Shown piece by piece: positions 1-64,000 of a stretch of DNA of 64,000 bases (position 1 is the first letter of the stretch; the number at the start of each line of letters is the position of its first letter). Location: NCBI GenBank assembly GCA_021399445.1, contig JAJTUQ010000008.1, positions 248,001-312,000 of the forward strand, in the 5' to 3' direction. The notes under the pieces are model-generated. The model saw only the letters and a program-made list of their open reading frames with translations. It was not told the origin of the DNA and ran no database searches. The stretch comes from Xylogone sp. PMI_703. Its lineage: Eukaryota; Ascomycota; Leotiomycetes. Made by a program: the position numbers and the translations under genes.

Positions 1-2861
1 TACCAAGAGAATCTACAATTCTCATCAATCGCCTGATGTACTATCCCTGATGTACTATAAGTCGGCACGGTGATATACTTATGGCAGGTCAAAAAAATGA
101 ATAATAAGTGATTACTCAACTATCCTACCATGCAATTATAGTAAAGTTTATACCGAGTATTATGCCAAGGTGCAAGGGTTCTCCCGACTATTCCTATCGA
201 AGCTATAGCTTTTACGGTCCATATGCGCAACCGCAACTAGTCTTGCCACTGCATAGACCTAAAAGGGTGCTTACACCCGTATATGGATCTGTCTGTAGGA
301 TACCACCAAGGGAACCTTTAGCCGCCATCCACATTCCGCCAATTCTACTTTTTGACTTCTTGACGAGTGTATACACGGTTGTAAGTTTTATACCAACTTT
401 GTATAATGTAACTGCTACGCTTTGTTTACAGATGGGATCATCCGTTCTAGATATTACACAAATCTGAAAGGTAAAATAAACTAACTGTGGATACGTTGGG
501 ATTAAACAATATTTAAGCTTGAAAATAGTTCCGCAGCGGAAAGGGGCTTAGACTTGATACCGGAAGCGCTCGTATAACAACGGCAAACAGGGCTTATTGC
601 CGATTGCTTATTGCCTATTGGTATCCTTATTGTGCATTGATACTGCAAGAAGAGCGAGACAGCCGGCGAATTGAATAGAATTTTACTTAGCGGCAGATTA
701 AACCCCTGGATGGTCAAATCGCTGAAGTAATCGCTGAAAAAGCTTGAGGGCACTTACAGTTCGGTAGACACTATCAGCCGCGTCAGCTTACCACAATGCA
801 TGCCGGATAGGGATATTAGGTTAGTCCGGGTACATGGATCCGGAGAAGATACCAAATCCGAGTGTCAGCATTTAGGTAATACAGGGTGCAGTTAGGTTAA
901 CACATCACTGTGGTGCCTGGATGAGTGATTCGAAACCATGTTGCTTTACAGCTACCAAGATTATTGCTGCGGCCAACCAGACAGTTCGGTCACTTGGACA
1001 ACTTGGTATAGCTGACTGATAATTACAAACATATAGACTGAGTATACTAAAGGATCCTAGAGATATACCACTTCTTCATTGTACGATCTTGGATGTTATA
1101 CATTTTCCCCCATATACACACAGACATAAGGACAATGGCTCGCATAGTGATATAAGCCTTGATCACTTCTGTGAAACTAGCGAGACTGGTATTGGATACG
1201 CAAGGACTTTCCACAATAGAGAAAATGGGTCATTCAATTGGGAACATATACCGAGAGCCAATTGCGTCATTCCAGCCAATAGACCTAGGTCATCAAAGCC
1301 CGAAATGCTGACAGCAGTAGTACGTCCAGAAGTCGCCTCGCATTCGTAGCCGTAATGGGCATAACTATGGAACCTGTATTTAGAAAATCAAATATAACCC
1401 CAGGTCAGTTCAAATATGTGACGTTAACTTACTGATAAAACCGCGTCCGAGACTCCCTGGTCCGGCCCGAAGGCTAGATCGTAAACGACAGTAGGCTGGT
1501 CGGGACAATGCATGGCCACTCTTCAAGGATCTTGATTGGATTGGAAACAGGCTAGACCTTATAACAGCACTCGCCACTCCAGTTGATATCCCGGCATGAA
1601 CTTGTTTTATTTATCAAATAGAGGAGGTGCATTGTCACCGGGAGCCATTGTATCAAAATATGAAAATGAACGGAAACTTACACCGCCGGGGATTCCTCCT
1701 TATGTCAGCGAGTCGGTCTTATTGGTCCATGCAACGCCTTCGAGGTTAATGATTTTCATTTTGCTGCAACCCAGTTTGGCTGGAGTTGCCGCTGAAAATC
1801 CAATAGTGTTAGCAACTGCCATAGGGCTCACGAGAGAAAGAATAACTGAAACACTCTTGATCTGCATGCTAATCTCTACGTAGATATTAAACAGCTTCCT
1901 TTGGCGGATGATGAGCGAGATGCTGGTCCACCGGTGATGACTAAATTGTATATATCCACCTATTGCGATGATGATGATAGAATTTACGTCCAGCGGAGGC
2001 AGGTGAAACCTGTTCCTTGAGACCCCTTGGGGGTATAGGGACATGCTAAGCTAAGGGATTATGTACAAGTATAACCGAGCCACCTCAGAAAGCATTTCTA
2101 GCATACGCGTGGCCTTAAAGGCCGTTCTACAGTGAAAGACTCAAGAAATCACAGTTTTTCACTAGAAAAGAAATATCAGGCCAAAGTGCATTACTTGAGG
2201 ACAATCGCCAGGAGGGTTTCATTATGTTGAGCTGATTCCTTTTGTTACCGGTACTTTTAATTGTACTGCCATTAATTACACTGTGGCAGATGATCCAACT
2301 AATTCTTTCTATATTGCCATAATCCGACTCTCCCTAGGACACGGTAGCATAATATCAGCACTAAAAAGAGTTGCATGAGTAAGCACTCTATACCCGTAAT
2401 GTGTCACATTGCCTTTAGTAATCGTGAACGCTGTCTGCGATGGTTACTGTGGATCTGATTATGAAATTCATTCCTCTTAGCTAAATTCAAAAAGCCACTA
2501 GTATATTGGGAGTTATACTTGGTATGTCCTAGTTAATTTGCGCAGCTGTAACTGTGCTGAAAGATTAGTAAGCGAACGAACGGGAAGTCCCTGTGGTGAT
2601 ATTCGCCGGCGGTGCATATTTGGGACCTACTCTAGCACGACCCTCAATAGACTTGGCAGCTTTGATCAGCACGCCTGTGGATCCCGCTCTGCATACGGCG
2701 TATTTCAGAGTAAATTGAGCCTTGGGATAGCTCAGACCATGACAACTCCTCTATGATGGCAGTATCACAGAATGTACTCGTGAATTATACTCGTAAACTC
2801 TCAAAAGTCCGGGGTATAGTGAGTCTCACTGCAAACTAAGAGCTTTTCTTAATGTTAGATA
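1..2861. other. Gene-free decayed DNA
   Basis: I see no supportable gene here. Open frames are short, overlap on both strands and resemble nothing I recognise. The stretch holds one copy of a dispersed repeat (145-245, listed separately) and a direct duplication of gatgtacta near position 35. It is probably old transposon debris. Confidence 0.5.
145..245 (+). repeat. Dispersed repeat, copy 1 (partner at 18895-19012)
   Basis: This segment, containing ttctcccgactattcctat and tttacggtccatatgcgcaa, matches 18895-19012 in the same orientation with scattered substitutions (there: ttctcctgactaatcctatt and tttacggtccgtatgcgtaa). Its element class is unknown. Confidence 0.55.
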
Positions 2862-3023
2862 TACCGTATACTCTCACATCTACCAGAGTTAGGCTAGCCT
2901 AACACGTATTAGATTTTGCTGATCATACAAGGATCTTAAACTCCTTTTTTATGGGTGGCTGCTGACACAGGGTCAGTCCCACCCCTGTGGTATAACTCTG
3001 GTAAAATCTGAGAGTATACGGTA
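2862..3023. mobile_element. MITE with TA target duplication
   Basis: A 162-bp element is bounded by imperfect inverted repeats of about 30 bp. The left end reads TACCGTATACTCTCA and then ACCAGAGTTA; the right end is the reverse complement with a few changes. TA dinucleotides flank both ends, as expected for a Tc1/mariner-type non-autonomous element. It has no coding capacity. Confidence 0.7.
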
Positions 3024-3898
3024 GTGGAACCAAATCCGAGAGCGTCAACGCAGATCTTGAATGATATGGGTAGATAGACGCCGGCTATCCGTTAACCGGT
3101 AACCAAAATTGAAATTGGTCCCTCAGTATCCATGGACAGTTGCATGGACTGATCCGTGTGCATTGATTTTTCTCCACTACACAATTGTTGAACAAACGGG
3201 GATGCCACATCCACATGTACCACCCAGTCTGTCGACTTGGTCTGACAAGCAAACATATTATTGTTATCTGATTACAGCAAAAGAGCACACCGTCTACGGT
3301 AGGGAATACTGAGCCATCTCCGGATCTCGTCCCTCAAAAGATTGCTTGATTTGCGCGAAGGGAGATGCTACAGTGAGATTCAAAAGTCTTAGTACTGGCT
3401 ATGGCCTGAGCAACTTTTGATTCACTGTAACATTGAGTATGCGGATCTTACTGGGTTAAAAATGAAATAAAAGTGGGTAGGTGTATTCGGACTTATTACA
3501 CCTCACTGTAGAAAATTCTAATCACTTGAGTACAAGAAGGCAAGTTATGCCCTATGTACAAAATCGTATTGAAACGCCCAATCTTGTATTTGGGCACCTC
3601 TCGTTTATTGACCGGCGTACTGTAATAAGCCTAGGTCACGATCTTCGTATACAAGACCCGTATTGGCTGATTCCCGGACTTGTGAGCTGCACAACTACTG
3701 GTCACTCAGCTTCCCCGAGCTCCACTTGGGAAAATAAGCATTAGAGTTTGATCAGCTCTTTCATAAGCAGGCTAGGTAAAGGTAGATTCCGCCGCCAAAT
3801 GCTTACCGTCTCCATAGCGGAAGTCCGACGGCCGTTCCGGGAGAAAATAAAACCTAACAGTATCTCGACAGTAGAGGCAGAAAAGAGTCACAGAAGTT
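3024..3898. other. No supportable gene
   Basis: Nothing recognisable is seen. Open frames below 90 residues occur on both strands without family features. The right part is the probable upstream region of the broken bZIP-ankyrin gene. Confidence 0.4.
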
Positions 3899-4914
3899 AT
3901 GTATCAAGAAGAAAGAGTTGATGATTTGCAGCTAGGTGCCAATTTAGGCAGAGGTGGCGATGGAGTGAAAGATTATGAAGATCCGAGGGAGCGGAAAAGG
4001 ATCCGGAGTCGGCTTGCTCAAAAAAGATATCGTAAGTAACTGTCTCAACAACATCTAGATGCAATTAAACAGGATTTTGTGAGATTGTAGGCCAACGAGT
4101 GAAGGAGCGGATGGATATATTGAAGCGGGCGGCCGCAGTCGTCGATCCAAGAAAATCTCTACAGAGTCGAACAAGAGCACTAGATCAAAATGCTATGCTC
4201 AGATCATTCAGGAACAACCCAATTATGATCGCTCAAACAAATCTTCAGAGCCACGAGCAAAACACGGCAATCTCTGCTGTTAGTTATTCGGAAGATGGCT
4301 CACGAGTTGTAAGGATTAAACAGGGTCCAATATTACCTGTACTAACTAGTAGCAGGTTACACCAGATGCCGACTTATCTCCTGATATCCGAAAAGTATGT
4401 GAAAAGTTAGACCTTGACCCACCATGCATAGCCAGAGCCTCGCTATTGACTCTTCTGTTGTTCGTAGGATATGTCTTGCTTTGAGGCAGGAGGTTTCCTG
4501 ATGGGGAGATTTACAACACCGCCGTATCAGACTGCTATACATCTCGCAGCATCGCATGGCCATGCCTCTATCATCCGTTCGCTGATAAAGTATGGAGCAA
4601 ATCTTTGCGGACAGGATGAAGCCGGTGACACTGTACTTCATCTAGCAGCAGCTCGTGGTCATGAAGAAGTTATTAATATATTAATAGAAAGTGGACTCGA
4701 TATTAATATCAGGGGAGGAATGTTTAGTCAGACTATTCTGCATCAAGCTGTTGAGCGTTTGGATGAAGTAATGGTGCGGTTTATATTAGGGCTTGGCGCT
4801 GATGTGAATTGTAGAGATGGTCTCAATAAAACAGCCCTGCACATAGCTGTGGAAAAGGGAGCCGAGGGGCTCGTATTGTTATTACTTACTCATGGTGCAG
4901 ATGTAAACCTATGA
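3899..4914 (+). pseudogene. bZIP-ankyrin repeat protein, broken
   Basis: The ATG at 3899 opens a frame that reaches a bZIP basic region (DPRERKRIRSRLAQ, about residues 30-43). It then hits a seven-A run at 4020-4026. With one A fewer the frame would continue as the expected basic-region end, so this looks like a homopolymer frameshift. A probable intron (gtaagt at 4033, ending about 4090) leads into a second frame with QRVKERMDILKRAAA, the start of the coiled region. Further on, 4471-4914 encodes three to four ankyrin repeats (TAIHLAASHGH, TVLHLAAARGH, TALHIAVEKGA). bZIP-plus-ankyrin proteins are a known fungal architecture, probably nuclear regulators. At least two frame breaks, near 4026 and 4395-4500, argue for a pseudogene, although a sequencing error in the A run is possible. 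Confidence 0.7.
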
Positions 4915-6171
4915 ATAATGCTATAATAAAACCGGAGGTAATGGTTGCGGACAAAGGCATGCTAAATTCAATGTTTAGACGGTTAGAGCCCCTTGAAGTT
5001 GTCCCCTAAAAGTTCGCCACAATGGGCATACTGAGATTCAGAGATCCTTACTGATTCTTTCTGAAGTTAATACTTGCTTTCAACCCGTCTATCGAATATG
5101 TCTGAACCCGAATGATGATGTACGATATCCTGTGCTCGGATGAGCTATGGTTCATGGACCGAGCTAAATAAAACTTGGCCTTCAATCGAGAGCCGGAATA
5201 ATTAAAGTTTACACAAACGCGTTTTATAGAAGCATGATGCGATCAGAAGCACGTCGTCAAAAGAGGATTAGGCGCTAGAATAGCCTCATGCACCTTATCC
5301 CATGTGATACCCTTGAGGGGGGGGGACATCGCGCAAGATGGCTCACAATTGACTCAATATGCCACGGATGGTCGAGAAGCCTTGGAGAACAATTTTTGAG
5401 TTGGTGAGATGGATAAAGAAGACCATTAACACCGCGAAGGGATTAAGATGACGCTCCTGGAAAGCTAACAGATTCGCTCCACTTTCAGGGGCAGTAACTT
5501 AGCTGAAGTACAAGACCACGATATATCTATAGCGTTTATGCCTCTTTATCACCGCTGAAGTATATAGTAAATTGAAGCTGTGCTTAATAATCTGATGTAT
5601 TTTGATCTCCCAGCTACGAAGAAAGATATGTTGTGCCTCTAGACTGGTCACCGGGATGGAGACCTTGAAGGACTATATTAGGTTATTCCTGCTCGTTTTA
5701 TGCTGCTTGCAAGTGTGATATAATCAGTCATAATTTGTTACTACTCCATTAGATGTTATTAGCCTTGTGGCATAAATCGAATCTCGTAGTAGCGATCAAC
5801 TAGCCTGGAAGCAGAAGTAAATGCTTCGGAAAGTTGGTAACTGTGTCACCTTCTAGTTAGATGTGGTCTACGTAAGTGACGCATTATTGCGCTTGTAGTT
5901 TTCTTTCTACACAAGCTCTACAAAACACATAGGAACTTTGTTCTTAAATGAATATGATGAAAGATGGTAGAGTAATATATAATTATTTTTTAAAACAAAG
6001 GAAAATAGATAAAATTAGTAATTTATCTTGTTTTCCTTCTCCTGTAACTAACCTTTGATCGGTGATTTGCGAATTGCTGTATTCGATTGAGAAGTATTTC
6101 TGGTTACTGGACCCCCTGTTACCGTACTAATAACTTTAAGCTTAAAGACAGTTAGTTAGCAAAGGTTTGAT
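4915..6171. other. No supportable gene
   Basis: I see neither a gene nor a recognisable repeat. A short G run lies near 5318-5327. From about 5950 to 6040 the DNA is AT-rich. The region ends at the left arm of the 41-bp inverted repeat. Confidence 0.4.
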
Positions 6172-6212
6172 CCGAATGACTCGGGGCCGTCCAAACCCGC
6201 CGTCCAAACTTA
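6172..6212 (+). repeat. 41-bp perfect inverted repeat, left arm
   Basis: This arm begins ccgaatgactcggggccgtc and is repeated exactly, in inverse orientation, at 10398-10438. Together the arms enclose 4.2 kb that includes hAT-1. They may be terminal repeats of an older DNA transposon. I found no convincing target-site duplication outside them. Confidence 0.75.
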
Positions 6213-6324
6213 ACCAAATCGAGCGATTTTTTGGAATTCTGCCGGCCATAAGAGTTCCTCCCTGTATGGTGTACATTACTACTAAAGGGTTTTGAAAGAG
6301 GTACGGTAAAGACCATGTACTATT

Positions 6325-6579
6325 GAGAGCTACGAAACGGCAAGTCAAACTCGTCCAACTGAGTCGTATCGATAGTCTGTGGTTTCCTTGCTAGTCTAGC
6401 TAACCTCCGCTGTTCCTTCTCATAGGTTTGTCGGTTTTGGGAAGCTTGTTTCGAGGTTGGCTTTCGCTGACGGGTTGGTCGATTCGATGGAGGGATATGG
6501 GTTGAGGTCGAGGTCGATTTAAAGGTCGATTCGAAGGCTGATGCGAACGTTGATTTAGAGTTCGACTTGGAGTCTGAAT
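6325..6579 (-). pseudogene. 3' remnant of the reading frame split by hAT-1
   Basis: On the minus strand an open frame rich in Ser, Thr and Lys runs into YEKEQRRLARLARKPQ and ends in DLPFRSSQ with a stop near 6325. It may be the downstream part of the reading frame that ends at 9957, on the other side of hAT-1. The 8-mer cttctcat, which abuts the right end of hAT-1 at 9957-9964, recurs here at 6416-6423, so part of 6424-6579 may itself be inserted DNA. Function is unknown. Confidence 0.35.
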
Positions 6580-6803
6580 CAGTGTAGCCAGTAGTGTGTA
6601 TGTCGTAATTACTGCAGTAATCTCACTCCTCATTACGCACTGCAGTACAGATCCCCCTCCAGAATACGCACTGAATAGCACTGCAGTAATATGTCATCCA
6701 AGAAATACATACGGTGTAATACAGTATAATTACGCTGTATGATTACACGTGATCACGCGTGGCCCATTCTCCAATCCTTTTATCTCCTCCTGCATTCCTC
6801 CCC

Positions 6804-9014
6804 CTATTCTTCTATTAGCTCGTCTAACTCAAATGCTTCCACCTTGTACCAGGACCGCAAGCATTCTAAAGCTTCAATCACCTTTACTGAAAGCTTATTA
6901 CGGCGATCAGTAATAGTAATTTTACAGGATGAAAACATACGCTCAGGCCCTGCACTCATAGCAGGAATGGAGAGTAAGTTCAGAGCCATCTTACTTAAGT
7001 TAGGGTATATAGCTTGCTGCTCAGCTGCTAACCACCAATCCCTTGCATCCTCGAAATCGTGGTGCGGCGGCGATTCGCAATATCGAGCATATTCGTCCTG
7101 GTATACAGTAGTAGGCACCTTTGCTTTTAATGAACTCTTCCACTCGGTGAACTTGTTTGGCATGCCTGCACTCGTAATCCCACCCGCACTCGTACTTGTA
7201 CTCGGTCGAAGAGGAGCATGCGAAGAAGTTTGGGCTGGAAGCCTATCCAGTCCTGTAGGTGCATACTTCTCTTCCCACAGGCCTTGTAAAGCAGCCTTAG
7301 CTGGCCCCCACCACTCACGTATCCAGTGCTCCTCAATGTATTGCCACTTATAAGCTGGATGGAGGACAAGCGCACCCACGTACACTGGTGTCTCGCTAGT
7401 AAGAGCATAGTATTTATCCAGCTTTGCCCAGCCAGAATTGATACAAGTACTCATTACTGGGTCGTCCTTATATTGAGTCTTGCCATCTTCATATTGTTGA
7501 AGGATAAAATCTAGGGCAGGGAGCACCTCATCAAGGGTATTTCGGTTTGACTCTAAAGCCTTCGTCGTGTGCGCGAGGCTTGTAAGGAAGCTCTTAATCT
7601 AGTATAAAGATTAATAGACAAAATCGGGAGGAAAAGGAAGGCGTTTACATTAGTCAAATGAGTCCAATCCTCAGCTAAGAGTCGATCTAATTTGAGCTCC
7701 TTCTCAGGATATTGCTCAAAAAATCGATCTATTGCCTTCTGTAAGGAAATAGCTTCACCGAGCATCTTGTCCCAAGAGTTCCATCTTGTGCTGTTATCTC
7801 TCGCAATATTTCTGCCCCTTGAGATAGTTCTCCATTGCCTATTTCGCTGTGGCGTACGTCCAATGTAAGTGACAAAGTTATGAAGCTTGCCAAGGGGCCC
7901 TAGCTTTCTCCAGTCGTTCATTTCATTTTGAGTAATCTCATCAGCATCAGCTTGATCGCCAAATAAGAAGGATTGCGCAGACAAGTTAATAATATGGCCA
8001 ATACATCGGACCCGCTGATGCTTTGCATTATAATCGATATTCCAGGTATCGTATGCCACTATGGAAATGAGTACAATTGAGTACTAGGGTATTCTTATAC
8101 TTACAATCCTCAAATTCTCGCATCATCGTATCGTTATTCTTGGCATTGTCCATCTGTATATAACCTAGCTTATTACCAATTCCCCAGTCCTCTACTACTT
8201 GTCGTAAGTATTTAGCAAGATTTTCCCCTGAGTGTTCTTCCTCAACATCGACAAGTGCTAGCGTGGCATCCTCAAGCTGGCCATCTTCGGAGATATAATG
8301 TCCAATAAATCCTAAGATTGGTAGGCGGTTTGGTGATGTCCAGAGGTCACAGCTAATGTGAATATCTGTACGAGCACTATGAAGTCTAGACTTGATCTGT
8401 TCTTTCATAGTGTTGAACTGGCGTAGGACCCAGTGAGTGATTGTTGTATGAGAAGCAGGGAGCCAAGTATCAATATCGTCATTGATATAGTTGAGGAGGT
8501 CCCGAAACTCGGAGCACTCAACTAGACGAAGTGGAAGGTGGCAGGCTGTAAGGAACTTAATATACAAGACTTCAAGATGGCCACCATCAAGTGAATGACC
8601 ATCACTACTGCTGGTGTTAAGTTTTCGGCGCTTAAAGGGCTGGTTCTGAGAGAGCTCAAAAGCGTGCTCAATAGACCTCTGACGCTTTGCCGAAATATTC
8701 TCCCGGGAGGATTTCTCCGTCTTTTCATGTTTCTCAAGAAGGTGCCTCTTAATACAGCTATTGCCGCCATTTGTAGCATATGTCTTCGAGCAATACTTGC
8801 AACGCCACTCCTCCTTGCCAGAGCTGTTGTAGTATTTGGCTTCAGGGTCCTCGTCTGGCATATGCTTGAAGACCCAGCATGTTCGTGGCCTACGAGTAAC
8901 TGGAGTTGATTCGGGTGATGATGAGGTAGGCCCTGCTAGGTCTGACGAGGAGGTAGAAGGACTCTCCGGAACTGAATAGTGAGAGGATGAATCAGATACA
9001 TCATGGGAGGACAT
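6804..9014 (-). CDS. hAT transposase, apparently intact, 704 aa
   Basis: Three exons join cleanly: 9014-8105, 8058-7649 and 7598-6804. The introns are 46 nt (GTAAGT...ATAG) and 50 nt (GTAAAC...CTAG), and the frame closes exactly at 704 codons plus stop. The N-terminal region holds a BED-type zinc finger (WRCKYCSKTYA with a downstream HLLEKHE, about residues 70-95). The centre has the hAT catalytic-region pattern ISCDLWTSPN and RCIGHIINLSAQSFL. The C-terminus carries the hAT dimerisation motif (LLSIPAMSAGPERMFSSCKI). It would excise and reinsert the flanking element in the nucleus. Length is normal for the family, and there is no nonsense codon once the introns are removed, unlike the two other hAT copies in this window. 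Confidence 0.85.
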
Positions 9015-9774
9015 TTTAAAAGGGGTAAGTTACGTTTGCTTAGAAGTACATAAAAGTAACATTAGGAGAAAATATAAGAATAGGGGTATTTATACCTAAA
9101 GATGTAGTGATTACACTAATCTGGTGATTTGGTTTTCGCTTAAAAAATCAACCAATACCAAAATGCAAACTTTTCCGGAGCGTCGGATATCATAAAAGGT
9201 TGATATAGAAAAATATAAAAAAATATATTTGAAAGAGAAAAAGCGAAGCTTTGATACTTTTTACCCCGAAAGATGTTTGGTGCAATTGAGCATTATTGTG
9301 TTGGTGTTTGAACCTAGAACTAGAGATTATATAGGATCTTAATACTGACTTCATAGTTTTATATTGTAAATGTAATTTTTGTCTTAAAACGATAAACAAT
9401 AACTTAAATGAAAGCTGTAACTCTATATATCATAAATATAGACTTTATTTTATGTCAGAATAAGAATTATTGTTTGAGTTAGCTAATTAACTAAAGCGCT
9501 GTATTACCACTGTATTGCCAATATCTAATGCAGTGCTTTACTCAATACGGTAATTGAAAGCGATTTTTAGAATTTAACCTCTATGCTAATTAACTCAGCC
9601 CAATATGATCTTAAATTATAAAAAATATTATCACGAAGTTGATACAGTACTCCATTCTCTTAAAAGTATTAATATAAATAACCGTTTAAGCATTGTAAAT
9701 TTTGTCAAGTGGGTAGGTTGGGGTGATTTAAGGTGTGGTCATAGCTGTGTGGGAATTTTTAGGAGGAGTTGAGT

Positions 9775-9926
9775 CACGTTACTTTATACGGTACGGTATC
9801 GTGTGCACGCCGTATACGGCGAAAAATACACCGTGCTAACCGTACGGTGCAAGACCCCGGATCCTGTATTTTTACGGCTGACCGTACGGTGCTACTACCG
9901 TACGGTACGGTAATTACTGCAGTAAT
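9775..9926. repeat. Subterminal repeats of hAT-1
   Basis: Clustered short copies of tacggtacggta, ccgtacggt and their reverse complements occupy the right subterminal region. hAT elements commonly have such transposase-binding repeats near their ends. Confidence 0.5.
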
Positions 9927-9956
9927 ACGATACCGTTTATACTACTGGCTACACTG

Positions 9957-10268
9957 CTTCTCATCGATTTTTCGATAATTCCGAGTTCGTTCACCCTCCT
10001 TTCTAGAGTGAAAGATACAGCTATATCGATATCTTCCTTCCTTCAAAGACCCCGAGAGTTTGACATACGCATGACCATTGAGAAAGGCCCAATCGTTGAT
10101 ATGAATGAAGGCAATATCGGGGCTAGATACAACACCTTCAGGCATTTCATGGTGGGCTAGGGGGATACAGGCTCGAGCTCGATCAAGATCGGCCTGGAGG
10201 CCTGGGGGGAGGTTCGTTGAAGTTGACATCGCCCTGGGCTTACGAGATTCAATACGAGATACAATCAA
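9957..10268 (-). pseudogene. Reading frame interrupted by hAT-1 (unknown, perhaps transposase N-terminus)
   Basis: A minus-strand frame starts with MSTSTNLPPGLQADLDRARA (internal ATG near 10229). It continues through WAFLNGHAYVKLSG and YRYSCIFHSRKEGERTRNYR and stops at the edge of hAT-1. The Cys/His pattern followed by TRNYRK faintly recalls the N-terminal DNA-binding region of fungal MULE transposases, but I cannot confirm this. A second start, MARRTRAPSAKAPANQ near 10513, lies upstream and reads into the 41-bp repeat. Confidence 0.35.
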
Positions 10269-10397
10269 AATACCGTTTTAGAGAGGTTATACAAGGTAAG
10301 AGTCTGCTCAGATACATTGGTTCTCATATTAATTTCGGTGATGGGCGGTGTGCATGAGCAGCTCACCGCTCGAAAAACCGCCGAATTCGGTTACCAG

Positions 10398-10438
10398 TAA
10401 GTTTGGACGGCGGGTTTGGACGGCCCCGAGTCATTCGG
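10398..10438 (-). repeat. 41-bp perfect inverted repeat, right arm
   Basis: This is the exact reverse complement of 6172-6212. The sequence reads in frame within a short minus-strand ORF (PNDSGPSKPAVQT), so it could also be a duplicated coding piece and not a transposon terminus. Confidence 0.75.
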
Positions 10439-11225
10439 CAATTTGAGCCGTTTTGTGGAAGTTTCTTGGTTGGCAGGAGCCTTTGCGGAAGGAGCTCTAG
10501 TTCTACGAGCCATTGCTTTCGATTCAAAGCTTCAACTATATAATAATATGGCAAATGGCGGTAAACATGGCAAATACAGTCTCACCGATCCTCATTCATC
10601 GAGTTTGGGCGCGTCTCGCGTACAAAAGTGATGACGCGGGCCCATTTTACGCGAAAAAAAGGCACATTTAGGAATCGACAGTAATGCCACAAAGGAGTGT
10701 GCTTTTTGGCGATCAAACCCTGCTAAGCTGGGAACGAACTCCCGTGCCAGAGGGACTAGTAAATCACGTAGTGCGTAGCGAAACTATCTTAAAAAGAGAT
10801 ATTTCTCATTCAGATACACACACACACACACAATTTATTAACGCCCGGTGGGGTTAACCCAATAGGGCCACTATCGCTAATCTACAAGTACATTTCTTAA
10901 AGTGAATGCCTGCCTCCTTAAGCCCATACAACTGTCTCTTCTAGCTTCTGTCTTGTCTATTTTATGCTCCCTTGTTCTACGGATTCTCGTGGATTAGTAT
11001 CGTTAGTAGGCTAGCTTGAAGGCATTTCTCCAAGTGTTCAGCATCCTATCCTCAGCCGCTGAAGCCGCGCCTCCTATCTATGGTACGAGATGGTTAATAT
11101 AGTAATAAATGGTTAAGAAAAAATAATTTCAAGATGTGTCTCCTTGCCAGCGGCAGGTACAGAATTGTATTGCAATCTAGTAACTAGCTACGATACAAGT
11201 AAGGCCAGCAACCTCCTTACCACGC
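10439..11225. other. Non-coding, with (CA)n microsatellite
   Basis: No gene is seen. A dinucleotide CA microsatellite of about nine units lies near 10816-10832. The rest is unremarkable. Confidence 0.5.
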
Positions 11226-11830
11226 TTTCCCTCAGCTCACCGTTCTCTCAATGGATCAGGACTTTTGCCGATTCGAAGGGTTAGCCCAGGAGCAAAAACT
11301 AACCCTCACGCCCTCTGCCCTGTTTGCTCCTTAAGCCTATATCAGTACACCATGCCAACCGCCCTATATACTCTTTTTATAGACCGACACGCGCGTCCGT
11401 CCTCTCAGGCTATATAGACAGTGTCACGCCAGCCTTACGCTGGCCAGTCGCTACCATTATATACCACGCCTCGCAGCAAGTCTGCTGTTTCGCGTTACCC
11501 TGCCAGATCTCTCCTCACAACAGGGCCGACCGTGTCTCGCAGGAGTTACGTAGTATATATCCCTAGCCAAGCAACATATACACGCTTTTCCCTCCTACTA
11601 ACCAAAGTAGTGCAAACCTTTTCCCTTAGCTCACTTGTCTGCTATGCCCGTTCTCCAACATCCTGCTTTGCCCGTATTCCAGTATCCTGCTTTGCCCGTA
11701 GTCCAGTCCACTGGTTTGTCGCCGCCGGGTCACTGAATGTAGTCGTCGTACGTCCTCGGGCCTGCCTCTGCAGTAGAGTTCATCCGCTCGATACACCGGA
11801 GATCCCTTTGAGGGAGCTGTTGTAATGTGA
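11226..11830 (-). mobile_element. Non-LTR retrotransposon fragment (Tad1-like), degraded
   Basis: The stretch around 11470-11560 (cgcgttaccctgccagatct) matches 45785-45870 in the same orientation with substitutions and indels. That second copy lies upstream, on the minus strand, of a recognisable LINE C-terminal frame (45243-45467). This copy has no intact frame. The match to a LINE is therefore by association with the second copy. Confidence 0.45.
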
Positions 11831-11900
11831 GTCGTCCGTCTAGAATTCCCTCTGCCGCTTCGTCCAACCAGTGACTCCCAAGTTCCTCCCCAGCTACTTT

Positions 11901-11971
11901 CATTTAACGAGAGCTTCGAATTCCTTCATTTAACGAGAGCTTCGAAATATTTTCGATTAACGAGAGCTTCG
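11901..11971. repeat. 26-bp minisatellite, three units
   Basis: Units start at 11901, 11927 and 11953. The first two share catttaacgagagcttcgaa exactly; the third has cgattaacgagagcttcgg. The period is exactly 26 bp. Confidence 0.8.
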
Positions 11972-12329
11972 GCGAGTGTGCGAAGGTCTGTCGGGTGACT
12001 GTTGACACGCGTGTGTCGCGAATACCGTCAAGTGAAAATTTTGCATCGTTACCCCAGAGGTGTCCTGTCAGACGTTTAGGCCATAGTTCCACGTCGTCTA
12101 CAGACGGTAATATGTTGTCTAAAGACGAGGGCCTGTTTCCGACGCAGGTAAACGTCTGTCGGATGGTTTTCAAAACCCATTTTTGATGGTAGTCCTCTGT
12201 TTTGTTGATGCAGATCGTCGTCGTCGCCCGGCCGGGGACCAACCGTCGAGACAACCACAACGCCACCAACAACTCCATCGATTGCGCTGGTCTCCCGTTG
12301 GCTCTATAATCATTGTGATTATAGGTTCG

Positions 12330-12500
12330 TAGCCAGCACCACGTACAGGTGGGAGTTCGACTTTGCTGGCCCATTCAGATACAGTAATATGGAAAATCAT
12401 GATTGTCACTATGAAGTCTAGACTAAGCAATTGTAACAGATGCCATACTCGCAAGACCTCCAAGTTCTTGTGCCACAAGAGAGTGCGCTTCAGCATTTCG
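12330..12500 (-). pseudogene. Possible hAT transposase scrap
   Basis: On the minus strand, FHITVSEWASKVELPP resembles the hAT core pattern IHITVDLWTSPNRLP. An 18-bp stretch (cactatgaagtctagact) is shared with the hAT-1 coding region near 8388. The fragment is too short and degraded to be sure. Confidence 0.3.
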
Positions 12501-12718
12501 TCAGAATGATCTTGATTAAAACGATAAAATATGGAGTATGCATTTTTGAAAAAACCGAGAGTGTGCTTTTGAGTAATATAAATGAAGATCTATTTCTAGT
12601 ACGGAAGTGAAGGTATAAATATGGAGGTCTAGTCTCATGAAAAATGACGACTCAAGTTGGTGAATTCTCTCCAAGTTCTCAGATTCGGGAGTTTAAAGGC
12701 ACGCGGAAATTTCGTAAC

Positions 12719-14542
12719 TCAAGCAGAGGGAAAGGGATCCTGCTTATAGCAAGAGTACATGGGATCCTCCGGACCTAACCAGCCAACGCACTTCCAACAA
12801 TTCAGGAGACTGTCCGGATCATACTGGCGCTTGACCTGGAGCAGCCGATCATAGTCCTCCCCGTAGAAGACCTCTTGCCAGTTGGGTTCCCCCGGATCGG
12901 CCTCATTCGTGTATGCCGCCTGGACGGGGAGTATATCTTTGATAGGTTCAAGAGCATTCCTCGCAGCAGCCACGATCGCACTGGCATCTGAGGCAGATGT
13001 GCCGGGTAGGTACGAGGATGCAGTAACAAAGTGCCAGAGAGTATCTCGCCATGCGCGGTTAGCACTGGTAGCGTGCTCGGCGTCCGGTGTATTGAAGGGA
13101 CTGGTCTTCTCGCTGATGAAATGGACATTAGAAGCCAACGCTGGACCAAGGTTGCTTGCTACCAGCTCCATGCCTTCGAGGATACTGGTCGCGAGTTGGG
13201 TCACACTGGAAGCATTCGCGAATGTTTGGCTGGGGATTAGTCGACTGGGAATCAGGACTGAACCACCGCTGCTTCCCGCTTTTGCGATGAATGAGTGAAC
13301 GATTGGAGTATCGAAGAATGCCTGCTGGTCTGCTGAGAACTCGTACTCGTTCGCGCCGACTACGAGATCCGGGTGGTTCGATAGAAAGTTAGAGAGGTCG
13401 GCAGTAAGCGCCTTTATATTATCTAGGGCGTCATTGCCTGGTAAGATCTGAAGAAACTCAACACTACCTGGATTCAGGATGTCGTATCCAGAAATATGGT
13501 TTTTGGTCCACGTTGTTTGGTTGTTTCCTATAGCGGTGATGACGTCTCTGAGAGCGGTCCTCTGCGTGATATTAGGGACGAGGGCGCTGGCCGAGAGGTT
13601 CGCCTGGAAGTGCCAGGTGGCGAACCCCGTAGAGGGATGTAATTGAAACTTGTAATTCAGAAGAATAGCGTATGACTGTCCACCTCCTCCCCTCATGGCC
13701 CAGAAAAGGTCAGGATCGTTGCATGCATTGATTGTTCTGAGTTGTCCATCCGTGGTGATCACATCGAATTCAACAGCTTGGTCAACCATCAGGCCAAATG
13801 TGGGAGCAAGAGGACCGTGGCCTGCGGCCTGACCAAACCCTCCAGCCATTCCTACAGAAGGGCAGCCGCCCGTGGTGACCATCATGCCATGCTGCAGGAA
13901 GAAGGCTGTAGCCTCCTGTGCTTGGATCCCAGCTCCTATCACACCAATGTTCTGCCCATTTGCACTACTGCAGTTACTTGCTGTAAATGTTGGATGGAAT
14001 TCTAGATTCTTCATATTCGATGTCCGCAGCGTAAGCGCGTTTGGCGAAGCACTTCGTCCCAGGTAATCATGGCCGGTATTTCGAAGCACAAGACGGATGT
14101 TGTGAGATCTCACGAACGTGAGCGTGGTCACGACTTGTTCCGCCGTCTCGGCATCCACATAGAACTCCGATATTCTTCCAAGAGAGCAAGTCGTGGCTCC
14201 AGGTACAAGGAACGGTGGATAGCAATTGGCAGTGCCACAAGCCTCCCACTCACTCTCTTCCATGGAGCCGAATGTCTGCTGCCGAAATGTCCCATTGAAG
14301 TAATTCGCTTGGATAGAGGCACATGTGGCGTTGTTGAAGTTTGGAGAATCTTCGAAACATGGACTGCTTAACATGACGGTGGTTCGCAGTCGCCCAGAAA
14401 GTGTCTGATTAAAAGCCTGCCATTGTGCCGTCGTGGGCCAACAAGACTGGCTTGGCTGGCAGGAGAATGTCTGTCCCGCCTGAACTGGCGGAAGAGCAGA
14501 CAAAACTCCCACAATGAGTGGGTAACTGAAGACAATATGCAT
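12719..14542 (-). CDS. Secreted FAD-linked oxidase, BBE-like, 607 aa
   Basis: A single uninterrupted frame starts with a signal peptide (MHIVFSYPLIVGVLSALPPV, cleavage near residue 22), so the enzyme should be secreted or enter the ER. It has the FAD-binding PCMH fold: NTGHDYLGRS contains His158, and GGCPSVGMAGG contains Cys227, the two residues that carry bicovalent FAD in berberine-bridge-type oxidases. The C-terminal BBE domain is present (YDPDSLLNCWKCVGW). Length fits the fungal family, which oxidises alcohols, sugars or secondary metabolites using oxygen. Several NxS/T sites suggest glycosylation. The substrate is unknown. It lies about 33 kb from the PKS cluster with transposons between, and its upstream region lacks the cluster motif, so a link is unproven. 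Confidence 0.88.
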   Translation of the reverse strand: MHIVFSYPLIVGVLSALPPVQAGQTFSCQPSQSCWPTTAQWQAFNQTLSGRLRTTVMLSSPCFEDSPNFNNATCASIQANYFNGTFRQQTFGSMEESEWEACGTANCYPPFLVPGATTCSLGRISEFYVDAETAEQVVTTLTFVRSHNIRLVLRNTGHDYLGRSASPNALTLRTSNMKNLEFHPTFTASNCSSANGQNIGVIGAGIQAQEATAFFLQHGMMVTTGGCPSVGMAGGFGQAAGHGPLAPTFGLMVDQAVEFDVITTDGQLRTINACNDPDLFWAMRGGGGQSYAILLNYKFQLHPSTGFATWHFQANLSASALVPNITQRTALRDVITAIGNNQTTWTKNHISGYDILNPGSVEFLQILPGNDALDNIKALTADLSNFLSNHPDLVVGANEYEFSADQQAFFDTPIVHSFIAKAGSSGGSVLIPSRLIPSQTFANASSVTQLATSILEGMELVASNLGPALASNVHFISEKTSPFNTPDAEHATSANRAWRDTLWHFVTASSYLPGTSASDASAIVAAARNALEPIKDILPVQAAYTNEADPGEPNWQEVFYGEDYDRLLQVKRQYDPDSLLNCWKCVGWLGPEDPMYSCYKQDPFPSA

Positions 14543-15109
14543 GACTGTCGAGGAAGATGAGGTAAGAATGTGGTGAAAATCAGGTCCGGGCCAAGTAGAT
14601 GTCAGTAAGGCTTTATACAGCAGAGAGTGATTGAGAGCATATGTGAGATAACATAGTCTTCATCAGGTCTCTTCGTCACAAAAAGCTTGGCCCATTCGGA
14701 ACCTGTATACTGTGGAGTTCCTTACTACCAAGTAACGTCAGCTTCTGCTGTAAGCTTCTATACCATGTTATGTTCCTGCAGGAGGGAGCTTGGATGGTTT
14801 AGCCATGGTCCTAACCGGTATTACTCTTCGCCATTTTAAAGTGGTTCCTGCAGATTTTATGCAACTTCAAGGCTTGATAAAAAGATTGGTCGATATAAGC
14901 AAATGCACTCGCTCCGGCTAAAATTCTAACAACTGCAGGTGTCAGCGGACTAAGAGGGGCTGCTTACTGAAGCACTTCCGTAATAACGTTATTTCCCATA
15001 TTCATCACTAGAACTCACCGGGAAGTCGCGTAAAAATGCCGTTTCAGTGATTTTCAACATAGATTCTAGATCTTAAGTTGTAACCGTTATCCGTGGAAAA
15101 ACATATTTT
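14543..15109. other. Upstream region of the BBE-like gene, no gene
   Basis: This is the presumed promoter region of the minus-strand oxidase. A possible TATA-like stretch (ctttatacagc) lies near 14613. Nothing else was recognised. Confidence 0.4.
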
Positions 15110-16205
15110 CCTACCGGGATATATCTACCGGTACTGGCTATACTGTATGTCCACCAACGAACCAGCATCGGAGTCCGAAACTTGAGGATAGCACGAGCCA
15201 TCTTAGAGCGAAAAACCAAAAGCCGCTCGGCAGCCACCCGGTTTCCAGGACAAATGATTCAAAGGCTGGAAAGTTATCCCGGCGGTCATTTATTGATGAC
15301 CCAATTGGCGCGTAGCCAATGAATGAGTGAGTGCATCTAAAGCGGGTTCAGCAAACACTAGGTCGTTTGACGGTTCTGCCATGCTGCGGCAGGGGAGCCA
15401 GCTACGCAGTCTTGAGTGTATGCTGTTAGTTTGTGTTGGTCGAGTTACAAGCAGGAAGACTCATCCAAGAGTAGGCTTCACGTATTTCAGCGAGTTCGGT
15501 GTATTCCGTATTACATTTAGAATACGGAGTGCTGTGAGGCATTTCCATTTCCCGTCTCGTTGCACCAGAATTGGTTGTGGAACCCCGGGCAATAATACAT
15601 GAGCATCGGATAACTTATAACTAACGTTGACCGTGTCTTGCCCCATAACAAGTTCATTATACAATAACAACAACAGGCCAGCTGCAGGGGACGAAAGCTA
15701 TCCAGTCGTTCAGTCTGTCAGTCTGCTATCTTGATCTCGTTCCCCGGCATATTCTACTCTCCTTCCCTGCCACCTTGATAGTAAAGATTAAAAAATCAAC
15801 TCCTCTCCCCAGTCTATTCTTTCGGTACCAGGGGGTTTAGCCAATAATATAAGTAACATCTGCGCTTTGCCACTTACTTGGGCTTAAACTACTTATCCAG
15901 ACACGACAGTGACTAGCTTACGGTGGCAGCGCAATATACTGATAGGCACTTCAGGATGGTAGCCCCACAGCAGAAGAAGCAGTGTTAGGGTGTCTGTCCC
16001 GCTTGTAACTAAGTAGACTACAGTAAACATTGAACCGCTGACGTGGCCATGGTAGAATCAAATCTGATGTGAGTGTAACTTTACGATGGCTGGATGGCAA
16101 GGAGAGAGACATCAAAGCAAGTAAGTGGATCATGGCATCTGGCATTTTCTCTCCTAAGAAAAAGACTCCCGGTAGAAGAAACGGCACTATTTCTGCTGTT
16201 ACACG
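15110..16205. repeat. Inverted duplication, copy A
   Basis: About 1.1 kb matches 32410-33520 in reverse orientation. The centre, 15286-15688, appears identical to 33338-32936 over 403 bp, while both flanks carry many substitutions and indels. The identical core keeps open frames on both strands (for example 15461-15673 minus and 15327-15602 plus), so coding cannot be inferred from conservation alone. No protein family was recognised. Confidence 0.8.
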
Positions 16206-16409
16206 ATAAAATATGGTAAACTAAATTGCATTATCTTTTGACTGATCCGCATTCGTTTTTTCTTTAAGGAAGTTTATGCGCCAGTCATACGCCCAGACTA
16301 GCCAGTTTAGCGTCACCGTAAGTATAAACAACACATCCAGGATATACTGACAACTAGCCTAAAGAGTACGTAGAAATTGCTTTCTATTATCAAATGGTTA
16401 CTCTTAGTA

Positions 16410-18245
16410 ACGTAATTCCCGGTTCACCCGTCATACCTTCCACCGAATTAACCATTCAACACCAAAGATTCAACCACAAACAAGATATATTAGAATATAT
16501 TTAATGACTAGCTAAATTAGGGCACTTGTTCCTTTTATAGCAAACAACTCCACACTCTGAGCACTTTGGTGGACGTCGAGCAGAAGTCTCCGAAACCTCT
16601 GGAAGTGGGGGTGGATTTGCTGGTTCTACTACTCATGGACCTCTGTACCATCCACTACACCTGTAGGAGCTGTTTGAGCTGTTGAATTGCCTTCGCGGAC
16701 TACTCCTTTTTTTAGACTCTTTAAGCTTTTTCTGAAGTGACTCGTTTGCGGCTCTTAGATCCTCCACTTGCTTGGCTAAGAATATCGTGTTATGCATGGC
16801 TATTTCGCATCCTTGTATTACTTGACTCAACGCAATTCTGGTAGGTGTAGAAGGACTCCGGTGTTTTCGGAGCATTTCGATACTTTGATATTGCTTTTGA
16901 AGCTCAATTGAATTGTGGGGTGTTTCAGGAACCCAAGAGGCTTCTGAATTCGAATGGCTACTCCCAGGAGGAGTAGGCGTTTTTTGTACTTCAATATGCA
17001 ATTTTGCTATAACACGGCTTGGATCATACGGAACCAACCAAGTTGCTAGGAATCCTGAAGTGATATTGGTTGATTTGAACGTTTCAGAGCGTACAATTGG
17101 GTACACTTCAAGGAAATCCAATTTGTCAATGTAATGTTGATTCCGTCGGATTTTGCTTTGAATTTGGGCACCATACGCCCGTTTCCACACCGCAAAACAG
17201 CTCACATCAAGTGGTTGAAGTATATGCGAAGAATGCGGAGGCATACAGACCGTAATTATATTGTTCAAAAGGCAATATCTGTAAAATTCAGGTGCTACAT
17301 GGCTACCATGGCCGTCAAGGACAAGCATGCGATATTGGCCTTTAATACGCGTTTTGGTGAAAGGATCGAAGCCAATTCAAGCCAATATCATTCGTTGTCC
17401 ATCCATTTGGGCTCATTTTGATTCGCCAGCCAGTTGGTAAATCTTCTTCCCATCCTTTAAGTATGTGCTTGCCTTTGAATATAATCAAGGGTGGTACAGC
17501 CCATCCACAAGCATTAACAGCTTCAATAACTGTAACCCATTCCCTATTCCCTGGTTGTATATGTGAAGGCTTGCCAAGGACATCAGAAGATGTAACTACT
17601 TTAGCTGTAGCAATTACACCCATAGCAAAGCCGCTTTCGTCAAAATTGTAAATATCCTCATCCAAAATCCCATATTGTGCTTTACTCCAACATCTTGTCA
17701 AACCATTCCTGTATAAGCTTTGGATCCTGGCATTTGGCTCGTTTGTAGTGATATCTGCGTATATAATTGGTTTTTAGATTGGGATGGCGTTTTGTATAAT
17801 CCCCAAACCAATTCTTGCCTACAGGAGTAGGAGGGGTAGGTTCACCACGCTCAGCAATTAATAGATTGGCCATATCTTGCACATCTGAAGGTCTAGGAGG
17901 CAGGCCTCGTTTGGCCATCGAAATCACCCATTTTTCAAGCGACTCCTCCTCCAATTGAGCCATTCTGAACCGTTTGTCGTAAGTGGTGAATTGCTGTACC
18001 CGGCCATGGTAACGATCACTTAATGTAGTACGAGGAACATCGAAAATGCGTGCTGCAGCATAAATAGACGCGATTTGCTTGGTTTTTAACGCGTTTATAG
18101 CAAGAAGGATCCTTCCTTCTTGATGAGGATCATTAGCTTTTGGCATTGGAACGTGTTTTGGTTAAAAAATAATTAATCAAAAATGGTGGTGTTGATGGAA
18201 TTGACGATTTGGTGGGGAGTATGACGGGTGAACCGGGAATTACGT
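16410..18245 (-). mobile_element. Fot1/pogo-type transposon, copy 1
   Basis: The element is 1,836 bp long. Terminal inverted repeats of about 30 bp begin ACGTAATTCCCGGTTCACCC at 16410 and end with the reverse complement at 18245, and TA target duplications lie at 16408-16409 and 18246-18247. Size and structure fit Fot1-like elements of filamentous fungi. The transposase inside is broken. Confidence 0.9.
16633..18146 (-). pseudogene. Pogo/Fot1 transposase with two frameshifts
   Basis: Starting at 18146, the first part has a Psq-type helix-turn-helix and a CENP-B DNA-binding region (AARIFDVPRTTLSDRY, then VGKNWFGDYTKRHP). The frame breaks near 17690, just before QYGILDEDIYNFDESGF, which carries the first catalytic Asp region of the DDE domain. 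It breaks again near 17345, before MLVLDGHGSHVAPEF (second Asp) and MPPHSSHILQPLDVSCF. Each break is a single-base shift with no plausible intron, so the enzyme is dead. The tail after the DDE domain is a coiled-coil-like, Lys-rich region. Confidence 0.85.
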
Positions 18246-18276
18246 TACTGGTACTAGTTAGCAAATAAGCGAGCAT

Positions 18277-18593
18277 TACCTAAGCAGGATCAGGGAGACT
18301 CATACTGATCCGGGCGGATTCTTGGAGCATTGGAATCAGGACTGATTCGGGGGATCCGTAGAATCAAGAGGATCAGGACTGATCTGGGAGACAGGGAGCG
18401 GACAATGTAGCTATATAAGTAAACAGATTTTCCTTAGATAGGAGCTTTGTGCTCAATTTAATTGATTTATAGTACACCTGCATTTCACAGTAAAGTTCTA
18501 TAACTGAGATTTCACTTGCTCCCTTTACCTCTCCAAGCCTATCATTTGAGTAATAGCAAACCCCCAACGTAGGAACGTTACACTTGCGTTATA
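18277..18593 (+). mobile_element. LTR fragment, 3' part
   Basis: This matches the right half of the LTRs at 19027 and 28616: a GGATCAG-rich stretch, the TATA-containing ctatataagtaaacag, caatttaattgatttatag, and the terminal ggaacgttaca. The left half is missing, perhaps lost when the neighbouring pogo element arrived. Confidence 0.75.
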
Positions 18594-18894
18594 TAGTTCG
18601 CGTAGTCACGTGAACTTACGACGCGAGGTCACGGGATTTTACCTGCACCTAATTTTCTCAACACTGATTGGGTTATGAGTATTCTCTTATAAGCTTTCGA
18701 TTAGTTGTAGTCTTATATAAACTGATAAGATGATCTATCTTTCTTGTTTATAATAAAAAAAGAAGAGTATCTATTAGAAAAAGAGACTATGAGATTAATG
18801 GATAAGATCTTGTCGGAACACTGGGTCCGATTGTGGTAGAATGCAAAGAATTAATTGAATTAACTATCCTATAGTGCGATTACAGTACAATTTA

Positions 18895-19012
18895 TAGTGG
18901 CAATTGCACTAATGGACTACGAATGGAATAGCCTCGCATAGCAGGGTTCTCCTGACTAATCCTATTAAGGCAATAGAGTTTACGGTCCGTATGCGTAACC
19001 GCAATTGTTCTG
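18895..19012 (+). repeat. Dispersed repeat, copy 2
   Basis: This is the partner of 145-245 in the same orientation. It contains tttacggtccgtatgcgtaa. It directly precedes the solo LTR at 19027. Confidence 0.55.
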
Positions 19013-19026
19013 ACAGATCTTTCTAC

Positions 19027-19588
19027 TGTCACGACCCCACGTAATGGCCTCAGGTGTCGATGACAGGAATCCAGGGCCAATGAGCCGTCTCATAAAGTAC
19101 CATTATAAACAAGGCGACGGCTACAAAACCCTAGTTTGGGGAACCGAACGACCAGGGCAAAAAGCGTCACCCCAGGACAATTGTCCTAGGACTGAGGCCC
19201 TGGAAGCCCAATTGACGCCAGGACGACAGTCCCGGGAGACAGGACGGTTCCAGGACCGCCGTCCTGGGAGTAAGGTCCTGAATCTAGGTTTCACGTGACA
19301 AGATTACTAAGCAGGATCAGGAGGATCAAGACTGATCCAAGCTGAGTCCCCGATCAGTGGAATCTGAACTGATTCAACTGATCCCTCGGATACTAGCCCG
19401 GAGCTACGACTATATAAGTAGATAGGTTTACAGTAGATAGGAGCTTCGTGCTCAACTCAATTGATTTACAGCATACCTGCATTTCATAGTAACTACCTAA
19501 GCTTGGCCACAAGTTATTCTTTAGCCTTTTACCTTCTGTTCTTTCATCTGAGTGATAGAACACCCCATACCCTAGCAGGAACGTTACA
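19027..19588 (+). mobile_element. Solo LTR
   Basis: The LTR starts TGTCACGACCCCACG and ends GGAACGTTACA (TG...CA), about 562 bp. It matches the solo LTR at 28616-29237 along its length. It contains ctatataagtagatag, a likely TATA box, and several palindromes such as CAGGACAATTGTCCTAG. No internal retrotransposon coding region is adjacent and no 5-bp duplication was seen. Confidence 0.8.
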
Positions 19589-20005
19589 GGTATTAAGGAT
19601 AAAGTCTTATAATAGGCTATTTATAAACATTATACTCAGTTAGTAATCGAGATTATAACGATTTTAGGTATATGTCATTTGACGCTACGTTGTTAATTGT
19701 GTGTTAGCCGAGTTTTGACTGAATCCCGAATCGTATAAGGGTCTGTAGAATAAATCTACTTGGCGTTCGTCAGAGTGATTATATTGACGTTCAGGAAGTG
19801 TTAATAGTGCTTTCTGTAGTTAGTAATCTTTATCAACCCACTGAGTATAGACAGCAAGGAAAGAATAATGATAGGGTGATGTCTAAAGATTAAAGGAGAT
19901 ATGGATTGGGCTTAATGCCATAGTAAGGCTCTCTTTGATCTCTCGGCATAGAGCATATAGTTAGCGATAATATGCTATATAGCAATTCGCCTAGATGTAA
20001 TCAGT

Positions 20006-20448
20006 GTAACGTTCCTGCTAGGGTATGGGGTTTCTATCACTCAAATGATAGAAGAAGGTAAAGGGCTGAAGAATCACTCGCTGCGAAGCTTAGGTAGTTA
20101 CTATGAAATGCAGGTATGCTGTAAATCAATTGAAATTGAGCCCAAAGCTCCTATCTACTGTAAACTATCTACTTATATAGTGGGTGAATTGTTCATGGAC
20201 CCCCTGGACCCCTCAGGTCCTCCAGGTCCATCACGAGATTTCCTAAGTCCCATGCTCCCAGAACCCTCGTCCTAGCCCGAGCTATGTCCCAACGCGGTTG
20301 TCCTGGTCCTAGAATCCTGGCGTCGCCTGAGGCCACCAGGTGGGGTTGCGACGCTACCCGTTCCTGGGTCCTAAAACCCCAGTGCCCAGATTACAGGATA
20401 TAGTTTAGTTACGGGTAACTTGTTACGTCCCGCGGGGTCGTAACTGTT
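20006..20448 (-). mobile_element. LTR, reverse orientation
   Basis: It begins TGTAACGTTCCTGC and runs through ctatctacttatatag (inverted TATA region) to a GGGGTCGTAAC end near 20448. This is the reverse complement of the LTR family at 19027, with substitutions and internal length differences. Confidence 0.7.
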
Positions 20449-20529
20449 ACGAACCTAAGTCTCTACCTAGGTCCTATAGAGTGTATAGGTATATACTAAG
20501 GTCGTAAAGGGGTTGGTGAGAGCTCGGGG

Positions 20530-20712
20530 ATCAGTGCAATATAGTATATGATCGTAACTACAATTGTGGGTAACAATCTGTATTGTGAGTTGAGCACGAG
20601 GCTCCTATTTACTGAGAAACTATATGAGTTTATATAGTTAATGAAATACATTGGGACCCTTTGGACCTCCCGGGTCCCCCGGGTCCATCACGTGGTTTCC
20701 TTATCACGTGAC
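20530..20712 (-). mobile_element. Degenerate LTR fragment
   Basis: ttgagcacgaggctcctat, the inverted TATA segment and gggtccatcacgtg match the reverse-orientation LTR copies, but the ends are missing. Confidence 0.55.
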
Positions 20713-20859
20713 CAAGGATTATGTCAGATTCTCTGTGTAGCTTCCGCTACCGAGCCTCAGGCCTCGCATCATCCGTACAGGTTTGTGACAGTAACAAAAC
20801 CTACACAACACAACTAGTATAGCACTTCAACTGGGTGTTGTACTACGTGTTGTAGGTAG

Positions 20860-21120
20860 CGTATCCGCAATATGTTTAAGCTTTTTAAAATATTATAAAA
20901 CAAGAACTTAAAACTTCAACTTTTGAAATGTTAATTTTAAGTTAAAGAGATTAAATTCTTAAAAAATTCTTAAACTTGAATTTGTGAAAATATTTTAAAA
21001 GTAAATTCAAAGTAAATTTAATTAAAAAGCTTTTGTATTTATCAAGGAAATTTAAAGTTTGAATAAGTTTATAAACTTTGACTGATGATTTATTAAAAAA
21101 TATTTAAAGATCATAATTTC
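20860..21120. other. AT-rich stretch
   Basis: About 250 bp consist almost only of A and T, with runs such as aaaatattttaaaagtaaat. This could be a product of repeat-induced mutation or an AT-rich relic. No gene is present. Confidence 0.5.
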
Positions 21121-21514
21121 ACAGTGCTGATCGCTGCCCGCCGCCCCTGAGCCCTGTCGATCTCGGCGCGTTCCACGACGTTCCGCTACCCAGTACCTGT
21201 GTGGCCAGTACGTGTGTGTCCACTATCGGCGTATCCTCTGTGTGGCCAGGACAGTACCTAGTTGGCTAGCCTTATCGATATTGGTGGTGTACAGGGATAT
21301 GGGATTTGGTGGAGTGGGCTTGGCCGTCATTGGGGGTCTGCTAACGTATGACATTTCGAAAGCCCTTCTACCCTCGTCCATTCTCGCCAGCATCACTCGC
21401 CCACTTCTTATAACCCTCATCCCCTCTTTATCTCTCTTCTACTCGTTTCTTCTTCGTCTTCCTTTATCATTCACGCTCACTCTTTCTCGCGATTTCTTCC
21501 CGAGTCCATTCGCT

Positions 21515-23310
21515 ATGAATCTCATCGAGATATATGCTGTTGCCGCTGGCGGCACCTTTTCACTCTTTGCTCTCGTTCACTTCCTGCCCCTTGTTTCTCC
21601 ATTCTTTACTCGCGCTTCCATCTTGGTCTTGAAACACCTCACGTACCCATCTCCTTCATCGACACCAGATCCTTGGACCATAGACTTGGGCAGGCGTTGC
21701 TATGCAGCTGGCTTACCTCGTAGTTAACGTATTCTGTGTCGTGGTCTTTGAATTGTCGTGGCACGGTCTCAGAGCATTCACGTTAGCAGAGGTAAGTGGT
21801 CGAGCAGGTAACCTCGCGATAGTAAACATAATCTTGCTCTTTGCAGGGTTGCATTATGCCTTCCTTGCAGACTAGCTTAGGCTTTCTCTCAAGAACATCC
21901 GTGGTATTCACCGTGCAGCAAGGTGGATGGCTTGCGGGCTACTGCTACTCCATGCCCTGGTAACAGTGTCACAGGCATCACTTCCGCTTAACGTTTCCCA
22001 GAATCTGTTTGTTACTACTGTACCATTCCTTCCTAGTCCCCTTCTATGTTTCATCAGCTAATGCCCGGCAGGCTACGTCGTTGCTTTGCCTTCTCCTCGT
22101 CTTGTTATTACCCCCGTTCTGCCAGCTCTCATATGAACTCTTCTTCTGCTCACACTAAGCTCCTGCCATGGTAACCATTTACGCGGTCTGGTGACACCTC
22201 CCCTCAGACAAACCCTTCCCTCACGTTTATTTTTACATCTTTGTCGTGATTTCCGTAACAGTGGCTCTTTATAGGGCGTGACTGTTATCATTCGAAACGG
22301 GGTCTTTTGTCATCACCTCGCACGTGTGACCATTAGCCACGACGCCGGCGCGGTTAAGATGTAGCTTTAGCTCCTGACGCTGTTGAAGGTTGAGGCAGGC
22401 TGATATATAAACGTGTGGATCCTGTCCGTCAGCTTCTGGTCCTTCCTCCAGACCCACCCGTTCACGGTCGTCTCGTGGGTTACTATAGCACAAGATATTT
22501 TTGACTTGTTAATAGAGCCGCGAAGGGGCCTACCCGGGAGCTGCTGGACCACGCCAAACGGGGCTATACTATTAACCCCATTATCATGTTTAGCGGCCTT
22601 CACGGAATGGACGTGGCCATGGACGAGTATGCGAGTGTGCTGATGGTGGCGAGCGGCTTCGGCATTGCAGCCCTTCAGCCATACTTGAAGAAGCTAATCC
22701 ACGGCTACAACACCCGCGTGGGCCAAGCTCGACGGATCCACGTTGTCTGGCAGATTAGCAATCGGGGTAGGTTAAACATCTCTGAGTCTGCATTGTAGCT
22801 AACAGTAGCAGCCAACGGTCTCCCGGTCCAGGAGATGCTGAACCATGCGCTGGAGGAGGATAAAATGGACAACGGCTGTGTATGTTACGATTTGCCCCTT
22901 TTGGAGCCATAGCTAATGCGGGCCAGATCCTCTTGTTATCGGTGTATGTGGAGACTCAGAGCTCACCGGAGATGCCGTTCGGCAAGCGTGCAAGAATCTA
23001 TCCGGATCCTGCAGCGCCGAGATCGTCCTGTATGAGCTCTCAAGGTACACAATGCAGCCGATGGTAAGAGGCAAAAAGGCATCGGAGCGTGAGGAAGCGG
23101 AGATTAGAGAGCTGACGGGTGTTGTTGAAACTGGGAGGACAATAGTAGCAGATATAAAGTTGCTCGTTGCAGGTAGGCCTTCCAAAAATCTTCAGTTGGC
23201 GGTGCTAATGGGTGGCAGTGTCCGGCCCGGCGGCGATGCGGGATGAGCTGCGGAAGACAGTAGGGAAGTATCTCCAAGTGGGAGTGAAGTTTGTTGAACT
23301 AGATTATTAG
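21515..23310 (+). pseudogene. Ferric reductase (FRE/NOX type), many frameshifts
   Basis: Pieces in all three frames follow the order of a fungal ferric reductase. Near 21515 a membrane-spanning start is seen (MNLIEIYAVAAGGTFSLF). Around 21880-21975 lies a RAARWMACGLLLLHAL-type helix. Near 22441 is THPFTVVSW, the FAD-binding HPFxxxS motif. Near 22586 the NADP-binding region begins (FSGLHGMDVAMDEY, then MVASGFGIAALQPYLKKL). Near 23243 is DELRKTVGKYLQVGVKF, ending with a stop at 23308. Such enzymes reduce Fe(III) at the plasma membrane for uptake. The number of shifts and stops rules out function. Confidence 0.75.
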
Positions 23311-23526
23311 CCGTAGATAGAACACACTTAGATAGCCGCGTGTAGCTAAGAGTGGACTCTACTAAGAGGGAGAGGCTGCTCTGAGGCTACAGCAGCTAAG
23401 AGGAGCCTCTTCAGCCCGTGGACCGCTGGAGATGGCAGAGTAGCTGAGAGGCTCGTCTCCAGATGCTGGAAAGTGTAAGCGCGACCGCTCAAGACGACAT
23501 ATCGCGCAGGGAGGACCGCGTAAGAC

Positions 23527-23564
23527 GACAGGATTCTTAAGAGGATCTTCTTAAGAATCCTGTC
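23527..23564. repeat. Perfect 16-bp hairpin
   Basis: gacaggattcttaaga (23527-23542) pairs exactly with 23549-23564 across a 6-nt loop, ggatct. It sits in non-coding DNA after the ferric-reductase pseudogene. Its role is unknown. Confidence 0.8.
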
Positions 23565-23711
23565 CTACGACGCTCTACTGCTCAGGCCGGCCGGCCCAGG
23601 CTGTTGCACGGCGTAAGCAGGGTTGTGTAGGAGAACCCGCTGCTTGAGCGGCTAGTGCGCGAGGAAGAGCCTCCCGGAGACTCTACACTCCTAGGCGGTA
23701 CTGCTATGGGC

Positions 23712-23905
23712 AGATCAGTCGCTATATGTGCGCCGCACAAGTCATCGTGGGCAGACCAGTCACAGTGGGTAGACCAGTCGCTATGTGCGGACCAGTCGCC
23801 ATATGTGGACCGCAAACACTATGCGTAGACCAGTCACAGTGGGCAGACCGGTCACTAGACCAGGTGAGCATAAAAAGTCTGAGTAGGTAGACCAGTCTGT
23901 GGTCC
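23712..23905. repeat. Degenerate tandem repeat of agaccagtc units
   Basis: About ten copies of a short unit (variants of gcagaccagtcacagtggg and agaccagtcgctatgtg) occur at irregular spacing of about 18-20 bp. Confidence 0.7.
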
Positions 23906-24019
23906 ACGGAGCCTGGGGGGTTCCTTACAGGAGCTTGACACGTTGAGGAGCAGATCTCAAGAAGCAAGGTGCTCCTGCAAGTGTCACGCTGCAGGGAGAG
24001 CTGGGCAATGGAAAAAAAC

Positions 24020-25125
24020 TCCGAGGGATTATGTCTCAAAACATAATCGAAGAGCCACTTTCTATTGTAACTGATAGGGAATTGGCTCTAATACAGTGTC
24101 TCTATACACAGTTTCCCAGATTTCAACATATTCTCTGCGCTGGCATGTCACTGTACTAGCCAAAACTAAATCATAGTTTTCTGCACAATTAAGGTTAATA
24201 GCCAAATCGTACGCCACCCTCAGTTCCAACAGTGCTGGAATATACTTTTAGCCAGTCCTACAGAGCAGATTTACAATCAAAAGCTGGCTGAAATGCAGGC
24301 AAAATACCCTACAGCCGCAGTCAAATACTGTACCGATACCTGGCTAATCTGGAAAGAAAGCCTAGTTGCTTATTGGATCAATCAGTCTCCTCATTTTGGA
24401 GTGACTGTAACTAGTCCAAATGGAGGATGTCATGCTACGCTTAAGAGCTATTTACAGCGTGGACATGGTGATTTACAAGGTGTATCCAACAAGCTAAAGC
24501 TCTTTGGGACTTCTCAGCAAGCTTCTATTCAATCAGCTATTGCTCGGCAAAAGCTACGACCCAAACATAGCACAAATACACCTCTTTTGGCTATAGTTAA
24601 GAGGTACATTCACGATTATGCACTATAGAAGATCCTCCAGGGGCAGATAAAGCTCCCTACTAAAGGCGTTTGTCCTTCTGGTTCATGTGTGTGTTCTATT
24701 CAGCAATCAATCGGCTTACCATGTTATCATTCTATTTGGCAAAGGTAGACTAAACAAGGCGGTGGAGTAATTCAGCTTGATGATATCCATCCTCACTGGT
24801 ACTATTCTCGCCCAGATCCAATACTTTCAGATCAATTGAGCATATCTTATCCTCTTCCAGTCTTGGATCCTCTTCTAGTTCGGGGTAAAGGTAGGCCACG
24901 GGGTCGACGTGATCCTTCTGCTTTTGAGCTTCCTTCTAGCTCTGCTCCAGCAAGGCTTAATCAATCAACTGAACGCTTATACTTGGTTAATTCAGGGCTA
25001 TCTAGGATTCAGAGTGGCCATAATGACCTGTATGAGCCAGGGACTCAAAGTCAATCTACCAGATCGAATCTGTGGGAAATGCAGCTACAACAGCATCCCA
25101 ATCGATGGAAGGGAGATTGATTGAT
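24020..25125 (+). pseudogene. MULE transposase, C-terminal part, broken
   Basis: Near 24070 a frame reads VTDRELALIQCLYTQFP, then HFGVTVTSPNGGCHATLKSYL (24390 onward), CSIQQSIGLPCYHSI near 24690 and IHPHWYYSRP near 24790. This is the order seen in fungal Mutator-like transposases: end of the DDE domain, then a zinc-knuckle SWIM-like region, then the IHPHW signature. Stops near 24626 and 24750 and frame changes kill it. The N-terminal half is absent. Confidence 0.75.
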
Positions 25126-25314
25126 AGATTCAGGTTGATACTGCTAATTAGGTAAGTATAGCAGCTGTGTTTGTTAATAAAATCACTGAGATGCACGGTG
25201 CCTCGGAAGACATGCGGGAAGCGGCTAACTACGTAAATTTAGCTGAACCTAAAATATGGTTGACCGTCCTCATCCTCCCTGGATTCCCTTTAAAGCACGT
25301 AATAACATGTCTGC

Positions 25315-26713
25315 TTAAGGCAACTCGGCCTCGATGACGCTCTCATACCCACGGCCATCTGGGTAATACTTAACCAGCTTAAGCCCAGCGTCGTTGATTA
25401 CTTTCATCCACACAGCCTCTGTCCTTTCTTTACCCGACGCCAGCAACATCAGGCAATCCATGGCCGCTTGGTAGCAGCTAGCACCCGTAGAAGGGATTAC
25501 AATATCGTTGATAAGCACCTTTGAGTAACCACGCTTCATAACGGCGGCAGTTTGCTTGAGGATCTTAACGGATGTCTCGTCCGACCAGTCATGCAGGACG
25601 GCATGCATGAAATACGCTCGAGCTCCTATACATCTCCCTTAGTATAGTATCCAGGCCACAGCGAGCGACAGAGGGTGGAGCTTACCTCGAACAGGCTGTT
25701 CAACGTCCTCCTGCAAGAGATGGTGCGCCACAATTCTGATCTTGTCCGTGCTAAGCTTGACCTGAGCGACAACCTCTGGCAGATCCTCGAGCACGAGAGA
25801 CCCAGCGGGAAGATCCGGGTGCTTCTCGGCCACGCGCATAAGATCAATACCGTGGTGTCCGCCAATGTCCACGACGAAGGGGCTGCCGTCGGTCAGGTCG
25901 GCACCGTCGAGCAGCGCTTGGGTATCGTAGAATTGAGGCCAAGGTCGTTTTCCCTTAGTCCACACATCCATGATAGACGAGAAACTCTCCTGGAGTGTGG
26001 GGTACGCGATACATCGCTCAAAGAAGCCCTTCTTCTCGGGGAATGTATCGATGTAGCAGCTCGCCTTGTCGTCCAACGGCTTGCGGTAGTTGGTCTTGGC
26101 CAGGAAAGCGGGCCAGTGCATAGCACATGGTGCGACGTGGTCGGTTCTATGGGTTTCGATGTTCAGCAGTTCGACTTTGAGAGCTATTACTGAGTATGGA
26201 TGTATTACCTGAATCGAAGACTTGGAACGACAAGGGTGTCCTTATCTCCTAAGGCAAGGGAATAGGGTGTAGGCACATAGCGATCGTTTGCGGTTTCTAG
26301 AATGATGTGGTTCGAAGCCAACAATCGCAGTTGGTGGCCTAGTGAGCTGATTAGAAAGGCCTTGCCATTGATATCCGTAAATATATCATCATATAGGGTA
26401 AGGAAATCTTACGCAGTAGCTCCGGCTCCACATCCTTCTTGCTTATGTTAGCCAACTCGTTCACATCCTTCTCGCCGCCTCCAGCAGCGACCCATGCTTC
26501 AAATAAACCAATGTCAATAAGGACCTGGAGCACAGAGTACAAAATTGGTTCCTCTATAGCAAGTCGCATGGTCTTTTCTTCCTTAGTTTCTAGCATGTGG
26601 AAAAGCTTGCGGGCCGCCAAAGCTACTTGCTGTCGCGTAGAATACTGGCTCTCCAAGGCTTCCGCCCCGACCTTGTTGAGCTTCTCGATTAAATGTTCTG
26701 CAACAGCAGCCAT
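25315..26713 (-). CDS. SAM-dependent O-methyltransferase, 400 aa
   Basis: Four exons join without any lesion: 26713-26413, 26338-26209, 26146-25686 and 25625-25315, 1,203 nt in total. Each intron is GT-AG, 60-75 nt. The N-terminal third is helical, like the dimerisation region of plant-COMT-type enzymes. The SAM-binding motif I is [10 protein letters not shown] (about residues 234-243). LHDWSDE carries the likely catalytic base His309. Fungal members O-methylate phenolic polyketides and similar secondary metabolites in the cytosol. It is isolated among transposons, yet a TCTACCGCGCA site 96-106 bp upstream matches the PKS-cluster motif, so co-regulation is possible. The substrate is unknown. 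Confidence 0.88.
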
Positions 26714-26808
26714 GGTTGGACTTTGTTGGGGTTAGGTTAAGTATGATGAACACGAGAAGAAGAAGTGATGTGGTGATGGTAACTGATGAGAAGCAAGAAT
26801 TGCAAAAG

Positions 26809-26819
26809 TCTACCGCGCA
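26809..26819 (+). promoter_or_regulatory. Single cluster-motif match upstream of the O-methyltransferase
   Basis: TCTACCGCGCA here equals an 11-bp part of the third unit of the array at 61896. It lies about 100 bp upstream of the methyltransferase start (minus strand). As a single partial match it could be chance. Confidence 0.4.
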
Positions 26820-27011
26820 AAACTGTAGAAAAATTTTTCGCCTTAAAGGTTCGTCAGGGCATTTGTGCTGCTTATAAGTTACAATTTCAATGCGTAGCGT
26901 TGATTCATCCAACCAAATTGTCCATGGGGAGGTGCACCAAGAACGATACTATTGATTGTCTCTAGCTAAGGAGCAAACTGCATAAATAAAGGTTGAGGCT
27001 ACAAGACATTA

Positions 27012-27423
27012 ACGTAATTCCCGGTCCACCGGCCCACCCTGTCTACCGGCCCACCGAAAATTACTACAAAATCGAGAAAAATCAACTCTTGAAAACTCAA
27101 CCAATATACCATTGTATTTAACCAAACTTTGAATTCTATTCATCTATTTAATAAATAATCATTATATAAATTCTTATGTGATGAGCATATATGATTTATG
27201 TTGTATAATAAAAATGGTCTCCAGTTATAAGCTCAAAATCTAACCTGATAATATTACAGATGTTTTAAGATCAAAATAACCTGATATTTAGAATTAAACT
27301 ATAGTAATTAGTTATTCCACTAAATATTATCTTTAGAAATTGTATGGTTCTTGAGTTTTCAAGGGTTGATTTTTCTCAATTTCGTAGTGATTTTTAGTGG
27401 GCCGGTGGACCGGGAGTCAACGT
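27012..27423. mobile_element. Pogo-derived MITE
   Basis: A 412-bp element carries long inverted repeats (about 90 bp). The left starts ACGTAATTCCCGGTCCACCG; the right ends with its reverse complement, slightly changed. TA duplications lie at 27010-27011 and 27424-27425. The termini match the pogo elements at 16410 and 27441, so it is probably mobilised by the same transposase. The interior is AT-rich and non-coding. Confidence 0.85.
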
Positions 27424-27440
27424 TATTGTTCTGACAGGTA

Positions 27441-27968
27441 ACGTAATTCCCGGTCCACCGGTCACCTCCCCACCAAAATCATCAATTCAAACAACATCAA
27501 TACTTTCTATGAATTATTTTTCAACTAAAACACGTCGCAATGCCTAAAACAATTGACCCTAGTCAAGAAGGAAGGATTCTACTTGCTATAAACGCGTTAA
27601 GAAAGGGCCAGATCACATCTATTCAAGCTGCAGCACGTGCTTTCAATGTCCCTCGCACTACACTCAATGAACGTTATAAAGGTCGTGCTCAGAAGTTTAC
27701 CACTTATACAAAAGCTTTCAGAATGTCCCAAATTTAAGAATAATCACTTGTACAGTGGATACTCTCTATGGGCAAACGCGGATTACCTCCTAGACCTTCA
27801 GACGTACAATCAATGGCTAATATTTTGATTGCTGAATGTGGAGAGCTTACCCCTCCTCGGCCTGTAGGCAAAAATTGGTTTTGGGACTTCATAAAGCGCC
27901 ACTCAGAGTTAACTACCAAATATATACGTCGATATAACTATAAACGAGCCAAATGCGAAGATCCAAAG
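27441..27968 (+). mobile_element. Pogo transposon copy 2, truncated by an LTR
   Basis: TA at 27439-27440 precedes the same terminal sequence ACGTAATTCCCGGTCCACCG. The transposase start (27540, GRILLAINALRKGQITS) resembles copy 1. It stops after RMSQI, with continuation in another frame (MGKRGLPPRPSDVQSMANIL from 27768). The coding sequence is cut at 27968, immediately after RAKCEDPK, by an LTR. The 3' half of the element is not seen beyond the LTR. Confidence 0.8.
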
Positions 27969-28436
27969 TGTAACGTTCCTACCTTGGGGTTTGGCTATTA
28001 CTCAAATAATAGGCTTGAGAGGTAAAGGGAGCAAGTGTAACTTGGTTGTAGAACTTTACTATGAATTGCAGGTATGCTGTAAATCAATTGAGTTGAGCAC
28101 AAGGCTCCTATCTACGGTCACTATCTACTTATATAGTGAGGGAATTCCTTTGGACCCTATGGACCCTAAGGTCCCAAGGTCCATCACGTGACCTAGCCGC
28201 CTGGGTGAATCCTTCCACCCAAAATCTAGTAACCGGAATCGGTCAGTAGGATTCTACCAGCAAGCTTCCACCAGCCCCTTTCTTCCAATCAGTCCTCGTT
28301 AGTAGATCACTTCCGGCGGTAACAGCAGTTATCAGTGTCGCTGTTGCCGTCTCATGGTTTACTATTTTAACATTTGTTGCAGCTAGTATGGTAACGATCT
28401 ACTGGTAGATTTGTGCTGTCACGTTGGGTCGTGACA
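27969..28436 (-). mobile_element. LTR inserted into pogo copy 2
   Basis: It begins TGTAACGTTCC and ends GGGTCGTGACA, the reverse complement of the 19027 LTR family. The inverted TATA region (ctacttatatag) is present. Because the pogo reading frame ends exactly at its left edge, the insertion point is clear. The right-hand junction does not return to pogo sequence. Confidence 0.8.
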
Positions 28437-28615
28437 GGTATATATATATGCTACAACAGGTCGCCTGAGGCTACAAGCGAGATTGTCGATGACCTACATA
28501 GACGCACAACTCTCAACAATTTAAATTGTTTTATTTTTAAAATTCATTATTCAAATAACCACATATATTTAGTTTTAAAATTATAACTTTGTATATTATG
28601 TTGTTGTTAAGTTAT

Positions 28616-29237
28616 TGTCACAACCCCACGTTATGGCCTCAGGTGTCGATGCCAGAAATCCAGGGCCAGCAGGCCGTCTCATAAAGTACCATTATAAACA
28701 AAGCGACGGTTGTAAGGCACCCTGATTTGGGGGACAAAAGGATTAGGACAACAAGCGTCGTCCCAGGACACCTGTCCTAGGACTGAGGTCCTAGAAGCCC
28801 AAGTGGTGACAGGACAGTGGTCCCAGGAGCCAGGATGACTCCAGGACAAAGGTCCTGAGGGCCTAGCTGATTCAGGACCGCCATCCTGGGAGCATAGTCC
28901 TGAATCCAGGAATCACGTGACGAGATTACCAAGCAGGATCAGGAGGGTCAGGACTCAGGACTGATCCGAGCTGATTCCCTGATCAGCAGAATCTGAACTG
29001 ACTCCACTGATCTTCGGGATCATGGGAGATCAGTACTGACCCATTGGATTCTAACCAAAGCAATGACTATATAAGTAGATAGTTTCTTTAGTAGATAGGA
29101 GCCTCGTGCTCAACTCAATTGATTTACAGCATACCTGCATTTCATAGTAAAGTTCTACACTAAGTTTCACTTGCTCCCTTTACCGCTTAAAGCCTATTAT
29201 TTGAGTAATAGCCAAACCCCAACGCAGGAACGTACCA
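28616..29237 (+). mobile_element. Solo LTR with 5-bp target duplication
   Basis: A 622-bp LTR starts TGTCACAACCCCACG and ends in CA at 29237. It is flanked by gttat at 28611-28615 and 29238-29242. It contains ctatataagtagatag (TATA-like) and multiple GGAC/GTCC palindromes at about 28765-28890. No coding region is present, so it probably arose by LTR-LTR recombination. Confidence 0.88.
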
Positions 29238-29565
29238 GTTATTAGCATACAGTTTTGGTTGTTTTTTGCTGTAAATTTCAGTGTTTCGGTTGACCGGGTA
29301 AAGTGACTGCTTAGTAAGTCTGACAACTTTCCATATCTTATCTGGGAGTGGGAAGGGTTCCACAATAAACTCCGAGTTCAGTCCGGACAACCCTAGGTCC
29401 GGGCCGCACCCTATTCATTAGGTTACTTCGTACTAGGCCGAATAAACCACCATGATGGCCAGTGCTTCTCAAGTTCCTAGAGCGAGCCCAAGCAAACTGA
29501 AACATGATTCCATTTCGGGGATCAGTACTAGGAGTGATCGTTTGATAATAGAAAGCAATTTCCAC

Positions 29566-32255
29566 TAGGGCTGTAAACGAATATTATTCGCGAATAATAG
29601 CCCTTATTCGTATTCGTTCGAATAGTGATTTTAATTATTCGATTTATTCGCGAATATTCGCGAATAAATCGTGATTATTAATGATTTGATATACCTGGGC
29701 TGCTGACTTGTATGCAATTTACCATGAAACACCGAGATGTTAGAGATCAAAGAATGCCCCCCCGAATACCTCTCCTTAACAAACTTTATGGTAGTCATAT
29801 ACGTAGGATAACGATTTGAATTAATTCTATGATTTTTGCGCGTTATTGCGGTTGAAATGTCGGATAACCCCTTCATTCGTGCAGCCAGAGCGGGGAAACG
29901 ACCTAATTATTACCAACTCAATGACGGGAGTGATGACGAAGCTGATGTCACCGACTGGGTTGAGGAACGATTGCCGAAACGACCTCACATTGCCTCTAGC
30001 TCATCTGAAATAGCTACTCCAATCGAGTAAGTTATTTAACCATAACCCATATAATTATCGGCTTGTCTAAAATTTATAGCTTATCTGTATCATTCCTTGA
30101 CTCAAATATCAGTCCTAATGATTCGGCAAGCCAGGTTACAAGAGAAGGTTCTACAGCAATTCCAGCTATTGTAGATCACAGCCCAGGTCTCTTGCGAAAA
30201 CCACGGGGTGAGAGTGCGTCAGTTTGGAATGAATATAATGTGGCTCCTTTAGAAACAACGTGGATAACGAAAGGGAAGAGCAAACCTATAGGCGATCGTC
30301 TTATATCGTGTATACGATGCAAATGGACAACAAAAGACTCGTTACGGCATGGCACAACTACGAACATGCGAAACCATCTAAAAAGCACAACGTCAATTTT
30401 GATAGCTCTTCTCAAACTGCGTCGAGTTCAGTTGCCGCATTATTACAGCAGCAAGGCTCCAAGCAGACAACGCACCGATTTGAAGAGAATCTAATTCGAT
30501 GGATTGTTGCTGACGATATGGCTTTCTCATCAATCGAAAGCCCCTTCCGGCAAATGATTAATGACATCCCTGGTATTTCCATGCCTTTTAAATCCCGAAA
30601 TACGTTGTCTTCTCGAATTGCCGCTCAATTTGAGGCAGACCGACAGCAATTAATCCAGGAACTTGCAATTAATTGCCAAACCATTGCGCTATCATTGGAT
30701 GGCTGGACCAGCAGCAATGACATATCATTTCTAGCTGTCATCGGCCACTGGCTGACCGATGACTTTGAGTACAAGGAGGTTGTTCTGGAGTTCAAGGAAA
30801 TAGAAGGGTCTAAGAGTGGCGAGAACATGGGGAGAATTGTATTAGATTTACTCCACGAGCTTGACATTGAAAGTAAGCTCGTGTCTATAACTGGCGACAA
30901 TGCATCCAGCAACGAAACCCTAATAGGAGAAGTTGAAACTGGCCTTCGTGAAAAATTTCAAGACTCTTTAGAGACATTACATTTCCATGGTCAGGATAGC
31001 TATATTCGATGTATCGCGCATGTTCTACACCGAATCGTCACCAAAATCCTTGAAACCTTGAAAGGTGGAAATCGGAAGCTAGCGGAAAAATCGGTAGAAT
31101 TGATCTCCAAACATCAATATCTTAATTCTGCAGGATCACCTTTGGCAAGGCTACGAGCACTAGTAATCTGGATATCATGGACGCCCGAAAGAAAGAGCCA
31201 GTGGCGGAATTTGTGTAGAGATAATGGCCTCGTAGATACCCTCATTCCGTACGATGTTGATACTCGATGGAACTCAACTTACATCATGCTGAATGCCGGC
31301 ATTAAAGCAAGACGACAGATATCACGATGGATATCTTCCCATTGTGAAATGCCTCAATTCACGGATGAAGACTGGGAATTTTTACAACAGCTAGCATTTG
31401 TTTTGGAACGATTTCACGAACACACGGATTACGTTTCGCGATCGGCACTTCAGAGCAGCTATGCTGTTCCAATTTACTACGATCTTCACGATCTAATGAA
31501 TGATGCATCGGCTCGAGAGGGCGATTTTCACACTCTTCATGAGGATATTGCAACCGCGGTAACGTCAGCTCTTGCAAGATATTCCAAATATTACGATTTT
31601 ATGGACGGCTTAGACATCTATTATGTTGCGTTAATACTCAATCCTCGATATAAAACACGACTGCTCGAGCAAGAGCTTGGAGATGATGTCACCCCAATTA
31701 TAGATAATATCAAAGAGGTGTTGCACAAGGAATACCCTCCCGATACAACAGAAGCCCCAGCTTGGTCGCAATTATCACGCCAAACTCTAGAAGCTCGGTT
31801 ACTTTCAAAGATCCACCCTTCCATGTCATCAATCTCTGATATCGATCGCTACTTCAGTGACCCTTTAGCTCAAGTGACAGAAGAGAGTGCGCGCGATCCG
31901 AGTTAGTTGTTCAATTGGTGGAAAGTTCATGAAAGTGAGTATCCACGGATGGCCGCCGCAGCGCGCAAGTATTTGCCAATTCCAGCATCGGAAGTATCAG
32001 TAGAACGGCTATTCAATTCAGGGAGAGATATCATTGGCCTGCGGAGGTTTTGCCTACAGGCGTCTATATTGCGACAGCTCTCATTACTGCGGCACTCTTT
32101 CAAAGGCGTGGTGACTTGCTATATAGCTTAAGGACCACATGGTTATCCGAATAATTCGCGAATAATTCTGGTCTTCATTCGTATTTGTATTCGTTTTATT
32201 CGATTCGTATAATTCGCGAATACATTCGCGAATTGCCATTCGTTTGACGGCCCTA
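29566..32255 (+). mobile_element. hAT-family transposon, copy 2 (hAT-2)
   Basis: The 8-bp duplication atttccac lies at 29558-29565 and 32256-32263. Terminal repeats read TAGGGCTGTAAACGAAT on the left and TAGGGCCGTCAAACGAAT (reverse complement) on the right. Many attcgcgaat palindromes fill both subterminal regions, probable transposase sites. The length is 2,690 bp. Confidence 0.92.
29857..32131 (+). pseudogene. hAT transposase of hAT-2, disabled
   Basis: The first exon (29857 to about 30027) precedes an intron ending near 30110. A BED finger follows (ISCIRCKWTTKD ... TTNMRNHLK). In an A run near 30382 the frame slips by one, and the main frame then runs to 31906: IALSLDGWTSSNDISFLAVI, RCIAHVLHRIVTKIL and DVDTRWNSTYIML are typical hAT motifs. 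An in-frame TAG at 31904 precedes the dimerisation motif YLPIPASEVSVERLFNSGRD, after which the frame shifts again. So there are at least three lesions. Confidence 0.85.
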
Positions 32256-32409
32256 ATTTCCACGTACTCTTTACCCTGGTCGTCAGCGTATCCTAGATGT
32301 GTTATTCATACTTGCAGTGGCGCTAAACTGGCCAGCCTCGGCGCATGATCAGCGCACAAAGTTCCCCAAAGCAAAAACGAGTGCTGCTCAGTCGAAAGAT
32401 AGTGCACTT

Positions 32410-33520
32410 TAGTTCACTCTGTCTGCCATGTAGTGGCAGAAGTGGTGCTGTTTCCTCTACCGGGAGTCTTCTTCCTAGGGGAGGAAATGCCAGATGCCAT
32501 GATCCACTCACTTGCTTTGATGTCTCTCTTGCCACCCAGCCATCGTAAAGCCACTCTCACATCAGATTTGAGTCTGCCACGGCCACGTTAGCGATTCAAT
32601 GTTTGCTGCAATCTGCTTAGTTATGAGCGGGACAGATGCCCGAACACTGCTGACCAGCTTCTTCTACCATCCTGAAGTTCCTTTCAGTATATTGTGCGGC
32701 CACCGCAAGCCCGTCACTGTCGTGTCTGGATAAGTGGTTTAACCCCTAGTAAGTGGCGGAGCTCAGACGCTTCTCATACTATTGGCCAGAACCCCTTATA
32801 GCGAAGGAATAGACCGGCTAGGAGTTGAGTTTTTTTTATCCTTGCTATTAGGGGGGCACGGCAGGTGAGTGGAATATGCCAGGGAAGGAGATCAGTAGCA
32901 GGCTGACCGGCTGGCCGGCTGGACAACTTTCATCACCTGCAGCTGGCCTGTTGTTGTTATTGTATAATGAACTTGTTATGGGGCAAGACACGGTCAACGT
33001 TAGTTATAAGTTATCCGATGCTCATGTATTATTGCCCGGGGTTCCACAACCAATTCTGGTGCAACGAGACGGGAAATGGAAATGCCTCACAGCACTCCGT
33101 ATTCTAAATGTAATACGGAATACACCGAACTCGCTGAAATACGTGAAGCCTACTCTTGGATGAGTCTTCCTGCTTGTAACTCGACCAACACAAACTAACA
33201 GCATACACTCAAGACTGCGTAGCTGGCTCCCCTGCCGCAGCATGGCAGAACCGTCAAACGACCTAGTGTTTGCTGAACCCGCTTTAGATGCACTCACTCA
33301 TTCATTGGCTACGCGCCAATTGGGTCATCAATAAATGATCGCCGGGATAATTTTCCAGCCTTTGAACCCCTTGTTCCGGAATTCGGGTGGCTGCTGAGCG
33401 GCTTTTGGTATTTCGCTCCAAGATTGTTCGTGAGCTTCAGACCGTGATGCTGGTTCATTGGCGGACATACAGTATAGCCAGTACCGGTTAATATCCTTGT
33501 AGGAACATGAGTTTTTCCGA
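32410..33520. repeat. Inverted duplication, copy B
   Basis: This is the reverse-orientation partner of 15110-16205. The core 32936-33338 appears identical to copy A. The flanks share order but differ at many positions, for example aatttttccag-side indels near 33340-33400. No known domain is seen in the frames it carries. Confidence 0.8.
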
Positions 33521-33540
33521 GCATAACTGCTACAGTTCAA

Positions 33541-36098
33541 GACTAGAATCTATTGACCTTGCAGCATATTCACCTGAGTCAGCTGAAGATAAACCCCTGC
33601 TTATGCGGTTTCATTGGATTCTTTAATGTATCGTAACTGTCGGTTATATATCTTCTTGTGGTTTGATGAACCAGAATCGGGTTCTTGCAGATTGAGTGGT
33701 ATCGTTGCCACATTAAATGGTTCGTATACTTTAAAATGCTCGCGTTTCCCATCCTTAAATGTCAGCTGTGGGTGCTCATCAGCCATGCCCGCGGGAATAC
33801 CACCTTCGTCTTCGGCCAGGGAGCTTAATTTTATCCCAATCCTTCATGGAAAAGGATAAACTAGTGGCGGTGAGCAAACAAAGAACAACTAGCCCTATAG
33901 GTACGAATGCCTCGCCTAGGGGGAACCCAGCTGATCTAATCCAAAACGCGACGATGCCGTTATTATATCTCACGAAAGAATCCAGAGTTACTCTACCGTT
34001 ATACCAGTAAGTGGAGCGGGCCTGTCAGCTTGGATGGGGCGTCATCCGCAATCTTATTCACGCAGCCGATTACTTCATACAAGTTCAATTGAATCCCCCC
34101 AACATCTGTGCACTATACCCGATGAGGTAGTTTACCATACAATTTCATGGATGAGCGCAGACGGCAAAAAGGGAATAATCGGGCCTGAGTAAGGTAAGTC
34201 CTTTTATCCACTGGCCCATCAGAAAGTGCTTTCTGCCGCTTTTCGACTGTCAGCAGTATACAATCGCGCCCCTTCTTGTACGATGGCGACTCCCGTCTCA
34301 GCTGTCACATGGGACAAGATGCATGAGGTTATTCTAGCAGCTAGTCCCGCTGTTGAGGGCATGCTTCTGCAATCCGGCAAGGGGCCACAAACATATCTGT
34401 GTAAGCCTTAACTTGTAGGGCTCTTAAGTAAAGGCGAAGCTTTGCACAGCTAATCCAGGATCCATATCTTATCCGATCTTGGACATCACCCCATCGGCAT
34501 GTGTTCCAGCCGCATGGGCTAGAAAAATATTTTATTAAAAATATATTTAAATTATCACTATTAAATTTAGTTTTAATTGAGTAATACTACTATTACTTTT
34601 GGCAATTCTTTTTATGGGTGATAGCAGCTGTTATCCCCAGAAAGCACTAACTAGAAATCCCTGAATGTCAGCAGAGTCATACCGGTAGCGGCAAGCTTCG
34701 GGTAGCTCTAGCCATACAGACGCTACAGAAGTACGGCGTATCAGGCAAATCGGCTACAATGCCCATAGATTAGTCTTGATAATGTACGGTAGAAAAAAAA
34801 GCAAACCCAGATAAGCAATGTGCGTAGTGTGGATCCATGCAAGTGCTTATTTCCGCATTGAGTTAATCTCTTCATACCTCTATTAGTTGCGGTTGGTTAC
34901 AGCCAATCTCGTGAACGACGCTTCTGACAGCAACTGATCAATGTGATGTCCGCTTGGTCAAACCACTAATTTTAGGGCGAAAATAAGCAAAAGCACTTCT
35001 TGGCAGTATTAACAACAACAGGATGACTTGAAACGTGTGACTCTTCAATTTCTCAAGTATCCGTAATGTACTAAATAGAGCTTCAGGCCGTAAGCTTACT
35101 ATCACGATATCATTGTATTACATTATCCATACAGGTCAACTTCCTTGAGTTGACACGCATCTCGAAAGTAGACAGTTAAAAAGACTCTTTGATTACATAT
35201 AATCACGTGGTTGTTGATATTGCTTACGAGTGGTGTTATCGGTACTCTTTAAATCTTAGTGGCCCAAGACAGGGTGGTTGGACCAGGTGGAATTCACGCT
35301 GACATAATTGCTAATATTGCAGGTGCACGCCTAGTTTTATTTTGCATAGAGTTTCTGCAAATTGTACCCCAGTAAACTAGACAATTACAGTATATCCGTT
35401 TTAACTTTAGGTTTCGAACTCACATTTATATATCAAATTGTATACTTGGCGACCATTTTCAGTTTCTTAACTGACATTTTATGTTATATAATACAGGATT
35501 TATCAAGAACCCTTTGAGAATAATGCAGTTTTGTTACCACAACTGAGATAAAAATTGTAATGATTGAGCTGGTGAATACTTATCGAATGAACAGTATATC
35601 TGAACTTATAATCAATGGAAGGTTATACACAGCTGTCGGGTTTGCTAGGGTACCATTTTGCTCAGTTGTGCGGTAAATTCAAGTGCATAACACGATTGGG
35701 CACGCAATGAGACTGAAATTACGCTATATTGATCGGCACAACCCCTGAGGTGTAAGTGGGACACATCTCACTTGACGTGGCATTGCCAATCTCCCTCAAC
35801 AGCTTTGGAGAATGCGGAACAACGAGCAGAAACATTTTCACAAACACGGCATTTCAAGCAGTGCTAGCTATGTGCCCCCTACTAAGCCTCTACCTATATA
35901 TGAGCAGTTAGTACCGGTACTATGACCCTCTCTTCGAGTCTATATATGCATCACTTCTTTAGTTCTGCTTCTTCTCTGACATAACGGCTTACGTCTGGTG
36001 TGGTTCAGACTCTCTTCTGGTTGCTGTACACGTTTCACCATCGAAACTTCTCTTACGATTTAGGGTATCCTGAAAATAGTAAGATTATATCCATCAAC
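33541..36098. other. No supportable gene; promoter of the regulator at the right end
   Basis: Short frames near 33601-33973 (minus) include a hydrophobic stretch (FVPIGLVVLCLLTATSLSF), but I cannot assemble a gene. AT-rich DNA lies at 34525-34600. A TATA-like tctatatatgcatcac near 35938-35953 is a candidate core promoter for the transcription factor that starts at 36099. Confidence 0.4.
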
Positions 36099-38114
36099 AT
36101 GACTGCATCTGCCAGAAACCGTAAGTTCCTGTCTGACCTCACCCTTTATTTATTCGACACATGAACTGTTTCCTCTGATACGTTTACTTTAATTTAGCTA
36201 CGCGAAGCATTCATGGCTGCTGGACTTGTCGAGTCCGTAGAAAGAAATGCGACGAGACCCGCCCTTCGTGTTCGGTATGCATTTCTCTTGAATTAGAATG
36301 CCATGGATACGGTCCCAGGCCCGAGTGGATGGATAATGGAATATTGCAGAGAGACCAAGCTTTGAAGATCAAATGTATAGTCAGCCAGACTAAATATAAG
36401 AAGGGAAACAGACAACAGCCCTCTGCGACTCGGTCGCTGCAGGATCTCAGTAGTGGGCAGGGCTTATTGTCGACTGAAAACTTATCTTCGCCGGCGCCCC
36501 CTTCATCAATTTCAACATGTCAACAGCTCAATAAATGGAATGGGACAATAGATCAAGACTGGTCGCATTTCCAACTCGACGAAGCAGATCTGAGTTCATT
36601 CATTGACCCGGCATGGAGCACATCGTCCCACAACGATATCCTCACAACAGGATCCTTGTTCGATCTTGATATCTACACAGCTATATCTAGATCCTCTACA
36701 AATAAAGAGTCAGAGCAGGATTCCTCATCATCTGAATCGTCTAAAGGACTACTACTATTTGGTTCTGACTCACCGATCATACACGAGGCGTCGATGCTGG
36801 ATCAAGATACAGAGGATGCATTATTTATGAACTACTTGGATCAAGTCTTCTATTTTCAGTATCCCTTCTACCACTCCCTTAGTAGACATGGAAGAGGCTG
36901 GCTGTTTTCAATTCTAAGGCGATCTAAACCCGCTTACCATGCAACCCTCGCTCTGAGCGAGTGTCACCTCCTCTCAACGGTGCCATTAAGTGGTGACATA
37001 CCGACTAGCCTCGTCCACACACACGCCAACTATGGCAACTATGACTTGGCTTTCCAAGAGATGCGACTTATGATGGAGGGTTGTTCCACGTGGAATGAAA
37101 GCACCCGTCTAGTACATAGCCTAGAATGTCTCACATCTATACTGCAGCTCTTGTTCTGCGAGGTATGTGAACTGTATTTAATAGTGTCTTCAATTCTAAT
37201 ATTTTACTCTCAAGCTCCTCGCTGGTGGATCAAAGAATTGGCAGGAGCTTCTTTGGGCTGCTGCTAGTTTCGTTCCTTCCCTTCTACAGGAACGGATGTC
37301 TCTTACTTTACCAGAACTAGCAAGTCCTCACTACCCAAGCAAACAATTGTATAAGAGAATTCTATATGCCGAACATGACAGTGCAACTAGTGTCTTGTTG
37401 GCTTCCTTTATATCGTTTGATATTATCGCTTCTGCTTCTACTCGGTCGAGTCCCTTCTTGAACGTTGATCACATCCAGGCGCTAAATAATCTTGACATTT
37501 CTCTAGAAAGTCTAATAGGTTGCCGAAACTCAGTCATGGCGCTCATATTTGAGATTTCTTCGTTGGATAGGTGGAAGAAAGAAGCTCAGGCAGCTCACAA
37601 GCTAAGCATTGTCGATTTGGCGAAGCGTGGTAGTCAAATCGAGGAGCGTCTTCGGCATGAACTGGCAGACATCGAAAAGATACGGTCTACAGAGCCATCA
37701 TTATGGAGCCCACCAGGAATGCTGTCGGTTCCCTCTCATTCTGAGATTAGCCAACTATTTGCCCTCTCGGCAATTATCTACCTCCATGTTGTTATTTCGG
37801 GTGCATATCCCGACCTGCCCGAGATTGCGGAAGCTGTTTCAAAAGCAATAGTTGTTTTTAAAAGTCTAAAGGACCCTAGATTATTAAGGAGCGTGGTTTG
37901 GCCATTCTGCGTTTCTGGATGTTTAGCGCTAGAAGAACAGCAGAGCTTCTTTCGTGATCTTGTTTCTGGAGCAGGGATCACTCAATGGACATCTGGGACA
38001 TGTTTCGAGGCTTTTAAAATCATGCAGAAATGTTGGAAGGCAAGGAAGACATGTTCATACAGTTGTGACTGGACTACGGTGATGGACCAATGTCACCCTA
38101 TTTTGTTTAGTTGA
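36099..38114 (+). CDS. Zn2Cys6 transcription factor, 628 aa
   Basis: Three exons join in frame: 36099-36120, 36198-37162 and 37215-38114 (introns 77 and 52 nt). Exon 2 opens with the binuclear zinc cluster: Cys15, 18, 25, 32, 35 and 42, spaced C-x2-C-x6-C-x6-C-x2-C-x6-C. A Ser/Thr-rich linker follows. The rest is helical with the pattern of the Fungal_trans_2 family (LLAGGSKNWQELLWAAASF, then a long C-terminal half). It should bind CGG-containing DNA in the nucleus. It lies about 12 kb left of the PKS cluster and could be its regulator, since the cluster motif contains CCGCG, but the third hAT separates them and its own upstream DNA shows no motif copy. Confidence 0.9.
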
Positions 38115-38375
38115 TGGAGTGGATTAGAAGTGATGACAGACTGGATATCAACCTGATCTCGTAATTGAGTTTGTTAGCTTAAGATGCAAGCACTAACTCG
38201 CGGGGTTTCGTAGGGATACTCCTTTGCTTCAGAAACATACTGTAGATTAAAATATCCGCAACATACGACTTCTGATGGTATGACACGGTCGTGTAATAAC
38301 AGCTTTCATACATTCAGTCATTTCTGCAGAGTACGTAACTTTTGGTATTAGAGCTTATGGCTGTCTATCGATCAG

Positions 38376-38795
38376 ATGATCTCCGTAAGAATCAAGAGTG
38401 CAGTCTCAATTAATCGGTTGTATGCTATTTACTACTCACAGTCTCGCCATCCGACAATTCCTCTCAAAGGCTTCAATGCAATTGTGGCCCAGTATGCTAG
38501 CGAAATGAGCCCAGGATGGATACCACCTCCCCACCCCTTTCTGGATAGCTATGCGGAAGCCGGGACCGACAAGACGCTCACCCTTCTGTTCCAGAAGATA
38601 GCTATAGTAATAGCGGCGGGAGAATTCAACCCTCTCTTTTGGGAAGCCGCTATGGGTATTGCAGCCTTTAATATCATCGGCAGCACCTTACACAGCCTCT
38701 TCGCCCTAGTTAAGACGAAGAGGATGGATCCGCCGCCCGGAACTCCCCAAAATCTACAGGCTTTCTTTTCAAATTTTTCAGTTCATTATTATTGA
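38376..38795 (+). CDS. Hypothetical protein, 139 aa, uncertain
   Basis: A frame of moderate length whose composition looks protein-like (WIPPPHPFLDSYAEAGTDKT and a hydrophobic FWEAAMGIAAFNIIGSTLHS). I recognise no family. It sits 260 bp after the transcription factor stop. It may be a small gene, an exon or chance. Confidence 0.3.
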   Translation: MISVRIKSAVSINRLYAIYYSQSRHPTIPLKGFNAIVAQYASEMSPGWIPPPHPFLDSYAEAGTDKTLTLLFQKIAIVIAAGEFNPLFWEAAMGIAAFNIIGSTLHSLFALVKTKRMDPPPGTPQNLQAFFSNFSVHYY

Positions 38796-39168
38796 TGAGA
38801 AGTCAATGATGGATCTCAAGGTTCATTCATTGATTGATGGTCAGCTGTAGGTGATCTTTCCGGCTGATAGGTCAGTAAGTAGAGTAAGCTAATAGAAGAT
38901 GGAATACGTTATCGCCTCTTTCAGTATCTACAATTTTATTATAGTGAATTGCTGTTTATCACAGTATTAGTTATTTGCAAAACTCCTATGTAAGGGGAAA
39001 CCCCTGAATAAACAGAGGGTTACTCTACCAAGGTAGCTTTCATCGAGTCCTCTAGAAATCCACAAGAAGTCTGACTACTGGTAAGCTGATTGCGGGTCAC
39101 CCATCCCTGCACGAACAAGGATAAACTCTTCTGGTGTTTGTATGGAGGTAATTTTACAGCACAGAACG

Positions 39169-39181
39169 GCGGGTAAGCTAG
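39169..39181 (-). promoter_or_regulatory. Weak cluster-motif match
   Basis: GCGGGTAAGCTAG differs at two positions from GCGGTAAAGCTAG seen at 51259-51271. It is 136 bp upstream of the start at 39317 and is followed by ttagcta. Only suggestive. Confidence 0.3.
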
Positions 39182-39316
39182 TTAGCTAAAACGAATATTT
39201 AAGCAGAGCTTCAGCTCTCAATTCCACATCTCTCTTCCTCAAGTCTGCCCCAGATCATAACATCAACCTCTTCAGAGCGAGCTTTTCTGGCCGTCTCTGA
39301 ATAATTCAATATCGCT

Positions 39317-40308
39317 ATGCAATTCCAACTCCCTGCTCGATGCTTAGCCACTGTGGCTCTTAGCATTGCAGTTTCTCAGGTCTTTGCCTTCCAGCCCCAT
39401 CAGTGCGATGCACATGGTAAACCGATAGGCCCCTATTGGTAATAGTCAGTTCACAGCTGATAATCTTTTTAGGAACTCCAACGCCACGTTACACGTATGA
39501 CGAACTATGGGATATGACAATCAATTTCTGGGACAACATGATGTACCCAGACAATGTACAGAACTGCAAAGATGCAAAGAACTCAACCTTCTTTACAGAC
39601 GCTACAATTGGCCGCGTGGACGTCACCGAGGTCTTCCCAGGTAGGGAGCTCAATGCAGAGTATAGCTTCTGCCTGTTCTCGCCAATTGTACCTACGAACA
39701 AAACTATACCGCTCATTGGGGTGCCCACCAACTATACCATAACCCATTTCGCCGCCACAGACTACATAGTTGCTATTTCGCTAATTGTCGACCTACGAGT
39801 CGACCTGCTTAACCTAACTACGCCTCTTGAATTTGTCGCCTTCTTCACCTGGGACGAGAATGGAAAGGTCTCACAGTATGATGCGACGCTTCGCCGTTTT
39901 GGCGAGTACCTTGATATGCTCTTTGAAGCCGCCACGCCGCTGCTCAATGCTACAACTCCCACGGAAACAACGGAGAAACTGGATGAGCTGATTACAACAG
40001 GAGTTTGTGCGACAGCAACGCAATATTGCGTCGGGCCAAACCAACAATACACTTCAGAACAGGACTGTCAAGCATTTATGAAGACTGTACGGTTTGGAAC
40101 GAGTTATGAGCTGGGCAAGAATACTGTACTGTGCCGTTTGGTTCACGAGAAGATGGTGCCTCAAGATCCAGACGTTCACTGTCCTCACATTGGGCCGACC
40201 GGAGGTAATATGTGTGTGGATGGGCTGACCTATGATGAAGAAGTGCTGCAGCCCGTCTTCACCAATGCGCCATTTGTTGTCACTCCGAAGCATAGAGTTA
40301 GGTCATAA
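39317..40308 (+). CDS. Small secreted protein, unknown function, 311 aa
   Basis: Exons 39317-39416 and 39473-40308 are joined by a 56-nt intron. The first exon encodes a signal peptide (core ATVALSIAVSQVFAF). The mature part has eight or more Cys and several NxT sites, so it is probably extracellular and glycosylated. Its middle (LEFVAFFTWDENGKVSQYDATLRRF) has the look of an NTF2/SnoaL-like fold, and the end holds conserved-looking VHCPHIGPTGGNMCVDG. I recall similar uncharacterised fungal proteins but cannot name a function. A weak copy of the cluster motif lies upstream. Confidence 0.75.
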
Positions 40309-41459
40309 GCATCTATTGCTAAGTCAAGCTCAACGAAGGAGCCCCTAGTTAGCAAGCTCTCACTCCCTTGGCCTCCGAAGGAATAGTATAAAAGGCTCGG
40401 ACTCAATTTCTTATTCTAAACTTCTCTTTGTAACATTTTATATGTTACATATTTATACATGTATAATTTCCTCTAAAGAGTAATTCTTACCGGTAAATTA
40501 GAGAACCAGAGATTAATTCATATATATCTTGAAGAGATTCTAGTTATCAATATAGTATTGCCTCGTTGTACAGCTATAACCGTACTATAGCTACATTCTA
40601 GTCTTCCTTCACTTTGTATGACTGACGCCTTTAAGAACCTTAAGTACTAATGTTCGGGTAAGCATGTTTCAGATGTGCTCATTTGTTGGTCACTAGCTAG
40701 TCGACCCTCGCCCAGTGATAATTCGCCTTCTATTTCCTGCCAAGCGAATAACTAGTTGACGGAATATACGGTGAGCGCGTGCTTGTATTACAGAGTTAAC
40801 AATAATCTATGACAGAATCAGTGTAAAACAGGTTAGTTAATTCAACTCTTCACTGGGACCTTGGATATGCCGTGAAAGTCGTCTCCCGGGACTGTCATCA
40901 TAAGGAAGCTGTGAGGTAATCTGAAGCTTAATCTGTTGAGCCGTGCCGGTAGAAACGCTAGGTGCATCATTAATAAGCTGACAGCAATTTTTGTGCTAAA
41001 TTAAGTCTACACGTAGATATAATCTCGAGACAATAATGCACCTCGAACTAAGAATATAGCGTAATGTTATACAGCGCGTATTACCCGCACGAGGTATGCA
41101 CCGCCGGCGAATATCAGATTCATCAACGGCAACGAGATCTTCGCTACGTGGTCTTAGTAAGACACTACCGTGGGGTGTAGTTATTTGTGGGTCAAAGCTT
41201 AACTCTAGTGCTTACTGCATTCGGGGTGCACCGCAACCAAGCACACCACGGACCCGTTCCTGAGATGATAACAATAGTTGTACCTCCGTATAGTTAAGCA
41301 TTTTGCACTGCAAAGATCCCAGATTCTAACATAACGTCTTTCCCGCAGTGAACTTCGGTGTCCGAGAAGATCAGATGTCAGGAGTATACTTTGCAGCAGT
41401 ATATAACCGCATATCAATGTAATGTCATCTTACATGCAGTGAAGCTGGTAGTTTATGAC
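40309..41459. other. No supportable gene
   Basis: This is the downstream region of the secreted-protein gene. AT-rich DNA near 40420-40520 may hold its terminator. Nothing else was recognised up to the hAT-3 edge. Confidence 0.4.
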
Positions 41460-44400
41460 CCAACTGGATGAACCAGTTCAGTTTCCCAATCCGTCCAGTC
41501 CAGTTGGCCTATTTTTCAACTGGATGGACTGACTGGTTAAGGAGCCAACTGGACTGGTTACAGCTGCAACTGAACTGGTTGATTTCAGTTGAACTAGCAG
41601 TTGAACTGGGAGTTCATATTAGGTAATAAACCAGGTACAAAAATTTGTTAGTGAAATGCAGCAAAAGTTTTGTACTTGGCAGAAAACCGCGCTATCACCT
41701 TAAGCGGTGAGCCAAAGCGGTCAGGGTCGGAACATGGTGGTGTCAACCACTATGGGCACGCAAATACATATCACGCGTAACCACACGTAACCCCTATATT
41801 ATCATACCACATAGGGTGATCTGTAGACATTAATTCTAGCCCTTGAATCAATCCCACGATGTGATATCCCCTATAGATTGTACTATAGAATTCACTGTAG
41901 GATAGCAACTCAACTCAGTTCACATGCATACCTTTATACGCTAATTCCTTGTTCTGACAGTCAGTCAAGCAATAAAAACAAACAAATTTGAAATCCAACT
42001 ATTAAACTAATAAAAGTTCATTGCATTCCCTTGAATAATATCAACTATGACATCTCAAGCTAACTCTGATTTTTCTTCAAATTGTGATCAGGGTTGGAGT
42101 GATATTGATGTTCAACTTCGTCCTCAATCAAGCTCCCTGGAATCGTCTTCACCAGTGTCTTCAAATGCACCTATCCATCTTGACACTGATGATGCTGTTG
42201 AAAGCAAGGTCTCTCAAAAACGGACATCTGAAGTGTGGGAGCACTCCTTTTATTCACGACACAAGATTACATTAAACAAGCAAGGCCTGAGTATTTGGAG
42301 GTGCAAATACTGTTCCAAGACCTATGTCGATAGTGGAGGAACTTCAAATGCAAAAAAACACCTTCATAAACACCACAGCCGCCAAATGCACAGCCAGAAT
42401 GAGAAGCGGGTGAGAGGATATCAAGGGCAAATTGATATAGCAGAATTTTATGCTCAATCTAACGCCGTCAGTTATAAGCGCCGTCGGCTTGATGGTGGTA
42501 TTAATGATTCAGAAGCCGGTGATGATGGAAGAGGCCAAGGTTGTGATCTTAATCCAGATGTCTTAGAACAGTTATACATTACTTAGATTACCACTTGTGA
42601 AGTGGCTTTTGAGATGGTTGAAAAACAAGAGTTTCGAGCGTAAGTTGCCCTTTTAATTATAATGTATTGTTGATAGCTGACAAATGGTGTAACAGCTTCA
42701 CTAGATATCTTAATAAGAAGGTTGATGAATATCTCCCTGGTAATGCTGATACTATTCGTGGATGGACAATACGAACGTACGAGGCCCAAAAAAAGAGAGT
42801 TCAAACAGATCTTCATGAATCTCTTTCGAAAATCCATATTACTGTTGACCTTTGGACATCAGGGAATCGAAAGTCGATCCTTGGTATTAATTGGACATTA
42901 TATTGGGAAGGAAGGAAAGTTAAAACACAATGTTCTTGCAGTACGGGAATTGCAAGGTGATCATAGTGGTGAGAACCAAGCAGTTGTAGTTGCACATGTT
43001 CTTGCTGACTACGAGATTGAGTATAATTTGGGCTTTTTGGTTGGGGAAAACGCACAGTCAAATGATACTCTTTGTAAAGAACTATCACGCTGTAAGTTAA
43101 CTCGTTTTGTCAATTCTTGAATATATTAATTTTTATACAGGGTTGGAGTTGAACAAGTCATTTGTTTGGGATCCAATATTTCGAAGACTTCGATGTAATG
43201 GCCATGTTATCAATCTTTCCGCACAGAGCTTCTTATTTCCAAATCCCTCTGACAAGGATAATGTTATTGTCTTGGATGCTCAAATCAATGGTCAACTCCC
43301 GAAGGAATTCAACAATGCACAAATGAAGCTCTGGCACAAGAAAAAACCACTTGGCAAGCTCCATAATGTATCAGTCTACATTACAATGAGTACACAACGT
43401 CTAGATGCCTTTAAGTTGATTTCTGGCAACCTGCGCCTCCCACGGGACAACTCTACTCGTTGGAATTCATGGTATCGAATGCTTGTTCGGGCGTTGCTAT
43501 TACGAGAGGCTATTAATACTTACACTTTGATGAACCGGGTGGACCTACAAGACGATATACTCAGTGATGAGGATTGGACACAACTTGAGTCTCTTATCGA
43601 GTATTTGGAAGCTTATGAGCATGGAACACTTGCATGTGAAGGACGGTATTCTACAGCTGAAACAATCTTGCCAATTATGGAATTCTTGCTTGAGATTTTC
43701 GAAGACGGCAGACGTAAGCATACTGATAATCCCTTCCTTGGTCCTTGTTGTCAAGCAGGATGGGACAAGTTGGAGAAGTATTATAACAAAACAGGAGAAT
43801 CGTGTGCTTATGTTGCAGCTGTTGTACTTGTTCCTACATGCAAATGGGGGTTCTTTGAGAAAGGTGTTATTTGGAGAGAAGACTGGCTAAGGGATGCTCA
43901 AATGGCAGTGCAAAAAATGTGGGAAGATGAGTATAAACAGGTGGATTCTATCTTTCCAACCCCTCGGCCACAGAGTCAAACAGATGGAAAGAAAGAAAAT
44001 CGATTCAGATATGGTCAAGGCAGCATATCAAGGTCCCAGAAGCTATTGATGAGTATAAACGGTATTGTAAAGAACCTGTGATGGAAATGGACCCTGATGA
44101 ACCATTCGATCCTCGTGAATGGTGGCAGGAAACAACCCAGAGAAAGGTATATCCAAATCTTTCAAAATGGCACTGGATCTACTCTCAATCCCAGCCATGT
44201 CGGCAGAAGTTGAACGATTGTTCTCCAGCTGTAAAATTACTATCACAGACCGCCGTAACCGTATTGGGATTGAGGCTGTTGAGGCTATTGAGTGCTTGAA
44301 GTCATGGCTTCGAGAAAACAATATTGCATGGGTAGATGAGGACTGGACTGACAGTTGGATAGCAGAGGTTGAAGCAGAGACGCAAAAGGGAAAGGGCAAA

Positions 44401-44705
44401 TAAATGTAAATAGCTTGAATTTAATTTCCTTTATTTAAATCTTTTTTTTCTTAAGGTTATAGCTATTATAATAGCAGAACTTTTTTATTATTTACTTTTA
44501 AACCTTAAAACTAACCATATAAGTTAAAGCTAGCCATTTTTATTATATAATCAACTGGCAGTTCATCCAGTTCATCCAGTTCAGTTCAGTTGGCCTATTC
44601 AACTGAACTGGTTTCCCGGTCAATCCAACTGGGAAACCCTCAACTGGACTGATTACATAACCAGTCCGTCCAGTTGAGGGTACTCAACTGAACTGGTTCA
44701 ACTAT
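41460..44705 (+). mobile_element. hAT-family transposon, copy 3 (hAT-3)
   Basis: Both ends are packed with aactggatga, gaaccagttcag and gtccagttg units in both orientations (41461-41610 and 44555-44702), which act as subterminal repeats. The outermost inverted pair shares gaaccagttcagtt. The exact ends and an 8-bp duplication could not be fixed. Inside is a damaged hAT transposase related to that of hAT-1. Confidence 0.75.
42047..44403 (+). pseudogene. hAT transposase of hAT-3, disabled
   Basis: The first part (42047 on) has a BED finger (IWRCKYCSKTYVDSGG). An in-frame TAG at 42584 stands where the family usually has Trp (LYIxWIT pattern). Introns at 42640-42695 and about 43092-43139 fit GT-AG rules. 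Frame shifts occur near 42890, 44050 and 44165. Retained motifs are KIHITVDLWTSGN, RCNGHVINLSAQSFLF, LPRDNSTRWNSWYRML and the C-terminal LLSIPAMSAEVERLFSSCKI. The gene is dead by several independent lesions. Confidence 0.85.
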
Positions 44706-45039
44706 TAGGATCACTGCTTACATGGAACATGGGGACGCTCCCACGAGCCATACCTCGTAAGTCTGTACACAGTAATTATTGGCCAGACCTATATGCACAT
44801 TCGCTCTGCCTACATGAATATGTTGATCACCAGTATCAGCTTTTGCTCGTGATGATGATGGTGAAGTTCTATTCCGCCCGGCTAAGCCTAAAAGGGCACT
44901 AGTGCTACGAATCTATCTAGTACAAGTTCTATACAGATAACTCTTCCCTCGCACCAGCCCATACTATGTGTTCTCCTATCTCGTTATTGATTGATAATCT
45001 ATATATTCTTATTCGTCGGTTTCCCGGTGTATTTATGTG

Positions 45040-46000
45040 TTGATAAGTGTGCTTGGAGGCCTTCCTCCAGTCGTACAACGTCCTATTCTCGGTGGTTGAA
45101 TCGAGGCCTATCTGTACGGATTGTGGGGTGTATTATCAGGGTTATAGTGTTAATTGTGGTGTTGATTGTATGTTGTTGTTCCCGGCTATTGGTTCATAAT
45201 TCAGTCGTTGTATTCACCATTTCCATATTAAGGCTTCAATTCTTATCCGTTTCCGCCTTTCCACCGAGGTGATATGACAGATTCCCAGCTTTCTCTCCGG
45301 CCCCTTTGCATCATTGAACGTCTGTGTGATTCCCATAGTACACATCTAAAAAAGAAGTGTTCTATAGTTTCTTTCGCTTGCCCACATGCACACATCTCTA
45401 TTTTGGCCGCGTTGATTTTGAACAAGTAATTGTTTAATCGGTTCTTCCCGGTACGTAACTGTGCCAATATCCAAGTATTGATTTGTATTCTCTAGCTAGA
45501 TAATGCATTGTAGAAGCCAGCACATGTCTACCTACATAGACCTTCTACCTTGCATCCCCTTCGATCCTTTTCCGCATCCTTCACGGGGCACAGCCGGTTC
45601 GAAGCCAATACCAGTTTGCACCTTAAGCCTACCTCCATAGCCAACTCAAAGATTCCATCCTCGATGGCCATCTTTAAGATTCTATTCTTCTGGTAGACTG
45701 ACACGCGCGTCCTTCCTCTCAAGCCATATAGAAAGTGTCGTAACTGCAGTCCGCCCTCCCAGTCTTCTGTCGCTTCCATCATATGCCACGCCTCGCAGGT
45801 TGTCAGTCCTGTTTCGCGTTACCTTGCCAGATCTCTCTTACAAGGCCGACCATGTCTAGCAGAAGTTCATCCGTCCGTATTCTATCTGTACCCAGAATGG
45901 CCAAGCAACACAGTGTTATCCCTCCTATTAACCAAAGTGCTTCGTCGTTCTCTCTGTGGATTCAAGCATGTTGAGTATATCATTCGCACTTCTTGCAGAT
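45040..46000 (-). mobile_element. Non-LTR retrotransposon 3' fragment (Tad1-like)
   Basis: On the minus strand, 45243-45467 encodes AQLRTGKNRLNNYLFKI followed by CACGQAKETIEHFFFRC, the characteristic C-terminal Cys-His region after the reverse transcriptase/RNase H of fungal Tad1-clade LINEs. Upstream (45528-45900) degraded frames match the relic at 11226-11830. The reverse transcriptase itself is missing. Confidence 0.7.
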
Positions 46001-47700
46001 CATCCTGACATTTGTTCTCTCCTCCTTCCAACAGAGCAGCCCAAAGGCACCCCAAGGGTGTCCTATCTCACAACCCATGTGTATACCGATTGTAGGATCG
46101 ATCGTAGTCGTGTGTCGGGTAGTTTTTAAAGTATTCCCTTGTCGCTAGTGGGTAATAAGGGTTGAAGCCCTTTTACAACCGTAGCCTCAGCCTGCGGAGG
46201 TTGTGGGCTGATATTGACCCTTCTTAGCTCTGCGAATACCTGGGGCAACAGTATTCACAGGTTCCCAGCCGGCACCACGTGGAGGTGAGAGTCATCGCAG
46301 GCCTGTATTTGATAAGCTTCTGAACCCCTAGTTATTTATGATCGGTGGTTTCGGCGGTGGAATAACTATTATGTGGGTGCGGTTTCCAAACCACAAGTAT
46401 GAGATAAGCTCTAACGAGCAAAAGCTGGCCGGCGATGACTCTCACTTCCCCCGTGGTGCAGGCTGGGAACCTGGGAATGCATTCTCAAAGCTAAGAAGAG
46501 TCGACCCCTTCAGCGATTACGATGGATTTGTGCCAAAACGAACGATAACGTTGTGGTGCGACGACATGGCGGTGAGCCTACGTGACGTGCGAGTCTCTCA
46601 GTTCGATCACAACAATGCGGGACGCCTAGGTCAATAGTGTGAGCGCGGATGGACGGCAGGGAAAAATGAAGGATATAGGCCCTCGAGGGTCTTCGCACTG
46701 GTGTTCTGGAATGGAGGACACAGGTTGTCGAAGTGAGAGGTCGAGGCCTTTGGGATTCCTTCACTGCTCTTCAACATTCAACGCTCGGAACCTTTGCACT
46801 CAGTGCGCTTGTTATAATTATATCGGATCACTGGACTAGCATTCTCTGCTCTAACCTATTTTCAATCCAGCACAACCCCTCTACCACCGCATGCAGTTGC
46901 CGGCATTTGGGTGGTTAGCTATTTCGGTCTATTATGGGATGATTTACTTTGCATCGACTCGACATTTGTGGAGGATTATTGGGTGCAAGAGAGAGGTCTT
47001 GCGTGTCTACGGACTACAGGCTACAGAATGGGAATAGGGTAGGTGATGGACAAGTATTACGGATCAGGGAATGTATTTTTAGAGAAGAGTCTCTGGATTG
47101 CTACGGGTATGGCTGTGTAGGGCTCAGTACCGAGTTTGGACGTTGCTAGAATATGCTTAGCGGATCTTGATAGCTGCCTATGGGTTTCTCCCCCGGCGTA
47201 AATGAACATCATCATCTTATCAAATACAACAACGTTTTTACCTCCTTCCCATGAAGCTATTGGAGCCCGGTCCGTTCCATTACGACTGCGGATAGTATTG
47301 TGATATTGGCAATTGTATTGTGTTTATTATGGTTGTATAGCTATTCTATCGCTCTACTTCCTACGGTTGCGTTCTACCGCAGCACATCATCCTTTCCCTT
47401 TCACAATACTATTTGTTAGGAACCATGTTCTCCAGCTGAACGTAAATACTTAAAACGTGACAACAAGTTAAGAATAGGTAGAAGTGCATGGACATAGAGA
47501 TCTGGCCTGGCCCCTTTTTTTCTGAGATGACGGATGCTGCAAGTGTTGTAAGACTCATTGTTGACCGTATTTGTCTAAATGTATAAGCCTAAGAATCTTC
47601 ATTGCAACAACGACACTTGGTTCGAACAATCCGTGCATCTCTAGTAGGTAGGTCATGCAATGTCATGGCAAGCCTGACGCGTTTAGAGGTCTTGAAAGAA
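46001..47700. other. Gene-poor spacer with an imperfect inverted repeat
   Basis: A segment near 46200-46300 (minus) and 46434-46510 (plus) share gatgactctcac, gtggtgc and ggctgggaacct. A third relative is at 12330-12370. No gene was supported, including the open frame 46338-46637. Confidence 0.45.
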
Positions 47701-47893
47701 TTAGCGTTAGCGGTCAAACCACGACTTCTGATAAAACTCAGCAGGACCGTGAGTTTTGCAGGATGATTAGCTTTGCCGCCCAGCTTAGGGACTTTGGGCG
47801 GTAAAGCTAATTTTCCCTGTACGCAGTAGGCCTCCATATTTTGAACGGGCATACAGTATGATTAGCGTTATAAGATCTCCGCGGTAACGCTAA
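47701..47893. promoter_or_regulatory. Cluster motif array upstream of the aromatic prenyltransferase
   Basis: Copies and variants of TTAGCTTTACCGC: TTAGCGTTAGCGG at 47701, TTAGCTTTGCCGCC at 47767, the reverse GGCGGTAAAGCTAA at 47797-47810, a half copy TTAGCGTTA at 47862, and the reverse GCGGTAACGCTAA at 47881-47893. They lie about 150-340 bp before the start codon at 48040. The same motif is found before the PKS genes, so this is a likely activator binding region. Confidence 0.75.
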
Positions 47894-48039
47894 ATGCTGA
47901 TTCTATTTCCAAGCCTATCACCATCGTGTATATTAGTCTTCTGTTGAAATTCCCGAGCAACTAACGTCACACCATCCACCTCTTATACAATTGATGAGAT
48001 TGTTGTGAAGGCAAGGAAGCTTAAGATCTTTGTTATGCT

Positions 48040-48954
48040 ATGGAGAGCCAGTCGCCTATCAAGCCGTTCCCAACCGATCTGCTTCTTTCTGACCTAGAAC
48101 ACATAACGACGTCAATTACTGCACCGTACTCGCGAGCACGGATTCAAGAAGTGTTCAAAACTTTCAGCAACAATCTTTCAAATGGAGCAATCGCGATACG
48201 CACCACTGATAGACCGGGTGATTCTGTCCACTTCTGGGCAGGAGAGCTTAGCCGTGTCGATACCATCTCCCTTGCCGTAGACGCTGGCCTCGTACCCCCT
48301 CTACATCCGACGGTACTTCTCCTCCGATCCTGGTTCTCCATGTACGACAATGAGCCACAACCATCTACAGACTTCGACACCGCTAAAGGGCTCGTAAAAA
48401 CATGGATCTACTTCAAGACCCCTCGACCTATCGAGCAAATCCTGAGTATAGAACCTGTTCCAGAGTCCTTTCGAAACCACATAGACAAGTTTAAACAAAT
48501 TGGCGCTCATCAGGTTCATTTCGTCGCCGTCACTTATGGAGTGACTTCTGTGAATATATATTTCGTCATGCCTAGTGAGTTAAGCTCTGACGGAATCACA
48601 AATATTATAAGAACTCTCTTACCAAGCTGTTCGCCCATCACCGCCGCTGAGATGGAACAAATTATGAAATGCATGAAGCCGGGAATACCCACTGTCCTTG
48701 CAGTCACGCTATCCTATTCTTCCGGGACAATTGAGAGACTCTGCTTGTATGCATTTATGGTATCCAGAGAGCTGGTGCTGAGCATACAGATTGGGCAGAG
48801 ATTGGAAAAGTTTTTGAAGGAAACACCGGTCTATGACGAAAAGGATTCGATCAATATTGGATGGAGTTTCGGAAGAAAGGGAGAAAGGTATATGAAAATG
48901 GATGTTGGATATTGTGGGGGGTTCGGTAATCTTATGGATACATTCAAAGATTAG
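48040..48954 (+). CDS. Aromatic prenyltransferase, ABBA/Orf2 (CloQ-like) family, 304 aa
   Basis: A single exon of 304 residues, the usual size of the soluble, metal-independent Orf2/CloQ class known from Streptomyces and a few ascomycetes (2,7-dihydroxynaphthalene prenylating enzymes). Features recalled from that family are the N-terminal LLSDLEHITTSITAPYSRAR, the VNIYFVM strand and the C-terminal SINIGWSFGRKGERYMKMDV. No DDxxD motif is expected and none is seen. It should attach a dimethylallyl, geranyl or longer group to a phenolic ring in the cytosol. Start choice: ATG at 48040. An overlapping out-of-frame ATG lies 5 nt upstream at 48035 and might lower translation. Adjacent to an FPPS-like gene and two PKS genes. 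Assignment is from memory of family patterns, so moderately sure. Confidence 0.75.
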   Translation: MESQSPIKPFPTDLLLSDLEHITTSITAPYSRARIQEVFKTFSNNLSNGAIAIRTTDRPGDSVHFWAGELSRVDTISLAVDAGLVPPLHPTVLLLRSWFSMYDNEPQPSTDFDTAKGLVKTWIYFKTPRPIEQILSIEPVPESFRNHIDKFKQIGAHQVHFVAVTYGVTSVNIYFVMPSELSSDGITNIIRTLLPSCSPITAAEMEQIMKCMKPGIPTVLAVTLSYSSGTIERLCLYAFMVSRELVLSIQIGQRLEKFLKETPVYDEKDSINIGWSFGRKGERYMKMDVGYCGGFGNLMDTFKD

Positions 48955-49994
48955 GATTTGAGGTTCCTGACCACTGTGACAGCCATGGTCCAGCAATTTT
49001 TGGGAACAGTAACTTCGTAGGCGTCACATGGATTCAACTAGTAGTGGAAAATAGACTACTAAACCGATGTTCGATCTATTAATATGATTCTTTATATACT
49101 TCCTCATATCTTGAAACCTTAATCGCATACCTTTCTACAGTGAAACTTGTTATAAGCATACTGCGAGGGCTGGAATTTTACGCTTATAACTGAAATATGC
49201 CTGTGCATTTTCATGCCCCAATAAGAAGGATTCAACGCTGTATTTTATGAAGTATTGGTAGTCTCAATTTTCTTTATCTCGGAGAGGCGCGGTTCTGATA
49301 GAGAAGAATACCACTTTATTCGTCGCATACTGTCTCAGGGCGAACATTATTCTTATCTGTTCCTTTTTACTAGATGATATACTCGGTCCTATTTAGGACA
49401 ATCAATCGCAGCCTCACCTCCGTACATGATATCTCTGCGGATGCATGCAACCCTCCTCTAGATGAGGCCCTGCTAACGATGGAGTTAGTTTGGATCAGTA
49501 GCGCATGGCAAAGAGCAGTATCAAGACGACTAATACAGAGCTGCTGCATGCTACGCTGCTGACTGGACAAAATTGGGTAAGTACTAGAACAACCTCTGAT
49601 TCTGTTGCGGTTAAAGTATTTTCCACTAAAGACCTCTCCATCTATACACAGTGGCATGCTTATTATTCTGCAACTGTGCTACTCCATCTATTCAATAGAT
49701 GACACAGGTTTTGATCTCACTACTTCGGCAAATAGGCTTATATTTGGTATAACTGTCAGTCACCAATACAGCCAAATAAGATTTGTTGTGTACATTAGTC
49801 ACAATTAGGATTGAAAACTGCTAAGCCAAGTTAAAAGGCTTGAAGGATAAATACTGTAATTCAGAAAATTATTTCTTTTCTCATCTAAACGTATACAACA
49901 ATAAAATGCAGCTATTAAAGCTTAAGTAGTCAATAAAATTTAATTACAGCTTTGCAAAGTTTTTATCCTTTGACCGCCTGTTTAACCGTAAATA
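48955..49994. other. Intergenic, no supportable gene
   Basis: This lies between the convergent prenyltransferase and FPPS-like genes. Short overlapping frames occur at 49370-49700, but no family is recognised. AT-rich DNA near 49840-49960 probably holds the terminators. Confidence 0.45.
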
Positions 49995-51096
49995 TCAGAC
50001 TCGTACAGCGCGTTTATCGTTAACATAGTTGACAAAAATATCGAAAATGGATCTACGTAGACCCTGGCGCTCATCTAGATTGTTGATCAAGAGCTTTAAT
50101 TGTTGAAAAATGGTCAATTTTTCTTCCTTAAACAAACCAATGAGCCCTGAAGTCTCAAACACCTTTTGGACTTTCTTCGCCGCTTGTGTATCATTTAGGC
50201 CATAGTTATTGTATATCAGGAGACGCTCAGCCTCACCACATCTAGATAAAGCCTGTACTACTACCCAAGAGCATCGTTTCTCCAAGATACTGGTACCAAC
50301 GTTGCCAGTTTGATAGCCGTCGCCGAAAACATCCATAAAGTCGTTCTGGGCCTGCTCAAACTTTCCCAGGGGAATTAGTATATCTTTAGTCTGTTGAATA
50401 TTTAGCGGGGTGGCTAGATTGAGAAAGTACAAAGCCAGTAGAACAGACAAGTAAAAGCCGGAGTACCCGCACTTGAGTGTCGTGACCTGATCGTACCGTT
50501 CCCTACTCCACGTCTCAGGACTTCTGCTAATAGCATCGCTGGCGTGGCCCATCTCCACAAGACGGCTGGTCTCGTGAAAGCTTTCCATCATTTCAATGTA
50601 GCACGGATGGGCTCCAAAGTGCTTTTTGATGAGCACAAATATACCAGTTTTGAGGAGAGCGGCATCGTTGATGGCCATCATACCCACGTTTGGCTGCAAA
50701 TACCAGCATTTGCGACCAAGATGCGTGGACGAACCGGTTCTGATATCATCAGCAACCTCAAGATAGGCTTGGAACATAGTGACTAGCCATCCGAGGATAC
50801 TCAAGTGTCGGAATTCCTCGTCCGATAGATCTCTGTTGAGCATAATGCGACCCACTTCGGGGAGTACGAGTACTCGAAACAGCTCCTTGCTGTTTGAATT
50901 GAATAAGAATGACTTGAAAGTTTAGTTTAGCTTTACAAGAATTCCCATATCACAAAGAGAATAATGAGACACGTACAGCTCGAATATGTTCCACAACCTC
51001 AGAGGCCACATTGGTAGCGGCGGCATGTTCAACGATTTCTTCTACTAAGGACTCAAAGATGGCGAAGGACTGCACATTATCAATCAAGAGGGTCAT
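49995..51096 (-). CDS. FPP-synthase-like protein with altered active site, 336 aa
   Basis: Exons 51096-50977 and 50885-49995 are joined by a 91-nt intron. The fold is clearly that of a fungal farnesyl diphosphate synthase: AIFESLVEEIVEH, LSILGWLVTMFQAY, CWYLQPNVGMMAINDA and CSWVVVQAL align by eye. Yet key residues are changed. The first Asp-rich motif is DDIRT (residues 86-90) instead of DDxxD. The second is NDFMD (221-225) instead of DDxxD. The GGKxxRG segment is missing, the Arg pair after the first motif is HL, and TGKIGTD is TGNVGTS. So canonical chain elongation is doubtful. The N-D-F-M-D-V-F-G-D spacing resembles a class I terpene synthase NSE/DTE motif. It may be a GPP synthase variant, a terpene synthase-like enzyme or a non-catalytic partner. 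Its promoter is shared with the HR-PKS. Confidence 0.8.
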
Positions 51097-51235
51097 GGTT
51101 AGTGGTTATTCTCAAACGGAAAGATTCTCTGTCAGATATTCTTGGTTTGATAATATGGTTCGAATGAATAGACTGTGTTCAATCGCCTTCAAGTGCATTC
51201 GCCCTGATAATTCTTTTGGTTTAGGGGCACGGGTC

Positions 51236-51271
51236 CTGCGCGGTAAAGCTAAATCTGCGCGGTAAAGCTAG
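51236..51271 (-). promoter_or_regulatory. Cluster motif, two copies between FPPS-like and HR-PKS
   Basis: CTGCGCGGTAAAGCTAA at 51236-51252 and CTGCGCGGTAAAGCTA at 51255-51270 (minus-strand reading TTAGCTTTACCGCGCAG), 19 bp apart. They are 140 bp from the FPPS-like start and 340 bp from the HR-PKS start, so they may serve both divergent genes. Confidence 0.85.
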
Positions 51272-51608
51272 GCCTAGAAGGCAAAGTATCCAAATGCGGT
51301 GGAGCAAAATCATCGTGGTAGTAAAGTACGTGCAAAGTAGGCGTGAGGGCTCGTGATTCGAGCCATTCTAGTGCAATTAAGCTTTAAGTAATCTTTACAC
51401 GGACAGGCAAGTTAATAACTTCTAGAAAGTTTATCTCAGATTATTGTAGTCAACCATAAAAGAATAATACCGCATCTCCTTCAACTCCATACGCATAACC
51501 ATACGCATAACGAATCACTCCGGCGAGAAGGTCCTTTTTCTTTTCCTTTCTTGTATTTTTCTTTTTTGCCTCACTTTTATTATTAATTTGAAACACCAAA
51601 GCCAAACG

Positions 51609-54600
51609 ATGGCAGGTTCACACCCAGAGCGCAGCGAGTATATCCCAATTGCCATTGTAGGCATGGGCATGCGACTTCCCGGAAGCTGTAACGACGCTCA
51701 ATCATTCTGGGAATTTCTAATCAATAAACAGGATGGCCGCAAGCCAATTCCAGTGGATCGATTTAACGTCAAAGGGTTTGTTTCTACTTCCTCAAGTCCA
51801 GAATCGGGATGCTTGCCCATGGATTGTGGCTATTTCATCGACGATGACCTCTCACGTTTTGATCCCTCAGTCTTCAGCATGTCCAAGGCAGAAGTCGAAC
51901 GAGTAGATCCACAACAGCGGTTGTTACTTGAGGTCGTCTATGAGACATTAGAGAATGCCGGGGAGGTGGATTGGCGCGGGAAAAATATCGGGGTCTACAC
52001 AGGCAGCTTTGCTCAAGACTGGATGCAGATTCAGGCAAAGGATTCACAGGGTTCCTCTCCCGCGAGTGCATACCGATTGATGGGCATGGACGACTTTGTA
52101 CTGGCGAACCGTGTGTCGTATGAATTTGATCTACGGGGTCCCAGCATGTCCGTCAAAACTGGGTGTTCATCGGCCATGGTAGCTCTTCACCTTGCCTGCG
52201 AGGCCCTGCAACAAGGCAGCTGCAGTGCCGCCATTGTGGGTGGTGCCAACCTGATTTTGACCCCGGAGTATACCTATGCTCTGAATGACCTGCACGCACT
52301 TTCCCCGGATGCATCCGTCAAAGCATTCGACATTGAGGGAAATGGCTACGCCCGAGCTGACGCGGTCAATGCGGTCTATATCAAGCGATTAGACGATGCT
52401 GTGCGAGACGGGAATCCTATTCGGGCTATTATCAGGGCGACTGCTACCAATTCGGATGGAAAGACACAGGGTCTCAGCAATCCCAGCAGAGAAGCACAGG
52501 TTCAATTGATGAGGGCAGCATATACCAGAGCAAATATTGCAAATATCTCGGAAACAGCGCTCGTAGAATGCCACGGCACCGGCACCGCGGCGGGTGATCC
52601 TACAGAAACCGGTGCCATTGGCGATGTGTTTGGAGAGAAAGGCGTCTACATTACTTCCGTATGTCCGTTGCGTTCTAGAGACCACAGAATCGTATTGCTC
52701 ACATCATACAACACGTAGGTCAAGCCAAATATTGGCCATGGAGAGGCCGCATCGGGACTAAGCAGCATCATAAAGTCTGTCCTGGCGCTCGAGAACAAAA
52801 CCATCCCTCCGAATATCAAGTTTAAGACACCTAATCCTAAAAGTAAAATCACGGCTATCCCTTACTCTGCTTGAGGTTTCATACAAATGCTGACGGCCAT
52901 GTTCGGTCCTAGTCCCTTGGAGTAAATCTCGTCTCATTGTTCCGACTGAACCAATTCCATGGCCCAAGGGGCGTCGTGAACGGATCAGTGTCAACTCTTT
53001 TGGCATAGGCGGAACAAACGCACATGTCATCCTCGATTCTGCTGCTTCTTTTCTTCCACTTGAAGCTCCCATGCTGAGTTGTCCTCTTCCCTCCCACTCA
53101 CTGCTGGTATTCTCCGCTCACCGTCAGTCTGCCCTTGAACAGATGATACGTAAGGTCGACCAGTTTTATCAGCAGGGTAAGGGAAGCATGAATCATCGAG
53201 ACTTGGCATACACGCTTGGAGCGCGGCGGAGCCATCACCAGCATCGAGCATTCGGAATAGTCTCCACATCCTCCCACTCTATTCAGATGTTGTCACAACT
53301 ATCCGAAACAACTGAAAAAAGAAGGGGTTTGCTCTTTGTTTTTACGGGGCAAGGAGCTCAGTGGGCAGGAATGGGCAAAGAGCTACTCGAGATTCAATCG
53401 TTCAGTGATGACATTAACATCATGGATCATGCTTTGAGATCGCTGAAAGAGGCGCCAGGCTGGTGTATTCGAGGTCTGTAGACTGACCGTCGTTCAGAGA
53501 TTCATTTACTGACGAAGAGTGAGCTGCAGAGGAACTTTCAAAACAAGCAACAAACAGCAATGTCGGTAAAGCAGAATATGCTCAACCACTATGCACTGCT
53601 ATTCAGATCGCCCTACTCAACCTTCTTCGAATCTGGAAAATCACACCTGCCGCCGTCATCGGACACTCGAGTGGTGAAATTGGCGCTGCATATGCTGCAG
53701 GAGCCCTCACCATGAGTGAGGCTATCATTATTGCATACTATCGTGGATTCGTTGTTGCTCGTCAGACCAGGCGTGGTGGCATGGCCGCCGTTGGACTAGA
53801 AAAATCCGAGATGGAAACCTACCTTAGATGCACCAGCGGCGTCACGATTGCATGTGAAAACAGTGACATGAGTCTGACGATTTCGGGAGATAACGAAAAG
53901 CTTGAGGAGGTCCTTTCCATGCTGCGAGCAGATAAGCCTGAAGTGTTTGCACGACGTCTGAAGGTTGATAGAGCATATCACTCCCGTAAGCATTACCTAT
54001 GCCGTGTTATTTTGAAATATATCAGCTAATACAGAACTAGATCATATGAATGAAATAGGTGATGAGTATGAGTTACTGATCCGAAATATTCATCCAACGA
54101 AAACCCAGCTTGATGTACCGTTCTACTCAACTGTGACGGGAGGCCTGATCACGGATCCAGCCACCTTCCAAGCTTCGTATTGGCGACGCAACCTTGAAAG
54201 CCCTGTTCTCTTTCACACAACCATGCAGTCGGCTCTTCAGAGCCAACATGGTCCGTTTCATGTCAGTTTGGAGATAGGACCACATGCGGCCCTTGCCGGA
54301 CCGTTACGACAAATATATAAACAGGCGAACTTGCATATCCCTCACTTTTCCTGCCTCACAAGGGAACTTGATGGCATGGCCACAACATTATCCGCCATGG
54401 GCGAACTCTACCGCCATGGATACAAACCGGACTTTGAGGCGATGAATCGTGGTGGCAGAATGGTCACACAGCTTCCGTCATACTCGTGGGCACGTGAACA
54501 AAGCTATTGGCACGAGCCGCGGGTGTCCAGGGAATATAGACTAAGAAGATTTGCGGATCATGAATTGCTAGGTCTTCGAATCTTGGAGAGCACAGACCTG

Positions 54601-57600
54601 GAGCCGTTGTGGAGGAAGATCCTTCGATTGAATGACGTGCCGTGGCTTCGCGATCATGTTGTGAATAGCAACATAGTTTTTCCTGCTGCTGGCTACATTA
54701 CCATGGCAGGTGAAGCTATTCGCCAACAGTGCAACATAGAGGAGTACACAGTGAGGCAGGTGATTCTCAGTACTGCTCTTGTGCTCGACGAGACTAAGTC
54801 GATCGAAATTGTGACGAGGCTACAACCTCACCGCCTTACGAATACATTAGATTCAGAGTGGTTCAATTTCTCCATTGCGTCGCATAATGGTGCAAGCTGG
54901 AACAAACATTGTGTGGGACAGATCAGACCAGGGCGATGTCATTCCATTCGCAGTAACATTGATAAGGATATCAAGTTACCACGTCAGATTACCGCTTCAA
55001 GATGGTATCAGACTATGGCAAGAGTCGGATTGAAATATGGTCCTGCATTTCAGGGGCTGGACGATATCTGCTCTGCTGTTACACACAAGGTAGCTGTGGC
55101 AACAATTGTGGATGGTCCACGAAAAGACAGCTCTTCAAAGTACGCACTGCACCCGATCGCACTAGATCAGATGTTCCAGAGCTTAGCTGTCGCATTTGCA
55201 TATGGACAGCCAAGACTACTTAACCAACTCACGCTACCCACCAAGATTGATGAATTGTATGTTGGTTGTGGCTCTGGAGTGCATATACAAATCCGTGCAG
55301 ATGTTATCGACTCTGGAAACAACGTGATGATTGGGAATGGAACAGGCTTACTGGCAGATGGAACTGTGGTCATGGACCTGACTGGAATGGAACGACGTCC
55401 ATTGCAAAGTGAGACCCCAGCCACGACAGAGAATGAGAGTGGTGCTGTTCAGCTGGAATGGAGACCCGCCGCCTCTCTTATGGACATAGGCACTCTTATC
55501 CAGCCTGTGGTCGACATAAAGGATTGTTTAGAGCTTGTTGAGAAACTCAGCGTATTGTGCTCAATAGAGACATTATCAAAACTCGGGAACGTAAGAACGG
55601 AGGTCTGTCATATGCAAAAATTTCGAGATTGGAATGAGACTAGATGCGTGCAACTCCGCACGGGTACCAAGAAGACGATTATCAATAGAATTGAGGAGTT
55701 GTTTGAAATGGATTCGGCACAACGACAAGCCATGATTGACTCTCTGACGTTGAAAGCACAGGGAACGCGAGCAGCGCCAGTTGCTACAGCCATCGCCCGT
55801 GTGTATAGATCCATTGTGGGTATATACAATGGATCAATAGACCCTCTGGATATCTTGTTGAAGGACGACCTTCTTCCAGGTATCTACAATTTCTGGGATA
55901 CCTCAAACTACAAGCCTATGATTGAAGTCCTTTGCCACGAAAATCCAAATATGCGAATTCTGGAGATTGGCGCGGGGACGGGTGGGTTCACGTCGACGAT
56001 CTTGCCAGCACTAATATCTGCTCAGGGGGAACGCATGTTCGACACATACACGCTTTCAGATGGATCAGCGGAGTTGCTGGGTACTGCAAAAGAGCAGTTT
56101 GCGAATTACGAAGATCTTGAGTTTGCTGTGCTAGATATAAACAGTGATCCTGCCGGACAAGGTTTCGAGCTGCAGTCTTACGACCTTGTTATCGCAGCAA
56201 ATGTGACCACTATCCTTCCCAATTCTTATTTCGCACTGCTGACAATAAATCAAAAGGCCATTCATGAAACTCGAAGTCTTGTGCAGACCCTAACACATTG
56301 TCGTGCTCTTCTTCGCCCAAGTGGTTGTCTTTTTCTACAAGAGCTCTGTGCCGGTAATAACACCCCTAGAATGACAACTTGATTCCCCAGTCTAACATGA
56401 ATACTTAGGAACGAAATGGGTTAATTTTATAATGGTATAGTTTTAAACTTCTAACCTGTGGCAAATAATACTTACAGGCTTCAGGGAACTCTACCTGGAT
56501 GGTGGTTAGGCGAATCCGATGGCCGACAGCACGAGCCATATGTGAATATTAGTGAGTGGGATGTAGCTCTGCAGAAAGCCGGCTTCACCGGGGTCGAAAC
56601 ATCGATCTTCGATCAAGAAGCACCGTATCAGCTCAACGTCCATATCGTTTCCCGGCCAGCCCCGGACACAGTTAAAGAACACCCGAACAAACTTGCTCTT
56701 CTTGTTTCCGACCAGACACCAACGAACCATGCAACCGAAAAGCTCAAAGAGATATTGGTGTTGGCAGGCTACGACGTTGATGTGTGTTCACTATTCCAGG
56801 AGCTACCAAGAGGAGTTGACATTATATCTGTGCTCGATATTGAGTCGGGCCCGTTTTTCAAAGACATTACAGAGGCAAAATTAAAAGCGTTTATTGCCGC
56901 TGTATCAAGCTTTTCAAATGACAAACGTGGCATCTTATGGATCACGCCAGGGGTCCAGATCGAAGTGAAAGATCCTCACTATGCACTGATGCTAGGCACG
57001 GCGCGCACGGTGAGACAGGAGCTCGGAGCTAGATTTGCCACTCTAGAGTTGGACTCAATAGATACAGCGGCTTGTGAAGTTTCTGTAAAGGTATTTGAGC
57101 GGCTAATGAAAAGTGGCCGCGATTTTCGCGATCATGTGAGCTGGGAATACGCACTGGTGAATGGGGTGGTATATGTTCCTCGATATCGCGAGATGGACAT
57201 TGCAGCAACGTTCAGTAGCAGTATACTCCGGGGGGTGACAAGCCCCGCTGACAATACAACAACCAAAAAATTGAAGGTCCAGAGAGCAGGTCTTCTGCAG
57301 ACATTGGGCTGGGCAGAGGATATCTTGAGTCAACCAGGCCCGGATCAGATCGAAGTGGAGGTGCGGGCGGCATCATTGAACTTTCGTGTATAGTCAAGCC
57401 CTACTATTCCCTTTCCAGAATCTATCTTTCTCTGACCATTTTGTTTAGGACATTCTGGTGGCTATGGGTATTGTACGGCACAATGCAGGTGAACACACGC
57501 CGTTAGGTATCGAATTTGCCGGCATCGTTCGCAAGGTCGGCACCTCAGTAGATCAGATCCATATCGGAGACCGAGTAGTCTGCTGGGCGCCTGGAGCTCT

Positions 57601-59686
57601 AGCAACTCGAGTCACAGTACCGAAGACGGCATGTTTGCGTATTCCAAATAACCTGACTTTTGAAGAGGCTTCATCGATGCCCACCGTGTATGGCACAGCC
57701 ATTCGCTCCATCATGGAAATTGGACGTCTCACACCCAACCAATCAATTCTTATCCATTCGGGAGCGGGGGGCTTGGGACTTGCAGCAATCCAAATTGCAC
57801 AGGTGGTTGGAGCAGAAGTATGCTGATTTGATCCATCGAAGACTCCTGGACTAACAAATTGGCAGATCTACGCGACCGTTGGGAATGAAGCCAAAATCGA
57901 ACATCTTGTCACTCATTGTGGCATTCGGCGTGATCACATATTCCATTCCCGGGACAACTCTTTCGTGGCTGGGGTTATGCATGCGACAAAAGGTAAAGGT
58001 ATAGATCTCGTACTCAACTCACTATCTGGAGAGTTATTACACGAATCGTGGAAATGTGTCGCGGAGTACGGAACGATGGTGGAACTGGGGAAACGTGACA
58101 TGATCGGCCAAGGACAGCTTGCGTTGGATCGGTTTTTGGCCAACAGGGCCTTCTACGGGGTGGACGTCTTCGATTATTTTGACTGCAGGCCACAGCTAAT
58201 ACAAGAGTCTGTGATTGCAGCCCCTTGGTCAAGTAGATATGGATGCTAATCCAAGCGTTAACAGGCTTCTGATAAAGATTCTCGAGCTCTTTGAGCAGGG
58301 TCAAATATCTCCCACATACCCCATCAAGACATTTGAGGCTGCAGATGTCGAACAGGCATTCCGATATCTCCAAAAGGGACAAAATATTGGTAAAGTTGTT
58401 GTCACCTTCCCCGGAAGTGGTTCAGACTTGCGTGTGTCACGCAGCTTACCAACCTTACGTCTCCGGCCGGATTGCTCGTATCTGTTGGTTGGCGGACTGG
58501 GCGGGCTTGGGAAGGCGACCGCAATCTGGCTTGCGGAACACGGTGCCACGCATCTCATTTTCGTTAACAGAAGAGGGAAGAAGGGCACCGACCAGGGATT
58601 CTTCGAGGAGCTGGATGCTCTGGCCTGTTCCGTTCAAGTCTTTTCTGGCAGTGTTGCCGACCTCGCATTCGTGCAGAGAGTGGTTGAGAAAGCAAGCAAG
58701 CCGATTGCGGGAGTATTACAGATGTCCATGGTGCTCAGAGTATGTCCCATTCCCGCCGCATTAGTATACTGGCATTCAACCACTAACAATCGCAGGATGG
58801 TGAATTCTCTGCCATGACGTTGGAAGACTGGGATGCTGTCACGGCGCCCAAAGTCCAAGGCACGTGGAACCTTCACCGTTGCCTCGATAATAAACAGCTG
58901 GACTTCTTTGTCCTCTACAGTTCTGTCTCTGGTGCAGTTGGTCAACCAGGGCAGACCAACTACGCCGCAGCAAACAGCTTCCTGGACGCATTTGTTTCCT
59001 ATCGACAACGCCTTGGTCTTGTGGCCTCCGCCATCAGTATCGGAGTCATGGAAGACATAGGCTATGTGAGTAATACCCCAGCTCTCTTGGAGGGCTTTCG
59101 ACGCGTGGGTGCACAGATGGTTCGTGAAAAGGCATACCTGGAAGCTCTACACTTAGCTATTCTTCAATCAGCATCATCACCAGGTTGCGTCGTACCTACA
59201 AGAGCCTACATCAACCCCGGGCGATTTGGTATTGGTATGGCTTCCGGACTGTTTGCGCAGAAAAGAGGTCCTGCTCATACTGGCAACAAGGCTCACGCAG
59301 GAGCTGACCCCGCCGTCTCCAAAAAGGACACACTGGGAGATTATATCGAGTCGATCATTACAGCAAAAGCCATTGATAATAATGCTACCGGAGTCGAGTT
59401 GATCGCGAGACATATTGCAAACTGCGTCCACAACTTCTTGGCAGATAATACTAATCAGGATCCCGATCTCTCCAAAACCCCGGCTGCCATTGGAGTTGAC
59501 TCTCTTGTCGCTATCGAGCTTCGGGCTTGGTGGAGACAACATCTACGGTCAGAAGTTTCAACGCTGGAACTCATGAGCGGGAGGAACTTTCTGCAGCTTG
59601 GCGAACTTGCATTATATAAACTGCTCCACACGGAGCAGAAGCAGCCCACCTCCAGTGCTCATGGCATGGTATACAGGCATTTCTGA
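51609..59686 (+). CDS. Highly reducing polyketide synthase, KS-AT-DH-MT-ER-KR-ACP, 2,502 aa
   Basis: Eleven exons (51609-52658, 52719-52842, 52913-53473, 53530-53985, 54041-56353, 56409-56434, 56485-57387, 57449-57817, 57866-58206, 58265-58739, 58796-59686) sum to 7,509 nt with every phase consistent. [10 protein letters not shown] with Cys186, [28 protein letters not shown], Ser625. [18 protein letters not shown], His936, and a second DQMFQS. C-methyltransferase: [10 protein letters not shown] at 1370. [13 protein letters not shown] at 1914. [15 protein letters not shown] at 2120 with YSSVSG and [18 protein letters not shown], Ser2442. All catalytic residues look intact and there is no thioesterase or other release domain, so the chain must be off-loaded by a partner, probably the SAT of the NR-PKS. 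One exon has only 26 nt. The leader is pyrimidine-rich. Motif copies lie 340 bp upstream. Confidence 0.93.
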
Positions 59687-60665
59687 GGTTGCTTGGTCCT
59701 CTGGCTTTTGCAAATTCTTCAGTTTACTTACATAGATACTGGGAAGACGTCTTTCCACCACGAAGCATGACCACGAAGTTGTCTGCAAAATGGCTTGACG
59801 ATCGGTATATGACTAAGGTTTCTAAGCGCTTACCGACCACGATTATTGGTTACATGGACAACTACTCAGAAATAAAATATCTACTCGACTAATCCAGAAA
59901 TTTCATCATTTTAAAAGGTCAAGTTACATATATAAACTGTTATATAAATTTCAATTTTTAGTACAAGGAAAGAGATCCGTGACACAGAACGAGACTATTA
60001 TTTAATCTCCTGAAATAATTAATTCTATTTACAATTAAAGTTAATTATTTCGAAATATATTTCTTTGAACGTTTAAGTTATTTTATAATTGCTTTAATGA
60101 GTATTAACTTTAAAAGCTGAATATTCTAAAAATTAACAATTGTCACGGGTTAACGCCTAATAGCTATCCGTGTAGAGCATGAATATTTCCATACTATCCC
60201 CTCAGACTCCATTTCGTTGAGCTCGTCAGACCAAAATTATATGCAGGGGTATTGTCCACTCAGATTTCACTGTTGACACTTTTGATGCCGTATTCATATG
60301 GCAACATTTGCCAACGCTAAAAACGGCCTATTTGGCCGTCTGGAGTTAGAGGGGATACAGAATTAGGTCATGTGACCACCCATAGCCAAGCTGACCGGCC
60401 AGCCGGCCGGCATGCAACCATACAATCGTACAACCGTAACAACAACTAATTAAGATTTCTTGTCATTAAACTTATCTTCATGATTAAAATTCTGAAATTT
60501 GATGAAAATCGAAAAAATGTTCTCTATTAATATCAATTAAGTTGTTAACAACAAACGGAACTCATCTTTCAATGAATATTAAAGAATAGTACAACACCAC
60601 AAGCGAGTAATGACGGACACTTCAGAATTTATGCTCATGACCAAACCAAACTCTTCAACTGAAGT
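59687..60665. other. Intergenic, AT-rich, no gene
   Basis: This is the convergent region between the HR-PKS and the crotonase. 59930-60140 is AT-rich, suiting terminators. A gaccggccagccggccggc palindrome lies near 60391-60409. The small frame at 59689-59892 has no recognised content. Confidence 0.5.
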
Positions 60666-61705
60666 TTAGGGTTTCCACGGCCCGGGACCAACAAACTTCA
60701 GCAATTCTTGGGCTAAGTTCTTCTCAAATGGAACACTTGTCTGCCACCCAGCTTGCAGCAATGCCTGAACACGCTGGGGCACAGAGCCCTGCGCAAAGCC
60801 TGCACCAAAAGCATCCCAGCTTTGTTGCCATTCAAATACTGAGGGAAAACCAGAACGCTGGTTGATGATCGCTTTTGCGGTAGAAATAGCGTGATGGTCC
60901 CAGCCTGCAACTCGACGGGCGAAGGTATCAATGAAGTGCTCAAATTGCGCATCTGGAATGGCACGATTGATCCCTTTACGGTTTGCCATGTTAGCTTCTA
61001 ACAATTTGCAAGGATCTCCATAGGGGTAACAGAAAGAACGGCATACATCCGTAAAGGGCAGCGGTGTCAGCATCAAAATCATCTGCTCCGAGAACCACTT
61101 CGAGCGCCCTAGATCGTCCTACTAACCTGGGTAATAATTCCAATCCACCACCAGCCGGGGTTAATCCTGGTAGTAGAGAGTATTAGTCAGAGCCGCATAG
61201 GGGCGCACGGCTTGTGTGTGCCAAGGCTTCTTTGCTGACACTTACCGACGCCCACTTCAACATGCCCAAATGTTGCCTTTTCCTTGCTGGCAAATCTGAC
61301 ATCCAAACCTGCTGCAATCTCGGCAGCTCCTTCACGGGCGAGGCCTCTGATTGCCGCAACAGTTAGGACCGGGAGATTTGCAAGACGAGTGACATTGCCC
61401 CAATAGACTGCTGTTGTCAGCTCAGGGGGAATATTGTTCGGGATGATGTCCCAGTGCCCGAGCCAGATGTCTGGGACGTTAGAATCAAAAACCACGACCT
61501 TCACGTCGGAATCCGCTTCAATCTGGTCGATAAGCGCGTAGTAGCTCTCCAAGAACGCGGTGCCTACGATATTTAACGGGGGACAGGAGAATGTAGCGCG
61601 CCAGTAGGCTGGAGTTACTTTTTTAGTAACAATAAAGCCCGTATCGCAGCAACTAGAGACATGTATAGCCGCAATGAAAATTGAAACGAGAGTACGAAGA
61701 TGCAT
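60666..61705 (-). CDS. Crotonase (enoyl-CoA hydratase/isomerase family) with N-terminal signal, 295 aa
   Basis: Exons 61705-61246, 61166-61047 and 60973-60666 give 888 nt with matching phases (introns 79 and 73 nt). The N-terminus MHLRTLVSIFIAAIHVSS is a signal peptide or anchor, unusual for CoA-dependent crotonases, which are normally cytosolic, mitochondrial or peroxisomal. The crotonase core follows: IRGLAREGAAEIAAGLDVRF, FGHVEVGVG joined over an intron to LTPAGGGLELLPRLVGRSRA, the site of the second oxyanion-hole and Glu region, then INRAIPDAQFEHF. In a PKS cluster it might act on a CoA-, ACP- or free-acid intermediate, perhaps hydration, isomerisation or cyclisation. It is divergent from the NR-PKS over a motif array. 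Relatives with signal peptides exist in fungi to my memory, without clear function. Confidence 0.82.
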
Positions 61706-61855
61706 ATTGTTAAAGGTGGATAAAATCCGCGGTGTTCTGTTTGCGTTGCCAACGAAAGCCGTTCAATCAGCAGTCTTTTATATCTCAACTACTTGCAATA
61801 GCAATCACGGACAATTATTAGCTCTACTACAATCCATATACTTTACTACCCAGGC

Positions 61856-61932
61856 TTAGCTTTACCGCGCAGATTTTAGCTTTGCCGCGCAGGCTTTAGC
61901 TCTACCGCGCAGGCTTTAGTTTTGCCTTACGG
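61856..61932 (+). promoter_or_regulatory. Cluster motif array, four units at 20-bp period
   Basis: Units start at 61856, 61876, 61896 and 61916: TTAGCTTTACCGCGCAG, TTAGCTTTGCCGCGCAG, TTAGCTCTACCGCGCAG and a degenerate TTAGTTTTGCCTTACGG. A partial copy, TTAGCTCTACTAC, is at 61818. The array lies between the divergent crotonase (about 150 bp away) and NR-PKS (about 370 bp away). Twenty bp is close to two helical turns, so bound factors would sit on the same face of the DNA. Confidence 0.88.
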
Positions 61933-62304
61933 ACTTTGACCATGCTGTGGGACCAACATGGCAAACGTGATCATGCCTTCAACTACGGAAGTACGTCTCA
62001 CGCCGTTAACACTGCACCTATAATTAGTTGTTTACCTGATATTGCTACCAGTGTTACCCCTTTTCTAGCACGTGCACGGGTTTCGAGAGGAAAGTTGCTT
62101 TAGTATAAGTGTCTCATTTAGGAGTCAGAGACTATGATTTGATCAGTAGAAATAACTTCGTATGATACTACCAACAAAAGATTCCAGAGTTGTTACAAAG
62201 GGATGCTTTTGGCTTATTACAAACACAGATTTGTTAATCGTGAGATAGTGTCTTGACAGACACGTTGTAATAAGTACATCTACTAAGAATTCGAGGGTTC
62301 GAAG

Positions 62305-64000
62305 ATGGCTACCTCAAGACTCCTCGTGTTTGGAGATGCGTCAATTATGCCTCTGTGCGCAATACAGCGGATATTCACTGAATGTGCATTGCGTCAGTCA
62401 GAGTCTCTTCGAAGTTTCATTCGCAAGGCTACAGATGCCATTCAGATCGAAGTGTCCAAACTCCAACCTCACGAGCGTGCTTCTTTTGGTGCATTCGACA
62501 GCTTTCTCGAACTTGCCGAACTATATGACAAGAAGGAAGATACCTTGGGTATCGTCCATGCAGTCTTGGTCTGTCTAATTAGATTGGGAGAACTTATTCT
62601 GTAGGCCGGCAATCGTTCTAACACCACATCAGCTGTAGTTGTTCTAACAGTTCAATATACAGATATAGCGAAGAAGATCACAGTATTTTAGATTGTCACG
62701 GAGACTCTAAGGTGCACGCGCTGGCTATTTGCAATGGCCTACTTCCAGCCACTGCTGCGTCTATTGCGAATAACCTGGAAGAATTATCCCAGGCCGGAAT
62801 ACTGATTCTAGTCATCACTTGCCGTCTCGCTGCCAACGTGTCACGCCGTTCAAAAGAGATAGAAGACAGTTCGAAGGAGTCGTGGGCCTTTTCTGTCCTG
62901 GGTGCAGATGCACCCCGTGACATCCATCACATTCTGGATCAATTCCACCAATCTCAGGTAAGCCCAGATATATGCAAACCTACACCTATAGAGAGTATGG
63001 TAATAACGAGGATACGCTTTAGTCTATCCCTGAGCATCGACAGGCATATGTCGGGATTTCCGGCCAAAATTGGGTCACAGTCTTCGGCCCACCGTCGGTG
63101 CTGAGAGAATTGCGTGCATCTCCTCAGCTTCTGAACGCGGATATTGTGGCTACGCCAGCATATGGAGCAGTTCATGCCTCCCACCTCCGGCTTCCCGATT
63201 TCGATAGAATAATTGGCTCTTCTCCGCTTTTGAATCGACGAATCAAGGACCGCTTCAACCTCATATCTGTTCCTTCCACGCACACGGACAAGAGGACGAT
63301 TTGGACTGACATGCGTGGTCTGCTAGAACATAAAGTATTGCCCGATATATTGACAAATTTCATCGATGTATCCGCCCTGTTCAAAAGTGCAGTATCATGT
63401 TTCCCGAAAGGAACAAATGTCGAGTTGCGTGCCATGGGCCCTACGAGTCATTTATCGCCGCTGAAGAGATACTTGAAGATGCAGGGTGTCTCAATGGCGG
63501 AGGTCAATCCCGTATCGACTCCATCAAAGCCGTGTGAAATGCTTCGCGCGGGCTCAGACCACATAGCTATTGTCGGTATGGCTGGCAGATTCCCCGGATC
63601 AGAGACGGTAGAGGAGCTTTGGGAATCGCTGATGCACCGCAAAAGCTTTGTTCGCGAGGTAGGAGCCCCCATATATGATCATTATTTCTATCGGTTGTTG
63701 AAGTTGAATCCCGTTTTATAGATTCCCAAGGAAAGGTTTGACGTGGAAGCCTACTTCGATCCTACCGGCAAAGCCAAGAATTCCATGACCACCAAGTCAG
63801 GATGCTTTTTGGAACATCCAGGAGAGTTTGACAACTGGTTCTTCAATATTTCGCCCCGAGAGGCGCTCCAAATGGACCCCACCCAACGTCTATTTCTCAT
63901 GGCTGCGTATGAAGCCTTGGAATCCGCCGGCTACGCACCTAACAATGGGCTTGCGACGCAGACGGCCCGAATGGGGACATTCTTTGGACATGGTGGAGAT
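62305..64000 (+). CDS. Non-reducing polyketide synthase, 5' part (SAT-KS), truncated by window edge
   Basis: Exons 62305-62600, 62651-62957, 63023-63658 and 63722 to the edge stay in frame (introns 50, 65 and 63 nt) and give 506 residues. The start has the SAT (starter unit acyltransferase) pattern: LLVFGDASIMP, then ALAICNGLLPA with the catalytic Cys126 and VHASHL with His252. The KS begins DHIAIVGMAGRFPGSETVEELW and continues CFLEHPGEFDNWFFNISPREALQMDPTQRLFLMAAYEALE. The KS active site and later domains (AT, PT, ACP, release) lie outside. An intact SAT next to an HR-PKS without a release domain suggests starter transfer, as in resorcylic-acid-lactone or olivetolic-acid-type pathways. Confidence 0.92.

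Follow-up and report, generated by a model that had tools for sequence, protein, structure and literature searches.

The 17-bp motif YTAGCKYTRCCGCSSAR is most probably recognized by a single sequence-specific activator (or repressor) that controls a five-gene polyketide-prenyl cluster, and is as such a control element of an already known kind. The DNA analysed here, called the window, is a 64-kb stretch from Xylogone sp. PMI_703 (Leotiomycetes, GCA_021399445.1), and positions in its flanks are counted from the same origin. The original prediction had proposed the cis-acting site of a pathway-specific regulator. This proposal is supported by inference, the strong copies being restricted to the cluster, 5' intergenic, phased or inverted, and separated from the nearer start codon by about 140-257 bp; protein binding, co-regulation and the protein class are inferred as well.

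Motif units in three intergenic regions

A scan of both strands of the 64-kb window with TTAGCTTTACCGCGCAG, allowing up to three mismatches, detected eight strong copies of the motif where 0.02 were expected from dinucleotide shuffles, and none of 100 such shuffles reached eight matches. Within the window, these copies are confined to three intergenic regions, 47767-47893, 51236-51271 and 61856-61912, and 10 of the 17 positions are identical in all eight units. Weaker units extend the strong arrays. For each of them, the background p value given below comes from a matrix built on the other two promoters, without its own; scored in this way, the weak units are in array phase, and three of them keep the 19-20 bp phase of the array at 61856.

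The first region, which constitutes the prenyltransferase promoter, had been described as containing at least four variants in both orientations between 47701 and 47893. Both orientations are indeed present, in three strong units with two mismatches each, at 47767..47783 (plus strand), 47794..47810 (minus) and 47877..47893 (minus), the last of which lies 147 bp ahead of the prenyltransferase start codon. The unit at 47701..47717 (TTAGCGTTAGCGGTCAA, plus, p 7.4e-5) is weak, and the element at 47862..47870 (plus) is a 9-base half unit, TTAGCGTTA, the inverted partner of 47877-47893. The units at 47767 and 47794 are the left and right arms of an inverted pair, whose pattern, written after the pair had been seen, matches a single place in the whole genome, 47767-47810, and none in the control. 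In the second region, the two copies announced 19 bp apart near 51236 were recovered on the minus strand at 51236..51252, with no mismatch to the motif as originally written, and at 51255..51271, with one mismatch; a weak outer unit, TTTGCTCCACCGCATTT, is present at 51292..51308 (minus, p 1.3e-3).

The third region had been credited with four units of an exact 20-bp period over 61856-61932. Three of these are strong and lie on the plus strand, at 61856..61872 (no mismatch to the original motif) and, in 20-bp steps, at 61876..61892 and 61896..61912 (one mismatch each). The fourth, TTAGTTTTGCCTTACGG at 61916..61932 (plus), has six mismatches and is weak (background p 2.6e-4), though in phase. 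Two additional weak in-phase units are found in 19-bp steps on the same strand, at 61818..61834 (p 3.3e-3) and 61837..61853 (TATACTTTACTACCCAG, p 2.2e-4), and the next in-phase position beyond the 61916-61932 unit, 61936, is unconvincing (p 0.028). Tandem Repeats Finder returned 26 rows for the window, of which only the two at 61851-61926 contain the motif unit, in agreement with the earlier statement that no comparable array had been noticed elsewhere in the window.

The five-gene cluster and the placement of the motif

The cluster marked by the motif begins with an aromatic prenyltransferase gene of the Orf2/NphB type (48040..48954, plus; PF11468, E 7.9e-65), encoding 304 aa in one exon. A polyprenyl-synthase-like gene (49995..51096, minus; PF00348, E 5.9e-37) starts at ATG 51096 and contains at least one intron. 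The highly reducing PKS (HR-PKS) gene occupies 51609..59700 (plus); KS, AT, DH, MT, ER and KR domains were detected by Pfam on exon segments, the exons being partly resolved and the 3' end approximate. The fourth gene (60666..61705, minus) is crotonase or enoyl-CoA hydratase-like and encodes 295 aa with two introns; its PF00378 match (E 1e-4, exon 1 segment) is below the family cut-off, and its spliced model is 100% identical to a public Xylogone sp. PMI_703 protein. The 5' part of the non-reducing PKS (NR-PKS) gene, with SAT and KS domains recognized by Pfam, is found at 62305..64000 (plus); the AT, PT-like, ACP and TE domains are encoded beyond the window, in the right flank, where the gene ends near window position 68775.

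As had been claimed, the arrays are placed between or upstream of the cluster genes: each of the three 5' intergenic regions contains strong units, which are absent from both convergent regions; in one of the latter, a weak match at 49268 scores 9.6, at chance level. Each 5' intergenic region carries at least two strong sites, which either share one orientation and follow each other at 19-20 bp, roughly two turns of the helix, or form an inverted pair; several protein copies could thus sit close together and act on the flanking genes. The array of region 1 would act on the prenyltransferase, that of region 2 on the polyprenyl-synthase-like gene and the HR-PKS, and that of region 3 on the crotonase-like gene and the NR-PKS. 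Among the relatives of the crotonase-like gene, the best 120 of 3141 include no Mollisia protein, and this gene is therefore proposed as a pathway member from its position and the motif only. No motif match with three mismatches or fewer lies near either of two distant paralogues of the prenyltransferase (30-31%), which indicates that the motif does not track the prenyltransferase family.

Rarity of the motif in the genome

A motif common throughout the genome would have pointed away from a cluster-specific role, as the original prediction had recognized. In the 50.1-Mb genome, 10 matches with at most two mismatches were found, eight of them at the cluster. The same eight are included in each of the looser searches, whose totals are close to those of the reversed control: 77 matches versus 82 with up to three mismatches, 23 versus 22 for the degenerate consensus with up to one mismatch, and 50 versus 54 for the core 13-mer with up to one mismatch. 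Exact fits to the degenerate consensus outside the cluster number two, as by chance, and looser matches there are at control level. The same-direction pair pattern is found four times in the genome, three of them at the cluster, and never in the control. Three of the 69 outside matches with up to three mismatches were inspected in 3-kb loci; two lie outside open frames of at least 80 codons and one overlaps two such frames.

In a 184-kb scan, the strong units score at least 24.1 and the best copy outside the three regions 18.3. Sites scoring 10 or more number 27, the eight strong ones included, versus 22-24 in shuffles. Matches in the right flank were observed at window positions 100190 (score 18.3) and 82094 (score 14.7).

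Possible repeat origin and copying

The steps of exactly 20 bp and the degenerate edge units would also suit a neutral local repeat to which no protein binds: slippage in one promoter would have produced a small minisatellite, of which one or two copies then reached the neighboring promoters. The similarity of promoters 2 and 3 points the same way. Whole-promoter alignment of promoter 2 with promoter 3 (reverse strand) scores 90, for a maximum of 65 in 200 shuffles, while none of the remaining five comparisons exceeds all 200 shuffles; about 55 bp, extending past the strong units, align at 86%, and just before the array 13 of 20 bases are common (p 1.5e-4), in a stretch that overlaps a weak unit. 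The motif copies in these two promoters are therefore probably not of independent origin. Promoter 1, however, has its own form, with inverted pairs and another spacing, and its alignment to the other promoters is not above the best of 200 shuffles. The confinement of the strong copies to 5' intergenic regions, the invariance of 10 of the 17 positions and the finding of no further such repeat in the window by Tandem Repeats Finder also make the neutral origin improbable. A transposon origin of the motif, as a subterminal repeat or as a remnant, was the other objection anticipated by the original prediction and is extremely improbable. The ends of hAT elements carry short repeated sites, and transposon traces do surround the cluster: on the left, a BED-finger piece at 42.0-42.6 kb, presumably hAT-like, and dispersed repeats at 44850-47216; on the right, a hAT dimerisation piece at 72.4-72.7 kb, with DDE and Tc5 pieces farther out. 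The three motif regions nevertheless match only each other in the genome (one of the searches scored 40 of 58 candidates) and belong to no repeat family; no dispersed copies were found, only two other matches with at most two mismatches exist genome-wide, and no site outside the three regions reaches the score of the strong units within 184 kb.

The binding site of a regulator is thus the preferred reading. It might be extended, in a scenario that is speculative and rather unlikely, to a promoter module (the 17-bp site in a 20-bp phase) that was copied between promoters in a gene island among transposons and placed the five genes under one regulator encoded elsewhere, with a mode of DNA recognition (long asymmetric site, same-face arrays) unlike that of the cluster regulators compared below.

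Candidate regulators

Zn2Cys6 proteins are the prior expectation for regulators of fungal clusters, and their sites usually consist of two CGG triplets in direct, inverted or everted orientation, separated by a fixed spacing. The original prediction had considered that CCGCG fits this class. CCGCG is not invariant, the constant element being CCGC (8/8 strong units); the class is possible, judging from the single CCG/CGG triplet of each unit. In promoters 2 and 3 the units recur every 19-20 bp, and in promoter 1 they are inverted. The class is unproven, since the unit is an asymmetric 17-mer, unlike the usual paired-CGG palindrome.

A six-frame Cys-pattern scan of 184 kb, which an intron-split domain would escape, detected no Zn2Cys6 gene between 36218 and 78563, the positions of the two nearest ones, and hence no such regulator gene inside the cluster; among other factor classes, the scan covered the C2H2 pattern only. 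The open frames at 69.3-72.1 kb match no Pfam family. A fungal cluster without an internal regulator gene is unusual. As no regulator gene is recognized inside the five-gene stretch, the regulator would be encoded outside it.

The protein encoded at 36099..38114 (plus), which had been put forward as the regulator, is confirmed by Pfam as a Zn2Cys6/Fungal_trans_2 factor. Its gene is the nearest recognized regulator gene, on the same contig at a distance of about 10 kb, an interval that contains repeat DNA, and the one CCG/CGG triplet per unit would suit it. Its own promoter is nevertheless devoid of a strong motif, the upstream site at 35666-35682 being at chance level only (score 9.8), and its relatives are found in many Aspergillus species (at 44-62% identity, with 60-99% of the query covered) and in other fungi too. 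For the prenyltransferase, the only named relative found comes from Mollisia scopiformis (63%); the one M. scopiformis relative of the factor among the matches listed (7990 candidates scored, so that a closer one may have escaped) is 26% identical and is encoded on a different contig from the prenyltransferase. The role of this protein is thus doubtful, and of the original interpretation it is the cis-acting site that is supported, not the identity of its regulator. Still less probable is the AflR-like Zn2Cys6 protein at window position 77256-78758, even if its gene is the nearest recognized regulator gene on the right side. It is nearer to another NR-PKS gene, 85315-91998, which it more likely serves, and AflR-type sites (TCGN5CGA) do not resemble the motif. 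A second copy of this protein is encoded at about 115 kb.

Comparison with known systems

Several NirA sites act bidirectionally in the divergent niiA-niaD intergenic region; this multiplicity is comparable to the present case, but NirA governs primary nitrogen metabolism and recognizes another core sequence. The use of common promoter sites as marks of cluster membership follows a similar logic, although it is a method and not a site. In the kojic acid cluster of Aspergillus flavus, the site of KojR, an 11-bp palindrome (CGRCTWAGYCG), was likewise obtained by motif discovery in pathway promoters, within 0.3 kb of the start codon; KojR is a Zn2Cys6 protein encoded inside its cluster (PMC9961346), whereas the motif described here is asymmetric, 17 bp long and arranged in phased tandem or inverted sets, with no regulator recognized among the five genes. 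The GliZ-type site of the gliotoxin cluster, TCGGN3CCGA, is also a predicted motif common to the promoters of one cluster, found in nearly every one and called experimentally unproven, but it is a palindrome with two CGG triplets instead of one CCG/CGG per unit (PMC4006717). No comparable site of use was found in the accessible text of PMC4528345.

Among the literature matches listed for this type of cluster or for common cluster motifs, none was recognized as this cluster or motif. Those listed for the motif core strings were, in the portions available, non-fungal or concerned a fungus as an extract, save one on Aspergillus nidulans AtfA (PMC3108070). Xylogone sp. PMI_703 (GCA_021399445.1) is described as a mycoparasite, among the ten genomes richest in prokaryote-derived genes, in a paper whose available part does not mention prenyltransferases (PMC11708051).

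The motif constitutes a clean, testable handle on a cluster in which an NphB-type aromatic prenyltransferase is combined with both an HR-PKS and an NR-PKS. The array can serve directly as bait for the regulator, whose identification may in turn give insight into when the cluster is expressed, and the traces of array copying between promoters may provide a case for the origin of co-regulation in a gene cluster.

Arrangement and specificity of the motif units

Eight strong units of the 17-bp motif (at most three mismatches to the sequence originally proposed) were found in the 64-kb window of Xylogone sp. PMI_703 (Leotiomycetes; bases 248001-312000 of contig C24, which has a length of 1,296,432 bases), against 0.02 expected. 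Their consensus is YTAGCKYTRCCGCSSAR, and 10 of the 17 positions are identical in all eight. In promoter 3 (61706-62304), which separates the crotonase-like gene from the NR-PKS, three strong units follow one another at exact 20-bp intervals, with weak, more poorly matching units in phase at 61818 and 61837 on one side (background p 3.3e-3 and 2.2e-4) and at 61916 on the other (p 2.6e-4), as scored with a matrix derived solely from the other promoters. The exact 20-bp array of four units announced in the original prediction is thereby retained for three strong units, the fourth, at 61916, being in phase but weak. Promoter 2 (51097-51608), shared by the polyprenyl-synthase-like gene and the HR-PKS, carries two strong units on the minus strand, 19 bp apart; a third, weak unit lies at 51292 (p 1.3e-3). 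Upstream of the prenyltransferase gene, promoter 1 combines an inverted pair of strong units at 47767 (+) and 47794 (-) with a further strong unit at 47877 (-), whose inverted partner at 47862 is 9 bases long. It also has a weak unit at 47701.

In the 50.1-Mb genome, ten matches have at most two mismatches, eight of them at the cluster locus. With three mismatches allowed, 77 matches compare with 82 for the motif read backwards; the 69 outside the locus are therefore at background level, and the motif is not common beyond the cluster. A degenerate consensus (23 matches, control 22) and a 13-mer core (50, control 54) each include eight matches at the locus. The locus is best distinguished, among the patterns tried, by same-direction pairs (three of four genomic occurrences) and inverted pairs (found here only), both with a control of 0 and both designed after the locus had been inspected. 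No second locus with two matches less than 1 kb apart occurs among the listed genome matches with up to three mismatches. Over 184 kb (window plus flanks), the top single match outside the three promoters is TTTGCTTTACCGCGGCG at 100190-100206 (C24:348190-348206; score 18.3).

Origin of the arrays

Transposon pieces surround the cluster: a BED-finger piece at 42.0-42.6 kb on the left and, on the right, a hAT piece (72.4-72.7 kb), then DDE and Tc5 pieces. Between the cluster and the hAT piece are open frames without Pfam family (69.3-72.1 kb). The DNA at 44850-47216, left of the cluster, is repeated on many contigs; two or more dispersed repeats form a mosaic there, and their copies are mostly 71-94% identical. 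On the promoter 1 side, where 40 of 58 candidates were scored, the sole match past query base 2823 (window 47222) is the locus itself; promoters 2 and 3 match nothing in the genome besides each other. Within these searches, none of the three motif regions belongs to a repeat family.

The arrays of promoters 2 and 3 could possibly represent a neutral minisatellite. They are probably related to each other by copying, because about 55 bp can be aligned at 86% identity and 13 of 20 bases are identical just before the array (p 1.5e-4). Promoter 1 has the same unit differently arranged, and its overall similarity to promoters 2 and 3 nowhere exceeds the best shuffle. This recurrence of the unit in another arrangement, within a dissimilar promoter, favours a constraint that acts on the unit.

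Cluster genes and candidate regulators

The cluster comprises the prenyltransferase gene (48040-48954, PF11468), the polyprenyl synthetase gene (49995-51096, PF00348) and the HR-PKS, crotonase-like and NR-PKS genes. The first motif of the polyprenyl-synthase-like protein is DDIRT and the second QNDFMD; in FPP synthases the first is usually DDxxD, which may mean that the enzyme here is altered or non-classical. Three Orf2-type prenyltransferase genes exist in the genome, at 48040-48954, C25:551716-552585 and C12:7468413-7469231 (contigs C25 and C12). A protein search with the cluster enzyme gave at least five relatives besides itself, one named, Mollisia scopiformis; this is a lower bound, the genome's own two 30-31% paralogues being absent from the listing. 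Elsewhere in the window, 24-bp and 26-bp tandem repeats (11639-11971) lie near or inside open frames, and a berberine-bridge type FAD oxidase (12722-14659; PF01565, PF08031) and an O-methyltransferase piece (25318-25638; PF00891) are perhaps parts of another biosynthetic cluster.

A cysteine-pattern scan of the 184 kb located Zn2Cys6 genes at window positions -31697, -15348, -132, 36218, 78563 and 115198; the five cluster genes include none of them. The factor encoded at 36099-38114, initially put forward as a candidate regulator, has relatives in many Aspergillus species (44-62% identity) and, among the matches listed, a single Mollisia relative (26%, contig of 1,331,786 bases); the Mollisia relative of the cluster prenyltransferase (63%) is on a different contig (635,198 bases). 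Nearness is therefore the only tie between this factor and the cluster. The AflR-like genes at 78563 and 115198 flank another NR-PKS on either side, which carries a C-methyltransferase domain. Their AflR-like Zn2Cys6 domain occurs twice, inverted and about 37 kb apart (77256-78758 and about 115198), with matching 17-mers at 75370/118391, 77330/116431 and 77779/115982; the region looks like a large inverted duplication.

Functional reading

Each of the three intergenic regions that contain 5' ends has strong units; the two convergent regions have none, and one chance-level match was seen there (49268, score 9.6). For the strong units, the distance to the nearer start codon is about 140-257 bp and, where there is a farther one, the distance to it is 338-433 bp, as computed with the polyprenyl-synthase start 2 bases off; their orientation with respect to the genes is variable. 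Neither a transposon end nor a coding repeat, as source of the motif, accounts for this placement and orientation.

The KojR site is an 11-bp palindrome (PMC9961346) and the predicted GliZ site is TCGGN3CCGA (PMC4006717); in both, the ends are CG-rich and paired, and the regulator is encoded within the cluster (PMC9961346, PMC4006717). Compared with these sites, the Xylogone unit is longer, asymmetric and has one CCG only, and its arrangement may or may not be special, but it is the same kind of element. Placement, distances and varied orientation together mark the motif as a putative transcription-factor site.
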